From assembly GCF_921293095.1 (NCBI RefSeq), contig NC_060258.1, forward strand, positions 4,340,001-4,404,000: a stretch of DNA of 64,000 nt, written 5' to 3'. The notes under the pieces were generated by a model. It was not told the origin of the DNA and did no database searches. It was given only the letters and a program-made list of their open reading frames with translations. The position numbers and the translations under genes were made by a program. Within the stretch, counting starts at the first letter, position 1. Each line of letters opens with the position of its first letter. Of the stretch, positions 1 through 64,000 are shown piece by piece. The stretch is from Ischnura elegans (Eukaryota > Arthropoda > Insecta > Odonata > Coenagrionidae).

Positions 1-165
1 AAGGCAAGAATGGAAAAGGAAGACCTCGAACAAAATATATGGAACAAGTAAAGAGAGATGTGAAAGAGAAGAAATACGTAGGTGTGAAAAGATTAGCTGA
101 TGTGTGAATAGAGCGGACAGCTGCATCAAACCAATCCTAGGATTGTAGACCAGGGATTATGATGA
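1..165 (+). mobile_element. LINE (RTE/CR1-like) 3' tail fragment
   Basis: The + strand reads GRPRTKYMEQVKRDV, then GVKRLADV and AASNQS, with stops. This resembles the C-terminal tail that follows the reverse transcriptase in many arthropod non-LTR elements. It ends in a GATGATGATGAC-like simple tail. Only the last part of the element is present, in an intron upstream of gene C exon E6. The family is judged from the motif only; the clade is uncertain. Confidence 0.55.
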
Positions 166-408
166 TGACACCCTTTCACCCTCGTGGTGGATTTTGATGT
201 CGACCAGTGTTATTGTACAATTTATGGCATGTAAATGTATAATACAAGCAGAAAAGATGTGAATATTACAGAAGTGTATGTTTTGAGGTGGTGTGTAGAT
301 ATTTATCAATGCAATAAATAGGAATTATTATTTCTTTGTGAACTCACAAAGCTTTTTCTATGTCTGTATCTCTGTCTTTGATGATGCCTTTTTTGGACTC
401 ATATGCAG
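166..408 (+). other. Gene C intron upstream of E6
   Basis: AT-rich intron sequence ending in the acceptor CATATGCAG at 400-408. I see no other feature. Confidence 0.6.
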
Positions 409-540
409 GCACAGACCTCAACATCTTTCCAAGGCGATGAGGTGGATGCTGAAGGCACAAGAGCCGTTGTGATAGACCTTGACACTCTGCTGGTTTTGGC
501 CAAGAACGAACTATCTCCCAAGGTGACTGATGCCACTGAG
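409..540 (+). CDS. Gene C exon E6 (acidic linker of a ZAD-C2H2 zinc-finger protein)
   Basis: A 132-nt exon (44 codons, phase 0 at both ends) between the acceptor CATATGCAG and the donor GTATTTATG. It encodes an acidic, unstructured-looking linker (begins AQTSTSFQGDEVDAEG, ends ELSPKVTDATE). It aligns with E6 of gene A (27741-27866, minus) and the start of E6 in gene B (63956). Shared residues include SFQG/ASQG, EVDAEG/KVEAQG, DLD and AK.ELSP. In these proteins such exons join the N-terminal ZAD to the C-terminal zinc fingers. Exons E1-E5 of this gene must lie left of the window. No function beyond a linker can be assigned. Confidence 0.8.
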
Positions 541-1772
541 GTATTTATGAAATTCACATTCAATTAAATAAATGGATTAGTATGATTTTTGGGAGAAATC
601 CTGAATTTCAAGTACTGTAAACTCGGGCACTTGAGCTCAGATTTTGAAACCTGTATCATTGTTTTCAAAAATTGGCACAATGTATTGTAACCAATGCCGC
701 TTGGCATTTTTTATGGGTAACTTTAAATCAGTGTTCACAAGGTAAGGAGAACTGATTCAATATCGTGTGTGATTGTGTGTGTGTATATATACAGGGAAGA
801 TTGAATGGAGTGTTGAGTGTTGCCCCATCCCCCCACGATTCCCCGCTTTCCTAATTTTGGATTTTCTCTGTAATGTGTACGTAACCAGGGAAAGGTCTGC
901 ATTTTTCCCAATCCCCTCCCTGCAAACAACACCCGTGTGCAGCAAATGGAGGGTGACAGAACCTGCACCCCTTCCTTCTAAAAAATGAGAACATGCTTTG
1001 GCAATCCCCCTGCCCCGTGGTGAGTATTCTATGAAAACCCACTTTTTCCTGAGTTTCCCCCAGTTGCCCCAACCTCAGAAAATAACACTCTCTGGTCAAT
1101 AACATACAGACGAATTTCAGGTTGAGGAGACATTTCGACCACGGCTTCGTGTTGCAGCCAAAGGCTATGTCCGACAGCTGAGTGTGTCTTGCGTGTCAGG
1201 TGGAGGAGAGGTAGAAAGAGGAGAGAATCGTGGAGGTTAGACTGTGAGGTGAAGAGTGGCGAAGGAGGGGAAATGGGAGAACTGAACAGTGGATTTGCCA
1301 TGCCAAGAGGAATAAGGTCAAACCACGACGCCTTGAATTAAATATTCTCTCAATCCATGGTGAATGAAGACGCTGCAGGACTCAGCCGAGGAGGTCATCC
1401 CTATCCATGACGGAGAGCCGAAAAGTGAAACTGTTATCCCACATGACTTCCCCCAGTTAAGAAGATTCATGAAAAAATCCCCTATGTAAACAAGAATAGA
1501 AGAACTAACTCTGAGGAAGACCTGTTGTCCCACATTATTTGTGCCTTGCATTTTGCTTGTTCTTTAGTCCCACACTTTTCCCCGCAAAGGATTTTTTATT
1601 TTAGTATTTCGGACAGCGAATTATTGGAGAGTGTTTAGGATTAGTGTTGGTGTTGTCGCTTCATATGTTTTTGTATGCATGCCAGAGATTAACAAGAATT
1701 TAAGATTTTTGTTTCAATTTTTTCATTTTTTTATAGATATCATTTGTAAATCTGAAATCTGCTTACTTTCAG
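541..1772 (+). other. Gene C intron E6-E7
   Basis: Runs from donor GTATTTATG to the acceptor CTTTCAG ending at 1772. It holds a TG/TA microsatellite near 765-792 and C-rich stretches around 820-1080. No coding signal or element with clear ends is seen. Confidence 0.6.
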
Positions 1773-1845
1773 CCTACTGTTATGGAGAATGGGGAGCTGA
1801 TTCAAAATCGAACAATGGCCATGGAGTCTATGACGGAGGCTGTGG
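1773..1845 (+). CDS. Gene C exon E7 (linker)
   Basis: A 73-nt exon between acceptor TTTCAG and donor GTGAGTGC. It encodes PTVMENGELIQNRTMAMES and a few more residues, and ends in phase 1. Its last base G joins GG at 4569 to give a Gly codon, so the frame runs directly into the zinc-finger exon. That phase match is the main evidence. No counterpart is seen in gene A; in gene B it would lie outside the window. Confidence 0.7.
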
Positions 1846-4568
1846 GTGAGTGCTCTTCAGTGCTTAGAAAATGACTCTTCAGAAAAAGATTTTTAACTAA
1901 TTCTAACTAGGTGAATGTCCAAAAGCTGGATCTCAGAATTCAATAAAATTTTGAATTCGATATTTTTTCATACTTTCCTTCCACACTCTTATTTTACAAA
2001 AGCATGTTTTTCATCAATATTCTCATTAAGTTCACTGAAACTTTTGTTTTTACATGTGGCACGACCCCGGGTCCTCGGTGTTACAATTGGGCACTTAAAC
2101 CACTGCACTAACACTCACCCTTTGCAGAGTGGCTCTTATACATGAATATATTTGACCTGTAAATGTTTAACTGCATTTCAGTTTAAACTATTTGGCTATA
2201 TAACCCGATACTGGGGCTGATTCAAGGACAGCCCCCAATGAACTATGTATACAAGAAATTATGTAACAAGAAAATTTGATTGAAATCTGAGACCCGGTTT
2301 TTAGACACCTCCCTTGTGATGGATGTAGCATCTGTATATTTCATCCATCTAATATTCTTATGTTCATGATTTATATTTCTGCTTGATATGTATCAGGTCG
2401 GCAAACGTCTTGTAAAATTTTCGTCATGCTTCAGTGATATTTAATGATATATGCAGGTATGTGATTTCATATGGGAATTCCTGGGTACTTTACCTAACAA
2501 TTTTGTCTTTAAGACTGAGTAATAAAAAAATTCCCATTAAATCACTTGTGAAGAATACTAAGCATAAGATTCCAGCTATATACCATGTCAATTGTGGCAT
2601 CGATGAACATAATTAACATGGAACATGTTGACATGAGCTCAAGTGGCTTTTTTCAATTTTGAAATGATGGTAAATTTTTGCTTCGAAAGACACCCCAACG
2701 AATTCACTGTTTTATGCTCTTGGCAACTGTGCATTAATAGGCCTAACCGTTCTTCATGGAAAAAGGGAGATAAGGAAAAAAAACTGATTTGGCTAAAAAT
2801 AGACAACTCAATTTTAATACCATGCAAGCGTCAGTTGTAGTTCTGCAGAGTAATGATAGTGGGTGACCATGCCATGCTTACTTATTCTCGTTAGCTAAGA
2901 TTTCAAGGTTATAGCTTCATCCAAATTGTTAAAGGTGGTACAGCGAAGTACAAGGCATTAACCTCCTTGATGGTGGATATGAGAAGTTAGAATTAATTGG
3001 ATGTTAATTTAACTCATAACTGTTTAGTTTATTTTTCATAAGGTTGTTAAAGTTGTATTTTCTACATTGCTTCACATTTTAGGTTCTTTGAGTTTTATGA
3101 AAATTCACTCTGGACGCATTAAAAATTAAAATATAATTGTGATGATTTCTTCTGAAAATAAATAAATTATAAGGGAAGTATTAGGGGATTTGAAAATGGA
3201 TACATGTTCACAACCTGGAAATTAGGTGTTTTTTCTATTTTTCACCTTTTCCATACGTAGTCTATGAATCGACAAAGTGAGGAGATGAAACAGATATTCT
3301 TACAGACTTACACATGCATCAGGCTTCATGGTGATTGCTTGCTAGTCTTAATCCATGGTGAATTCAACCCTGAATATTGGGTCTGCCACCGAAACCAGAC
3401 GATTGTAGATGGCACTAAGATGGAGATGGGAAGTAGTGTGGGGGAAGGCTATTGATATGTTACAAAATGTACTGTTTGCCATTTCAAAATGTTGGATGCA
3501 TTGTGCAAACATGGCAATCCTTTTGTCATTTTAACATTCTGCATAACTGGTCTGTTCTGATGGTTTTTGATACCAATCCATCCTGTACCATCCAGGCTCT
3601 CAAACTAAGACTGTGAGAAAGAGATATCAGCGGCACTGTGAGGGCATTCAAGGAGAGAGTTAGAACCCTTTCCACTCTTCTCATTTAGGATATACATTTA
3701 CTGAAGGAATACTATAAAATTTCGGATCCTGATCCCATGCCTTCTGCAACTTTGGATCCGATGTATCCAATGAAGGGCAATGACCACAGATATTTCGATA
3801 TGAGGCATCCCATATGTCCATCCCAATATAATACATAATGATCTTAGGTATGAGATGATTAATACGCCATGCCTTTATACTGTAAATAATGTTATAAATG
3901 ATGCAAGGTGTTGTGGTTACGAAAGTTTTGTTTGAAATAGAGAGGTGTGCCCCTCAGATAATTTCATCTTCATTTACTGGTATTGTTGTTCTTGTTTACA
4001 AACTGCAAATATTTGTTTTTTTAATAGGTTTTGTCCTTGAAGGCAAGTTCTTATAATATGCGATATTATTACCCATTTATCTTTCTCTCAATGATTTATT
4101 ATGATGGCAATGATTTTTGTGAGCTTTAAATACCTTCTGGCTCCCATAGTTCCTGTCCATTTTTATTTTGCATATTTTTAGCCTTGCATTGCAAGATAGT
4201 ATTTGCATTTAATAATGATATTTTTTTTCAATTCAACATTATGTGTGCATGCCATTTGTATATTCAGTTTATGATTACTTCTATGCATGAAAAAGTGCAT
4301 TGAGGTATTTTTTGGAGTAGATACTTCAGTTTAGAAGGCAATATTTTGCTCAATTACTCTGAGGAGCAGTGTCACAATATTTGTGAAGAAATGGAAACCA
4401 CCTTAAAAAGTGAACTAACACCTTGTTATGTGTACAGCATCTAATCGAAGGCTTGATTGGTTGAAGTTGCTACCTTGATATCTGCCTAAAGGCTGTCATA
4501 AATTAGTTCAACGAATCATAGATTTCATGGCTGACTTTACTTATTTTTAATGTGAAATTCTTTTCTAG
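1846..4568 (+). other. Gene C intron E7-ZF exon
   Basis: A 2.7-kb AT-rich intron from donor GTGAGTGC to acceptor TTTTCTAG. Short open frames in it lack conserved motifs. No repeat or mobile element with recognisable ends was found. Confidence 0.6.
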
Positions 4569-6115
4569 GGTCTGCAGCTACTGAAAGAGCCGCAGTCCTT
4601 GAACCAAAGATGAGAAAACAACATTCAAGGAAAGGAAAGAAGGTGATGGGTAAAGGCATTAAAAAAATAACGTCGTGCTCAATTCCTAATGATGGACGGT
4701 TACATTCGGAATCTAGATATGATTCTAAAATCAGAGGATATAGAGCAACAAAGACTATTGCTGGAAAGAGAGGTGGTTGTGATAATGCAACAACCATAAA
4801 GTTTGTCAAGAGCACTGAGAAGGGAAATAATGGTCCTGAATCAGTCATACGGAAAAACGAGGTGAAAAGTACTTGCATGATCAAAAATCCTGGGAAGCGT
4901 GCAAGTTCAACGAAAAAAACATATCATTGCTTCAACTGTAGAGAAGCATTCAAGGCCAAATATGATCTCATTAAGCACCTGAAGATTCATTTCGGTTCTG
5001 GTAATTTGGATATTGATTCAAATTTGTCAATCGGAAAAGATTTGTCCCTCAAAACCTTAGTATCTAGAAGAGAAACTAAAACTTCATGTCTGCCCATCTC
5101 CTCCAAAAGTTTAAATCAGCTGATGCGTAAAAGGCAAAAGGTGAGACAAAAAGGAAATGGGCTTCTTAATAATAACTTCGAAGGAACAAGGGAGAATAAA
5201 AATATGAGGGAAGTAAGGAGAAGCTCCATTGTAGATGGGAAATCGTGCACAGATAGTCCACGCACAACAAAGAAGTCTTATTCCTGTAATGAATGTGATG
5301 TGAAGTCTTTCCCTCCTAAGAGTGCCCTTGTCAGTCACATGCGGACTCATACGAAGGAGAAACCTTATTATTGCAATGAATGTGACAAGTCATTCTCTCA
5401 TAAGAGTACCCTTGTCTGTCACATGCGGACTCACACGAAGGAGAAACCTTACTGTTGCAATGAATGTGATAAGTCTTTCTCTCAAAGGAGTCACCTAGTC
5501 GGTCACATGCGGACTCATACGAAGGAGAAACCTTATTATTGCAATGAATGTGACAAGTCATTCTCTCATAAGAGTACCCTTGTCAGTCACTTGCGGACTC
5601 ATACCAAGGAAAAACCTTATTCTTGCAATGAATGTGATAAGTCTTTCTCTCAAAAGAGTCACCTAGTCAGTCACATGCGGACTCATACGAAGGAGAAACC
5701 TTATTATTGCAATGAATGTGACAAGTCTTTCTCTCATAAGAGTACCCTTGTCAGTCACTTGCGGACTCATACCAAGGAAAAGCCTTATTCTTGCAATGAA
5801 TGTGATAAGTCTTTCTCTCAAAAGAGTCCCCTTGTCCGTCACATTCGGACTCATACGAAGGAGAAACCTCATTCTTGCAATGAATGTGATAAGTCTTTCT
5901 CTGATAAGAATACCCTTGTCTGTCACATGCGGACTCACACGAAGGAGAAGCCCTACTGTTGCAATGAATGTGATAAGTCTTTCTCTCAAAGGAGTCACCT
6001 AGTCAGTCACATGCGGACTCATACGAAGGAGAAACCTTATTATTGCAATGAATGTGACAAGTCTTTCTCTCATAAGAGTACCCTTGTCAGTCACTTGCGG
6101 ACTCATACCAAGTAA
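4569..6115 (+). CDS. Gene C zinc-finger exon: C2H2 array, prematurely stopped
   Basis: Begins at acceptor TTTTCTAG and continues the phase of E7. Counting from the ATG at 4610, an isolated C2H2 finger has C107, C110, H123 and H127. A basic, Ser/Thr-rich stretch follows, then ten tandem fingers from C226 to the end. Most read CNECDKSFS...H-x3-H with THTKEKP-type linkers; the first of the ten has one extra residue (CDVKSF). Recognition helices alternate between SHKSTLVxH and SQ(K/R)SHLVxH types, so an 84-bp unit has been copied, often in pairs. The family is nuclear, sequence-specific DNA-binding proteins. The frame ends at TAA (6113-6115) exactly where a Glu codon (GAA) occurs in every other linker. 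Further fingers follow, so this is a nonsense truncation. Confidence 0.9.
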
Positions 6116-6391
6116 AAACCTTATTATTGCAATGAATGTGATAAGTCATTCTCTCGTAAGTTTACCCTTGTTAGTCACATTCGGACTCATACGAAGGAGA
6201 AATCGTATTCTTGAAATGAATTTAATAAATCTTTCTCTCCAAAAAGTACCCTTTTCAGTCACATTCGGACTCATATGAAAGAGATACCTTATTCGTGCAA
6301 TGAATGTGGAAACTCTTCCACTACCAAACAAAACCTTGTCCTACACATGAGTGGACATCGGAAAGAAGCTTTATTCATGAAATGCATGTGA
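6116..6391 (+). pseudogene. Decayed 3' zinc fingers of gene C beyond the premature stop
   Basis: The frame of the zinc-finger exon continues past the TAA with three more fingers. The first is complete ([15 protein letters not shown]). The second has lost its first Cys pair: a TGA at 6212-6214 replaces the first Cys, and the second is Phe. The third is diverged (NSSTTKQNLVLHMSGH). The next in-frame stop is TGA at 6389-6391, probably the ancestral end of the protein. The ancestral array therefore had about 13 clustered fingers instead of ten. Confidence 0.75.
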
Positions 6392-6560
6392 AAAGACGTT
6401 CTCTTTGTAGCTCCACCTTTTCTATCATTTGCAAACACAGGGGGCTAGGTCATAGTTGCCTAATTAATTGGCATTCATTAGCAATGATGGTATATAATTC
6501 TTAATAATACGAGTACTGTTTGTACGAAATTAAAAAATGTCCCAATATATTGAATATTAT
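6392..6560. other. 3' flank of gene C
   Basis: AT-rich sequence after the ancestral stop. Nothing specific is recognised. Confidence 0.4.
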
Positions 6561-6569
6561 ATCATAATA

Positions 6570-6895
6570 ATCGCCGCGCTCACTAGGGAGCTACGCCCCC
6601 AAGAACGCCAACGCGACTCTTCGGAACCGCTTCGCCGTTCCTCGTCAGGGGTCGGCTTCGCCGCCCGGGGGGTCACCCCCAAACGCCTGCTCCACCACGT
6701 CAGGTTTACTGGACCCACATCCTGCGCCTGCGACTCCTCGGTACGGCTTCGCCTTTCCTCGCCATGGTCGGCTTCGCCGCCCGGGGGTCGAAGTATGATG
6801 ATGATTCTGCTTCACGACCTGCGCCCACGGCTCCTCGGAACGGCTCCACCGTTCCTTGTATTAGGGTGGCTTCGCCGCCAAGTTTTTCACTCCAC
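6570..6895. repeat. GC-rich degenerate minisatellite (~100-115-bp unit, three copies)
   Basis: Three copies share GACTCTTCGGAACCGCTTCG / GACTCCTCGGTACGGCTTCG / GGCTCCTCGGAACGGCTCCA. The first two also share GTCGGCTTCGCCGCCCGGGG. Composition changes sharply from the AT-rich surroundings. The long frames across it are by-products of GC richness. Confidence 0.6.
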
Positions 6896-6989
6896 ACCCC
6901 GCACAACGTACTACCAGCTGTCATCAATGTTGGCCATGGATTCGGTAGCTATGAGTGGAAGGGGTGAAAGATGCTGCGGGATATAGCCT

Positions 6990-7900
6990 CATGGTACCCA
7001 AGGTGGCGGCTTGTTAGCTTTCTTTAATTTTTTGGAGGGTGTACGGGGGTTACCGGGGGTTTTCTGCAAGTACTGACTGCGTTTATAATCGTACACATGA
7101 ATTCCTTAGCGAGTCATAGGAGCACGGTATTACTGCGAAAATGTGCGAAAACAACAAAAATTGGCGACTTACAACAAAAAAATATTTTTTCGGTGGTCTT
7201 CCAGGGAGCCACGTGAGTTTTTCAGGGGTTTTCCTGCATTAAATTGGTTAGTCGGCCTACATTAATAATTCCAGCTCTCTAGCTATAGTGGAACCATGAA
7301 GTTTTGACTGTTACTAACATATAGATTTCACACTCCGTGTTCTCCATGTTGCGGTGCATCGACGCAGTAATAAGGCAACGCTCACGTGAATTTCGAGGCC
7401 GTACCTTAATGGGAAGTGCTTAAAAAATCGCGTTTAAGTGTCCATGTCCTTGAACTTCCATTTCACCCCTACTATTTTATTAATACATCTACATTACAAA
7501 ATTTGAAGTTTTATTTTAGGTCCGTAAACGGGCCTGGGTAATTGAAAATGACGGTTAAATATAGCTGACACAATTCCCACTCTGAGTCAATAAAACTATA
7601 CAACTCGGAAGAACGGTACACTTAATGTGCGACTTATTAGATGATTTTAATTTTTTTTGGTAGGGTTTTCAGGGGGTATTGGGGGCTTTAGGTGCTTGTC
7701 CCGTATAATGCGTCACCGTTTACCTTCTATAAAAATTCCGGCTCTTTAGCTGTTGTGCAACCATGGTTTCGCGGCGGTCGCACCCCTTTAAATTAAACAT
7801 TCCGCATTCTCCAGGTAGCGGCGCGCAGGGGGATGTTGAATACATCACTCCTGCGAATTTGGTGTCCCTACCTCGTTGGAAAGTGGCAAACAAATTCCGA
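6990..7900. repeat. Degenerate ~460-bp repeat (two main copies plus a partial one)
   Basis: Copies near 7166 and 7627 share GCGACTTA, then a T-rich run leading to GGTGGTCTTCCAGGG / GGTAGGGTTTTCAGGG. Further along they share CTCT(C/T)TAGCT followed by a CAACCATGG / GAACCATGA block. A third partial start is near 7005. Much diverged; origin unknown. Confidence 0.5.
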
Positions 7901-9462
7901 AAAATCTGATATTTGTATGTTGGTGGGATGTAAACTTCACGGCGGATGTTTTGTAAGTTACCAAACGTTGTAGGAGTCGCGATTTTGATTAATTATTTTG
8001 AAGTAACCGTGAGACTTACGGGAAAAGTAGGGTAGACCGATAGGGTGCGAAGCTCCCTGAACGATTTTTCCGGAGATTCCGAACATTCATATGGCAAAGA
8101 CTCCGGCCGAAATCCGAAATTCAATATTCCTAATGTCAACAATGGAAAATCGAAAATCGTTAATTACTCGAAATTCGTTCGACTTGTGGATATTCAAATA
8201 CAACCAAAAAATTAAACAAAAGGTCTAGTATGTGTTGGTTGAAGGATTTTGTCCTAGGATTATAGCAACTGTAAAAAAATCCAAGTATAGGCCCATTAGG
8301 AAAACATTAGAAATTTACAAAAAGTCATAAAAAATACCTTTAATTATAATATGGCATGGAAGAATAAACCAGAGAATCAATCAAAAAATCTAGTTTATGC
8401 CATTGGAATTTCATATTCCTGAGACGTTTATAAATGCGTAATAAAATGAAAAAAGTTTTAGTACAATGAGGCTTCCATGTTAATTCGGATCGATATCTCT
8501 CAAAAACCTATCGACTTTTTTGAGTTTTCGGATTTTTCCCCCCGATCAATATTTTTTCTTCACTTCCGATAAAAATTTCGTCCTCCCACCTCGTCGGAAG
8601 TGGTGGAGAATTTGTATACGTGAATCAGTCAGTGAGTGATTTGTATGCCATGCATCGGGTTATCGGGTTGTATATATAATGTGTATATAATATAGATATA
8701 TAGACGGGCTATGTATATAATAGACTCAGTTAAGTCTGTGAACTTCTTTTTATAAATGTTCAATTACATTTACTGTGCCATATTTTCAAGGTCTAAATAA
8801 TTTATTCCTTTGTATTTAACTGGTTATTATTTTACTGTTAGAAAATTATTTAGATTTAAATGCAAGCTATGCATTTCAACACTGTCGATAAAAATCTGAG
8901 GCACTTTGTCTCAAGAATAATTTTCAATGCAATGTCAATGTTAATTGTGTGAAAAATTAATGTGTAATTGTCTGATCAATGTTAGTTGATGTAGTGCTTC
9001 TATGTAATTTATATGCAAATATCAAGTTAATAATAATATACGATTGATGAAGAGAGTGCTGAACTGAGTGACTGGTGTGTTTTAATTCTTGATGTACCCA
9101 CATGCTTTTCAATGACTACATCAGTATTGGGTTGTTGTCTGAATGCCTGCACCACAATCACCGTGCAATTATTTGTTCAAATGACAATAATATGTCATCT
9201 TGAAAACATTGCTAGCCGTAGTTAAGGCTTAAAAGATCAATGAAAGGAATTTCTTTCTCAGGTGAATGGCCAAATATTTCCATGCAACTGTGTCCCGTTC
9301 ATAGGCACGAAACAAATAACTTTCCTGCTGTGTATAAATAGATTTTTTAGGTAATTTGTCTCACACACGTGGTTTTGCTTCTCGAGATGTATAAATTGAG
9401 ATGATTTTATCATGGACAAAATATTTCACGTGAAAAAATGTGGTCAATATACATATTTTATC
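7901..9462. other. Intergenic AT-rich sequence
   Basis: No gene, RNA or bounded repeat recognised. It contains a GATATCTCTCAAAAACC-type block near 8500 and an irregular TATATAATG tract at 8670-8725. Confidence 0.4.

Positions 9463-9464
<2 letters not shown>

Positions 9465-9498
<34 letters not shown>
9465..9498. repeat. (TA)n microsatellite
   Basis: An uninterrupted TA tract directly abutting the left edge of the 464-bp tRNA-bearing array. Confidence 0.9.
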
Positions 9499-9506
<8 letters not shown>

Positions 9507-9612
9507 ATTCAAAGGTAAGGAAAGAAAGGGATAGGAACATGGAATAGAAAAAGGACGAGGACAACGGTGCTGTGGTAGGTGGAAAAAAGCCAGAAATCAG
9601 AGGGTAAAAATG

Positions 9613-9685
9613 CGGCCTGACTGGGACTCGAACCCAGAACCTCCTGGTTGCCGGCCAGGTGCTCTACCAGTTGCGCTACCAGGAC
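9613..9685 (-). tRNA. tRNA-like sequence, copy 1 (possible anticodon GGC)
   Basis: A 73-nt cloverleaf can be drawn. The acceptor is GTCCTGG/TCAGGCC with one mismatch. There is an A-box-like TAGCGCAACTGG, a perfect 5-bp anticodon stem CCTGG/CCAGG with loop CCGGCAA, and a T arm with B box GGTTCGAGTCC. The loop gives anticodon GGC (Ala) but has C instead of the near-universal U33, and the D stem has a mismatch. A TTTTT terminator follows. It is either a pseudo-tRNA or a tRNA-derived Pol III promoter. Confidence 0.5.
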
Positions 9686-10076
9686 GCTTAGATTTACCAT
9701 GATTTCGGCGGGGGTTTATACACAGAAAACTCCCTTTGCTGTGGCCCACGAGAGTAACCAATAGATGGCACTGGGGCAGCTCACCACTCACCAGGGGAAG
9801 GAATGGACGAGGACACAAGGATGAAAGGAAAGGTACACACTCACACGATAGTGGGAAAGAGACAGGAACACGCGTTTCGGGGCACGCAGAGCCCAAGTGA
9901 AATAAGCCAATATGGCCGATACACTACTTCATTCATTCACACGGCGCCATAAGCGCAAACATACATATAAATTCAAAGGTAAGGAAAGAAAGGGATAGGA
10001 ACATGGAATAGAAAAAGGACGAGGACAACGGTGCTGTGGTAGGTGGAAAAAAGCCAGAAATCAGAGGGTAAAAATG

Positions 10077-10149
10077 CGGCCTGACTGGGACTCGAACCCA
10101 GAACCTCCTGGTTGCCGGCCAGGTGCTCTACCAGTTGCGCTACCAGGAC
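10077..10149 (-). tRNA. tRNA-like sequence, copy 2
   Basis: Identical to copy 1, displaced by 464 bp, with the same C33 and acceptor mismatch. Confidence 0.5.
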
Positions 10150-10540
10150 GCTTAGATTTACCATGATTTCGGCGGGGGTTTATACACAGAAAACTCCCTT
10201 TGCTGTGGCCCACGAGAGTAACCAATAGATGGCACTGGGGCAGCTCACCACTCACCAGGGGAAGGAATGGACGAGGACACAAGGATGAAAGGAAAGGTAC
10301 ACACTCACACGATAGTGGGAAAGAGACAGGAACACGCGTTTCGGGGCACGCAGAGCCCAAGTGAAATAAGCCAATATGGCCGATACACTACTTCATTCAT
10401 TCACACGGCGCCATAAGCGCAAACATACATATAAATTCAAAGGTAAGGAAAGAAAGGGATAGGAACATGGAATAGAAAAAGGACGAGGACAACGGTGCTG
10501 TGGTAGGTGGAAAAAAGCCAGAAATCAGAGGGTAAAAATG

Positions 10541-10613
10541 CGGCCTGACTGGGACTCGAACCCAGAACCTCCTGGTTGCCGGCCAGGTGCTCTACCAGTT
10601 GCGCTACCAGGAC
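10541..10613 (-). tRNA. tRNA-like sequence, copy 3
   Basis: Identical to copy 1, displaced by 928 bp. The next unit in this orientation is cut off just after its tRNA 3' flank, so it has no tRNA. Confidence 0.5.
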
Positions 10614-11248
10614 GCTTAGATTTACCATGATTTCGGCGGGGGTTTATACACAGAAAACTCCCTTTGCTGTGGCCCACGAGAGTAACCAATAGATGGCACT
10701 GGGGCAGCTCACCACTCACCAGGGGAAGGAATGGACGAGGACACAAGGATGAAAGGAAAGGTACACACTCACACGATAGTGGGAAAGAGACAGGAACACG
10801 CGTTTCGGGGCACGCAGAGCCCAAGTGAAATAAGCCAATATGGCCGATACACTACTTCATTCATTCACACGGCGCCATAAGCGCAAACATACATATAAAT
10901 TCAAAGGTAAGGAAAGAAAGGGATAGGAACATGGAATAGAAAAAGGACGAGGACAACGGTGCTGTGGTAGGTGGAAAAAAGCCAGAAATCAGAGGGTAAA
11001 AATGCAGTAGTGTATCGGCCATATTGGCTTATTTCACTTGGGCTCTGCGTGCCCCGAAACGCGTGTTCCTGTCTCTTTCCCACTATCGTGTGAGTGTGTA
11101 CCTTTCCTTTCATCCTTGTGTCCTCGTCCATTCCTTCCCCTGGTGAGTGGTGAGCTGCCCCAGTGCCATCTATTGGTTACTCTCGTGGGCCACAGCAAAG
11201 GGAGTTTTCTGTGTATAAACCCCCGCCGAAATCATGGTAAATCTAAGC

Positions 11249-11321
11249 GTCCTGGTAGCGCAACTGGTAGAGCACCTGGCCGGCAACCAGGAGGTTCTGG
11301 GTTCGAGTCCCAGTCAGGCCG
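11249..11321 (+). tRNA. tRNA-like sequence, copy 4 (inverted arm)
   Basis: The same 73-nt sequence on the + strand, followed by GCATTTTTACCC, a Pol III-type T-run terminator. Confidence 0.5.
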
Positions 11322-11712
11322 CATTTTTACCCTCTGATTTCTGGCTTTTTTCCACCTACCACAGCACCGTTGTCCTCGTCCTTTTTCTATTCCATGTTCC
11401 TATCCCTTTCTTTCCTTACCTTTGAATTTATATGTATGTTTGCGCTTATGGCGCCGTGTGAATGAATGAAGTAGTGTATCGGCCATATTGGCTTATTTCA
11501 CTTGGGCTCTGCGTGCCCCGAAACGCGTGTTCCTGTCTCTTTCCCACTATCGTGTGAGTGTGTACCTTTCCTTTCATCCTTGTGTCCTCGTCCATTCCTT
11601 CCCCTGGTGAGTGGTGAGCTGCCCCAGTGCCATCTATTGGTTACTCTCGTGGGCCACAGCAAAGGGAGTTTTCTGTGTATAAACCCCCGCCGAAATCATG
11701 GTAAATCTAAGC

Positions 11713-11785
11713 GTCCTGGTAGCGCAACTGGTAGAGCACCTGGCCGGCAACCAGGAGGTTCTGGGTTCGAGTCCCAGTCAGGCCG
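11713..11785 (+). tRNA. tRNA-like sequence, copy 5 (inverted arm)
   Basis: Identical to copy 4, displaced by 464 bp. Confidence 0.5.
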
Positions 11786-11937
11786 CATTTTTACCCTCTG
11801 ATTTCTGGCTTTTTTCCACCTACCACAGCACCGTTGTCCTCGTCCTTTTTCTATTCCATGTTCCTATCCCTTTCTTTCCTTACCTTTGAATTTATATGTA
11901 TGTTTGCGCTTATGGCGCCGTGTGAATGAATGAAGTA

Positions 11938-11960
11938 GTATATATATATATATATATATA
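11938..11960. repeat. (TA)n microsatellite
   Basis: A TA tract between the tRNA-bearing array and the 3' end of the minus-strand Penelope-like element. Confidence 0.9.
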
Positions 11961-12162
11961 AATAATTTAAGTTAATGTCAATACACACAGAGACACAAAA
12001 AAGAAACACTCACATTGGATAAATAAACTTGTGAAGCTATCGAAGCACTTCCGGCTTCTTCGTCAGCTGAAGAATGAATGGTGAGGAAAGGAGAGGGTTG
12101 GAAAAAGGAAAAAGAGGGGTAAGGGGAGAGGTGTATGGGGAGGGGGGAGTTAGGAATAGGGG
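11961..12162 (-). other. 3' UTR of Penelope-like element 1 with a hammerhead-like hairpin
   Basis: On the minus strand, CTGACGA (12060-12066) is followed by the hairpin GAAGC-CGGAAGT-GCTTC and then GATAG (12037-12041). CTGANGA plus stem II is the 5' half of a hammerhead core. The expected GAAA is GATA here, and no stem III closing on a cleavage site is evident, so it is probably inactive. The UTR ends at the (TA)n tract. Confidence 0.5.
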
Positions 12163-14697
12163 TTAGGATGCAATGTTCAAACCCGGGAAGCTATTGGCTT
12201 GAAAGTGCCAAATGCACGCCAATTCGAGGGTGTGGAGGTTGAGGGCGGAGTCGGTGGGAGGGAGGGAGGCAATAATGGATACTTTGTAGCATTGATTGAA
12301 AATGGAATCATGTGAAAGACAATGTGTGGGAACTGGTAGAGAGGAGTGGGGGGAAGATGGACAGCAGGAGGCGCGATGATTGTTAATTCTGAGATTGAGA
12401 GGGGTAGTGCATAGGCCTATATAAAAAGCGGGGCAGAAGTTGCATTGAAGGAGGTATATGATGTTGGTGGAGGTACAGGTGGTGGAAGGAGATATCGGGA
12501 GGAATTTTAGTTTGGAGAGGAAAGAGGCTGGGGGTGGAGAGAGAATTTTACAGGTTTTACATCTAGGACGGTTGCACGGTGAGGGTGGGGTAGTGGGGAC
12601 TGAATTCAATTTTTGAAGGGGGCGGGTGGCTTTGAAGATGGTGCTGAGGTTAGGTGGTCTCTTATACGTGATCCGTGGAAGAGAGGGGAAAATTTGTGAG
12701 GTGGATTTGTGGTTGGAGAGAATGGGGTACAAGTCCTTCAGGATGTCCTGTAAGGCATGAGCACCGGGGAAGTAAGTGGTGAGAAGAGATGGAGAGCAAT
12801 TCTTTTCCGCACAGGGTTTATCGGACCTGTAGGGTTTTTTTCTAATTTTGTTGATTAACAGTTTATCGGGATACCCGCGGCGTAGAAGAGAAGTGTGTAG
12901 ATTGGAAAGGAACTTCTCGAGGTCTTCGGGGTTGTTGCAGATTTTGTGACCACGGACGGAGAGAGAAAAAGGGATTGAACGTTTGGTATGTGGTGGGTGG
13001 CAACTGTCATAGTGGAGGTATTGCTGTCTGTTGGTGGCTTTGATGTGGACAGATGTCTTGAATTTGTTATTTTCGGAAAGAAGAATGTCCACATCTAGGA
13101 AAGTGATGTTGGTGTTAGAGATGGAAGAAGTGAAAGAAACTGAGGCGGAAGAGTTAAGCGAAGAGACAAAGGTGTTAAGGGAATTGATGTCATGCGGCCA
13201 GAGAATAAATATGTCGTCAATGTATCTGAGCCAAAGGAGAGGTTTTAGAGGGTAATTTGATAGGAAATTTTCTTCGAACAGGCCGAGGAAGAGATTTGCA
13301 TAGGAAGGGCTAAACCTACTTCCCATAGCACAGCCGGAGATTTGCAGATAGTGGTTGTTATTAAAAGAGAAGGCATTGTGGGTGAGAATGAAATGGGAAA
13401 GATCAAGAAGAAATTCAGTGCTAGGGTTTTGAGGAGTGGGTCGTAATGAAAGATAGTGGCGGAGAGCAGCGAGTCCCTCAGAATGAGGGATTGAAGTGTA
13501 AAGTGAGGTTACATCAATAGTGGCCATGATAATGGGCTGATTGGGGGGGGAGGGAAATGGAATTGAGTCTAGAAAGGAAGTCATGGGAATCTTTGATGTA
13601 TGATGGAAGGGACTAAACGAAGGGTTGGAGATAGAAATCAACGAAAGCCGAAATGCGCTCCGTGGGAGAGTTTTGAGAGGAAACTATGGGGCGGCCTGGG
13701 TTATTCGCTTTATGAATTTTTGGAAGGATGTAGAAAGATGGCGAAGTGGGGTGATCTGGTAAGAGAAGGGAAATGTCTGACTGGCTTAGGCCCTCGGAGG
13801 GAGCTTTTGTTTTTAGTAGGGCGTTCAATTCTGTGTGAAAATCAGAGGTAGGATCTGATGAGAGAGGGGAGTAGGAGGAAGAGTCTCCTAGTAGTCGGTT
13901 GCACTCTGATATGTAGTCACTGGTGTCAAGTACAACGACAGTGGAGCCTTTGTCGGCCGAGGTAATCACTATGTTGGGGTTGTTTTGGAGTTTTCTGATG
14001 GCGGCGGACTCCGAGGGAGACAGGTTTGGCGGCGGGTGGAGGGAGCGTAGGAAAAATTCACTCAAAGCCCTTGAGAGGAGACAGTTGATAAAAATTTCAA
14101 GCGGGTGGTGGGGAGGAAGAGGTTTGGGCTGGTGAGAGGAAGGGGAGCGGAATTTGTGGAGGGCATTTTGAATACCCTCCGGCGCCTGTTGTCTTGTGTG
14201 GGAATTCCAGAAAACCTTCCACCGAAGGTTTCGGCAAAAATGCAAAATGTCCGTGAGAAGAGTGGTGGGGTTAATCCTAGGCGTTGGGGAGAAAGAGAGT
14301 CCGCGGTTGAGGACAGAAACCTCGGCGGGGCTGAGTTTAGCGGAAGAAAGGTTGACCACTTGCTGGTCGGTGGGTTCCACTGGGTCCTGGTCGTGAGGGT
14401 CAATTGGCATGGGATCGCGCCGAGGAGGCCGGGTTGAGCGCTCCGGAGCTGCTATGGGTCGCGGCGGAGGTGGGGGTGGAGGGGGGAGTTTAAAAAGTGT
14501 GGCCAGGTCTGGTTTGACGCCTATGAGAGGAGGGGGGACTTGTGCGTGGGGTGAGAGACGCAGTGGGAGGGAAAGGCCATCTCGGAAATGTGAAATGCAT
14601 AGGGAAGAGAGTTTGTGCAGTGAATTCTCGCGTTTCTTCTCGAGTAAGAGGTGCGCCGAAACTAGAATCGTGTTAACTTCCTTAAGAAGTTAACACG
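12163..14697 (-). pseudogene. Penelope-like element 1: reverse transcriptase with GIY-YIG endonuclease
   Basis: The minus strand encodes a Penelope-type protein. In order: N-terminal part (KEVNTILVSAHLLLEKKREN, then a proline-rich run), the pre-RT motif YILPKIHKANNPGRPIVS, RT motifs DVTSLYTSIPH, GCAMGSRFSPSYANLFLG and RYIDDIF, the linker Cys motif CNRPRCKTC, and a GIY-YIG domain (IIYLL...FYIGL...LRINNH). It ends at GLNIAS. Two lesions break it: an in-frame TAG at about 13613-13615 after FYLQPFV, and a one-base indel in a C8 run near 13541-13550. The 5' end stops inside a palindrome of TTAACTTC motifs. Coding length without the lesions is about 840 codons, near the family norm. The element is now probably non-autonomous. 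Confidence 0.88.
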
Positions 14698-14715
14698 TCA
14701 TGTTAACTTCCTCAA
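14678..14715. repeat. Palindrome at the head-to-head Penelope junction
   Basis: CGTGTTAACTTCCTTAAG runs straight into its own near-perfect inverted copy AAGTTAACACG. A further GTTAACTTCCT then leads into element 2. The same motif family marks the truncated 5' end of element 1 and the coding start of element 2. Confidence 0.7.
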
Positions 14716-15097
14716 TACTCGCTTTCCCTATGCCAATTCACTCTCACGCAATACCAAGGGTTAGTTGATCAATATTATAACTCTCTGCTTTCTCTCATAA
14801 AATTAATTTCACTCTGTTCTCCTCACCTTCTTAAGGAAGTTAACACGATTCTAGTTTCGGCGCACCTCTTACTTGAGAAGAAACGCGAGAATTGTTGTCC
14901 ATCTTCCCCCCACTCCTCTCTACCAGTTCCCACACATTGTCTTTCACATGATTCCATTTTCAATCAATGCTACAAAGTATCCATTATTGCCTCCCTCCCT
15001 CCCACCGACTCTGCCCTCAACCTCCACACCCTCGAATTGGCGTGCATTTGGCACTTACAAGCCAATAGCTTCCCGGGTCTCAACGTTGCATTAACTT
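14707..15097 (+). pseudogene. Penelope-like element 2, internally deleted, head to head with element 1
   Basis: One open + frame starts after a TAA near 14706. It encodes an N-terminal segment (QYSLSLCQFTLTQYQG, then KEVNTILVSAHLLLEKKREN) homologous to element 1. Directly after REN, in frame, comes the very end of the endonuclease (CCPSSPHSSLPVPTHC to about NSFPGLNVALT), then TAA. The RT and most of GIY-YIG are missing. About 60 bp (14830-14893) is therefore an inverted repeat of 14629-14690. The copy resembles a deletion derivative that could be replicated only in trans. Confidence 0.75.
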
Positions 15098-15165
15098 AAA
15101 CTATTTATATTACGTGCCACGTGTATTTCGGATTTTCCAATACATTGTTTTATATATATATATAT
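15098..15165 (+). repeat. Penelope element 2 tail and (TA)n tract
   Basis: A short AT-rich tail, then TTTTATATATATATATAT up to the LTR start at 15166. No copy of the hairpin tail of element 1 is seen here. Confidence 0.6.
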
Positions 15166-16399
15166 TGTGACGAAAAGCCTCGTCACGGCGCATTCTGCGT
15201 CCATCTCTTCTCCCCGATTCATATTGGCGCGCGGCAACAGCGAGTGATGAGCGACCTTCTTTTCTTTTTCCTGTGTTGTCTGCTAGAATTTAGCATGTCT
15301 TTTGTTTTGTAATGGGTATATAAGGCCCGGTATTGTGGGATGTGGGGTCGATTCCTGAGAAAGCGGCAGTTGATCCGCTAGAGAAGACGGAGGCCAGCTG
15401 TGACAGTGCCAAGGTGGGGCGACAAGACGGGGCTGCGGCAGACGAGAGAAAGCGGCATTTCGGAGGTCGGGCAACGCGACCAGGGGAAGGGCGCGCGGAG
15501 AGAGAAGCGTGGAGTACAGCGAGACACGAGAAAAGTGTCCTTGCTTTTTCGTCAGGACATCACGACATCGTCCAAGGATTTGCGGGAGGTGGTTCCCCGC
15601 GATCGACGCATCGTGACCCGGCGGCCAGGATTCGGACCCGCCGTCTTTGACACTTAAGTACTCTAAACCCTCTCCCGGGACGGGGAAATAATCCCGATCC
15701 CTCCCCCGCTCCAGCCAGCCCACGCGCCCTGTACGAAGAAAGTCCCCCAGTGTGCACGTGTGTCATCCTAATACTCATGTGGCTTCTGACACAAGCTCAC
15801 GTCTCTCTTTCTCGGTCTAAAGACCATTTTTAATTGTATCACGATTCTCCCGTTCTCGTCATCCCATCTGGTTGACGTCAGACTCATTTTTGATTGAACA
15901 GAACGTGGAGCATGTAACATTTGAAAGTAGAACGACGAACATTACTCATAATTGCCTTTGAAGTGCAGCAAGATTTCGAGTGCCCGTGTCATAGCAATCT
16001 CTGAGAGTATACAGTGTTATTTTTGTCCATTTTTGTTCATTTACCCCAACAATCATCTCATCCCTCATTTATTAGATATAAGATTTCTCTTTCTTTTTGT
16101 GTATGGCATATTTGCTTCATTTTTATTTTTGCAAGTGTATCATTGATGTCTCGCCCAATTCAGCATCACTATTCCATCCCTCATTAGCGTTTAAGGACAG
16201 AAGTGTTCGTTTATTTTTCTCTAATAAATTTTTGTATGACAGTCATTCGCTGTGTACGAGGTCATTCATCCCCTTGCTGTGCCATTGTGTTTAATGCCGC
16301 GAGTTCCCATCTTGACTGCGAGCCCAGAACCTACGAAAAATTAAGAACTCGGATAATAATCTCAGTTCGACGGTGCATGGCTCACGGGAGCGTACCGTC

Positions 16400-16402
<3 letters not shown>
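15166..16402 (+). mobile_element. Solo LTR inside a (TA)n tract
   Basis: 1237 bp begins TGTGACG and ends CGTCACA, perfect inverted termini of TG...CA type. Both sides are flanked by TA repeat, and ATAT is possible as a 4-bp target duplication but uninformative there. A TATA box (TATATAAG, 15317-15324) and a downstream AATAAA (16223-16228) fit a + strand LTR. No primer-binding site, polypurine tract or coding part adjoins, so it is probably a solo LTR left by recombination. It is most like a gypsy or BEL LTR; the family is not certain. Confidence 0.7.

Positions 16403-16431
<29 letters not shown>
16403..16431. repeat. (TA)n microsatellite
   Basis: TA tract between the solo LTR and the tail of Penelope-like element 3. 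Confidence 0.9.
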
Positions 16432-16436
<5 letters not shown>

Positions 16437-16720
16437 GTTTGAAATAAACTCACACGAGCATTATAAATAATGTAAAGGAACTTCTTCTTGCCCTGGGGTG
16501 GGCACACAAAAAAACTTAGAAATTGACAGAAAAACGAAAATTAAAATAAAAGTGAGGAACTTACGGGGAAAGGTTGTTTTTACAAATTTTCGATGGGACG
16601 CAGCCCATCTTTCTCAAGTGAGAAGAGGAGGGAAAGTGAGGAAAGGGCATAAGGAAGGGTGCAGGGCAGAGGGCTAAGGTGGAGGGAGGAAAAACGGTGG
16701 ACGGGGATTGGTTGTTCTTT
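16432..16720 (-). other. 3' UTR of Penelope-like element 3 with a hammerhead-like hairpin
   Basis: The minus strand has TTGAGAA (16611-16617), then a 6-bp hairpin GATGGG-CTGCGT-CCCATC (16592-16609), then GAAAA (about 16587-16591). The GAAA half of the core is present, but the CTGANGA half is degenerate (TTGAGAA). It is complementary in its decay to the hairpin of element 1. Confidence 0.5.
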
Positions 16721-17371
16721 CTAATGGGCGCGGTTGATTCCTGGACCAGAAAACGCACGGAAAGCCCATATGCATGCCTGTTCCAAGTCCTTCAGTTCTA
16801 GGGGGGTGCTAGACGGGGGGAGGGAGGCTAATATTCCCACTTTATAGCATTGGTCAAACAGAGCTTTGTGGGAGGAAGCATGAACGGCGACTGGAAGGGA
16901 AGCAGAAACAGAAGAAACGCTATTGCATGAAGAGCGATGCCCGTTCATTCGGATGCAAAGGGGAGTGGTGGATAAGCCGATATAAAAAGCGGGGCATTTC
17001 TGGCACAACAGTATATATACAATGTTTTTTGTTGTGCAAGAAATTTCCGACACAGAGGGGAGAGGGAAGGCAAGGAATTGATCGGGAAGGGGTTCGGTGA
17101 TGAGGATGTGACAAGTTTTGCATCTTGCACGGTTGCAGGGCGAGGGCTGTGGTTTAATATAGGTACTTTGTTTGGGCAGTGGTTTGGTTGTTTTTAAGAT
17201 GCTGGCCAGATTTGGTGGTCTTTTAAAAACGAGTGAAGGGCATCGCGGGAAAAATCTGGAAGTGGCTGTGTTGTCTGAGAGGATGGGGAAAAGGTCTTTT
17301 AGGGTCCTACGCAATACGTCCACGCCCGGAAAAAAGGTCGTACACCTACCAGTGGCACCTACCAGTGACAC
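16721..17371 (-). pseudogene. Penelope-like element 3: 5'-truncated GIY-YIG part
   Basis: One minus-strand frame covers the C-terminal quarter of a Penelope protein. It includes FFPGVDVLRRTLKDLFPILS, the Cys linker CNRARCKTC, and GIY-YIG (NIVYILLC...FYIGLSTTPLCIRMNGHR), ending GPGINRAH. It aligns with element 1 throughout but is a different, diverged lineage. All reverse transcriptase motifs are missing: the copy breaks off near 17350-17380. 5' truncation is usual for target-primed elements. Confidence 0.85.
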
Positions 17372-19257
17372 CTCTCCTTAGTGAACCTGCATACATCAAA
17401 TTGCCCAAATTTTGGTCCCCTCCATTACGATGTAGAGAGGTTTTACTGAATTTTTTATATCCTAAATCCAAAGTTTATTACCTGTGGAGTACGCATTTAA
17501 CACTTGGATTTTTAAATGACAATATCTATTTTTCGCGATTAAATGAAGTGAAAATTTTCAAGCGCACGAAAATGTGACAGTCAAGTATGATTGATGGGAA
17601 AAGCCCATGTGACTTCATTCTGGTTTCCGCTGCCATCGTGTGAGGCGACCTTGTGTCGAAGATATGTAAGCCACTGTGATGCAGGCTGCTAGCAGGTAGC
17701 GCTTGGCTTAAACAAGGATTATTATTCCCCTGTCAAACAAAGGAAACTTTCCGAACTTAGGCAATTTTAATGGGTGATTATTATGAGATGTTTCCCTGAG
17801 CTCTGTGCCTCATGCATGCATTGCTTATCTCATACGACGTAAAACTCCTATCTACTCATATAGAAACTAGGTCCCTATGATGTCACGTGGAGTGGCATCA
17901 CATGGGCTCCAATCTGGCCTTTTTCAAATCAGGTAAAAATGGACCATTGCCATACTGGGATTTCTAAAACGAAAGAATTTGTATATTATGTATTCACTAA
18001 TGGTGGGTAATGAATCGCACCAATGCCTTTCATTTTCTATGATGAAGGAAACTACCCGATTGGTTACCTATACATATTACTGTTAAGATTTCAATGAAAT
18101 GCATAATTTTGTATATTTGCGAACAATGCCGTATTTTTATTAACTGAAAAAGTATCTAAGTACTTTTTTATAGTCAAGGGTTTGTTGTTTTACTTTGTTG
18201 TGAGTCTTTTAACAAATGGATGAGAATAAAAACTCGAAGTAGATATTGGATCCTGATTTTTCCAGGCTAACTGCCGAAGCTTGTATAGTTGCACGAAGAC
18301 TTCGTCCTCGGGTTACCGAAATAATATTTTTTTATCAATAACAGTATTTTTTAATGGTACCACCAGGTTATGGTAAGCAATGTAAAGCAAAAGTGATAAT
18401 AGCTGGAGGTATGAAGAGAAGAATGAAATTATCATTTTGAAACAATAAGAGTGATAATGCACACCAACGAAGCTTCAGCAGAAAAAAGGAGATTTTGAAG
18501 GAGGAGAAGTTAAGTTATGGGTAAAGTTATGCCATTTTCCCTTGGGATTGAATGGTCACTTGAGTGCGACCACTGCTTCAAAACTCAATTCTGTTCACAT
18601 CTGTCCTAGTCAGGTCTTGGTACTGTGAATGCAAAGGATGCATGTTCCTTCAAGTGCCAACCATGCAAAGTTTTCACAGACCCAGCCCCATGAGTTAAGT
18701 GGGATTTACTCAGATTAACTCCTGTTATGCCGCCAGGCGGTGTGTCCCCCCCCCCCGGGAGATGTGTCCCCCTGAAGGAGTGACCGTGAACCAACTGAGG
18801 AGGCTCGAGGGGACGCGTCGAGAAGCCTTAAGGACAGTTGAGTCGAGTGAGCCGAGGGACATGGAGAGTGTTTAGGCTGGAGAGTCCTATTTGTAAAAGT
18901 ACGAAGAATGAAGTGTCATAGTAAAAGAGAGCGAGGATCAGTAACCCAAGGTCACTTTAACACTCCCATGCCCCCCTCTTTTCTCCCCAGATAAACATTA
19001 TTCAAATCCAAACGCAGAATTTAAAAGTCAGAGCAAACACTAGTTTGATATATTTATGACATTATCATCAGCAAATAAATGCATTTTACTGCTTTTTCAG
19101 GAGCAAAATTCAAACATGTAGGTAATGAACAAAAGGGACAGTTTACATTACCATGTGAGACAAAAATTGAATGCTTCTACTGAATGACTTCAGGAAAGTT
19201 CCAGAGAGGAATGAATTTTTGAGACAGAAAAACTTAACATGGTAAAAGTGCACTTAC
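17372..19257. other. Unassigned sequence 3' of gene A
   Basis: AT-rich, with a C14 run near 18750. No further ZAD-family exon (E5, E6 or zinc fingers) can be found on the minus strand. Confidence 0.4.
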
Positions 19258-19377
19258 CTCGTCATCAACTTCCAGGGGGTCTACAGCATCACTTGAAATG
19301 CCAACTGCATTCGGTGAGTTAAATGCATGATAATTCTCCTCATTGAGGAGCTCTTCATTCCCCTCTTTCTCATTAAA
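19258..19377 (-). CDS. Gene A exon E4' (second E4-like exon)
   Basis: 120 nt, 40 codons, phase 0-0, between acceptor CCTTTTAG and donor GTAAGTGC on the minus strand. It encodes FNEKEGNEELLNEENYHAF, then VGISSDAVDPLEVDDE. It matches E4 of gene A (30575-30690) and gene B (56676-56792) at the motifs L.EEN, (V/A)GIS and DPL..DD. Being open with good splice sites, it may be usable. It lies downstream of E6 and E3', so it belongs to a partial tandem exon duplication. Confidence 0.7.
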
Positions 19378-19525
19378 CTAAAAGGGAATGTTGAGTGTCA
19401 CTCAATAAAAGCCATTTAATAATTACGACATCTCTAATCCATAATAATAGAACCATGTCCTATTCCAGAGGCCACTCGAGCTGGTCGAAACTGTGTATGC
19501 CTGAGATTCTTATGACCAACCTGAA

Positions 19526-22500
19526 CCCTTTCACTGCCAGCCAATTTCAGGTGGGATGTACAAAGAGTGCCATGGTTATTTTCTGAAATTAGCATCATTT
19601 CAGATTTAAAAAAATTACAGTTACTCAATGTTATTTAATGCATATAGATTTTTTTTCCCAATTCTTAAGATACATTTACTTCTTATAAACATAGATAGAT
19701 TATGGGGGTTTACATAAATTACAGCCATTGAAAAAGCCACACTCAGGAAAAAAAGTGAAATAATGGGGAACATGCATGAAATTTGTTCATCATGATAATT
19801 AGTTTCATTGAATAGAAAATTTTCTCAAAGAGTCCAAAGATATGAGCCAAAACTCTCCTAGTACTCTGCTTACGTCAATAATTGCTAATTAAAAATGCTC
19901 GAATATCGCTTGAAGTCACGTGGCCTGAAACGCCTCCTCACGTCATCGCAAGGTACACCTTTCACTTTGCTAAAGAGAGTCTTAGGCTGCTATTATGGAT
20001 GGAATAGCATCATGCTATTCTTCATTATTGCAACCGATGTTGCTATAATATAGCGTATTGCAACGCCTATGCTATTTGGTATTACGAACGGTTGCAATTC
20101 GTGTTTTTACTACACCGGAAGACGTAATTCTCAGAATAGCATAGGCCCGTTGCTATTTACTATTATGAACGGCGAATTGCAACCGGTAGGCTTGCTATAA
20201 TATTACGCGGTCTTCGATGCCGAGCAATTCGGTCAATTCGGTATTGCAACCAGAAAACGTGCGCATTGCGATGTCGAATTGTTTTTCTGAGGTTAAAGTA
20301 ACCTAATCAAGCATTGAAAAATGGAATAATAGCCAAAAATAAAATGATATCAGCTTTATTTTAATTAAATAATAGTAGCATAAGTGATGAATATTTAACT
20401 AGTTAAGTGATTTGGTTAGGAATTGACATTCGAGCTTAATATATGAAGCACAAGCTTGCTTCATCGACAGTACGAAAACAATAACAATTAATGCAAAGAA
20501 TTACTACCATTAGCCCAAATTTTCCGTGTTTTATTCATATTTACAACTCATAATTTTATTTCATCACTTGACTTGCTACTAAAAATATCCTCAATGTAGG
20601 CTATCGATAGGTCAGGTCGATTCTTGAAAAATTTCAAGCTTGTGTTAACACACTAACTCGCCAAATATATTAATAGTTATAGCTTTCAATGAAAACCATA
20701 TATTACCATAATAATACCATATACTTTGATCAGCCGTTCATTTCCTCAATTGGACAGTATATACAAATACATGCAACGAGTCGAAATTGTTTTCCCCACT
20801 ATTCGCTGCCTTCTACAATTAAAACTAAAAATTTACTAAATTATAAACACGGGCAGTCGACTTGAATTACTTGCTTGAAAACAAAGGATTTCTCCGAACA
20901 CCAATAAAGTTTCCGAACAAATATGATTCACCACAAACGTTTAATGGAATATCCATGCACTACATCATTAATGCAATATATATCATGTGGAATTGAATAC
21001 AAATTGTTTCCTCTATAGACAAGTAAGTTATTCACACAATTAAGTTTCAGTTTATCGGCACAGTTCAGGGTCTATCAAAAATTTCAGTGAGCACATAATA
21101 AAATCAGCTGATACGAAAACAATGATAACTGACACAACAGCACTTTCCACACGATTCACTATTGCTAGATTCACTTTTTCACAGCTGTTCCATCCATCCT
21201 CAAATTCACCATCACCTCCCTCTGCTTTTTCTAAATATGCAGCTGAAATATCGATACTATTCCATCATAATACATGAAAGCACAGCTGTGACGTTGCCAC
21301 CTACTTCATTTCCTAAACAGAGAATGAACACTGAAATTAGGGAGTCATATAATATATATATAACATTAGAAACGAAAGCTTCTAGTTCATACAGTAAAAC
21401 GATATCGTCACGAGCAATACAATAAAAGTTGATACATATTAATTCTGATATGCAACAAACAGACTTCGAAGCCTAACACATTTACGAAGAAAATCAAACA
21501 TATTTAGCTTTCAATGATTATTTCGCATAGCATATATCTCACGGTAAAGGACCGATCGGATATAGGTAAATGATTCAATATTTATGCCCGATAAATCATC
21601 ATTATAACAGTAAAATTATGACCTAACCCACCTGTCTGAAGCCATTGTGATATTATCAAAACAACAACAATCAGCTGATTTCCTAAACGAGATTTTCAAA
21701 GCATATTATATAAATCCACGGTTTAATATAATATTTAAATGCAAATGAAGCAATTATTTGTGATTGCAAGTCAATATTCCATAAAATACAGAAAAATATA
21801 TAAAATATCTTCTCCCTCATTGGTTGCGCAAACTGTTCAGAAAGTTTTTCATACGGGAAGAGGCGGAGCTTCCAAATAGCTCGCGCAAGAAATAGCATGC
21901 TGCTATTCCGAACAAAATTATTACTACGCTTCATTCATAATACGGGGTCGTTGCTATAATGACCCGCAGAATAGCGTATGCTATTTTTTGCAACGCTTAT
22001 CCATAATAGCAGCCTTAGAGTGGTAGAGCCTTGAATGCAAGATATCGAAGTAAAAATCTTCGTCGAGCTGTGTAGTAGTTCCTAAAAGGACAAATTGACT
22101 CAAGAGGGATTTAAGAAAGCAAAATACCTCAGTTTACTTTCGCTCGATTTCTTTATGGTGGCTAATTTTTTTTTTCATTCCAAATCTCCCCAAACAATCC
22201 CCTTTATTTATTTCAACAACGCCTTGGCAACCCAAAATATTCACAGTCTGCATTTTTTCGTTACAACGGCAATTATTTTTGCCAAATTTGCATTTGAGCC
22301 CTTGTAGATCGATTTTCTATCCACTTCCTCAGTGTGTCATCAGTGGATACCGTGCCGTGACGTCACGCTCCCATGACGTCTTGTTTTCAAGAAGCCGATG
22401 AAGATCAATTTTTAAAGACTCATAAGCTCAGCTCAGACTCAGCTGAGAAGCATTATTCATAGGCGAAATTTTCGGCAAGCACATTTGAGGTAGAGGCCTT

Positions 22501-22619
22501 CTTATTCCAGTACATTAAAAAAATTGTGCATGCTCCCCATTAGGGCCGATAAATTGGCCCCTGGCATTTTTCGCTCAACCAGCGAGGGCAGATATATCGG
22601 CCCGATGGCAGTGAAAGGG
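19526..22619. mobile_element. Possible piggyBac-like element (interrupted by the Harbinger-type element)
   Basis: Inverted 13-bp ends CCCTTTCACTGCC (19526-19538) and GGCAGTGAAAGGG (22607-22619). The right end is followed by TTAA and the left is preceded by TGAA, a possible mutated TTAA. TTAA target and CCCTTT-type ends suggest a non-autonomous piggyBac relative. No transposase is seen. Confidence 0.5.
19985..22014. mobile_element. Non-autonomous PIF-Harbinger-type element
   Basis: 2030 bp with inverted ends GGCTGCTATTATGGAT and ATCCATAATAGCAGCC, flanked by TTA on both sides. The 3-bp TTA duplication is typical of PIF-Harbinger. Sub-terminal GCAATAGC / TTGCTATT motifs recur near both ends. 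No long open frame, so it depends on a transposase elsewhere. It is nested in the CCCTTT-ended element. Confidence 0.8.
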
Positions 22620-23022
22620 TTAATACACTTACTGACTCAGCAACAGCAAGCAAACATCGTCGCCTGGCAACCCAGGGGTTGTATATTTTGTTCTTCCAGC
22701 TTCACCAACTTAGATGTTTCAACATTCTCAATGTATGCAAAAGACGCTATTGGTCTTGACACCAATTCTCTTTTTGCTCTTTCATTTCTTTCCACTATTT
22801 CTGGAAAATTGTCATGCATTTCCTAAAAATGGAAACATTGAGACAATCCACATGCATCCTGAAAATCTACGGAGACAAAGTGCAGAGTTTAACCCTCATA
22901 TGGATTTACGAATTTAGTTACGTCACAGGATTTACGGTGCCGCAGAGATGGTGTTTCATTTTTAGTTAATTTCTTTCAAAGTTAGCCTTTATTTACAAAT
23001 TTTCTACTGATAATGATAAAAA

Positions 23023-24376
23023 CAGTACTCTCGTTATGACGAAGTCACGGGACCGATAATATGGAGATTCGTAATAACGAAGTTCATATGAACAGGTCTT
23101 TCAGGAATCGTCGAAAACTCCGTGGATGATAAATGCGATTGAATTACGCGGAAATATATATAAACAGGAAAATTCGTTTCAGTTTCGGCATGCGGCATGA
23201 CGTAATCGAGGGTTGATATCCTCCCGAATACAGTAAGTACCATTTACGAACTCAATGCGTTCCACGACCTTGGTCCTAAGTTGATAAACCCACGGTCCGG
23301 CCGCCGAGAGTTGTCTGATGACTGGCAGAATAGTCTAGGTTGGGGCAGCGTTGCCAGGTGGGAAAGTGAAACGCCTATAATGGCTTCCGTGAAGAAAGGA
23401 GACGAAAAGGACGACGAGCGTGAATGACCCAGCGGAAGAATCACTTGTTTTGGGGATTCGAAGAAAAGGCATGTTTTAGTGGATCAGGCTTATTTCGCTG
23501 CTCTGTTTTCATTTGACAACGTTATAAGACTAGGCGATAACGTGGGGTGCGTTTGGGGGACAGCGATTGGCTGCAAACCGTGCTGGCAAAGGGTTATACG
23601 CACCTCCTCTTGTGCCGTCACCGGACCGGTCGTACTGTATGGAAGGCATTGAGGAGTACGGTTATCCTGCACAATGCAACACTTCACAAAAATCATGCGC
23701 TAACTCACGATTGTGACGAAGTGAACTAAATGGGCGTGCAACGCAGCCGGAGCCGAAAAAATCATTCTCCGCGGCAAGGAACAACGGGCGAAACGCTAGT
23801 CAGTTCGTAACTTCACACCGGAATGAATGATACTTTGTTCAAGTTATGCCCAGAGTACGATTTCCTCTATGCCGCACGGCGTAAAACGGCCAAATCAAAA
23901 GGCGCCAAATTCCAAATTTGAAATTTTTAATGCTGTCATACCTAAAAATTCGTAAATCGAATGTGCGTAGGAAGAGAACTAACTGTACATCAAATTTACG
24001 AGCTGTAATGAGTCTGTCACCATGATCCCCCAGGAATGAAGCTTATTGTATAACGTTGCGCGAACGGTGAAGAAAAAACCATAAATGACGCTCTCGGTCA
24101 CTGTAAACGAAGACAACTTTAACGTGGCGTGATTATTAAAACTTAACCTAGTGAATATAGATCTAAATGCCAAAGCGTATGCGTGGAACTTCGTACTAAA
24201 GTTAATTTTGTAACCGCCAGGACCGGGACTGGGGTTCGTAATTTCGTAAAAATGAAAATTTCGTAATAACGTTTCTTTTCCTACAGCTAGGATAGGCCTT
24301 TTCGTTGGGACCCACGATTTTCTTCGTAAAAACGAGTACTTCGTAATAACGTTGTTCGTATTAACGAGAGTCTACT
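23023..24376. mobile_element. Tigger-like non-autonomous element (outer)
   Basis: Left end CAGTACTCTCGTTATGACGA; the reverse complement of the right end reads AAGTAGACTCTCGTTAATACG. CTCGTTATNACGAA-type ends are usual for pogo/Tigger miniature elements. Internal TTCGTAATAACG blocks recur near both ends. It is interrupted at 23231-23985. No transposase frame. Confidence 0.6.
23231..23985. mobile_element. Tigger-like miniature element nested in the outer one
   Basis: 755 bp flanked by TA on both sides. Ends CAGTAAGTACCATTTACGAA and (reverse complement of the right end) CAGTTAGTTCTCTTCCTACG, with ATTTACGAA shared a little further in. The TA target and CAGT ends fit Tc1/mariner/pogo. No transposase. 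Confidence 0.65.
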
Positions 24377-26524
24377 TTACATCTATTGTCTTTATTTCTC
24401 ACAGTGTTTTGCCAGATTTAACCCATTATTGTGGAAGTTATAACAAAAAAACTTGAACGCTGCATTCTATTCCATTTTTTACCGTAATGCTATCTATTTC
24501 TGTTCCCTGTGTCTGTTATTTTCAAATGAAAGTTTAAAGTTTTTGTGCAATGGTATTTTATACATTTTTTCTGATATGCATTGCAGGACGAAATCCGCTT
24601 TTTAATGTTTATATTTTTATGTATCTAAATACTAAAAATTAGGACCTAATAAAATTCGTTTATGCCCATATGACATAATTTTCCTTCACTGCATTCACCC
24701 ATATATTATATCTTTGCAGCATATACAGAAGGCTAAGTTATTAAACGTTAATAATCGGACTGGTGCAGGTGAAGTGAGAAGAGACGAGTGTTACTTTCGT
24801 GATTTTTACAGGATTCTGGCAATCAAGTCAAATCTTATGAATATTCTAGGAGCTGACATCCTGTAATTAAAAAAATAAAGTCTTATTGATTTTGAAATAT
24901 AAAGAATATGGGATACTAAGATACGTGTCAAAGAACCCAATGCGGCTTTGGAGGTGGAGCTAGAAGAGCCAGTGTTTTATCTCATAATGCAGAGCCACAT
25001 TCCCTCACTGAGGACGTTTCTTTAGTGATGGACGGGTAAATGTGAAGCGTGGGAGTGCACCAGATGAGGTTTTAATCCTGGATTGGTGGGAAATCCAAAA
25101 AAATAACTTCTTAGAAATATGGGTAATAGATGGCAGGGGAGAAGGACCAGGTGCCTACTCTCTGCTTGCTGAATTGTTGCTTGGCGTAATGCTAAACATA
25201 GTAACCACAGGATATGCCCAAAGGTGACTATCACCATGGCAGGTAAGTAGATGCAGAGCGGAAAAGCTGCCCAAGCAAAACTAAGTCGGATGCCGTGGAA
25301 AAAACAACTTTGGCTAGCCATGAGTTTCTAGGAATAATTCTTGTGATAAGATGAAGTTCAGTCAATGAACATTATAACGAGGCGAACATTGTGATTCTTA
25401 GATAAAAGAGAATGCCAAATTTGAATTGTAATATTTTCCTTTTGTTAAACAATTTCATTTGGTCTATAAGGTTTAAAAAATTAAATAATATGATTATAAA
25501 TATATTATAGCATTTCCTTCCAAACACAATTGCTTTGACATTAACATTGAGAGTGCAGTTCCCGATGTACTAACGATGAAATTCTCCGTGCTGCCTCGGT
25601 GCCTTAAATCCAATGACGTAACTTTTTCATTTGAGGCAAATAAAATGTAAACTGTCAACACTATGCAAGCAAAATTATATATCTAGATGAAGAATAAAAA
25701 ATAGACTACTGCAAATTTCAAAATGATCCATTGGAATGGAAAAGTTTTACACCACTTTTAAAACCAGAGCACCGCTAAGGTGCAGCGAATCCATATGAAG
25801 GTTAAAGACCTCTGGCGACTACTATCACATGCCTCATGAGTGAGGAGACATACAGTTTGGTGAAACTGGAATAACTATTGAAACTAAGATGTCAGAGCAC
25901 AACCGTTGCATAAGACTTAGATACCCAGAGGGATCTAGTTAGCCAACCACTGCATCGCATACAATTACACCATTCTAATAAATGAAGCCATATTTTGCAT
26001 CTATGCAACTATATATTGGGATTGGCTTAACAAAGAGGTGATTGGTATATGACTCCCAAAGAATGGAATTAATAGAGATGCAAGGTTTCAACCAGAGCAA
26101 AACATAATTAAAGGAATGGGAAGCACCACCTTTCTATGAGAAAATTAGCAGGATTGTACTACAAGGATCTAATCGGGTGAAAAAGATTCGTGTTTAGGCT
26201 TTCTGACTTAGCAGAGACTTTTACCTCGGAAGATAACAAAATATAGTTCACCACTGGAGTACTCAATGGAATGAAACACTTTTCTTTCAGAAGAATGGTG
26301 ATGTTGTACAAAAAAGATTGATTTACATGAAAATAGATAAAGATCTCAATGGTTTTGCAATATATTGTACAAATGGAAAAGTTGCACAACAGAAACTCGT
26401 ACATTTGAGGGTGACATCCCATACAAATGCATACATACACTCAACGCAATCCTAATTTTCTCATACAACTAAGAATTTTACTCAAATAAAGGCCATGCTA
26501 CTCCTAGATGAGAATAAAACTTAC
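24377..26524 (-). other. Gene A intron E3'-E4' (remaining part)
   Basis: AT-rich intron sequence. Short frames around 25022-25321 have no recognisable domain. No bounded repeat found. Confidence 0.4.
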
Positions 26525-26692
26525 CACAATATTGGCTCTGGGCAACTGGCAGTCTTGCACGGGAATGTATACTTCAGTCATTTGAACGGAGCATGCAAAC
26601 TGTGAAGTTTCTTCAATCGCATCTCGAATACATTCTTTTGTGCCAGCAGAAGATCCCGCATTGTCATTAGCTGCCTCCTCTTCTTTGATGAT
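26525..26692 (-). CDS. Gene A exon E3' (second E3-like exon)
   Basis: 168 nt, 56 codons, phase 0-0, acceptor CTGCACAG and donor GTAAGTTT on the minus strand. It encodes IIKEEEAANDNAGSSAG, then TKECIRDAIEETSQFAC and MTEVYIPVQDCQLPR. Length and the blocks C(I)xDxIE, TEVYIPV.DC.LPR match E3 of gene A (31477) and gene B (55499). The reading frame is open. It follows E6, so E3-E4 appear twice in this locus. Confidence 0.75.
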
Positions 26693-27740
26693 CTGTGCAG
26701 GAAGTAATAGTGATAAACAAGTCACCTACATCAAAATTAACAAATGAGTCATTCTCATCAGGCAAGGCCGTAGCAAGGGTGGGGATCAAGGGGGATTGAT
26801 CCTCCCCAAAATGAAAAAAATTAAATAGATAATTTATGCTCGCTTGGTGCTCACACGACGATATTATATAGCTGCGCAGGGACATTTAGTAGTCCAATGC
26901 GACTTAAGTCAATAATTATCTAAGCGAATTTGTAGGTGCAGTGTGCGTAGTTGTAGTGCAGTGTGTGAAATAATAGTGCTGTGAATTAGAAGAGAGGTAG
27001 GTGACTTAAGGGCCTCGTGAGGGACCGCAGAATTGACATCGACACCGAGGAATTGATTCATCGTTTTACATTCATTACACGTTTTTAACTGAAAAACATC
27101 TCTATTTCCCGTCATTTATCGCATGCATAGCGTAAAATGAGACAGTTTGTTGTGGGTTGCCTACCTTCAAAACTGCTTTCGGGGACACGAGAAAAGGTCA
27201 TTTTCTCAATAATTAGAAGGAATAGAGCTGTCACGTTTGGTCTAAAATATCAACAAAAGACCAATTTATAAGCTTGGTAACTTGTAAAGCTAGAGCTTTA
27301 ACGCTAAGCATGTGTCGGTTGCTAGCAAGCAACTATGTGAGACTTTTGACACCTAAATGATGGGTAGCTTCTGAAAATCACAAGTATTATTTGCCATCAC
27401 ATAATTAACAGCACACGTATGAAACACTTTGGACCACCAAGGTGCCCCACGTCCCCACTGGAGGGCTAATGAGGTTAAGTTTATCAATCCTAAGATTTTA
27501 TGTAGTAATGTATAAGGCAAGAAAACTACTACACAAATGTACAACATTTAAAGGAAAAAACAGCCTAATTTAAGATAAGATAACTTGTTTGAATTATTAA
27601 TTACTTTGAATCGAATGGGTAACCTTTGAATCTGTGTAAAAAGCAAAATGTTCTATGATTTACAATGACAAACGTTTAGATTTTTACCTTCTATCTCCTT
27701 CAACAAATAATTAATTCCATTACAAGGTTTCTGTACATAC
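26693..27740 (-). other. Gene A intron E6-E3'
   Basis: AT-rich sequence. In gene C this position leads to E7 and the zinc fingers; neither is found here. Confidence 0.5.
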
Positions 27741-27866
27741 CTGGGCATTCTCCTCCGGAGATAGTTCCTTCTTTGCCCCAATCAGCACCGCGTCCAGGTC
27801 TGCCACAATATCTCCCCTGCCCTGAGCTTCCACCTTTTCACCTTGGGAAGCAGTTAAGGTATTTGG
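27741..27866 (-). CDS. Gene A exon E6
   Basis: 126 nt, 42 codons, phase 0-0, acceptor TGTTGCAG and donor GTATGTAC on the minus strand. It encodes PNTLTASQGEKVEAQGRGD and AVLIGAKKELSPEENAQ. The first 15 codons give the same peptide as the E6 start of gene B at 63956. It is an acidic linker of unknown specific role. Confidence 0.8.
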
Positions 27867-28790
27867 CTGCAACAAAATCCCCAATCATCATCATTAGCGA
27901 ATGAGGTACAGAAACATAGAAATGCTTTTCAGAATTAGTCACACGAATAAAATAAAAGTTAGTTTCAAATGGATATATTCTTCACACTATCCAGAAATGT
28001 AATTAATGTCAGGAATTGATTATGTTCACACTTGTTATTAAATTTACCACTCTTAATTAAGTATCTATACCCCTAATGCTTCTTATTTTCATAGCAGAAT
28101 CCCTGAAGAATCCACGTCGTTATTCTCTGGGCAACAGTTGCTGGAGATGTAATTCTCCAGATATCATCTTACATATAACAAAAACTTTATGGGAACACTT
28201 TGCATGAGAATCCAGAGCCCATAGGTAATAACATTCATTCATGAAAAATGAAAAGGGGCAATAAAAGAAAATAAATTTAGTTTATTTTGGTTTATAATTT
28301 GGTTTAGAGACATCAAAGACTTCGACAAAAAACTTACTCACACGAGATATAACTGAAGGCCATTTTGAGTTAACGAAAAAGAGAATTCTTTAGATTAACT
28401 TCTGATAGGACAAAAGTTGCATAACTTCAATGGGGAAATATGAAGGCTTTTTTCTCTGCATGTAAAATTGATAAGTGGTGTTTTCTTGAGGTAATTCTAC
28501 ATCCAGACTCTTAATTAAGTATCCATGATGTACATTTCCACAAAACAACATTAGTTTGCCCTAAATTACCTGAATCCTTCACAACTTATTAGTACAAAAG
28601 ATTTAGACTGTGCTTTCAAGCGAAACGAATTGAGTAAATGCACTTAATTAATGTAAAGTTATAGACTACAAATGATAATTTCTACAATTTAATATAAAAC
28701 TCCACCACTGATGAAGGTTACAATACCCTATGTCATTTTTAAGGACCTGTCTATTCTCACAAAGAGACTGATAGGTTATGTTTAAGGAAG
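27867..28790 (-). other. Gene A intron E5-E6 (distal part)
   Basis: Homologous to the gene B intron at about 63095-63955, which is nearly colinear. The point at about 28723-28729 (CAATACCCT) is the empty site of the TA-flanked element found in gene B. Confidence 0.7.
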
Positions 28791-28799
28791 CTTAGTTAC

Positions 28800-29330
28800 C
28801 AGTGATGATGAAGAAAGAAAGAAATAGTCAGTACAATAGTGCAGGCACAGAGAGTACTAGAAAAAAGAACTCTCCAACAATTGAGAGTACTAACACCAAA
28901 ATAAGGAAACAGTATATCTGATACTACATTTCGAGCATAGTAAAAAATGGTAGCCATGTTTCAAAATGGACAGCTGCAGAAAAGTCAAGATTGGAAGCTT
29001 TCAAAATGTGTCGCTCTAGAAGATTACCAAGGATAAAAAAATGAAAACAAAAGAAGGAAGTAACAAGAAGAGTGGGAGGAAAGGGAAGTCTTCTAAAACC
29101 CTTATCTTAATTGCCCACCTCATTAGATGTGATGGCCTTATAAATACAATAGTCGGACAAAAAGGAGAGGTGGACAGGAAGAAGGCAAAAAGAGTAGTTC
29201 TGAATGTTTTTCATGGGCCAGGTTATTAAGAACATAAAAAAGAAGGCCATCTATGTGAAAAAGATGAACAGATGCTAGACCGGAATTGAGGGCTGTAAGA
29301 AACCAATTTCAGTTTTGCTTACTGATGATG
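28800..29330 (+). mobile_element. LINE fragment in the gene A intron
   Basis: The + strand reads GRKGKSSKTLILIAHLIRCD, then GLINTIVGQKGEVDRKKAKR. This resembles the C-terminal tail after the reverse transcriptase of non-LTR elements (usual form GHIIR.DGLIKTIIEG...GKR.RGRPR). The same fragment, in the mirrored orientation, is in the gene B intron at 58060-58560. Confidence 0.6.
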
Positions 29331-29368
29331 GTGATACAGTACAAAATAAAGTTCATTAATAGTATTAC

Positions 29369-29500
29369 CTGATCAGAAGAGTCTTGATGTACCAGTTTGC
29401 TTGAGACACCATCAGAGCAATCATTGAGGACATGTCCTTCTTCATCATCGCTAATCTGATCTTCTTTAACTGGAGAGCACTTGTATCTTACCGGATCACT
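29369..29500 (-). CDS. Gene A exon E5
   Basis: 132 nt, 44 codons, phase 0-0, acceptor TTTCCAATAG and donor GTAATACT on the minus strand. It encodes SDPVRYKCSPVKEDQISDD, then EEGHVLNDCSDGVSSKLVHQ, ending DSSDQ. It is nearly the same as gene B E5 (57866-58000), which has one more codon. Acidic linker. Confidence 0.8.
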
Positions 29501-30574
29501 CTATTGGAAAGAGGGACAATGATGGATACCCATTTTAATCAATTGGTATACAAATAAAAAGTGATCATGAACAAAGCTTGAATTACATGGTCTCTGTAGA
29601 AAATAAATTATTCCTGATGAATAATTCTGGCCTCTTTGTAGAAAACAGATTGACTTAATTAACCAAAAAGATTCAGCCAGTAAAATTCTTATTCGTTCTC
29701 AAATAATCTAATAACAGTCATAGTATGAAGGAGAAAAAACTTTATTGGGAAAAACTTGGGACTAAATAGCTTCTTAAGCTGTGAACTTCCCCGATCATTA
29801 AAATTAATTTCCAAAAGGGAACAAGGCCAAGAGCACTAACTTCTAAAAACAAGAGATAAAAATCTAATAATAAGCAAAATCTTAATATTTTATTAAAAGT
29901 GGGAGTGTTTCAAGACTATGAATAACAGCAGCAGAAAATTCAGTCAGAGTAAATAAAAATCAGTACACATCACTAAAATTGATATCTTTTGGCAATCAAC
30001 TTGCATTGCAAACATCAAACACTCCATTCAAAAATGGCAAAGAAGGTTGAATCCCTAGCCTACACTATAAATTCTTTTTCATCACAAAATCCAAATTTGC
30101 AAGAATCTGATTCCTATAAACATCAATCCCTCATAAGGAATGCAAGTTATGCAGTTGAATCTGGCTAGCAGCTACATCATGATGTCACGGTCAATTTGTT
30201 TCAGTGTACCTTCAATAGTACCTTCAATAGTACTCAGTTTAACTCTCAATTCCTAATCCCCCTTCCACTCTGTGGTAAACGGAAGTGAAAACTGTGTTTG
30301 TATGATCACATTACAAATGACTTCTCAGTGCCGTGATGACAGAGAGCTTACTTGCTCAGTGAGTTTAGCGGTCAGTTTGGCAAAATACACCAAATCTGTT
30401 CATTACATTTAATTTTAATGATTCAAACATGAAAGCTCTTCCGTAGTTGTTCATGATTGAAAGGGCAAGGCAAAATGCTGTACGTTTCTGCTGAGAGGTA
30501 TAAATAAATAATGCATAAACGAATGACAATGTGCCATAGGAAAATTGGATTACACTTGGCAAAACTACACTCAC
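29501..30574 (-). other. Gene A intron E4-E5
   Basis: AT-rich and largely alignable with the gene B intron 56793-57865 (for example the block around 30100-30330). No extra feature. Confidence 0.5.
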
Positions 30575-30690
30575 CAGGTCATCAGTCGTCAATGGGTCTG
30601 ACACATCACTGGAAATTCCAGCTGGATCTGACGTGTACAGCATGGGATTATTCTCCTCACTGAGGTGACCTTCGTTCTCCTCTTTCACTA
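30575..30690 (-). pseudogene. Gene A exon E4 with a frameshifting deletion at its acceptor
   Basis: The minus strand encodes KEENEGHLSEENNPMLYT, then AGISSDVSDPLTTDDL before donor GTGAGTGT, matching gene B E4. Gene B enters the exon as TTCTAG|TGTCATGTGAAAG. Gene A reads TTTCTAG|TAGTGAAAG, four bases shorter, so phase-0 entry meets TAG/TGA at once. Either the exon is skipped, which keeps frame because the flanking exons are phase 0, or the gene is broken. Confidence 0.7.
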
Positions 30691-31476
30691 CTAGAAACTA
30701 TATGAGAAAAATGGGCGTCACTCAATGAAAGCAAAACAATAATCTCATTTCAACATAAAAAGGCAAAACAATAATTCCCTCATTCGATAATGAAAACTCC
30801 TCTTTTGAGTGAGACCACTCCAGCTGGTCAAAATAATCGTGAGATTCTTGCAACTCACAGATCAAACTCTAGAATATTAATTTACAAACAAGGACGGGGA
30901 GCTGCTTCACCAAGATCACGTTCAATGATAGTTTTGTAGGTTTGAATGAGAGTTTTGGTCACTTACAGTAGGGGCACAACAGCGGGAATGATAGATCAAG
31001 GTTCCAGTGGACATTGAATTGTCTTTATCATTTCTTTACCTAGGCTTATAAAGAGGTGCCACAACAATTTATGCTAATTCCTTAGTAGAATTAAAGGAGG
31101 AAGATGGCTTGAACAAATAAGAGGGCAATCATGAGACACAACCTGGTAATAGCCACCACCTATGGCTTAAACAGATATTTGACAAGGGTATCCAAAAGTC
31201 TACTCCACAGGATAAGAAACATTTCTGTCAACAGATTAGCAGTGTTGTACAACTGTTTCTGACTTGTATGAAAAAAGATTTGTATGGTTCGAATTTCTAC
31301 CTTATGTGTTACTACTAGAAAAGTACAACCACTAACGGTTGCATATATGTTAGTGACTTCCAGTTGAAATACTTACTATTATGACGGACATACTATCTTT
31401 CTTCATACGACTGAGAAATTTGCACAACTGACGGTGCATCAATATAGGTTTTATTGTGTATATGAATAAAACTTAC
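30691..31476 (-). other. Gene A intron E3-E4
   Basis: No additional feature seen. Confidence 0.4.
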
Positions 31477-31644
31477 CAACTTGTCATCCCTGGGAAGTAG
31501 GCAGTCTGGCACAGGAATGTATATTTCAGTGGCTTGGGCTGAGCAAGTGAGCTGTGTATTGTTTTCAATCACGTCTTGAATGCAGTCCGTAGTCTCCACA
31601 GAAGGCCCCAAATTGTCATCAACTGCCCCTTCTCTTTCAAAACT
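31477..31644 (-). CDS. Gene A exon E3
   Basis: 168 nt, 56 codons, phase 0-0, acceptor TGTCTGCAG and donor GTAAGTTT on the minus strand. It encodes SFEREGAVDDNLGPSVETTD, then CIQDVIENNTQLTC and ATEIYIPVPDCLLPRDDKL. Same length as gene B E3 (55499-55666), with TE(V/I)YIPVPDCLLPRDD conserved. Conservation of that block between E3, E3' and gene B suggests a short functional motif; its partner is unknown. Confidence 0.8.
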
Positions 31645-32369
31645 CTGCAGACAAAGTAACAGTGACAAAACACTTATCTCCTCAAAAACACATACATGGG
31701 ATGCACTAGAGCATTGCAAAAAAGAATGCTGAACATAATGTATCTGGCTTCATGTAAAAAAGGAGAGTTGTCTGCACACCTATTAGTCAATCACTGAAAA
31801 GCTACAGTGCCGACTGAAATAAAATTTAGCCGGAAGATCCCTGATATTCCGAGTTCATTCAGCGTCTTTTTTAAATTTATTTGTGCCATGATAGCCGGCT
31901 CTTCAATGCAAACTGTACAATACACAATGTAGATCACTCAGATATATCATTTTTCAAATTACGAGAAATCAAGCTAAAGATAAATGATTCAAATTTTTGC
32001 CGTAATAAACTAAATAATCGAGTTTCTTCCTGTAACACACCATTTGCTTCCGCAATTAAAATTTTTGGAGTAGTGGCTTTTGTTAGGCCAAAATCACTAT
32101 TTCACCTTTTCTCAACATTACAGTTGAGGAAAAACAAGTGGAATATGTTTTCAATGCATTCATTATGTCCTAGACTTCCTGCTAATATTTAAATATATAA
32201 ACTCTGGAGGAGAATACTGGGTGTAATATTTATGCAGAAAGAAAAGAAACCTCAAAACCATCTTGTTTTCCATATATTTTTTATGAAACTGTTTTTTAAG
32301 TAACACTGATACTATTAGCCTTAAAACAAGCTAAACCAATCATACAACAATTATGTATTATGCGATATG
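31645..32369 (-). other. Gene A intron E2-E3, 3' part
   Basis: AT-rich, no further feature recognised. Confidence 0.4.
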
Positions 32370-33260
32370 CAAAGTTCCTGCTGTCTGTCAATAGATGGCT
32401 TTAGCACTGATTGCTGGTCGTTTTTTAAATACCAGAAACATCATGACTCAAGCTTAGACATATGGTAGACAAACATTTTGACGACCATAGTGAATTTATC
32501 TCGGTAATAGGTACTAAGTGTTGTGAGAAAATTTCGAAGTTTGAGCCAATTAACCATTATTTGGGGGAGGAGTTGATTTCCTTCTTGCATTCAAAGAAAA
32601 CGGGATAAAGCGCATCAAGAGTCCCATTAAGTTAACCAAGGTGCTGCTCTAAGAGAAGCAACGTTAAATGATTGATGTCATTGCTTCAAACACCACAACT
32701 CTAATGATGACAGCTTTCTATTTGAAGGAAGACCAAAAACCTTCAAAGAAACTTAATTGGAGGCATTGCTTGAAGAAGACAAATGGGAAACTCAAGAAGA
32801 GTATGCTTTGTATTTGGAGTTACCCACCAAGCCATTGCATGCGTCGGTAATTTAGAAGTAAGCAAGGAACTTGAGTTCCCAATCATTCAACAGTAATTCT
32901 AAAGCATATAAATGCTCCACCTCACATTAAAAAATCCATTAAAACCTAGCTGGAAATGCTCAAATGCAAAGGCCAAAAGATCCCCACAAATTCTCCAGGC
33001 ATTGCACTGTCTGATTATTACTTGTTCCATTTGATGGTAGATGGTCTGACAGATTCGCAGTTGCACACATATGAATACATTGAAAAATGGCTTCATATAT
33101 GCATAACATCAAAATATGGACACTTTAACCGTTATGGTATTCAAGCTCTGCCACAATGATGCAGAAAAATTGCATCTGATGATGGACAACTTCCTTCCTT
33201 TTACATGTAACCCATTAGAAATTAGGATACATAGCTCCGTTTTTATCATAGGGTGGACAG
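32370..33260 (+). mobile_element. Decayed mariner transposon in the gene A intron
   Basis: The + strand retains a broken transposase C-terminus: NAPPHIKKSIK, NSPGIALSDYYLFHLM, LHTYEYIEKWLH, SKYGHFNRYGIQALPQ. These match the mariner pattern (HDNARPH...PYSPDLAPSDYHLF...SYEEVKKW...RGI..LP). Several stops and frameshifts; the ends are not defined. The same relic is in the gene B intron (53960-54780), so insertion predates the A/B duplication. Confidence 0.75.
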
Positions 33261-33782
33261 AACCTTATAAATCACCCAGATTTTTTAATTATTAATCAAA
33301 TGAACGATTAAAATACAAAATAAATACATACACCTAGCAAACAAAATCTTTAACTCTACAGTTACATGAAAAAGTTTCTCAACACATTTATCTGCATAAA
33401 CTCAAAGACACTCTAGAAAAATATGAGCAAAAAACATTAACCATTCCAATAAGTACTAAGAAAATATTTCTGTCACCACACTTCAAACTCAAAGAATAAA
33501 ATTCATCCACAAATTAAAACAGTATCCCATTCAAGTTATCACACAATCACTACAAAAATGTCATCAAAACAGATAAAAAAAAGGTTTCAAGAAATTGACC
33601 TCAAAATAGATTATAGAAATGTAAATACTTTGATCATACATTATTGCACCTTAATAAAGTCGATAGCCCCAAAAAATTAAGAATGCAATAACCTTGCCAG
33701 GCATGCATATAATATAAAGGGCTATCACAGGTTTTCCAAGCGTTGAGATTTGTGGAAGGTTACTCAGGAATTCCACCGGGTC

Positions 33783-34594
33783 AGGGGCCGTATTCTGTAT
33801 CTCCTAACTGATCTGTGCGGCACCGATTCGCCAGATGGGACATCATAGAGAATCGTGGTAAGCAGTCCTTCGATTCTTTATGAAGCTGATGGGTGCAGCA
33901 TCGACGTGAAAACAGAAGATCATCGCTAGCCATACCAACACAAAAGAAGGTGTCTATACGGCCGCCGACTAATCGGTTTCATGAATACCCCATGCAAATC
34001 CTGGGATTTATTTCGTTTTCCCCTCATTACCAACTCATTAAAGAGGTTTGTCACAATTTATCTCTTTCTCCATTCTATTTCTAATAATCTTTTTCTTTTA
34101 TTATGTGAAGGGAGTAAATAAATTATGATAGAGTGAAATAAAGCATATTCCAAGTGAGTGAAAGTGATATCATTAATGAGAGGAAGTCAAAAAATGGTGG
34201 CAGGCCTCATTTTCACTAACCAATATCTAATATATATGTCAAGGTAATGAATAGTTGATGACAGAGTTCAATATAGTGGCCTATTCAAAGGTCGAGAAAG
34301 ATTTAACATTGCGGAAACCTCATTCATATTTATTTTTTGATTTGATTGTTTGAGGGAAAAACAAAATAAAATGAACAATGCGCAACCAGGAAATTCATGA
34401 AACCCACTACTCGGTGGCCATACCGATACATTTTTGGTGTCCGTACTGCAATCGATGATCTCTCTTTAACTTGTTCATGCTGTACTGCTTGGGTGCATAC
34501 AGAATCACACGACTGCTTACCGGGAGTCAGTGTGAAGTCCCACCCAACGATCGGTGCCACACTGATCGGTTTGGAGATACATAATACAGCTCCT
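33783..34594. mobile_element. Non-autonomous DNA transposon with ~60-100-bp inverted ends
   Basis: Left end AGGGGCCGTATTCTGTATCT; the right end reverse-complemented reads AGGAGCTGTATTATGTATCT. They stay alignable for at least 60 bp (GTG.GGCACCGAT, GGTAAGCAGTC). It is absent at the equivalent site of gene B (about 52800-52950), where only a ~140-bp hairpin with CAGATTCTCC ends is found. Superfamily not recognised. Confidence 0.55.
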
Positions 34595-34599
34595 GGAAA

Positions 34600-35921
34600 A
34601 CTCGAACAAAGAAATGTCAGCCGAGATGTGGTTGGAGAATCTGACCAGGTGTAATTATGGGGCAACCTTCTGCACATCATACAGTTAACCTTTAAAGTTA
34701 TTTATACTAAGGTCATATTTAAAATTGCTAACCACAAAATTTAAAGGAAACTTTCAAATTTTATAATGCATTTTTTAAATCAGAATACAGTTTATCTGAG
34801 AGACTATTTAAAAAAAGTGTTTTTATAACCACATATACAAATAATTTGAATGAAGGCACTAATAGAAATGCAAATATAAAAATAATATTCAAATATAGGA
34901 AGATTTTATGTAAAATAGAGTTAGAAATTACAAATAAGATGTATCACATCAAAAATCCTAATTGCTTTAATTTTACACCTATGGATGATTATGTTTTCTA
35001 GGATAATTTTTGCGCACTTATATTAATTTCCAATACTTTGCCCATCATGCCTTTATTGTACCCACAACGAAACGCCTTGAATATAAACAATGAATTTCCG
35101 AAACGTCGCAAAGATGCTTAATTATACATAACCTTAGCCTCATGAGATCATAGTTAAAGGTGAGGGAGGGGCCCCGAACAAAAGAAAGAAAATAGGTTTA
35201 CATGCATATGAGACTTTATTTGACAACGCATAAAGAATTTTCGGGTCTCTGACACTTCATTCCTTAGCAGCAAATCGTCAGGGATTTCTTTGTTCACTTT
35301 AGCATTCTCCGATTACCTAATCAAATACTTAAAAAGGTAGGGTGGTACAGCCTAGTGGGTAGATTGCCTTTTTGAGTTGATAAGTATTGAATTTGAATGC
35401 CATACTTTCCCGGATATCATTCATTGTTAGGCACACACTTAGTTTTTCCAGATGACAAAATGTATTCATTAGTTGCCACTGAAAAACCAACTTCAACATT
35501 AATATGACCCTGCCAAAGATTCACAGGTGCGGAAAAACCGTTTATGGGAAATAGGACTAGTATCACTTTTCCGTAAACCGTGTTTGAGGGCCTTACATAT
35601 CCCTACAACTGTAGATTCACAAAAGGTACGCTAAATTATCTTTTGATCCTTAACCGAAGTGCCTTTTTAGTTACTATTCGATTTAATGGTCACCGGCAGT
35701 AATAAAACATTATATATTTCTCCAATTGTATCACCAAGCGACTAATCTATATTGTCATATTGAGTTAATCCTTGTGAATTTATTCTGTAACTATTTCAGT
35801 CCACAAATATTTTCTCCCTTGATTCCTACTATTGTAGACAAAAGCCAAAGAGAGTCACTTTTAACTGTGCAACATTTATACTACACCAGTCTTCAAACAA
35901 GAAAAAACGAAAAGTACTCAC
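34600..35921 (-). other. Gene A intron E2-E3, 5' part
   Basis: Aligns in pieces with gene B 51745-52800 (for example the block near 35150-35380 with CTCATGAGATCATAG). No further feature. Confidence 0.5.
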
Positions 35922-36059
35922 CCTGAAGCATTCTCTCATCAAACTTTTTCACAGATCTGCGTTTGACTCTAAACAAATCTTTTTGAAAGCACTTAATTCC
36001 GTCAGTTTCTTCAAACACAGTGGACACATGGTAGCGGGAAGGCCATCTCCCACATCAAT
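35922..36059 (-). pseudogene. Gene A exon E2 (second half of ZAD) with an in-frame TGA
   Basis: 138 nt between acceptor CATCTCAG and donor GTGAGTAC on the minus strand, the same length as gene B E2. It encodes IDVGDGLPATMCPLCLKKLT, then AFKKICLESNADL, including the second CxxC of the ZAD. TGA follows at codon 37 of the exon, where gene B has Ser (AGT). The ZAD zinc-binding Cys all lie before the stop, so a truncated ZAD-only product of about 92 residues is conceivable; otherwise the gene is dead. Confidence 0.75.
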
Positions 36060-36175
36060 CTGAGATGATAATAAAGAAGAAGTTAAACGTCAACAGAATT
36101 CGGAAATATCTTGGAAAACAAAATGAAGTAAGCAGCATTTTAAATAAAATCAATAACATGCAATGTGTAACTTAC

Positions 36176-36343
36176 ATGTAAGCCGACTAAATCATACAGG
36201 GCATCCTTCACCGTTATTTTGCATGCTACACTCGAAGAGTATATGTTGTAATAATAATCATGATTCTTCATACAAAGCCTGCAAAGGTCAATTTCTGAAT
36301 TCCTTACTGAAGATTCCGTGAATATCCCGCTGGTGCGACTCAT
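36176..36343 (-). CDS. Gene A exon E1: start of ZAD
   Basis: 168 nt from ATG (36343) to the donor GTAAGTTA, 56 codons. It encodes MSRTSGIFTESSVRN, then IDLCRLC (first zinc CxxC of the ZAD) and KITVKDALYDLVGLH. The ZAD is an N-terminal zinc-coordinating dimerisation domain of insect C2H2 proteins. It differs from gene B E1 at roughly one base in six. About 30 bp before the ATG (GTGAATGATATTTTGAAG) also match gene B, supporting the start. Confidence 0.85.
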
Positions 36344-36434
36344 GTTTTCACTTCAAAATATCATTCACAATTTAATTCAGGCCTATCGTCACAGAAATCA
36401 TCCACTCAGCATTGACATGTATCACAAAATCCCA
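36344..36434. promoter_or_regulatory. 5' flank of gene A (left half of a former divergent intergenic region)
   Basis: Lies between gene A's ATG and the 9-bp target duplication of the Foldback-like element. Without that element, the ATGs of genes A and B would be about 1.05 kb apart and divergent. No specific promoter element is claimed. Confidence 0.5.
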
Positions 36435-36443
36435 CAAGGAAAC
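36435..36443 (+). repeat. Left 9-bp target-site duplication
   Basis: CAAGGAAAC, identical to 50381-50389, immediately outside the left terminus. Confidence 0.75.
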
Positions 36444-37330
36444 ACGTACATTATTTTAACCCATGGAAGGTCATCCCACGCTCCAAGAAATAACGCCAAT
36501 GTATTAGCTAAGAATAAATGCTTTATATCAACGTTATCAGTGCGATTTTTGTAATGAAACAAAGTAAAATGCCAGAATAACGTTTATTTTTTCCATATAA
36601 CCACATAAAATTATTCTTTTTTATTTATAATACGCGAAAATAAGACTTTATCATATAAGTGTAGTCAAAGTTTCAGTGGGTCATTCATAAATACATTAAA
36701 GCCAGAATGCAAATGAAACGAGCACAAAGGTAGAGAAAAATGATCAATATTTATGAAACGTCCCATTACAACCAACTTACAGCATAAATAAATTAACAAT
36801 AAATTATTTATTACTAGGACGCTATCCTAAAAGCAGTGCCGTTGGGAAACGAATAACTGATGCAACTTATGACACTGGATTTTACAAAACATAAACGCCA
36901 AGCACCAATGAAATTTCTTATTAATATAATTTACAATAAATTAATCAATAAAATGAATCATTAAAAACATTGCAATATTAAATTTAAATGTACAGAGGCC
37001 ATTATAAAAACATGGACGCTTTCGGAATCTCGCGACGGGGAAAAAGCCCATTGCAGACCATATTTCACTGGGTCATTCACTGTCAAACCAGTATAAAAAA
37101 TCTAAAAAAACGCACTTTATATGAAAGAAAAGAATGAAAATTAATGAAACAGAGGATCCCCATACACATAGACTACGAATAGAAAAACCTTAATTATTTA
37201 AAAAATACGGCGCTATCTCATTTCGAAAGCGAATTAATCACATGCAAGGCAAGGGAATTGCACTGAACTATTCATAAATATAAGAACGAATTTTTCTTCA
37301 AAACACATTCAAATTTCGACATACTTTAAG
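36444..37330 (-). repeat. Outer left arm: diverged satellite-related repeats
   Basis: GGGTCATTCA motifs at about 36690 and 37069 followed by GAAACGTCC-type blocks show kinship to the 539-bp unit, at shorter spacing. It matches the right arm at 49578-50380. Confidence 0.6.
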
Positions 37331-39870
37331 GAAATAAACTGAAACCGGAGCATTTAATAAAATTGGATTTAACCTAATAGGACAATATAAATAATAACAA
37401 TTGACGTAACAACAAGTCGGAGTAAAGTTATCAATAGGTTATTTAAAAATAAGTGACAGCGAATTTCTCATTCACAAACCTCTACATCACGAGATGAAAC
37501 ATCAAAAATTATGAAACGTCCATAGCCCAAACCGTTCATTAATGTATACAGTAACATGGTGCCATCAAATTCATGGCCGCACACCCGAAATCACCCGTAC
37601 GATGGTGGAATGACATAACTTGGAATTAATTTTTTTCTTACCACTGTGATGAGCCCACACTTGAAATAACGCTTAGATCATTGAAAAAACACATTATACC
37701 ACACGCTGGAAATTAAAAAAACTCAAATAATTCATTTCCCTCTTTGAAAATTCGGCATGGGCTGGCCCTACCCACACCCTACGCAACCAACTCGCGTCCA
37801 GGAATAGAAAAACTTTATAACTTCATTGTTTACCAAAGAAATTCCACGATTTTTTCTGCACACGTAGGTGGAATTAAACTACAATGATAACAGGTTTTAC
37901 AATTGGATTTCATCCATGTCCGACAGCGTAGAAAAATAACTAATCAACAGAAAAATCGAGGTAAAGTTATCAATGGGTCATTTAAAAATTACTGAAAGCA
38001 ATTGTCGCATTCAAAGTCCTATAGATCACGAGATGAAACATTATTAATGTGAAACGTCTATAGCCCACAAGGTTTGGCAATATATAGAGTAAACTGGTGC
38101 CATCAAACACTACGCTGCACACCCGAAATCACCCGCACGAAGGTGGAATGACATGACTTGGAATTCATTTCTTTCTCACCACTGCGATGAGCCCACACTT
38201 TAAATAACGCTTAGATCATTGAAAAAACATATTATACCACACGCTGGAAATTAAAAAAACTCAAATAATACATTTTCCTCTTTGAAAATTAGGCATGGGT
38301 TGGCCCAACCTACACCCTACGCAACCAACTCGCGTCCAGGAATAGAAAAACTTTATAACTTCGTTTTTTACCAAAGAAATACCACGATTTTTTCTGCACA
38401 CGTAGGTGGAATTGAACTACAATGATAACAGATTTTACAATTGGATTTCATCCATGTCCGACAGCGTAGAAAAATAACTAATCAACAGAAAAATCGAGGT
38501 AAAGTTATCAATGGGTCATTTAAAAATTACTGAAAGCAATTGTCGCATTCAAAGTCCTATAGATCACGAGATGAAACATTAAATAATGTGAAACGTCCAT
38601 AGCCGCCAAGGTTTGGCAATATATAGAGTAACCTGGTGCCATCAAACACTACGCTGCACACCTGAAATCACCCGCACGATGGTGGAATGACATGACTTGG
38701 AATTCATTTCTTTCTCACCACTGCGATGAGCCCACACTTGAAATAACGCTTAGATCATTGAAAAAACATATTATACCACACGCTTAAAATTAAAAAAACT
38801 CAAATAATACATTTTCCTCTTTGAAAATTAGGCATGGGCTGGCCCAACCTACACCCTACGGAACCAACTCGCGTCCAGGAATAGAAAAACTTTATAACTT
38901 CGTTTTTTACCAAAGAAATTCAACAATTTTTTCTGCACACGTAGGTGGAATTGAACTACAATGATAACAGGTTTTACTATTGGATTTCATCCATTTCCGA
39001 CAGCGTAGAAAAATAACTAATCAACAGAAAAATCGAGGTAAAGTTATCAATGGGTCATTTAAAAATTACTGAAAGCGATTGTCGCATTCAAAGTCTTATA
39101 GATTACGAGATGAAACATCAAATAATGTGAAACGTCCATAGCCTACAAGGTTTTGCAATATATAGAGTAAACTGGTGCCATCAAACACTACGCTGCACAC
39201 CCGAAATCACCCGCACGAAGGTGGAATGACATGACTTGGAATTCATTTCTTTCTCACCACTGCGATGAGCCCACACTTGAAATAACGCTTAGATCATTGA
39301 AAAAACATATTATACCACACGCTGGAAATTAAAAAAACTCAAATAATACATTTTCCTCTTTGAAAATTAGGCATGGGCTGGCCCAACCTACACCCTACGG
39401 ATCCAACTCGCGTCCAGGAATAGAAAAACTTTATAACTTCGTTTTTTACCAAAGAAATTCAACGATTTTTTCTGCACACGTAGGTGGAATTGAACTACAA
39501 TGATAACAGGTTTTACAATTGGATTTCATCCATGTCCGACAGCGTAGAAAAATAACTAATCAACAGAAAAATCGAGGTAAAGTTATTAATGGGTTATTTA
39601 AAAGTTATTGAAAGCGAATTTCACATTCAACCTCCTATAGATTACGAGATAAAACATCAAATATTATGAAACGTTCTTAGCTCACAAGGTTTGGCTATAT
39701 TTAGAGTAACCTGGTGCCCACAAATACTACTCCGCACACCAGAAATCACCCTCGCGAAGGTGGAATGACATGGACTTGGAATTCATTTTTTTCTTACCAC
39801 TGTGCTGTGCCCACACTTGATATACCGCATAGATCATCGAAAAGACATATTATGCCACACGCTGAAAATT
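37331..39870 (-). repeat. 539-bp satellite, left arm (about 4.5-5 copies)
   Basis: The landmark GTAAAGTTAT recurs at 37422, 37961, 38499, 39038 and 39577 (spacing 538-539). Shared blocks include ATCACCCGCACGA, AACCAACTCGCGTCCAGG and GTCCGACAGCGTAG. Central copies are most alike and the edge copies diverge, as expected for arrays homogenised by unequal exchange. Confidence 0.9.
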
Positions 39871-40069
39871 AAAAACACTGATAAGTTTCTCCAAAATTGG
39901 AAAAGGAGAAAATGATTTAAATGCGAAAATGAAATGTGTTATGTCGACGGAAAAAGGAAAGCTTTCAAGTGATGTCATTGAAGCAGTGGAAATGTAATCT
40001 CATCCTTCGCACATTTAAGTTCCATCGCAGGCAATTAATTTATTTATTTCGACATTTGTTTTTCGCACT

Positions 40070-40500
40070 TGTAAATAAAAGTAAGGTGAGGTGGGGCAAG
40101 TGCGACTGCGGGGTAAGATCGACCCCCCTTCAGGAAAATCGTATTTCCGTTCTCGAAGCAGGTGGCGGTCGCGCAACATATTCTACACATAGTAGTGAAA
40201 CCAGAGCCAACGATTTTGTAATACTTATCACTCAATTTCTCGTTACACATGCTTAGGAAATATACCCGTCGTTCATCTCGTAGTCTTAGTTGGTTGTGAG
40301 GAGAGGCTATACCGCAGTTCCCTCTGAATCAACGCATCGGAGGTGTTAGGTAAGAACTATATTTTGTTTTCTCTTCTTCATGGATTGGTTTTCCTTGCTT
40401 TACTTTAAGTTTAAGTGCGACCCCCTGTCGCACTTACCCCAGGCAACAGGCCCTGCCTGACAGGGGGTCGCACTTACCCCAGGCTTCGAGGTTGAAGTAT
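40070..40500. mobile_element. Fragment of a pogo/Tigger-type element with GTGGGGCAAGTGCGAC repeats
   Basis: GTGGGGCAAGTGCGAC at about 40090 and inverted GTCGCACTTACCCC blocks at about 40430 and 40470. The design parallels the GGGGCACAGTGAAAC subterminal repeats of the element at 46542-49577, with a different core. No transposase. Confidence 0.4.
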
Positions 40501-41433
40501 GGATTGAATTTTTAGTTTCTGTCTAACAGTTCTTGCGGAAAACTTTTCCTTTCTGCCTGGCAATTCTTGCGTTAAACTTTCTTAAATGTTGCAAAACACC
40601 GAAGTTTATAAAACTAGGTCTTTTAGTTAGAGTCCTCTCATCAACTTTTATTTTGAAGGTTTATCTGATAAAGATAGCTTACTTCAGTTTGTTGATTGAT
40701 TATGATAGGGCATTGGATATCATGTCTTCGACGAGGAGGATGTAGACGACATGGCATTAATGCCTGAAACAAGATAGCAGGAGTGGAAAAATCTTAACAA
40801 ATTCGGTGACTAACATTCAAAGCTGAGATTGGATTCTGGCTAGATTCAGCAGCAAAAAGTCAGTTGCTCACTATGTAGGGAAAATTCTGGAGATTAATGA
40901 ATAAGGTGATGCCGTGGTTTGCTTTTTGAGGACATTTTTTGGAACTGAAATAAGTTTCACCTGTCCACGGAATGAGGATTCCAGCGAAATACTTTGGGAA
41001 GATGTTGTAAAAATATTACCGAAGCCCTCTGTCGGCCGTCGAAGAAATTTAACATTTAGCCTATCTTTCTCGGGGTAAAAGTTAAAATAAACGAATAAAT
41101 ATTCAATGTTCTATTGGTTGAAGACCATGAGTTTTTCTTCATTTTACTTTTTTATATTAATAACGCCAATTACATTAGAGAAGAAATTCTTTGTTCATTA
41201 CAATATAGTTTGTATTCAGATTTGCTGTCATATGCAAGATTTATAATTTTTTTATTATTTTTTATTTATTCAGCTTTCATGCATACTAGATATTTTAAAT
41301 ACACCTTTGAGATAATGTGTAACTATATGCAGTTATTACGAAAAAATGTAGCTCTCGTACTAGTCTCTATTTCAAGATTTCACGTGTTGCGTGATGCTGC
41401 GAATTTAAATAATTTAAGCATTTATTTATTTAA
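40501..41433. other. Loop sequence of the Foldback-like element
   Basis: AT-rich. Short frames have no recognisable domain. Confidence 0.4.
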
Positions 41434-42314
41434 GGGGGCGCCCTAGCACGGTCGCGGAAGACGATGCAGACCCTTTCTATTAACCAGTTTGTGCTTCGCT
41501 AATTATAGGTACATAGCGGTTTCTTGACTCAGAATATTTATGAAGCTTAAATCTGTGCCTTGATACAAAGACGAGTCTTTTACCAGGTTTCCTACAGGAG
41601 ATACTTGACGCTTAATTTCACGAATTTCGTTTTTTTTTGCAATGACTAATACCACGGCGCAAAATCACGTAAAGAATATCCAACCAGTTACTGGTTAAAA
41701 TTGCTGAAATTTTATTTTTTATTTTGTTTTATACCAAAACCACCTAATACAGCTCAAATTGGGCCATTTTATATAGATTATTCAAAAAGTTTAGAAATTA
41801 TTTACACGAACAACCAAGCCCTGGATAGGGGAAACCTACCCAGCCGGGACTCGAACCCACGAGTTCTTGTTTGGCAGGCGAGGACATTACTCAGCCGACA
41901 CCGAGGTCGGCGGTGTTATGTTGACGACATGCTTGTTTACGTAATGAAGATATCATCGCCAACAATTTCGGAAAAGGTGTTAACTCAAAAGGACCTTTGC
42001 ATTCACAGGCCTATTTTTTCAGCGCGTGAGAGAGGAACCAGAAGTTGGCGTCTAATATTTTTAATTGGCTCGCCCCCACTTAGGTGTCACATATCAACTC
42101 CGACTGCTAACCTTGTTCCAACGACCCGTATCAAGTTTATCCTTAGCATCAAATTTCTCCTCGGAGTCGTCGCGGGTGAAGTTGGGAGGGGAGTTGCCTT
42201 TCCCCCCCTTTCTCTCCCTCGAGGCTCTTCGGCTTCCGTCTCCATATCCCGGCGCTGCAGCTAGAGGCCTTCGTGAGCCATTTAATTGGGAAATTCAAAC
42301 ACTAGGGCGCCCCC
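41434..42314. mobile_element. TTAA-flanked element with GGGGGCGCCCTAG ends
   Basis: 881 bp. Left TTAA|GGGGGCGCCCTAG and right CTAGGGCGCCCCC|TTAA form perfect 13-bp inverted ends with a TTAA duplication, as in piggyBac-type transposition. The ends do not follow the usual CCC start and no transposase is present. It encloses a SINE copy. Confidence 0.5.
41829..41912 (-). mobile_element. tRNA-derived SINE, copy 1
   Basis: The minus strand reads CCTCGCCTGCCAAACAAG, then CGTGGGTTCGAGTCCCGGCT, a Pol III B-box region of a tRNA-like head. It is followed by GGTAGGTTTCCCCTATCCAG. It matches the SINE at 43200-43380. Confidence 0.65.
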
Positions 42315-43136
42315 TTAACGTGGTTGAGAAACAAACGAAGGAAATCATTAAGACTTTTCAAAAATTCGTCCGTTGGAACATTGTTCCCAGCGTCCCCTGC
42401 GTCACTGGCTGCCGTTCTCTTTATCGCTGGGTGGTTGGGGGGGACTCTTCCCCCACCACCACCTGTTCCAAGCGTGGGAACCGCGCGTCACACAGATTCC
42501 CATGTTCTCTCTGCGTAAGCTCCCCTCCCTTCCCTCCCGAATTCTTCTGACTGTAAAAACCCATAAACATTACGTAGTCCTCCAGTTTTCCTCGAAATAA
42601 CAAATATAGCTAATAAAAGCACTTTTTCTTTATTTGTAATTTTTCTATGATCCGTAATCTATAAAAATACTGATATTTGTGAATATTCATCAATTCTATT
42701 GATGCCATGTTGCCAAATGTGGCCGCAGCGGGCCGCTTCCACTTCCCGGGAACGTGGTTCCGCAGCATTTGTTCACTCCGGCGTGTTTTCTTAATGTCCA
42801 TTTATAATTTATGCTACAGAAAATCATGTATTTTCTGGTCATAGAAAAATTGCAAATACTTCCTTTCTGTATCACTAACCTATGACTATTATTACTGTAC
42901 GTAGCAACGGGAAACGGAGCGCGGCGATGCTGCCAACAATTGTAAATGCTTGCTGGATTTATGCACCAACAATTATTGACGTTATTTTCTTTTTTATTAA
43001 TCCTTCCTGCCATTCAATGGAAACGCAACTGTTGAGGATACTTTCAGTGAAAATAAAGCGTAACGTAAATGTTTACGGTAGACATTCTTTCTCGCTCTTC
43101 TTTATTTCGTTCGCCAAATGTTTTTAGGCAATACAC
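42315..43136. other. Loop sequence of the Foldback-like element
   Basis: Mixed composition, no recognised gene. A GGCCGC/GCGGCC-rich block near 42720-42770 and CCAACAATT repeats near 42940-42975. Confidence 0.4.
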
Positions 43137-43199
43137 GTCGTACACTGACTTTTTCCGGGATGCGTGTTCTTGCCGTACCAGGGACCACAGTCGGAAGAA

Positions 43200-43380
43200 T
43201 TCGGGAGGGAATCGGTCGGTGGCGGTGGGGTAAAGTCCTCGCCTGCCAAACCGTAGGTCGTGGGTTCGAATCCCGCCTGGGTAGGTGATTCCTATACAGG
43301 ACATGGATGTTTGTGTAGTACTTTGTTAATATTGGAAACCCTCGTTGTAAAAGCACGTTATGTGCTGTTTACGGGGGAAT
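43200..43380 (+). mobile_element. tRNA-derived SINE, copy 2
   Basis: The head reads GGTGGCGGTGGGGTAAAGTC (A-box region), CCTCGCCTGCCAAACCGTAG and CGTGGGTTCGAATCCCGCCT (B box). The body continues GGTAGGTGATTCCTATACAG and AAGCACGTTATGTGCTGTTT, ending in an AT-rich tail. Confidence 0.7.
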
Positions 43381-43409
43381 TGATTATAAATAAATATGCA
43401 AATTACTTC

Positions 43410-44133
43410 TGCCATTATATGAGGTAACTAAGGAAATATGCTCAGAGAAGCAAGTAATAGCTTCAAAAATTAGACCTTTTAGTCTAGGGATCAGGAAATA
43501 TATTGGAAGTACGTTAACTGAGAAAGAGAGTCTCAATGATGAGGCTCAGCAGATATTAGGAAAAATTCAAAGCGAAATTGAAAAAAGATTTTACAAAATT
43601 GAGAAAAATCCAATTACTGCTGAAGCAAATTTGCTGGAGCCACGATTTAAGAAAGTCGGATTTGAAGATGTTGTTGCTGCAGAAAAAAACGAAGAAAAAT
43701 TGGATTGCAAAGGCAGAAGCTCACAACATGCAAGACCACAAAGACACTCAACATCAAGGGACTATTCATCAAGAGGAAGATTCCACTGAGTCACCTTCAT
43801 CTGGCAGCGTTTGGAAACATTTTGATTCAATGGTCAAAACCAGAATATGTGTCCCTTCTCCAACAGCTGCAGCCATTATTGAGATGGACAAGTTCTTATA
43901 GCAGAACCACACCTGGAGAGGCATGGAGATCCTCTCAAGTGGTGGTGGCGGAATCGAGACATTTATCCTCGACTCTTTTCAGTCATGATGAAAAGATTGT
44001 GTGTTGTTGGCTCATCGGTGCCATGTAATAGGGTATTTTCTAAGGCAAGGGCAATTTTATCGGAGAGGAGACGGAGCCTTAAACCAAAGAGGCTGACAAA
44101 ACAGGTTTTTTTGAATTACAATCTTCACAGTTA
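43410..44133 (+). pseudogene. hAT transposase, C-terminal relic
   Basis: Two frames are needed. First EVTKEICSEKQ...ANLLEPRFKKVGFEDVV, with the hAT LL(D/E)PRFKK motif. After a shift near 43730-43900 comes the dimerisation domain: WWWRNRDIYPRLFSVMMKRL, SSVPCNRVFSKARAILSERR, LTKQVFLNYN, then a stop. The BED finger and the first catalytic part are missing. It is ZBED-like hAT. It cannot mobilise the surrounding element. Confidence 0.8.
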
Positions 44134-45439
44134 ATTTTTTTTATTTCTGCACTTCTTTGCATTAAAATTATCAATATTATCCAAACCCATGTACCCATGT
44201 TCCCTAATATTTTCATGGTAGCTATGTTTGAATGATAAGAATGATTGGTTTAACATTTACAAAAAGGTCATGCTGGTTTCTCGAAGGAGTATATTGGTAC
44301 TCTGAATTTTATTACACTTATATGTTCTGGACAGGCAATTTTGCCATTAATTATTTTGAACAAGAAAATCAAATCATATAAATGAGATGTGTAAATGGTT
44401 ACATTTATCAAGTTCATCAGAAATGCTGTGCAATATACAAACTTAAACCTTTATTGAAAATTTTTGTTAGACCATCTTTATATACAGTGAGTCCTCGTTT
44501 AACGTCACTTACCGTTCCTGAAAAATGTGACGATAAACGAAATGACGTTAATCGAAGCACAAGCATTCAAAGAAAAATTAAACAAAACAATGAAAATGGC
44601 GTAGCAATATTTTATGAATTTTTGAATTATTGCGGTCTCCCAGACCGCACGTCACTGGTAGTGTAACAAGAATTGCACATCACTGGTTAAGGTTTAACAT
44701 ATCAAGATATACCAAAGAAAATAAAGTGGTCTAATTTAATTTCTTCCTCCCTATTCGTTATTACTAAATAGATAACGGATAGTTTTTCCATTTGTGTTGT
44801 TGTCAATTACGTAAAAATTACATAAAAACCCCAAAAATTATAAGGCATTTAAATGTTCTTGTTCAGATTACTGAATCATTGCCGCGTCATTATGCTCATT
44901 AGCTAAAGTTTAATTTTCGATGACGATTTTGAAATTGTGGTTAGAAATATATTGCTCAAGAAGCGCCGTCAAAAGTCTCATAGAAAAATCCAGTCCCGAG
45001 CGTCAAGCAATAGCTGAACAAAAGCTTGGGCAAGGCGAAGTCTAGTTTTAATAGCGGAAAACTACACTTGCGGGTGTTCTCACATTTACATGTGGTTATA
45101 CCTTTTTTCGTTGATCTATGTATTATCACAGCTCTTGGGACATGACATTACTCCTAATGATAAATTTGAGTGCCTGACTGTTGTCTTGCAACGGTAAGAT
45201 ATGGGGGATGACGACCAGATCAAGAGTGCACCCAGGATCATAGCTAGGGGGGAAAGCCATGGGATTTGTGAGATTATTTCCTTGGAAAAATAGTTTTTAT
45301 TTAGTAACATATTTTATACTAATATAGCATTTTTATGGGTCAAAAGAAAATTTGTTGAATACTTGCATTTCAACTTAGTACTGATTTTGCTGAAAGACTT
45401 GCGATTCTTCGGCAACTGAGGAAATTAAAAAATGTTTAC
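44134..45439. other. Right part of the Foldback loop
   Basis: AT-rich. A CAGTGAGTCCTCGTTTAACG block at 44487, with an inverted echo near 44530-44560 (GATAAACGAAATGACGTTAA), resembles one end of a Tigger-like miniature element. No partner end found. Confidence 0.4.
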
Positions 45440-46541
45440 TTTCCCTGCATTTGAGTTGGTTGCGTAGGGTGTGGGTGGGGCCAGCCCATGCCTAATTTTC
45501 AAAGAGGGAAATGAATTATTTGAGTTTTTTTAATTTCCAGCGTGTGGTATAATATGTTTTTTCAATGATCTAAGCGTTATTTCAAGTGTGGGCTCATCGC
45601 AGTGGTGAGAAAGAAATGAATTCCAAGTCATGTCATTCCACCATCGTGCGGGTGATTTCGGGTGTGCAGCGTAGTGTTTGATGGCACCAGGTTACTCTAT
45701 ATATTGCCAAACCTTGGGGGCTATGGACGTTTTGCATTATTTAATGTTTCATCTCGTGATCTATAGGACTTTGAATGCGACAATCGCTTTCAGTAATTTT
45801 TAAATGACCCATTGATAACTTTACCTCGATTATTCTGTTGATTAGTTATTTTTCTACGTTGTCGGACATGGATGAAATCCAATTGTAAAACCTGTTATCA
45901 TTGTAGTTTTATTTCAGCTACGTGTGCAGAAAAAATCGTTGAATTTCTTTGGTAAACAACGAAGTTATAAAGTTTTTCTATTCCTGGACGCGAGTTGGTT
46001 GCGTAGGGTGTGGGTGGGGCCAGCCCATGCCTAATTTTCAAAGAGGGAAATGAATTATTTGAGTTTTTTTAATTTCCAGCGTGTGGTATAATATGTTTTT
46101 TCAATGATCTAAGCGTTATTTCAAGTGTGGGCTCATCGCAGTGGTGAGAAAGAAATGAATTCCAAGTCATGTCATTCCACCATCGTGCGGGTGATTTCGG
46201 GTGTGCAGCGTAGTGTTTGATGGCACCAGGTTACTCTATATATTGCCAAACCTTGTGGGCTATGGACGTTTCATAATATCTGATGTTTTATCTCGTAATA
46301 TAGAGGTACATCAACGGCGAATTTGCTTTAACTTTTTATTTAATGACCCATTGAGATTTTTATTTCGACTTGTTGGGAGGTCAATTTTTTTAATATCTAT
46401 TGTCCTCTTGGGTTAGATCCAATTATATTAAATGCTCCGGTTTGTAGTTTGTTTTCACCTTGTATGTGGAAAATTGAATGAGTAATGAATTAAAAATCGC
46501 TTTTATTTTTATGAATGTTTCAGTGCATATGTTAAGCCCTA
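45440..46541 (+). repeat. 539-bp satellite, right arm (about two copies)
   Basis: Inverted copies of the left-arm unit: GGTTGCGTAGGGTGTGGGTG at 45460 and 46000, ATCGTGCGGGTGATTTCGGG at 45643 and 46182. The second copy decays rightwards before the pogo insertion. The right arm has about three units fewer than the left. Confidence 0.9.
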
Positions 46542-46937
46542 GGGGAGGGTGGGGCACAGTGAAACAAAAATTATTATTTTGCCTATAAAAACATTGCTTT
46601 TGAAAATAAAATAACAATGAAAATATATAAATGGTGCTTGTCATTTTCTTCACTATTCCTACTTTAAAAAATGGAATTATTTAAAAAAGCAATGGATTTA
46701 CATCAATTTTTGTAGTGATATGTCAATTGTTTCACTGTGCCCCATGTGTGGGGCACAGTGAAACAGGGCCTTTTTTACTTATGGGGCACAGTGAAACACA
46801 TTTTTTCAGATTTTATAATACCATTTATTTTTACCTTTGGCAATATTTTCACTAGAATGAAACTCACAATGCATGAATACAGTAATGGATTAAAAAACAT
46901 GAAACAAACTGCACCTTAGTCAGTGATAATTAGAAGC

Positions 46938-48759
46938 TTAACGAACATCTAAATTGGCAAATGAAATTTTAAATGAAATAAACCTTTTCATTCTTGCAGT
47001 TCCTTTGCGATAAGAAGGAGGTGGTAAAACTAATTTAATGTCTTTCATGCTGACAGATGCTATATCTTCAATATGTGGGAAAAAAAATGAATTTGGCACT
47101 TTGGAACTTTTTCGTAAATATGTAACTTCAGCGCCATTGTGTTTTCTTGCTTCTTTAATTATTCTACCTACATAGTAGAATTTTTTCTTCGATGAAAACT
47201 CAATCAAAACATAATCACCAACTTTTACTGTACCTACTTTATTTCCAAAACCTTCTAAAATATCCTCATTACCTTCCAAGGGGTTTGAAAGTCCTCCCTC
47301 TGACGTGGTGTCTGAATTTTGATGGGGCCCCTCACAGTTATCAATGGCAACATTGGCATTAAATAAACTTCTGCATGATTTAGTTGCCTCAGAAGTTTTT
47401 TTTCCTATAGCTGTATTTTTCTTTTCCATCATACGGATTTTTTCTGGTGTGTCTGTTATGATCATACTTTTGCCTGGTTCTCTTTTCCTGGTTGAATTTT
47501 TCCTTGGAGCGGCTTTAGGATAGCCCTTGAACTGAGCAGGACTTTGAAAAGTTCTTTTATCTTCACCTTGACCATTGTTTAAACTGGAAGTACTTGCAGT
47601 TGCTCTTAATTCTTGGCTCAATAAGTCACACTCTTCAGTTTCAGGAGAAGGCTGGTCTGTTACAGAACTACTCAAGAAATCTGCCTCGGTGAAAATGTGC
47701 CTATTATATGGATATATTCCAGTTTTTTTGAATCCATTAATAATAGTAGCTGGAGTCATAGCCTTTTGATGGGCAAAATTGACGCATCCTGCAATATGGT
47801 AGATGGAAAGAGCTTTACCTGGATTGCTTTTGTTCCAGGAATCAACTGCTGCGGCATAATAGGTCTTAAATGGAGCATAACAGGAAACATCCAAGGGCTG
47901 TAATTTGGCACTGCAATGAGGTGGAAGAGTCACAATCATTATGCCATACTCTTTTGCCAAATCTATTACTTGTATACTAATATGGCTTTGGTGATTATCC
48001 ATTATTAGCAGTGTAGGGTCTTCTTTACTTGTTTTTGTATGTTTGATGAAGTGCTTAATAACTTCAGGAAATATTTCTGCTGTCATCCAACCACTTTTCG
48101 ATGTCAGTCAAAGAGAGCCAGGAGGGGCATTGATCAACATATGATCACTGAACTTGACCCTTGGGAAAACAAATGCAGGGGGTATGGTGTTTCCGGATGC
48201 ACTCACAAAACAGCATGTAGTAACTAGAGTTCCCCTTTCACCTGCTGTTACATTATTTACCCCTTTGGATCCCTTTTCTGCAATCACCTTGGCAGACTTA
48301 TTTACGACTGTTGAGGTACCAGTTTCATCTAGATTCCATATTCTGGAACCATCACCAAAACATTCTGAACGTCTTAAGGCTGCACCAAGATTGTCAAAAA
48401 ATGTTTTCACTGTGTGTGCATTAAATGATGTGCAACGAGAAAGAGAACAGTTTTCAGGCTGCCGAATGCTTAAATTTGGATTTCGCTTCAAGAACAATCG
48501 TAGCCAGTCTAAACCTGCAGCAGAGTCATCATGCCAGTTTTTTGGCACTTGTATAGAGTTCACCACTGCCATTTCATAAGCTAGCTCTCGAGTGTTACGA
48601 GTCGACTGACCATAACAGAGTTTTGAGCATGTTATCAAATAGTCAGCCAAGCACTTTTCTTGTTCAGCTGTAAAAATCAATCTGGATTGATATTTTGGTG
48701 TCATGCGAACATGTTCACCAGTCCCTTCATCACTAGCCTTTTTTTGCTTACTCACATAC
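46938..48759 (-). pseudogene. pogo/Tigger transposase, exon 2 (one in-frame TGA)
   Basis: The minus strand begins at acceptor TTTTCAG and reads YVSKQKK, then a CENP-B-type DNA-binding region (DWLRLFLKRNPNLSIRQPE) and the DDE catalytic domain. Candidate acidic residues are D in WNLDETG, D in LLIMDNHQSH and D in LQPLDV. A basic C-terminal region follows (KSMIITDTPEKIRMMEKK, YYVGRIIKEA). A TGA at 48108-48110 interrupts NAPPGSL|LTSKSGWMTAEIF; the frame is the same on both sides. Otherwise the frame appears intact, so the copy is young or the TGA is recent. Confidence 0.88.
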
Positions 48760-48899
48760 CTGAAAAGAATCTTTTCAAAATTATTATTTGGAAAATTTGA
48801 ATGTCAGTTTACGTTTACTGTTTATTTGAAATTTAAAAAAATTTTCAGAAAACTTTCAATGTTACAAGATGTTCACATGCAAAAAACAAATAAACATAC
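48760..48899 (-). other. Intron of the pogo/Tigger transposase
   Basis: 140 bp, GTATGT...TTTTCAG on the minus strand. Joining exons gives TLSRYVSKQKK without a break, across the end of the psq helix-turn-helix. Confidence 0.75.
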
Positions 48900-49042
48900 C
48901 GACTGAGTGTTACATAATTGACATTACATTCTTTGGCTGCTTTCCTGATTGAATAGTTTTCATGCAGAACAAGATGAACTGCAGCGCGCATTTCACCATC
49001 TGTGAAGGATCCAATATGGCTCTTTCTTATTCTATTCCTCAT
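48900..49042 (-). CDS. pogo/Tigger transposase, exon 1 (psq helix-turn-helix)
   Basis: Starts ATG at 49042 (MRNRIRKSHIG) and carries FTDGEMRAAVHLVL, then YSIRKAAKECNVNYVTLSR, a psq-type helix-turn-helix that contacts the inverted ends. It ends in phase 2 at donor GTATGT and continues into exon 2. Confidence 0.8.
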
Positions 49043-49577
49043 TTTTGGAATCTTTATTCTGAAAATAATGAAATTCCATCAGAATAACAATAATAATTAC
49101 TATAGTAATCCACACTGCATATTTCAAGTCAAATAGTTCTTCCTAAATGAGACATGGGGCACAGTGAAACATGTTTCACTGTGCCCCATTTATCTTGTTT
49201 CAGTGTGCCCCACCAGGCCATCTTGAATAAATAAACTTACTGCATGAAAACAAATGAAGATATAGAAATATGTTTGGTGGTCTCCAAAACTTAAGAAATG
49301 GTAACAGTAAATACAATGATAAGTTAAGATTTCCCATGAAAAGGAAAAGTTTGTCAGTGTGAAATAATTCTTTGGAATTATTTACTTTTCTCACCTTAAA
49401 ATAGGTTTTGATCCATCAACAGGAGACTAGAAGAGCACAAGCCATGAGACTGCAGCAGCTGTTGTGGTGTTAGTTCCTTAATATAACACAGAGAGCACTA
49501 ATTCATAGAATTGTCAGGAGGAGGGAAATTTGAATTGTTTCACCCTGCCCCATGTTTCACTGTGCCCCACCCTCCCC

Positions 49578-50380
49578 TACATGTTATTATTTCGGTTCCG
49601 ATATGAGATAGCGCCCCATGTTTTAAATAATTATTGTTTTTCTTTTTTTACTCTATAGCATTGAAGAATATCTGTTTCATTAATTTTGATTCTTTTTTTG
49701 TCTTATTAGGTGCGTTGTTTTTAATTATTGGCATTAGTTTGACAGTGAATGACCTACTGACATATGGTCTGCAATCACTTTTTTTCTACATGGTGACTTT
49801 GTGATAGCGCTTAAGTATTTATAATTGCTTCTTTTTGATTAGCGTTTATACTACGATGTTTTTAATGATTCTTTATACACATTATGACATTGAGTATTAT
49901 TTTAAGGAAAAATTTCATTGGTGCTTTGCGTTTTTGTTTTGTAAAATCCAATGTCCTAAGGAACTTCAGTTTCGTTTCCCAATGGCACTACTTTTAGGAT
50001 AGCGCCCTTGTATTAAATGTCTTATTGTTATTTTATTTCTGCTGCATGGTGGTTGTAATGGTACGTTTCATAAATATTGATCATTTTTCTCTACCTTTAA
50101 GCTCGTTTCATTTGCATTCTGGCTTTAATGTATTTATGAATGACCCACTGAAACTTTGACTACACTTATATGATAAAGTCTTATTTTCGCGTATTATTAA
50201 TAAAAAAGAATAATTTTATGTGGTTATATGAAAAAAATAAACGTTATTCTGGCATTTTACCTTGTTTCATTACAAAAATCGCACTGATAACGTTGATATA
50301 AAGCATTTATTCTTAGCTAATACATTGGCGTTATTTCTTGGAGCGTGGGATGACCTTCCATGGGTCAAGATAATGTACCC
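49578..50380 (+). repeat. Outer right arm of the Foldback-like element
   Basis: Inverted counterpart of 36444-37250: GAGATAGCGCC at 49603 and 37205, AATGACCCACTGAAACTTTG at 50140, and the terminus CCATGGGTCAAGATAATGTA. Identity with the left arm is highest at the outer end. Confidence 0.8.
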
Positions 50381-50389
50381 CAAGGAAAC
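50381..50389 (+). repeat. Right 9-bp target-site duplication
   Basis: CAAGGAAAC, identical to 36435-36443, directly outside the right terminus. Confidence 0.75.
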
Positions 50390-51329
50390 TGCATTCACTA
50401 CAAGTATGTGCGAAAATGAAATACTTTAGAATGCTCAACGAAAGGAACGTAAAAGCCAAAAATAAATGAATCGCCTGAAAGATATACCAGGACGAAATAG
50501 CATGGACCGAGAATATTTTCAACAATTTTGGACACGATTACAAATTCCGTGGACACACAATATGCAATAAGATTTATCCACAACATTACTTGTTAATATA
50601 AGACAATACAATCAAACCTATAGAGACGATGTTTTCTAGTTGACATTTTATCCGCCAACAGCAGACATACAGAACAGCCCATGCATCCGTGTTTGAAGAC
50701 ACATTTCCTTCCATTTGATAAAATAAATAGACAATACGTTGATATTAATCATTTGTTTTCAATTTGTTGTAGAACAACTGTTTTTTGTTAATATTAATTC
50801 ATTAATTTGTCCAGAAACTGAATGTAAGCCCAACCTCGGCTTGCACATGGTCATATCCCATTTGCACTCTTTAAATCGGAAAATGACTATACACTTTTTA
50901 TGATGTAGTATTAATCGTTTAAAAATATCTATGAATGATATTTCTCAATAAATCCCAATATTAAACCACAAATCGTTGAAAATACCTCATGTTTCGATTG
51001 TAGGCCTGTTGCATTTGTTTTCCTCTAGCGGGGTTATTTGCAACTAAAGTCCGGTATCTGAACCAAATCTCGCTAGCCTGGTCAGTTAATAAGTACGGTG
51101 TCAATCAGCTTGAAATACTTGTGCAACGTTTGCTGTTTACTCTGCTGCTACGTGATTTCTTTGTGAGATCCGACTTAAATTTGAGCTCATTACGCCCTTT
51201 TCCTTGATAAGTCTAATGTTTTTGCATTGATGTACGTCATGGAAATGATTTTAATGTATTAGGAATTTGGAAATCACGGAGTGATACGTGGATGATTTGT
51301 TGGAGTGAATGAGATTTTGAATCGAAAAC
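50390..51329 (+). promoter_or_regulatory. 5' flank of gene B
   Basis: 940 bp upstream of the gene B ATG, which was joined to the gene A flank before the Foldback insertion. The last ~30 bp (GTGAATGAGATTTTGAATCG) match gene A's 5' UTR. No specific core promoter motif is claimed. Confidence 0.5.
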
Positions 51330-51497
51330 ATGAGTCGTACCAGCGGGATTTTCACGGAATCTTCGGATAGGAATCCAGAAATAGACATTTGCAGACTTTG
51401 TAGGGAGAAGCATGATTGTTATTACTGCATATTCACTTCGAATGTATCATGCAAAATATCTGTTAAGGATGCCCTACATGATTTAGTTGGTTTACAA
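51330..51497 (+). CDS. Gene B exon E1: start of ZAD
   Basis: 168 nt, 56 codons, from ATG (51330) to donor GTAAGTGG. It encodes MSRTSGIFTESSDRN, then IDICRLCREKHDC (first CxxC of the ZAD) and KISVKDALHDLVGLQ. With E2 it forms a complete ZAD of the CxxC...CxxC type, the N-terminal zinc-dependent dimerisation domain of insect C2H2 factors. Gene A has the same exon in mirror image 15 kb to the left. Confidence 0.9.
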
Positions 51498-51606
51498 GTA
51501 AGTGGCACATAAAATGATTATCGATTTTCTTTACAATGGTGCTTACTTCATTTTATGTTTTAATTCCAAACTCTATTTATGTGTAACTTGTTTATTAACG
51601 TCTCAG

Positions 51607-51744
51607 GTTTCTGTGGGAGATAGCCTGCCCACTACCATGTGTCCACCGTGTTTGAAGAAACTTACGGAATTCAGTGTTTTCAAAAAGATTTGTTTAGAAT
51701 CAAACGCCATTCTGAGTAAAAGTTTACCGAGAAGTTGCTTCAGG
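51607..51744 (+). CDS. Gene B exon E2: end of ZAD
   Basis: 138 nt, 46 codons, phase 0-0, acceptor CGTCTCAG and donor GTGAGTAC. It encodes VSVGDSLPTTMCPPCLKKLT (second CxxC), then FSVFKKICLESNAILSKSLP and RSCFR, the long C-terminal helix of the ZAD. Intact here, whereas gene A has a TGA at the Ser of AILS. Confidence 0.9.
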
Positions 51745-53959
51745 GTGAGTACTTTTGGTAATTTCTTATTTGAAGACTGGTGTAGTATAAGTATTGCAGA
51801 GGTGAAACTCTTTGGTTTATGTAGACAAAAGCAGGAATCAAGAATGATATATTTTGCGAAACGTTTTACGGAAAAGTGTAACAAGTCCAATTTCCCGTAA
51901 ATGGTTTTTCCCTATCCGTCAATCCTTGGCAAGGTCCTATCAATGTTGCTGTTGGTGTTACAGGGGCGACGATTGAAGACATTTTGTCTTCTGGTAAAAT
52001 TAAGTGTGTGCTAAACTACTAGGAAATCATAGCATTCAAATTCAATATTTATCAACTCAAAAAGACAATCTACCCACTGTGCCCTACCACGCTACCTTTT
52101 TAAGTATTTGATTAGGTAATCGGAGCATGTTAAAGTGAACAAAAAAATCCCTGACGATTTGCTGGTAAAGATTGAAGTGTCAGAGACCCAGAAATTGGTT
52201 TGTCAATGCGTTGTCAAATAAAGTCACATGTGCACGCGAACGTATTATCTTTCTTGGGCTCGGAGCCTCTTCCTTACCTTGAATTATGATCTCATGAGGC
52301 TATGGTTATGTAAAACTACAATTATCTTTGCGAAGTTTCGGAAGTTGATTGTTTATTTTCAAATAATCTTGTATTAATATATGGTGGTTACAAGGAAGGT
52401 AAGATTGGCAAAGTGTTACAAAAAAAAGTTCAAAGGTTACCTGTGTTAGAAACGCATTTTTTTAGGTACTGAGATGTTTATTCTTCATAACCGTCTTCAA
52501 AATCTTTGCAAATAATATGGAATGCAGAAGCTTACTCATGAATTCTCAGATTCTCTTACTCCATCATGGACAACATTTTTTACACAATCTTTTAGATAGA
52601 CTCTATTTTGTTTCTAAAAGTACATTATAATATTTGAAAGTTTTCTATAAATTTTGTGGTTAGCAAGTTTAAATATGACATTAGCATAAATAAGCTCAAA
52701 GGTTACCTGTGTTAGGAAATATATTTTTTAGGTCCTTCATAACAGTCTTCAAAATCTTTGCAAAGGATATGGCATGCAGAAGCTTAGTCAGGAGTTACGC
52801 CAGGCCAGATTCTCCTACTCCATCATGGCTGACGTTTCTATTTCGACGAGTTGTCCTGGTGCACTCATGACGATGGACAGCTCGTACATCAAAACTTCGG
52901 CTGATTGTAAGATAGAGTTGGAGAATCTGACCCAGTGGAATTCCCATGTAACCTTTAACGATTCTATATGCAGGGAAAACCTGTGATAATTCTTTTTATG
53001 ATATGTATTCCTGGCAAGGTTATTCCATTCTTAATTTTTTGGGGCTATCGACGTAAATAAGGGTTATAAATTCATACTCAGAGTAGCTTAATTCTTACAA
53101 TCTATTTTGAGGTCTATTCTCTTGAAACCTTTTTTATTTATTTTGATAATGTTTTGCGTACTAATTGCGTGATATTTGGAATGTGATGCTGTTTTAATTT
53201 GTGGATCAATTTTGCACAATGAGTTTGGAGTGTGTTGACAGAAATATTATGTTATAAGGAGACATCGCCAAAGTGATGTTCGGGATCTGCATGCGGATGT
53301 TATTGATTGAAACTTTATAGGTAAGGTAGAAAAAGTGCCACGGCTCTCTTCCACACAGGCCCGGATTTGAGGAATATTCCCTTGTAAAGATTTTGGGCAG
53401 GATGACATCCCTTGAGTAATGGCTACCTCTTTAACTACGGCCGTGTTTTTCTCTCTTCTTATTTTTGAAATCACTGTTACATTTTATCCCCATTCGTTTA
53501 ATTTAGTTACTTCGCGATTTTTTAAATTTAATATCAATTTATGGATTTTAAACGAAAGTCCATCTTGTCTCTTACCACACCGATTACTCTTGGGTTGTCA
53601 TGTTGTGCGAAGTCTTTACAAGCGAATATCTCTCGAACCAGGGCCTTTGTGGAAGAAAGCAGTGACACTTTTTCTACCTTACCCGTATAGTTTCAGAAAA
53701 TAACATCCGTATCCATATCCTGAACATCACTTTGGCGACGTCTCCTTGTTAGTGCATAAGGAATAATTAGTGTTTTTTGCTGATTTTTTTAGCATACCTT
53801 TGAGATTATGCAGCCAACTGTGGTGGTAAACTTTTTCACCAATCTGTAGAGTGAAAGATTTAGTTAGTGATGTGTATTTATTTTGTATTTTAATGGTTGA
53901 TTTGATTAATAATTTATAATTGTGGTTGATTAATTAGGCTCTGACCACCCTAATATAGA
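51745..53959 (+). other. Gene B intron E2-E3, 5' part
   Basis: AT-rich, alignable in blocks with gene A. It includes a ~140-bp hairpin (about 52803-52940) with ends CAGATTCTCC and GGAGAATCTG, at the site where gene A carries the 0.8-kb TIR element. Confidence 0.5.
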
Positions 53960-54780
53960 AATGTAGCTATTAGAATATCTTATATGGGTGAGACGTGAAA
54001 GGCAGATGTTGTCCATTGCTAGCTGCAATTTTTTCTCATCATTGTGGCAGAGCTTGAATACTGGAATAGTTTAAATGTTCATCTTTTGAGGTTAGGCATG
54101 AATGAAACCATTTTTCACGGTATTCATTTGAGTGCAACTGCTGATCTGTCAGACCATGTAATATTGAATGCAACAAATAATAATCAGATGATTCAATGTC
54201 TGGGGAATTTGGTGGGTGCATTTGGCATTTGCATTTGAGTGTTTGCAGCTAGGTTTTAATGTTTAAAGTTCTAGGCTTTGTAATGTGAGGTTGAGCATTT
54301 CATGCTGTGGAATTACTGTTGAATCATTGGGAACACAACTTCCTTGCTTGATACTAAATTCACAATGCATGCAATCCCTTGAAAATGGCTTGGTGGGCAA
54401 CTACAAATACAGAGCAGGCTCTTCTTGAGTATGGCATTGATCTTCATTGAGCAATGCCCTAATTGATTTTCTCTGGAGGTTTTTGGCCTTTCTACACCTG
54501 GACAGTTGTCATCATTGAAATAATTGTCTTTGAAGCTATGATACCAATCGTGTAACATTGTTTCTCTTATAGCATATCTTGGTTAACTTTATGGTGCTCT
54601 TATCTCAACACCAACAAAGTATCTAATGCCATGACGTATTCATCATGGTTGTTGCACAGTTTGTTTACCTAATGTCTAAGCTTGAGTCATGATTATTCTG
54701 GTAGTTCAAAATTGACCTGCAATCAGTGCTATAGCCATCTATTGACAGGCAGTTGGAACTTTGTTTCGAGCATAATACAT
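53960..54780 (-). mobile_element. Decayed mariner transposon in the gene B intron
   Basis: The minus strand retains PPNSPDIESSDYYLLHSI, LHSNEYREKWFHSCLTSKDE and SSIQALPQ, the mariner C-terminus, and upstream CSCPPSHFQG. It is the counterpart of 32370-33260 in gene A, with independent damage. Confidence 0.75.
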
Positions 54781-55498
54781 AATTGCCGTGTAATTGGTTT
54801 TAAATGTTTTAAGGATAATAGTGACAAGGTAATTTTAAAAAATATTTCATGAAATAGTTCTGGAAGAGAAGATGATTTCAAGGCCTGTTTTCTTTCTGCA
54901 TAAATATTATACCCTGTATTCTCTTCCAGAGTTTATATTTGAGTATTAACAAGAGGAAAGAGATCCTAAAAAATTCATTGAAAACATACTCCACTTATTT
55001 TTTCAATGATTCTACTGTTGATAAAAGGATAAATAGTGATTTTGGCCTTTTAACAGCTACTACAACAAAAATGATAATTGCAGAAGCAAATTGAGTGCAA
55101 GAATAAGAAACTTGATTAATTCATTTTCTTAACTGCAAAAAATTGAATCTTCAGTCTCTCATTTGATTTCTCATGATTTGAAAAAAAACTGTAAAATGTT
55201 GCATCTGAATAATCTCCATTCTCTCTCGTGTATTATGCTGTGAAGGGGCAGCTTCCATGGCCCCTAAGATAATTAGAAAAAACCCTGTGTTTACTTGGAA
55301 TATCAGAAATCTTCCTGCTATTTTTTTTCAGTTTGCGCTGTAGCTTTTCAGTATTTGATTAACAGGCATGCAGAGACCATGCCATTTTTAAGTGATAACA
55401 GAGGCAGTATGTGTAACATTTTTCTCCCTAATGCTTTGAGTATCCCATATATGTGTTTTTAAAGAGATAAAGGTTTATCCCTGTTACTTTTTCTGCAG
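54781..55498 (+). other. Gene B intron E2-E3, 3' part
   Basis: AT-rich, homologous to gene A 31645-32370. No further feature. Confidence 0.4.
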
Positions 55499-55666
55499 AG
55501 TTTTGAAGGAGGAGGGGCAGATGATGAGGAGTTGGAGCCTTGTGTGGAGACTAAGGACTGCATTCAAGATGTCATTGAAAACACTTCAGAGTTCGCATGC
55601 TCAGACAAAATGACTGAAGTATACATTCCTGTGCCAGACTGCCTATTGCCCAGGGACGATAATTTG
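55499..55666 (+). CDS. Gene B exon E3
   Basis: 168 nt, 56 codons, phase 0-0, acceptor TTTCTGCAG and donor GTAAATTA. It encodes SFEGGGADDEELEPCVETKD, then CIQDVIENTSEFAC and MTEVYIPVPDCLLPRDDNL. Acidic linker with the conserved TEVYIPVPDCLLPR block. Confidence 0.85.
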
Positions 55667-56675
55667 GTAAATTATAATCTCATTCACTGTGATAACTGAG
55701 TCTAATCACCTTCATTTTTACAAATTTCTTGGTTGTATGAGGAATGGGGGTGTGTCTGTTATAAATTTAAGTGTTTTTGTGGGAAGTCACTGGCATAATG
55801 CAACCTTCAGATGCTGTTCTTTATAGTAGTGACACATGAGGCAGGAAGTCGAACCACACAAATATTTTCATGCCAGTCAATAGCAGTTGTACGGCATTGA
55901 TAATCTGTTGACAGAAATATCTCTTATCCCGTGGAGTATAATTTTGGAGACACTTGTCGAATCTCTGTTCAAGCCATTAGTGGTGGCTATAACAAGGCTG
56001 TGTCTCATGATTGCCCTCTATTTGTTCAAGCCATCATCCTCCATTATTTCAACTGAGGAACCAGCATTAACTATTGTGAATCCTTTTTATAAGCCTAGGT
56101 GAAGAAAGGATGAAGGCAATTCAATGTACGGTGGAACCTCGACGTATCGTTCCCACTGTTGTGCCCTTACTGTAAGTGGCCAATACTCTCATTATAACAA
56201 TGTGATGTTGGTGGCCTAGCTCTCACCCTCCCTAGTTGAGCATTTATATGCTGGAGTTTGATATGTGAGTTGCAAGAATTTATGAGTATTTTGCACTGCC
56301 AAAACATATCAATTGTTGTTGATGTGAATTGTTCCGGATTAACTTTTACTCAATTTTCTGCCGCTGTCAGGTACTCAAAGTTTTGAAACATATTCCACAA
56401 TTTTTTATTTTAAGTTAATATTATTATTGTTAGATTTATAAGAAATTTTTTTCTAGAAGATTTCAAGTGTTTTTTTAATCAGTGCTCTTATAGAGTTAAA
56501 TGTCAAATCATTTTGAAAATAATTATACTGATTTTGGCCAGATTGGGTGGCTGCAAGTGTACAAGTGAAAGAGAAGATTTTATTATCAAATGATCTTATT
56601 ATGTTTAGCTTTTTTTGTGCTGAAATGAGGTTTTTATTGTTTTGCCTTTGAGTGACACCCATTGTTCTCTTCTAG
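55667..56675 (+). other. Gene B intron E3-E4
   Basis: No additional feature. Partly alignable with gene A 30691-31476. Confidence 0.4.
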
Positions 56676-56792
56676 TGTCATGTGAAAGAGGAGAACCAAG
56701 ATCACCTCAGTGAGGAGAATTATCCTGTGCTCTACACAGATTCAGCTGGAATTTCAAATTATTACTCAGACACATTGATGACTGATGAATTG
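56676..56792 (+). CDS. Gene B exon E4
   Basis: 117 nt, 39 codons, phase 0-0, acceptor TCTTCTAG and donor GTGAGTTA. It encodes CHVKEENQDHLSEENYPVLY, then AGISNYYSDTLMTDEL. Intact, unlike E4 of gene A. Confidence 0.85.
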
Positions 56793-57865
56793 GTGAGTTA
56801 ACTCTCACCTTCTATTGTTCCTTTTTTCTAGGGCACAATGTCTTTCCGTCGTGGAATATTGGCAACACCTCTCAGCAGAAACCTACAGCATTTTCCCTCA
56901 CCTGATCAGTCATTTAGATCTACAGAAGAGCCTTCGCGCATGAATTGTTTAATATGAATGATTAATTGCTATGGACACATTTGGTGTACTTTTGCTAAAC
57001 TGACAGTTGAACTTCACTCACTGGGCAATTGAGCTTGCCGTCATCAGAGTACTCGGCAGTTATATTTTTGTGATCACACAAACACAGTTTTCACTTCCAT
57101 TCGCCACAAAACAGAAGGGGGGGATACAGAATTGAGAGCATTTCTGAGTTCTGTTGAATTTGGTACTCTGACAGAATGACCATGACATCATGATGCAGCT
57201 GCTAGCCAAATTCAACTACATAAATCTCATTCCTTATGAGAGATTGATGTTCATAGGAATCAGATTGTTGCAGGTTTGGATTTTGTGATGAAATCCAACA
57301 GGAATTTACAGTGTTGGCTAGGGATTCAACCGTCTGTGCCATTTTTGAATGGGGCATTTGACGTTTTCAATGCTAGTGGATTGCCGAAAGATATCTATTT
57401 TTAGTGACTAGAACTGATTTTTCTTTACTCTGACTGAATTTTCTGCTACTGTTGCTCTAGTCTTGAAACCCTTCCACTTTTAATGAAATATTAAGATTTT
57501 GCTTATTCTTAAATTTTTTTCTATTTTTTAGAAGTCAGTGCTCATGGTCCCTTTGGAAATTAATTTTAATGATCGGGGAAGTTCACTACTTAAAAAGCTA
57601 TTTATTCCCAAGATTTTCCTAATAAAGTTGTTTCTTCTCATACTACGGCTATTATTAGATTATTTGAGAATGAATAAGAATTTTACTGACTGAATCATTT
57701 TGGTTAATCAAGTTAATCTGTTTTCTACAAAGAAACCAGAATCGTTCATCAGGAATAATTTATTTTCTACGTACACTTTGCATTTCAAGCTTTGTTCATG
57801 AAAACTATTTCTTCTTGTACCAATTGATTAAAATGGGTATCCATCGTTGTCCCTCTTTCCAATAG
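56793..57865 (+). other. Gene B intron E4-E5
   Basis: Colinear with gene A 29501-30574. No extra feature. Confidence 0.5.
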
Positions 57866-58000
57866 AGTGATCGGGTAACGTACAAGTGCTCTTCTGTTAA
57901 AGAAGATCAGATTAGCGATGATGAAGAAGGACTTTATGTACTCAATGATTGCTCTGATGGTGTCTCAAATAAACTGATGGATCAAGACTCTTCTGATCAG
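57866..58000 (+). CDS. Gene B exon E5
   Basis: 135 nt, 45 codons, phase 0-0, acceptor TTTCCAATAG and donor GTAATACT. It encodes SDRVTYKCSSVKEDQISDDE, then EGLYVLNDCSDGVSNKLMDQ, ending DSSDQ. Acidic linker, nearly the same as gene A E5. Confidence 0.85.
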
Positions 58001-58059
58001 GTAATACTATTAATGAACTTTATTTTGTACTGTATCACCATCATAATTTAACAGAACTA

Positions 58060-58560
58060 AAATTGGTTTCATGCAACCCCCAATTAATATCTAATGTCTG
58101 CTTATCTTTTCATGTATATGGCCTTTTTTATATCCTTAATAACCTGCCCAATGAGAAACATACAGAACTATTATTTTCCCTTCTTCCTGTCCACCTCTCC
58201 TTTTTGTCCGACTATTGTATTTACAAGGCCATCACATCTAATGAGGTGGCCAATTAAGATAAGGTTTTTAGAAGACTTCCCTTTCCTCCCACTCTTCTTT
58301 TTACTTCCTTCTTTTGTTTTCATTTTTTTATCTTTGGTAATCTTCTGGAGCGACACATTTTGAAAGCTTCCAATCTTGACTTTTCTGCAGCTTTCCATTT
58401 TGAAACCTGGCTCCCATTTTTTACTATGCTCGAAATGTAGTAACTGATATACTGTGTCCTTATTTTGGTGTTAATACTCTCAATTGTAGGAGTCTTCTTT
58501 TTTCTAGTGTTCTCTGTGCCTGTGCTACTATACTGACTATTTATTTCTTGCTTCATCATC
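58060..58560 (-). mobile_element. LINE fragment in the gene B intron
   Basis: The minus strand reads KKSGRKGKSSKNLILIGHLI, then RCDGLVNTIVGQKGEVDRKK. Mirror counterpart of 28800-29330 in gene A, so inserted before the A/B split. Confidence 0.6.
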
Positions 58561-58867
58561 ACTGGTAACTAAGCTTCCTAAAGCATAATATATCAGTCTG
58601 TTTGTAAATATACAGATGTCCTTAAAAATGACAAAGGGTACCCAGTGGGGAAAAGTTAGTTCAAAAGATATGCAAAGAATATTCTCCAGCGAAGCAACTT
58701 TAGTGCAAAGAATGTTCTTCTTGAACGTCCAAAGAATCAACAAATGGCGCACTATCCGAGTTCAAAGAACATTCTCCTGCAGTAGTGCAAAGGATGTTCT
58801 TTGGTTATTCATCTTGCACTATCTATGGCTAGATCGTGCGATAAGAAGGTTCAATGTTGCTTCATAG

Positions 58868-59440
58868 AACATGCATTGTGCACTACCCCTAGCTAGATGC
58901 TACATTGAGAAGGTTCAAAGTTGCTTCATAGGATATGCATTGTGTACTACCCCTAGCTTGATGCTACATCGAGAAGGTTCAAAGTTGCTTCATAGGATAT
59001 GCATCGTGTACTACCCCTAGCTTGATGTTACATTGAGAAGGTTCAAAGTTGCTTCATATGACATGCATTTTGCACTACCCCTGGCTAGATGCTACATTGA
59101 GGAGGTCTCAAAATTGCTTCATAGGATATGCATCGTGCACTACCCCTGGCTAGAAACTACATTGAGAAGGTTCAAAGTTGCTCCATAGGATATTCACCGT
59201 GCCCTACCCCTTACCAGATCCTACATTGAGAAGGTTCAAAGTTGCTTCATAGGATATTCACCTTACACTACCCCTTACCAGATCCTACATTGAGAAGGTT
59301 CAAAGTTGCTTTATAGGATATGTTTCGAGCACCACATCTTTGCAGATCCTACATTGTGAAGGTTCATAGTTGCTTCTTAGGATACGCGTCGTGAACTACA
59401 CCCGGCGAAATCCTACAGCGAGCAGGAACAAAGGTGATCC
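58868..59440 (+). repeat. ~64-bp minisatellite inside the TA-flanked element
   Basis: About nine copies of a 63-66-bp unit, with CACTACCCC(T)AGCTAGATGC, ACATTGAGAAGGTTCAAAG and TTGCTTCATAGGATATGCAT as landmarks. GCAT starts are at 58873, 58937, 59001, 59064 and 59130. Copies degrade rightwards. Confidence 0.85.
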
Positions 59441-60130
59441 ATGGAATAGGATATTATAGGATCCATAGGATAGGATGCATGACGCACTGCCTCTGGCTAT
59501 GTGAATCCGCAAGAATGATCAAAGCTGCTTCAAGTTGAGTGCTATACAGAATAGGGACAGGCGAAGGAGGAATCTTATGTACATTCATTTTGGAAATAAA
59601 TCCAAGAAGAAGGGAAGGAGGGTATAAAATAATAATATAATAGAGGTATATAATGTAAAAATTTATGTTCATAAAAAATGACATTCATATTAAATGGCAA
59701 ATATTATAGAAACAATGTGAAAGCAAGCGAATATAAGTAATTGAGGAATGATTGATGATGATGACACATAGCATGAAAAGAATACACATACATATATACT
59801 AATTGTTTCCATATAAAAATTATTCCACGGCAATAGGCAAAGCGTGCATATGTTGAAGGGTTTCTTCATTGACCTCTTCCCACATTGGCTCTCCCTGTCT
59901 GTACGTCCATGGAATGATGACTGGAGTACTGTAAGCCTACTTGGAAGCTGGTAACTCAATTTCTGTAACAAGAAAACATTAAAAAATCCTTGAGTTTCAA
60001 ATAAGATGAAAGAAAGTAATACGTTAATGAGTAATTCCCAGTATAAAATGCATTGACTCAAAATAATATAGAACTTCTAATGTATACATATAAATGACTT
60101 TTATATTATAAATTACAGGCATAATTCGTA
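59441..60130. other. Unassigned interior of the TA-flanked element
   Basis: AT-rich. No coding motif found; the gypsy fragment breaks off at its right edge. Confidence 0.4.
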
Positions 60131-60132
60131 GA

Positions 60133-61400
60133 GTATTTATTGCATGTTGTCCACTAAAAAACGGTCAGGCTTTCCCAATATTTCAACTCTTACTGCCATA
60201 CCCGATACTGGTGAGATGGCTAAAATTACTTCGCCCTCGACCTCGCGGTCGGGGTTATCCCATTTCCCGGTTTCTCGGAGGTCTTTTTGATGGGGCAATC
60301 GAGCGGGCGATGGCCGATTTCTTTACAAATTCCACAACACTGAAGTGAACATTCCTTGGAGAAGTGAGATTTTTCCCCCGCAATTGTAACAGCGTTGAGG
60401 TTACGAGCGACAGAATTTAGAAATATGACCTGTCTTTCCGCAAGAATAGCAGCTTCGGTTGGCATTTGGTGGGCGATCTTGAACGACAGGTTTATGAACA
60501 GGAGAGGGTATAGGAGTAGGGTGTGAGCGAAGACCTTGTCTTTCAGGGATGTGTTTCACTTGAGGAAAGCTAGAGGAGGAAAGGGAAAGTGAGGGTATTC
60601 TCGTGATTCTCCCAGCTTGGGGTGGAGGGATGTGGAAGGCAGGGTCATAGGGAGAGCTATCCAACATGTGCACATACTCAGCGTCTATTTTTTTGGTGGC
60701 GTAACTCTTCACATTTGCTTCCTCTTGCAGAGCATACTCTTCGGCCTCTAACATACTCTTTGGCTGTCTGACTTGTACGAAGCGCCCTATTTCCTCTCGT
60801 AATCCCGACAAAAATTGCAAAAGAAGCCTGTTTTCTAGCATCGCCGTGGCTACTTCCGAGGACGGATCCGCGAGTGTTTTAAGCAATTGCCTTGCAGTTT
60901 TCCGAAGCCGTGTTGCGTAGTTTGCTTCTGTTTCCAGAGGCTGCTGAGTGCAGCTGGAAAATAAGCACTGGAGTGACAGAGGTGAAATGCGGGCAGAAAA
61001 TCTGTTTTAAGTATCTAAGAAAATCTCTGAAGTTTTTGACTATGGGTGGATTAGCCAACACATATTCAGCAGCGGAACCTGCCAAGCGTAAGCGCGCGAC
61101 ACATAGCGTTTGATGTTCGGTCCAAGCATTTAAATTACGAATTAAATTTAATTTTTCGAAAAAGGTTTCTATCGATACGTCATCATCCCCACTGAATAAC
61201 GGAATAAAATATACTTGTCCCCCAAGAGTGTGAGGGATTGCGGAGTTAGGTGTAGGGAATGGCGGATGAGGTAAATTCTCTGAATCATTTGGGGTTATGG
61301 TATTAACGGATGGACAAAAATCAATTAAATCCGAGCTATGCTCCTGCCGAAATAATGGATTCGAGTTTCGTTCGAAAGGAAAATTGTCCTATGGCCAGGC
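60133..61400 (-). pseudogene. Truncated gypsy-type gag and start of protease
   Basis: The minus strand contains a gag capsid region (FFEKLNLIRNLNAWTEHQT, AARLRL-type VARLRLAGSAAEYVL, NFRDFLRYLKQIF). After a frameshift near 60950 comes NYATRLRKTARQLLKTLADP and FLSGLREEIGRFVQVRQPKS. Zinc knuckles are CYSCGKTGHISKFC and CGICKEIGHRPLDC, with a damaged one between (EKSHFSKEC). The frame then passes PVSGMAVRVEILGKPDRFLV and breaks at D, where the protease active site D(T/S)G would begin. RT, RNase H, integrase and 3' LTR are absent. Confidence 0.8.
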
Positions 61401-61547
61401 CATACTGAAGTAATATCAAAATTAAAACACACAAAAATAAAATAAAATAACGGAAATAACAAAAAAATCGGAGTAAATATCCTTTAGATTATTCACTGCA
61501 AAGTAAGCCCCCGAAAAGTAAAATGAATTTTGGATGAATTAATTTTT

Positions 61548-61559
61548 CACCTGACACCA
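61548..61559 (-). promoter_or_regulatory. Probable primer-binding site
   Basis: TGGTGTCAGGTG on the minus strand, just after the LTR end ACA, complementary to a tRNA 3' end finishing in CCA. It marks the sequence to its right as a 5' LTR. Confidence 0.55.
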
Positions 61560-61562
61560 AAA

Positions 61563-62214
61563 TGTCGCGACGGGACGACACTGCTACCTACTAGTAGGTC
61601 TTCTGCCTGGATAAGGTCCCGAAGGGAGAGCGAATCAAATGCTCATTGGGAGTAACTAACTCAGCTTTTATTGTTCGCTGCTATTCCGTTCATACACTTT
61701 CACGGGGGGATTTGAGGCTGGCGCGCACGGAGGTGGAATGCTTGGGTATAGAACTTACGTGGCGGCGAGTAGGGAGAGGCGGTGCTGATGGTCGTGGACC
61801 TGGTTGTGCCCGGTTCGATTCCCACACGAGTTGTCGTTCGAGAACTACCGCAGCTCCCGCGTCAAGGTCTCGAAGAGTCCCCGGATGGAGATTCGCAGAA
61901 GTCCTCGAACGACGAACTCGTCCAACCCAGGCACCAGCAAATGTACTCACTGTACCGCCAAGAAAAACTGTCCACGCGGGACAGAATTTCTGCCCTATAA
62001 GTCCACTTCCCGGGGGTGCGTGTGAGGGGGAAGGGGTCGCAGTGGAAAAGGGTAGTGTACCCCAGTGCATGGTCCAAATTCTCGGAAATGCCCCTTAGAC
62101 CCACGCCCCCTAGGGCAGGAAAAGTAGCGTCACGCCTCCTTTCCCGCCACTCATAGTATCCTCCTATCACCACAAACCGAATATGCAACAAGTGAGCTTA
62201 TGTGTGGAGTCTCG
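61563..62214 (-). mobile_element. Probable 5' LTR of the truncated gypsy element
   Basis: In element sense it ends GTCGCGACA next to the primer-binding site and contains AATAAA followed by AGCTGAGTTAGTTACTCCC (about 61645-61675), a likely R region. The outer end is placed at TGCGAGACTCC because of the TG start, but no target duplication can be checked. Confidence 0.5.
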
Positions 62215-63094
62215 CAAAATTCATACATCTAATCTGAGAACCAAAATTTGTAATAATAATAATATAAACTAATGACACAAATTTAGTAATATGGTAAATA
62301 CTACGTACTCACCTAGAATAAATCGGCGTTAGTGGTCGCAACTGATAGCTGCCTCTTCCACTCCAGTTCCTGGGGTCCCTTCTCATCTCACAACTGCATT
62401 CACCACGAGTTCACGAAAGAGTGACGGAGTTGCAATTCAGAGTGGGTGGTGTCAGTTGAAGCCACTAAAACAACTCCTGGGGAATGCTTCCGCGAACGTT
62501 ATTATTTCTTTACAAACTTGAGATTCTCCCGTCTTCATTCTTCTTCCCCTTCCCCGCGCTCTTGTTTCTTTCACCCGTAAGGTCTGCAGAGCCGTTAAAT
62601 CGCAACATATACATTTTGGCTCTTATAATAAGAAGAAAGTTTTTTTCCCTATTATAAAACCTAGCTTATTGCTTTGCGTGCCAAATTTTTAAAATTCAGA
62701 ATTTCTGTGAATTTTAAATTATATAAAGACTTGAGTAAGCAAGTGACCATCGCTTGCACCTTGTGTAGACATTTGGGGGGAAAATATGAAATAATCTTCG
62801 AGCCCCATGTGAATTGGGAGGTGTTCTGTAGAATCCGTTGGCATCTGAGATCGTGCAACCCGCGGACATCAGTGAAATAATGTACAAAATGAACAATCTT
62901 GGAATTAGTTCCGTAATTTAGTTCAAAGAATGTGCTGAGAACGTTCACCTTGCACATGTTCAAAGTTAGTGCAGCGGGAAACAATCTTTGCATGTTCTAA
63001 GCACGTTCTATGCACATTCATTCTGAATTAATTCAACTCTGCACGTACTTTGAAGTAATTCAAACTTAATTCTGCACAAACTTTCCCCACTGGG
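62215..63094. other. Right end of the TA-flanked element
   Basis: Ends with subterminal motifs resembling the left end (GTTCAAAGAATGTGC at 62920, TTCAAAGTTAGTGCAG at 62960, TTTGCATGTTCTAAGC). Confidence 0.5.
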
Positions 63095-63955
63095 TATTGT
63101 AACCTTCATCAGTGGTGGAGTTTTATGTTAAATTGTAGAAATTATCATTTGTAGTATATAATTATTCATTTATTAATCGCATTTACTCCTGAAACAATTT
63201 GATATGCTTGAAAGCGCAGTCTAAATCTTTTGTGCAAATAAGTGGTGAAGGATTCAGTTTTTTCGGGCAAACTAATGTTGTTGTGTGGAAATATACATCA
63301 TAAAAACTTAATTAAGTCACTGGATGTAAAAATACCTCAAGAAAATACCAATTATCAATTTTACATGTAGAGAAAACAAATCTACATATTTACCCATTGA
63401 AATTATGCAACTTCTAACCTTTTAGAAATTAATCTAAAGATTTCTCTTTTTCGTTAACTCAAAATGGCCTTCAGTTGTATCTCGTCTGAGTAAGTTTTTT
63501 TGTCAAAATCCTTGACGTCTCTAAACCAAATTATTAACCAAAATAAACTGAAATTATTTTCTGTTGTTGCCCCTTTTTATTTTCCATGAATGAATGCTAT
63601 TACCTATGGGCTCTGTATTCTCATACAAAGTGTTCCCATAATATAAGTTTCTGTTATAATATAAGATGATATCTGGAGAATTACACCTCCAGGAACTGTT
63701 GCCCAGAGAATAATGACGTGGATTTTTCAGGGATTTTGCAATGAAAATAAGAAGCATTAGGAGTATACATAAGTGGTTAATTTAATAACAAGTGTAAACA
63801 TAATCAATTCCTGATATTAAAACCTTGCCGGATAGTATGAAGAATATATCCATTTGAAACTAACTTTTATTTTATTCGTGTGAATAATTCTGAAAAGCAC
63901 ATCTATGTTTCTTTACCTCATTCGCTAATGATGATGATTGGGGATTATGTTGCAG
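63095..63955 (+). other. Gene B intron E5-E6 (distal part)
   Basis: Nearly colinear with gene A 27867-28725. No additional feature. Confidence 0.6.
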
Positions 63956-64000
63956 CCCAATACCTTAACTGCTTCCCAAGGTGAAAAGGTGGAAGCTCAG
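63956..64000 (+). CDS. Gene B exon E6, start (runs off the window)
   Basis: Acceptor TATGTTGCAG followed by 15 codons, PNTLTASQGEKVEAQ, the same peptide as gene A E6. The rest of E6, E7 and the zinc-finger exon should lie to the right. Confidence 0.8.

Follow-up and report, generated by a model that had tools for sequence, protein, structure and literature searches.

Long, internally repetitive inverted ends occur in more than one kind of DNA transposon. Foldback (FB) elements of Drosophila have long inverted arms with internal repeats, which are short subrepeats of tens of bp, and 9-bp target-site duplications; Galileo, also of Drosophila, has duplications of 7 bp. Galileo belongs to the P superfamily, and its THAP domain binds sites in tandem repeats (PMC3688188). 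In Tetris of Drosophila virilis an outer domain, up to 866 bp long, precedes a tandem array (TIR-220); this element has 8-10-bp duplications, unit-wise changes in copy number and no apparent coding capacity (PMC4079207). Tm1 of the nematode Meloidogyne, a Mutator/Foldback element, carries a Phantom-type putative transposase of 496 aa (PMC3169594). Rehavkus is characterized by a 9-bp duplication, a PHD finger in the transposase, a minisatellite, arthropod hosts and a terminal inverted repeat of 26-400 bp (PMC6446971). Rehavkus-1_TC of Tribolium castaneum holds the 164-bp satellite TCsat23 in its inverted termini, mostly as five and eight monomers (PMC10218199).

The window considered here is a stretch of 64,000 nucleotides from Ischnura elegans (NC_060258.1, positions 4,340,001 to 4,404,000). 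A first-pass annotation, made from the letters alone, had described a 13.9-kb interval with inverted termini and a perfect 9-bp direct repeat at its flanks, and all of these lie where it placed them (Table 1). The repeat CAAGGAAAC occurs at two places only in the window, 36435 and 50381, both on the + strand. The element ends are ACGTACATTAT at 36444 and GGGTACATTAT on the reverse strand at 50370. The outer ends are inverted copies of each other (36446-36853 and 49971-50378; 408 bp, 95%); the inverted similarity is 84.6% over about 800 bp and extends to about 970 bp. The insertion lies about 100 bp from the ATG of the left gene.

Table 1. Features of the element and its flanks in the window.
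Feature	Position	Strand	Remarks
Left gene, first coding stretch, starts MSRTSGIFTESS	36140..36352	-	Mirrors the start of the right gene; by itself without a Pfam match
Left copy of 9-bp target-site duplication, CAAGGAAAC	36435..36443	+	Flanks joined over one copy have matches at paralogous sites
Complete element, 13,937 bp	36444..50380	+	Ends, duplication, comparison with other copies
Left terminal inverted repeat, outer domain	36446..37244	+	84.6% against its right counterpart; 95% over the outer 408 bp
Left satellite arm, 539-bp units, about 4.6 units	37414..39879	+	
Unpaired loop (core), partly common to other copies	39880..45404	.	No match to the family's candidate transposase
hAT transposase remnant	43394..44134	+	Dimerisation domain in 43883-44134
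Right satellite arm, 539-bp units, about 1.8 units	45405..46371	-	
Inner right-arm piece, severed by nested insertion	46372..46541	-	Paired with the sequence that borders the left array on the outside
Nested pogo/Tigger-like transposon, 3,036 bp	46542..49577	-	Flanked by TA; inverted ends GGGGAGGGTGGGGCACAGTGAAAC; matches to HTH_psq and DDE_1
Right terminal inverted repeat, outer domain	49580..50378	-	
Right copy of 9-bp target-site duplication, CAAGGAAAC	50381..50389	+	
Right divergent gene: ATG 51330, ZAD part (zf-AD, 51502-51900)	51330..51900	+	

This layout is not a product of chance, because five other two-ended copies repeat the ends and the layout with 9-bp duplications of their own, and because a search of the 1.72-Gb genome with the end pattern gave 146 family ends and the same pattern backwards gave none. 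The interval 36444-50380 is a transposon with dozens of relatives in this genome, and not a segmental duplication. The annotation had made its reading depend on 9-bp duplications at other copies, and they are there: among 13 loci examined, all six two-ended copies, that of the window included, have perfect 9-bp duplications, and all six differ. When the flanks are joined, 40 scored paralogous sites match them through the junction, with 98% over 240/240 bp in the best case. Neighbouring ends less than 40 kb apart face each other in 25 of 25 cases among the 111 ends listed. Such paired ends lie 6-33 kb apart, and their number is an undercount, since few ends with two or more mismatches are listed beyond contig C3. 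An inverted duplication also makes up the flanking ZAD region (33457-36368 and 51305-53254, 77-90%), as would suit a satellite locus that was simply duplicated in inverted orientation, its 9-bp repeat being coincidental. That explanation is contradicted by the empty sites, which are continuous across the junction, and by six different duplications at six places; the consistently facing pairs also speak against it, and we regard it as virtually impossible. A comparison of an element end with phage records gave no similarity.

As the annotation had noted, the satellite of about 539 bp is present in both arms in opposite orientation. The left array consists of 501 bp, three units of 538-539 bp and 349 bp, and the right array of 466 and 501 bp. 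Elsewhere in the genome, 78 of the 87 listed matches of this unit are on the inner side of family ends (40 of 61 candidates scored). The same applies to all 150 listed matches, out of 279, of the 540-bp unit of a sister subfamily (38 of 138 candidates scored). Pooled, this amounts to 228 of the 237 listed matches, where up to 33 kb to the inner side of an unpaired end counts as inside; the share of the genome that counts as inside is about 0.2%. The annotation had named a satellite never bounded by these termini elsewhere as the observation that would turn against it, and had suggested that the satellite may spread within the element arms; the pooled count ties the satellite to the termini and is in keeping with such a spread. 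The subfamilies are about 63% alike, with the unit length kept at 539-540 bp.

The satellite could also have come first, as ordinary satellite DNA that the transposon captured repeatedly. A few fragments do lie outside the listed ends (9 of 87 matches of the 539-bp unit, among them C19:6803569, beyond a partner end), and in the related C4b copy the arrays start elsewhere, at unit position 97. Against repeated capture, the six two-ended copies have their outer array edge at unit position 39 in all 12 arms, the sister unit is equally confined to elements, and no long free array is present among the matches listed for either unit, which leaves capture very improbable. No clear shorter period was found within the 539-bp unit. 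Transposase-binding sites would suggest a motif common to ends and units, but a comparison of the satellite unit with the outer 200 bp of each end gave none above shuffled controls. The best candidate for a conserved box in the unit across three subfamilies reached 20/25, under the shuffled 95% level of 22.

The copies also keep a record of exchange: sequence conversion between ends, altered unit numbers and recombinant arrays. Units at the array edges hold their position, and inner units are partly homogenised. Unequal exchange, which had been suggested from the differing copy numbers of the two arms, thus gains support from unit-number changes and recombinant arrays seen directly.

A transposase is missing from the window copy, in which a hAT scrap and a nested pogo-like insertion are all that was found; its loop yielded no MULE transposase. 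The region of the hAT remnant is common to the copies C19a and C8, with no match over 200 bp in C13b, C19b and C19c and none in C17, and no 8-bp duplication with inverted ends was found around the remnant. The nested transposon at 46542-49577, which we take to be of the pogo/Tigger kind, splits the right arm; C13b is continuous at the matching place, without this insertion. Other mobile elements are nested in family copies as well. For example, a frame in the C17 loop (L022:5695-6156) that had been considered as part of a MULE has no Pfam match and is present at 27 other places with 84-97% identity, so it was treated as another element nested in that loop. When 12 of 25 PF10551 (MULE) matches were compared with the elements, two matches resulted, one of 51 bp in C8 and one of 349 bp (79%) at the C12 locus, where the matching DNA lies outside the end.

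The most likely family transposase combines a MULE-like DDE core with a Ulp1 domain and, at its C-terminus, a PHD finger. Three relatives with family ends carry a gene whose product has the Ulp1 and PHD domains. In the C17 copy this gene is situated in the loop, where the sequence on either side of it is collinear with the window core; no left end of this copy was found in the C17 DNA examined. In an old copy at C3:118.25 Mb, a core-like piece separates the family end from the gene, and the third gene copy lies between facing C3 ends 33 kb apart (121425730-121458652), a pair known by its coordinates. The three are the best-scoring matches of the gene search. PF00628 (PHD) is matched in the C17-copy gene and in the relatives L046 and L047, and the H, D, Q and C of the Ulp1 domain are aligned. 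The longest frame, of 1,156 aa (C17:9162671-9166138), has DDE-like residues D456, D529, C574-A-H576 and E742, as read by eye. The DDE part matched no Pfam family and no solved structure significantly, and a profile comparison with the MULE proteins of this genome, based on shallow alignments, was not significant (probability 0.7%, E 0.083).

It is important to note that the gene may instead travel as a passenger or belong to a nested element, the true transposase being of another MULE branch that was not found. Besides the lack of a significant match for the DDE part and the further mobile elements nested in family copies, this would be consistent with the absence of listed ends around 18 of the 21 gene places tested (rows of one place merged; most rows of the separate PF10551 family dropped), a figure that may be too high, since it refers to the listed ends. 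Among the 18 are the locus of the 1,156-aa frame, within 5.8 kb upstream of which no family end was found, and two partial copies with 71-73% similarity to the C17 gene. A passenger is nevertheless unlikely: two diverged copies show the gene collinear with the core, a third end pair encloses it, and a PHD finger is a stated feature of Rehavkus (PMC6446971).

Compared by published descriptions, the element appears closest to Rehavkus, in or beside MuDR/MULE (MuDR in Repbase), rather than to Drosophila FB. We use the Rehavkus label because a 9-bp duplication, a PHD finger and a satellite in the inverted termini have been described for that group; here, too, the satellite sits in inverted termini with 9-bp duplications in an arthropod host, and the PHD finger is in the candidate transposase. 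The units of 539-540 bp differ from the 164 bp of Rehavkus-1_TC, as do the distances between paired ends (6-33 kb versus 9.5 kb), and the inverted repeat (408 bp at 95%, with similarity to about 970 bp) compares with 26-400 bp. The Ulp1 domain and the record of conversion between arms set the Ischnura family apart from Rehavkus as described in these excerpts, and among the papers searched none contains both words Rehavkus and Ulp1.

The annotation had spoken of a Foldback/MULE-like element. The transposon with satellite arms and 9-bp duplications stands, while the label gives way, as 539-bp units, PHD finger and Ulp1 domain fit Rehavkus better than FB-NOF. A strict Foldback element, related to FB-NOF and moved by a NOF-type protein, would share the long inverted arms with internal repeats and the 9-bp duplications. 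Unlike FB, the family has a 539-bp unit without a clear shorter period instead of subrepeats of tens of bp, a unique outer repeat of about 970 bp ahead of the array, and a candidate Ulp1-PHD gene found with its ends, so we consider strict Foldback descent rather improbable. Galileo differs in its P-type THAP transposase and its duplication length. It is similar in its long, internally repetitive inverted ends, which resemble Foldback (PMC3688188). Tm1, which joins Foldback-like composite inverted repeats of variable length to 9-bp duplications, as here, and to a Mutator-type transposase, lends the Foldback reading some support; its transposase, however, is of the Phantom type, and the available part of its description has no 539-bp satellite (PMC3169594). 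Tetris as described resembles the window copy in its outer domain followed by a tandem array, its unit-wise copy-number change and the lack of apparent coding capacity. Its 220-bp units also form satellite arrays of kilobase size, whereas the Ischnura units, among the matches listed, are nearly all inside elements, and relatives in the Ischnura family carry a candidate gene.

We therefore read the interval in the window as a non-autonomous copy of a giant DNA transposon of the Rehavkus kind, and give this account as a whole, including transposase, arm exchange and satellite spread, a probability of about 0.78. Insertion and duplication are observed; for the rest, we infer cut-and-paste by the Ulp1-PHD protein. 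A family transposase encoded elsewhere in the genome would recognise the ends, move the element and leave the 9-bp duplication. Each arm comprises an outer inverted repeat of about 970 bp and then the tandem 539-540-bp array, and gene conversion and unequal exchange between arms and among copies would alter unit number and mix subfamilies. The satellite is proposed to have spread because it rides in the transposon arms. The window copy, which lacks the transposase region and holds a hAT scrap, inserted between two divergent ZAD-type genes, about 100 bp upstream of the ATG in one of them, and itself took in a pogo-like transposon.

A broader idea, which we think quite unlikely, is that the family carries a whole superfamily of 539-540-bp satellite DNA, that a transposase with its own SUMO protease and histone-reading PHD finger could strip SUMO from host silencing complexes at insertion sites, and that the satellite arms act as multi-site transposase platforms; for the platforms, motif searches of units and ends gave no support. 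As a probable further member of a known, little-studied transposon group, to which it sits closest, the element would bring together a predicted SUMO protease and a DNA transposon of the foldback type. A satellite repeat may travel inside a transposon, and the family, with units traceable inside tens of elements, would offer a natural series on how tandem satellites arise and spread.

The inverted ends, 9-bp direct repeat and opposed satellite arrays that the first-pass annotation had described for the window element were all found where it had placed them; the window itself spans C13:4340001-4404000. These ends define an element family, recovered by the genome-wide search that the annotation had proposed: a 30-base end pattern matched 146 ends (67 + 79) in the 1.72-Gb genome, against 0 in the reversed control. 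Among the 111 ends listed, neighbouring ends less than 40 kb apart form at least 25 pairs; 25/25 face each other, with a spacing of 6.3–33 kb (median 12.2 kb). The strict window pattern returned 13 ends, namely six pairs and the copy on contig C17. Both ends were located at 6 of the 13 loci having at least one such end; at five of the other seven a single end lies in the DNA read, and in two copies (C4a and C4b) the second arm is without its outer 48 bp. The 9-bp duplication was assessed in the six two-ended copies, and the flanking 9-mers, which the annotation had proposed to compare, are perfect and mutually different repeats in all of them: CAAGGAAAC (window), ACCATAATA, CCTGATTAT, CATGTAGTG, CTACAATTG and CATGGAGAG.

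An empty-site query of 240 bases was built by joining the two flanks of the window element, leaving one 9-mer between them. Of 269 candidates 40 were scored; all 40, located on C13, C14, C16 and C17, cross the junction with small length differences at most, and the best of these 40, C17:6504466-6504705, reaches 98% over the whole query. Since the matches run across the junction, the region between the divergent genes is itself a unit that recurs in the genome. In the simplest reading, the element hit this region in the window after the split from its 98% paralogue; we conclude that the window element was inserted and its target duplicated. The element lies ~100 bp upstream of the left gene's start codon, and the right gene has a PF07776 (ZAD) match; zinc-finger genes of the ZAD type point to an insect as host. 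The scored matches, all on the same four contigs, suggest that the paired zinc-finger genes have undergone a large expansion. Two element copies on C4, 208 kb apart, have an identical right flank over 30 bp and are probably a segmental duplication rather than two insertions.

Coordinates of features in the window and at other loci of the same genome
Feature	Location	Description
Left gene, start codon	window 36343	
Right gene, start	window 51330	
Inter-gene region of divergent ZAD-type genes	window 33457-36368 and 51305-53254	40 scored matches (of 269 candidates)
Tandem repeat	window 5277-6308	84-bp unit (28 codons), 12.2 copies; C2H2 zinc-finger-like by eye
Tandem repeat	window 9497-11943	464-bp unit, 99-100%; two adjoining rows, 3.3 + 2.0 copies
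Tandem repeat	window 58826-59406	64-bp repeat, longer period 257 bp
Element copies	C4:50787234 and C4:50995620	L024, L025
Satellite-unit groups	C9:17736341-17746126	two groups, opposite orientation, 9-10 kb apart; none of the ends listed there
Inverted repeat	C19:6796301-6804100 (L042), 1-1017 / 5941-6958	~1,018 bp, 99.8%
Extra sequence in C8 copy	L009-L011 joined, 14712-19668	~10 kb; frames of 1003 + 542 aa
Third Ulp1-PHD gene copy	C3:121451044	between facing ends 33 kb apart

Sequences of other transposons lie within the window element. Its loop, the unpaired part between the arms, holds a scrap of hAT dimerisation domain, and its right arm holds a pogo-like element with TA on both sides, inverted ends and HTH_psq and DDE_1 matches, which is absent at the corresponding place of the C13b copy. 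As hAT elements duplicate 8 bp and pogo elements TA, neither fits the 9-bp duplication. The frames in the extra sequence inside the C8 copy resemble a retroelement, possibly Penelope-like. At L042, the inverted repeat extends ~315 bp beyond each of the two family ends, so the copying took in flanking DNA as well as the ends; beyond its right copy there is a satellite fragment.

The satellite was mapped against the ends, as had also been suggested. Of 87 listed matches to the window unit, 55 lie between paired ends and 23 inside an unpaired end (on its inner side, within 33 kb), which places 78/87 on the inner side of listed ends; the remaining nine are on C9 (5), C2, C6, C15 and C19 (1 each; the C19 match lies immediately outside a pair). 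The C9 groups are perhaps an eroded element. A sister subfamily has a 540-bp unit, ~63% like that of the window, with 279 matches; the 150 listed fall between paired ends (55) or inside an unpaired end (95), and 0 lie elsewhere. Among the matches listed, the satellite is thus nearly confined to elements, and ~0.2% of the genome meets a looser criterion for lying inside ends. In 12/12 arms of the six two-ended copies the array starts, on its outer side, at unit position 39, so the joint between array and outer repeat is old.

The arms themselves have changed in unit number and in content. Left/right unit numbers are ~4.6/1.8 in the window, 5.6/3.8 in C19a and 5.6/2.8 in C8, and otherwise similar copies differ by about whole units; the window and C19a are 97.6% identical over their collinear stretch. 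Most edge units match their counterpart in other copies at 97-99%, but two of C13b, inner-left and outer-right, are partnerless. Several inner units are closest within their own array (C8 L3 and L4, identical; C13b L3-L5, 98-99%; C19a L3/L4, 98.9%), but this does not hold for every inner unit, window L2 being closest to C19a L2. C8 units L1-L4 resemble C13b and the remainder of C8 resembles the window and C19a, as would be expected of a recombinant whose breakpoint falls within the satellite. The C19a left-arm unit L5 is closest to right-arm units. As for the ends, over bases 30-100 the left end of the window element is identical to the right end of the same element (other copies, 74-87%), C19a has the right-type tip at both ends, and the two ends of C19b and C19c agree at 99-100% over bases 100-960; we read these likenesses as conversion of one arm by the other. 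Left (ACG) and right (GGG) tips remain distinct in 5/6 two-ended copies. Conversion together with unequal exchange best accounts for the unit and end patterns; unequal exchange had already been proposed by the first-pass annotation and is supported by the whole-unit differences between alike copies and the recombinant-type array of C8.

A candidate transposase comes from the C17 copy, whose left end was not found and in which the part of the core equivalent to window-element bases 6068-8118 is replaced by 8.5 kb carrying a gene whose product has Ulp1 and PHD domains. Its H, D, Q and C align with those of yeast Ulp1 (1euv), which we take to be the Ulp1 active site. At C3:118.25 Mb, an older copy shows, in order, a family end, a stretch similar to the core of the window element (163 bp, 68%, E 4e-9) and a relative of this gene; the end (L052:4450) has two mismatches to the 30-base end, and 97 kb of shuffled sequence contained no end with up to nine mismatches. 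These two places and the third copy are the three best-scoring gene places (100, 84 and 72% identity), the second and third having internal stop codons; among the ends listed, none surrounds the other 18 of the 21 places tested. The frame of a more distant relative is unbroken over 1,156 aa; within it, D456, D529, C574-A-H576 and E742, ahead of the Ulp1 and PHD domains, may by our own reading form a MULE-like core; Pfam and profile comparison gave this core no support. The Ulp1-PHD protein would be the family transposase, its mechanism and any role of the Ulp1 domain in the element being likewise putative. Among the papers searched, none has both words Rehavkus and Ulp1; Ulp1 is mentioned in papers on further transposons, Ginger and elements of plants among them. 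A separate MULE family (L029, L030, L031, L032 and L034; C2, C8, C7 and C16) has long frames joining a PF10551 domain to a weakly Ulp1-like region (E 2e-5 to 7e-5).

In the excerpts available, Rehavkus elements make duplications of 9 bp, have inverted repeats of 26-400 bp and feature a PHD finger as well as a minisatellite (PMC6446971), and were transferred into MuDR by Repbase (PMC4455052); Rehavkus-1_TC of Tribolium is 9.5 kb long, its inverted termini containing a 164-bp satellite (PMC10218199), and an arthropod MULE survey gives lengths up to 10 kb, with Rehavkus as outgroup (PMC13359780). As far as its excerpt goes, Tetris (PMC4079207) comes closest as a foldback element that feeds a satellite. 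We infer that the window family is a member of Rehavkus. The window element is a new, unusually large representative of an already known kind of transposon, and its family documents the growth and mixing of the satellite arms well.
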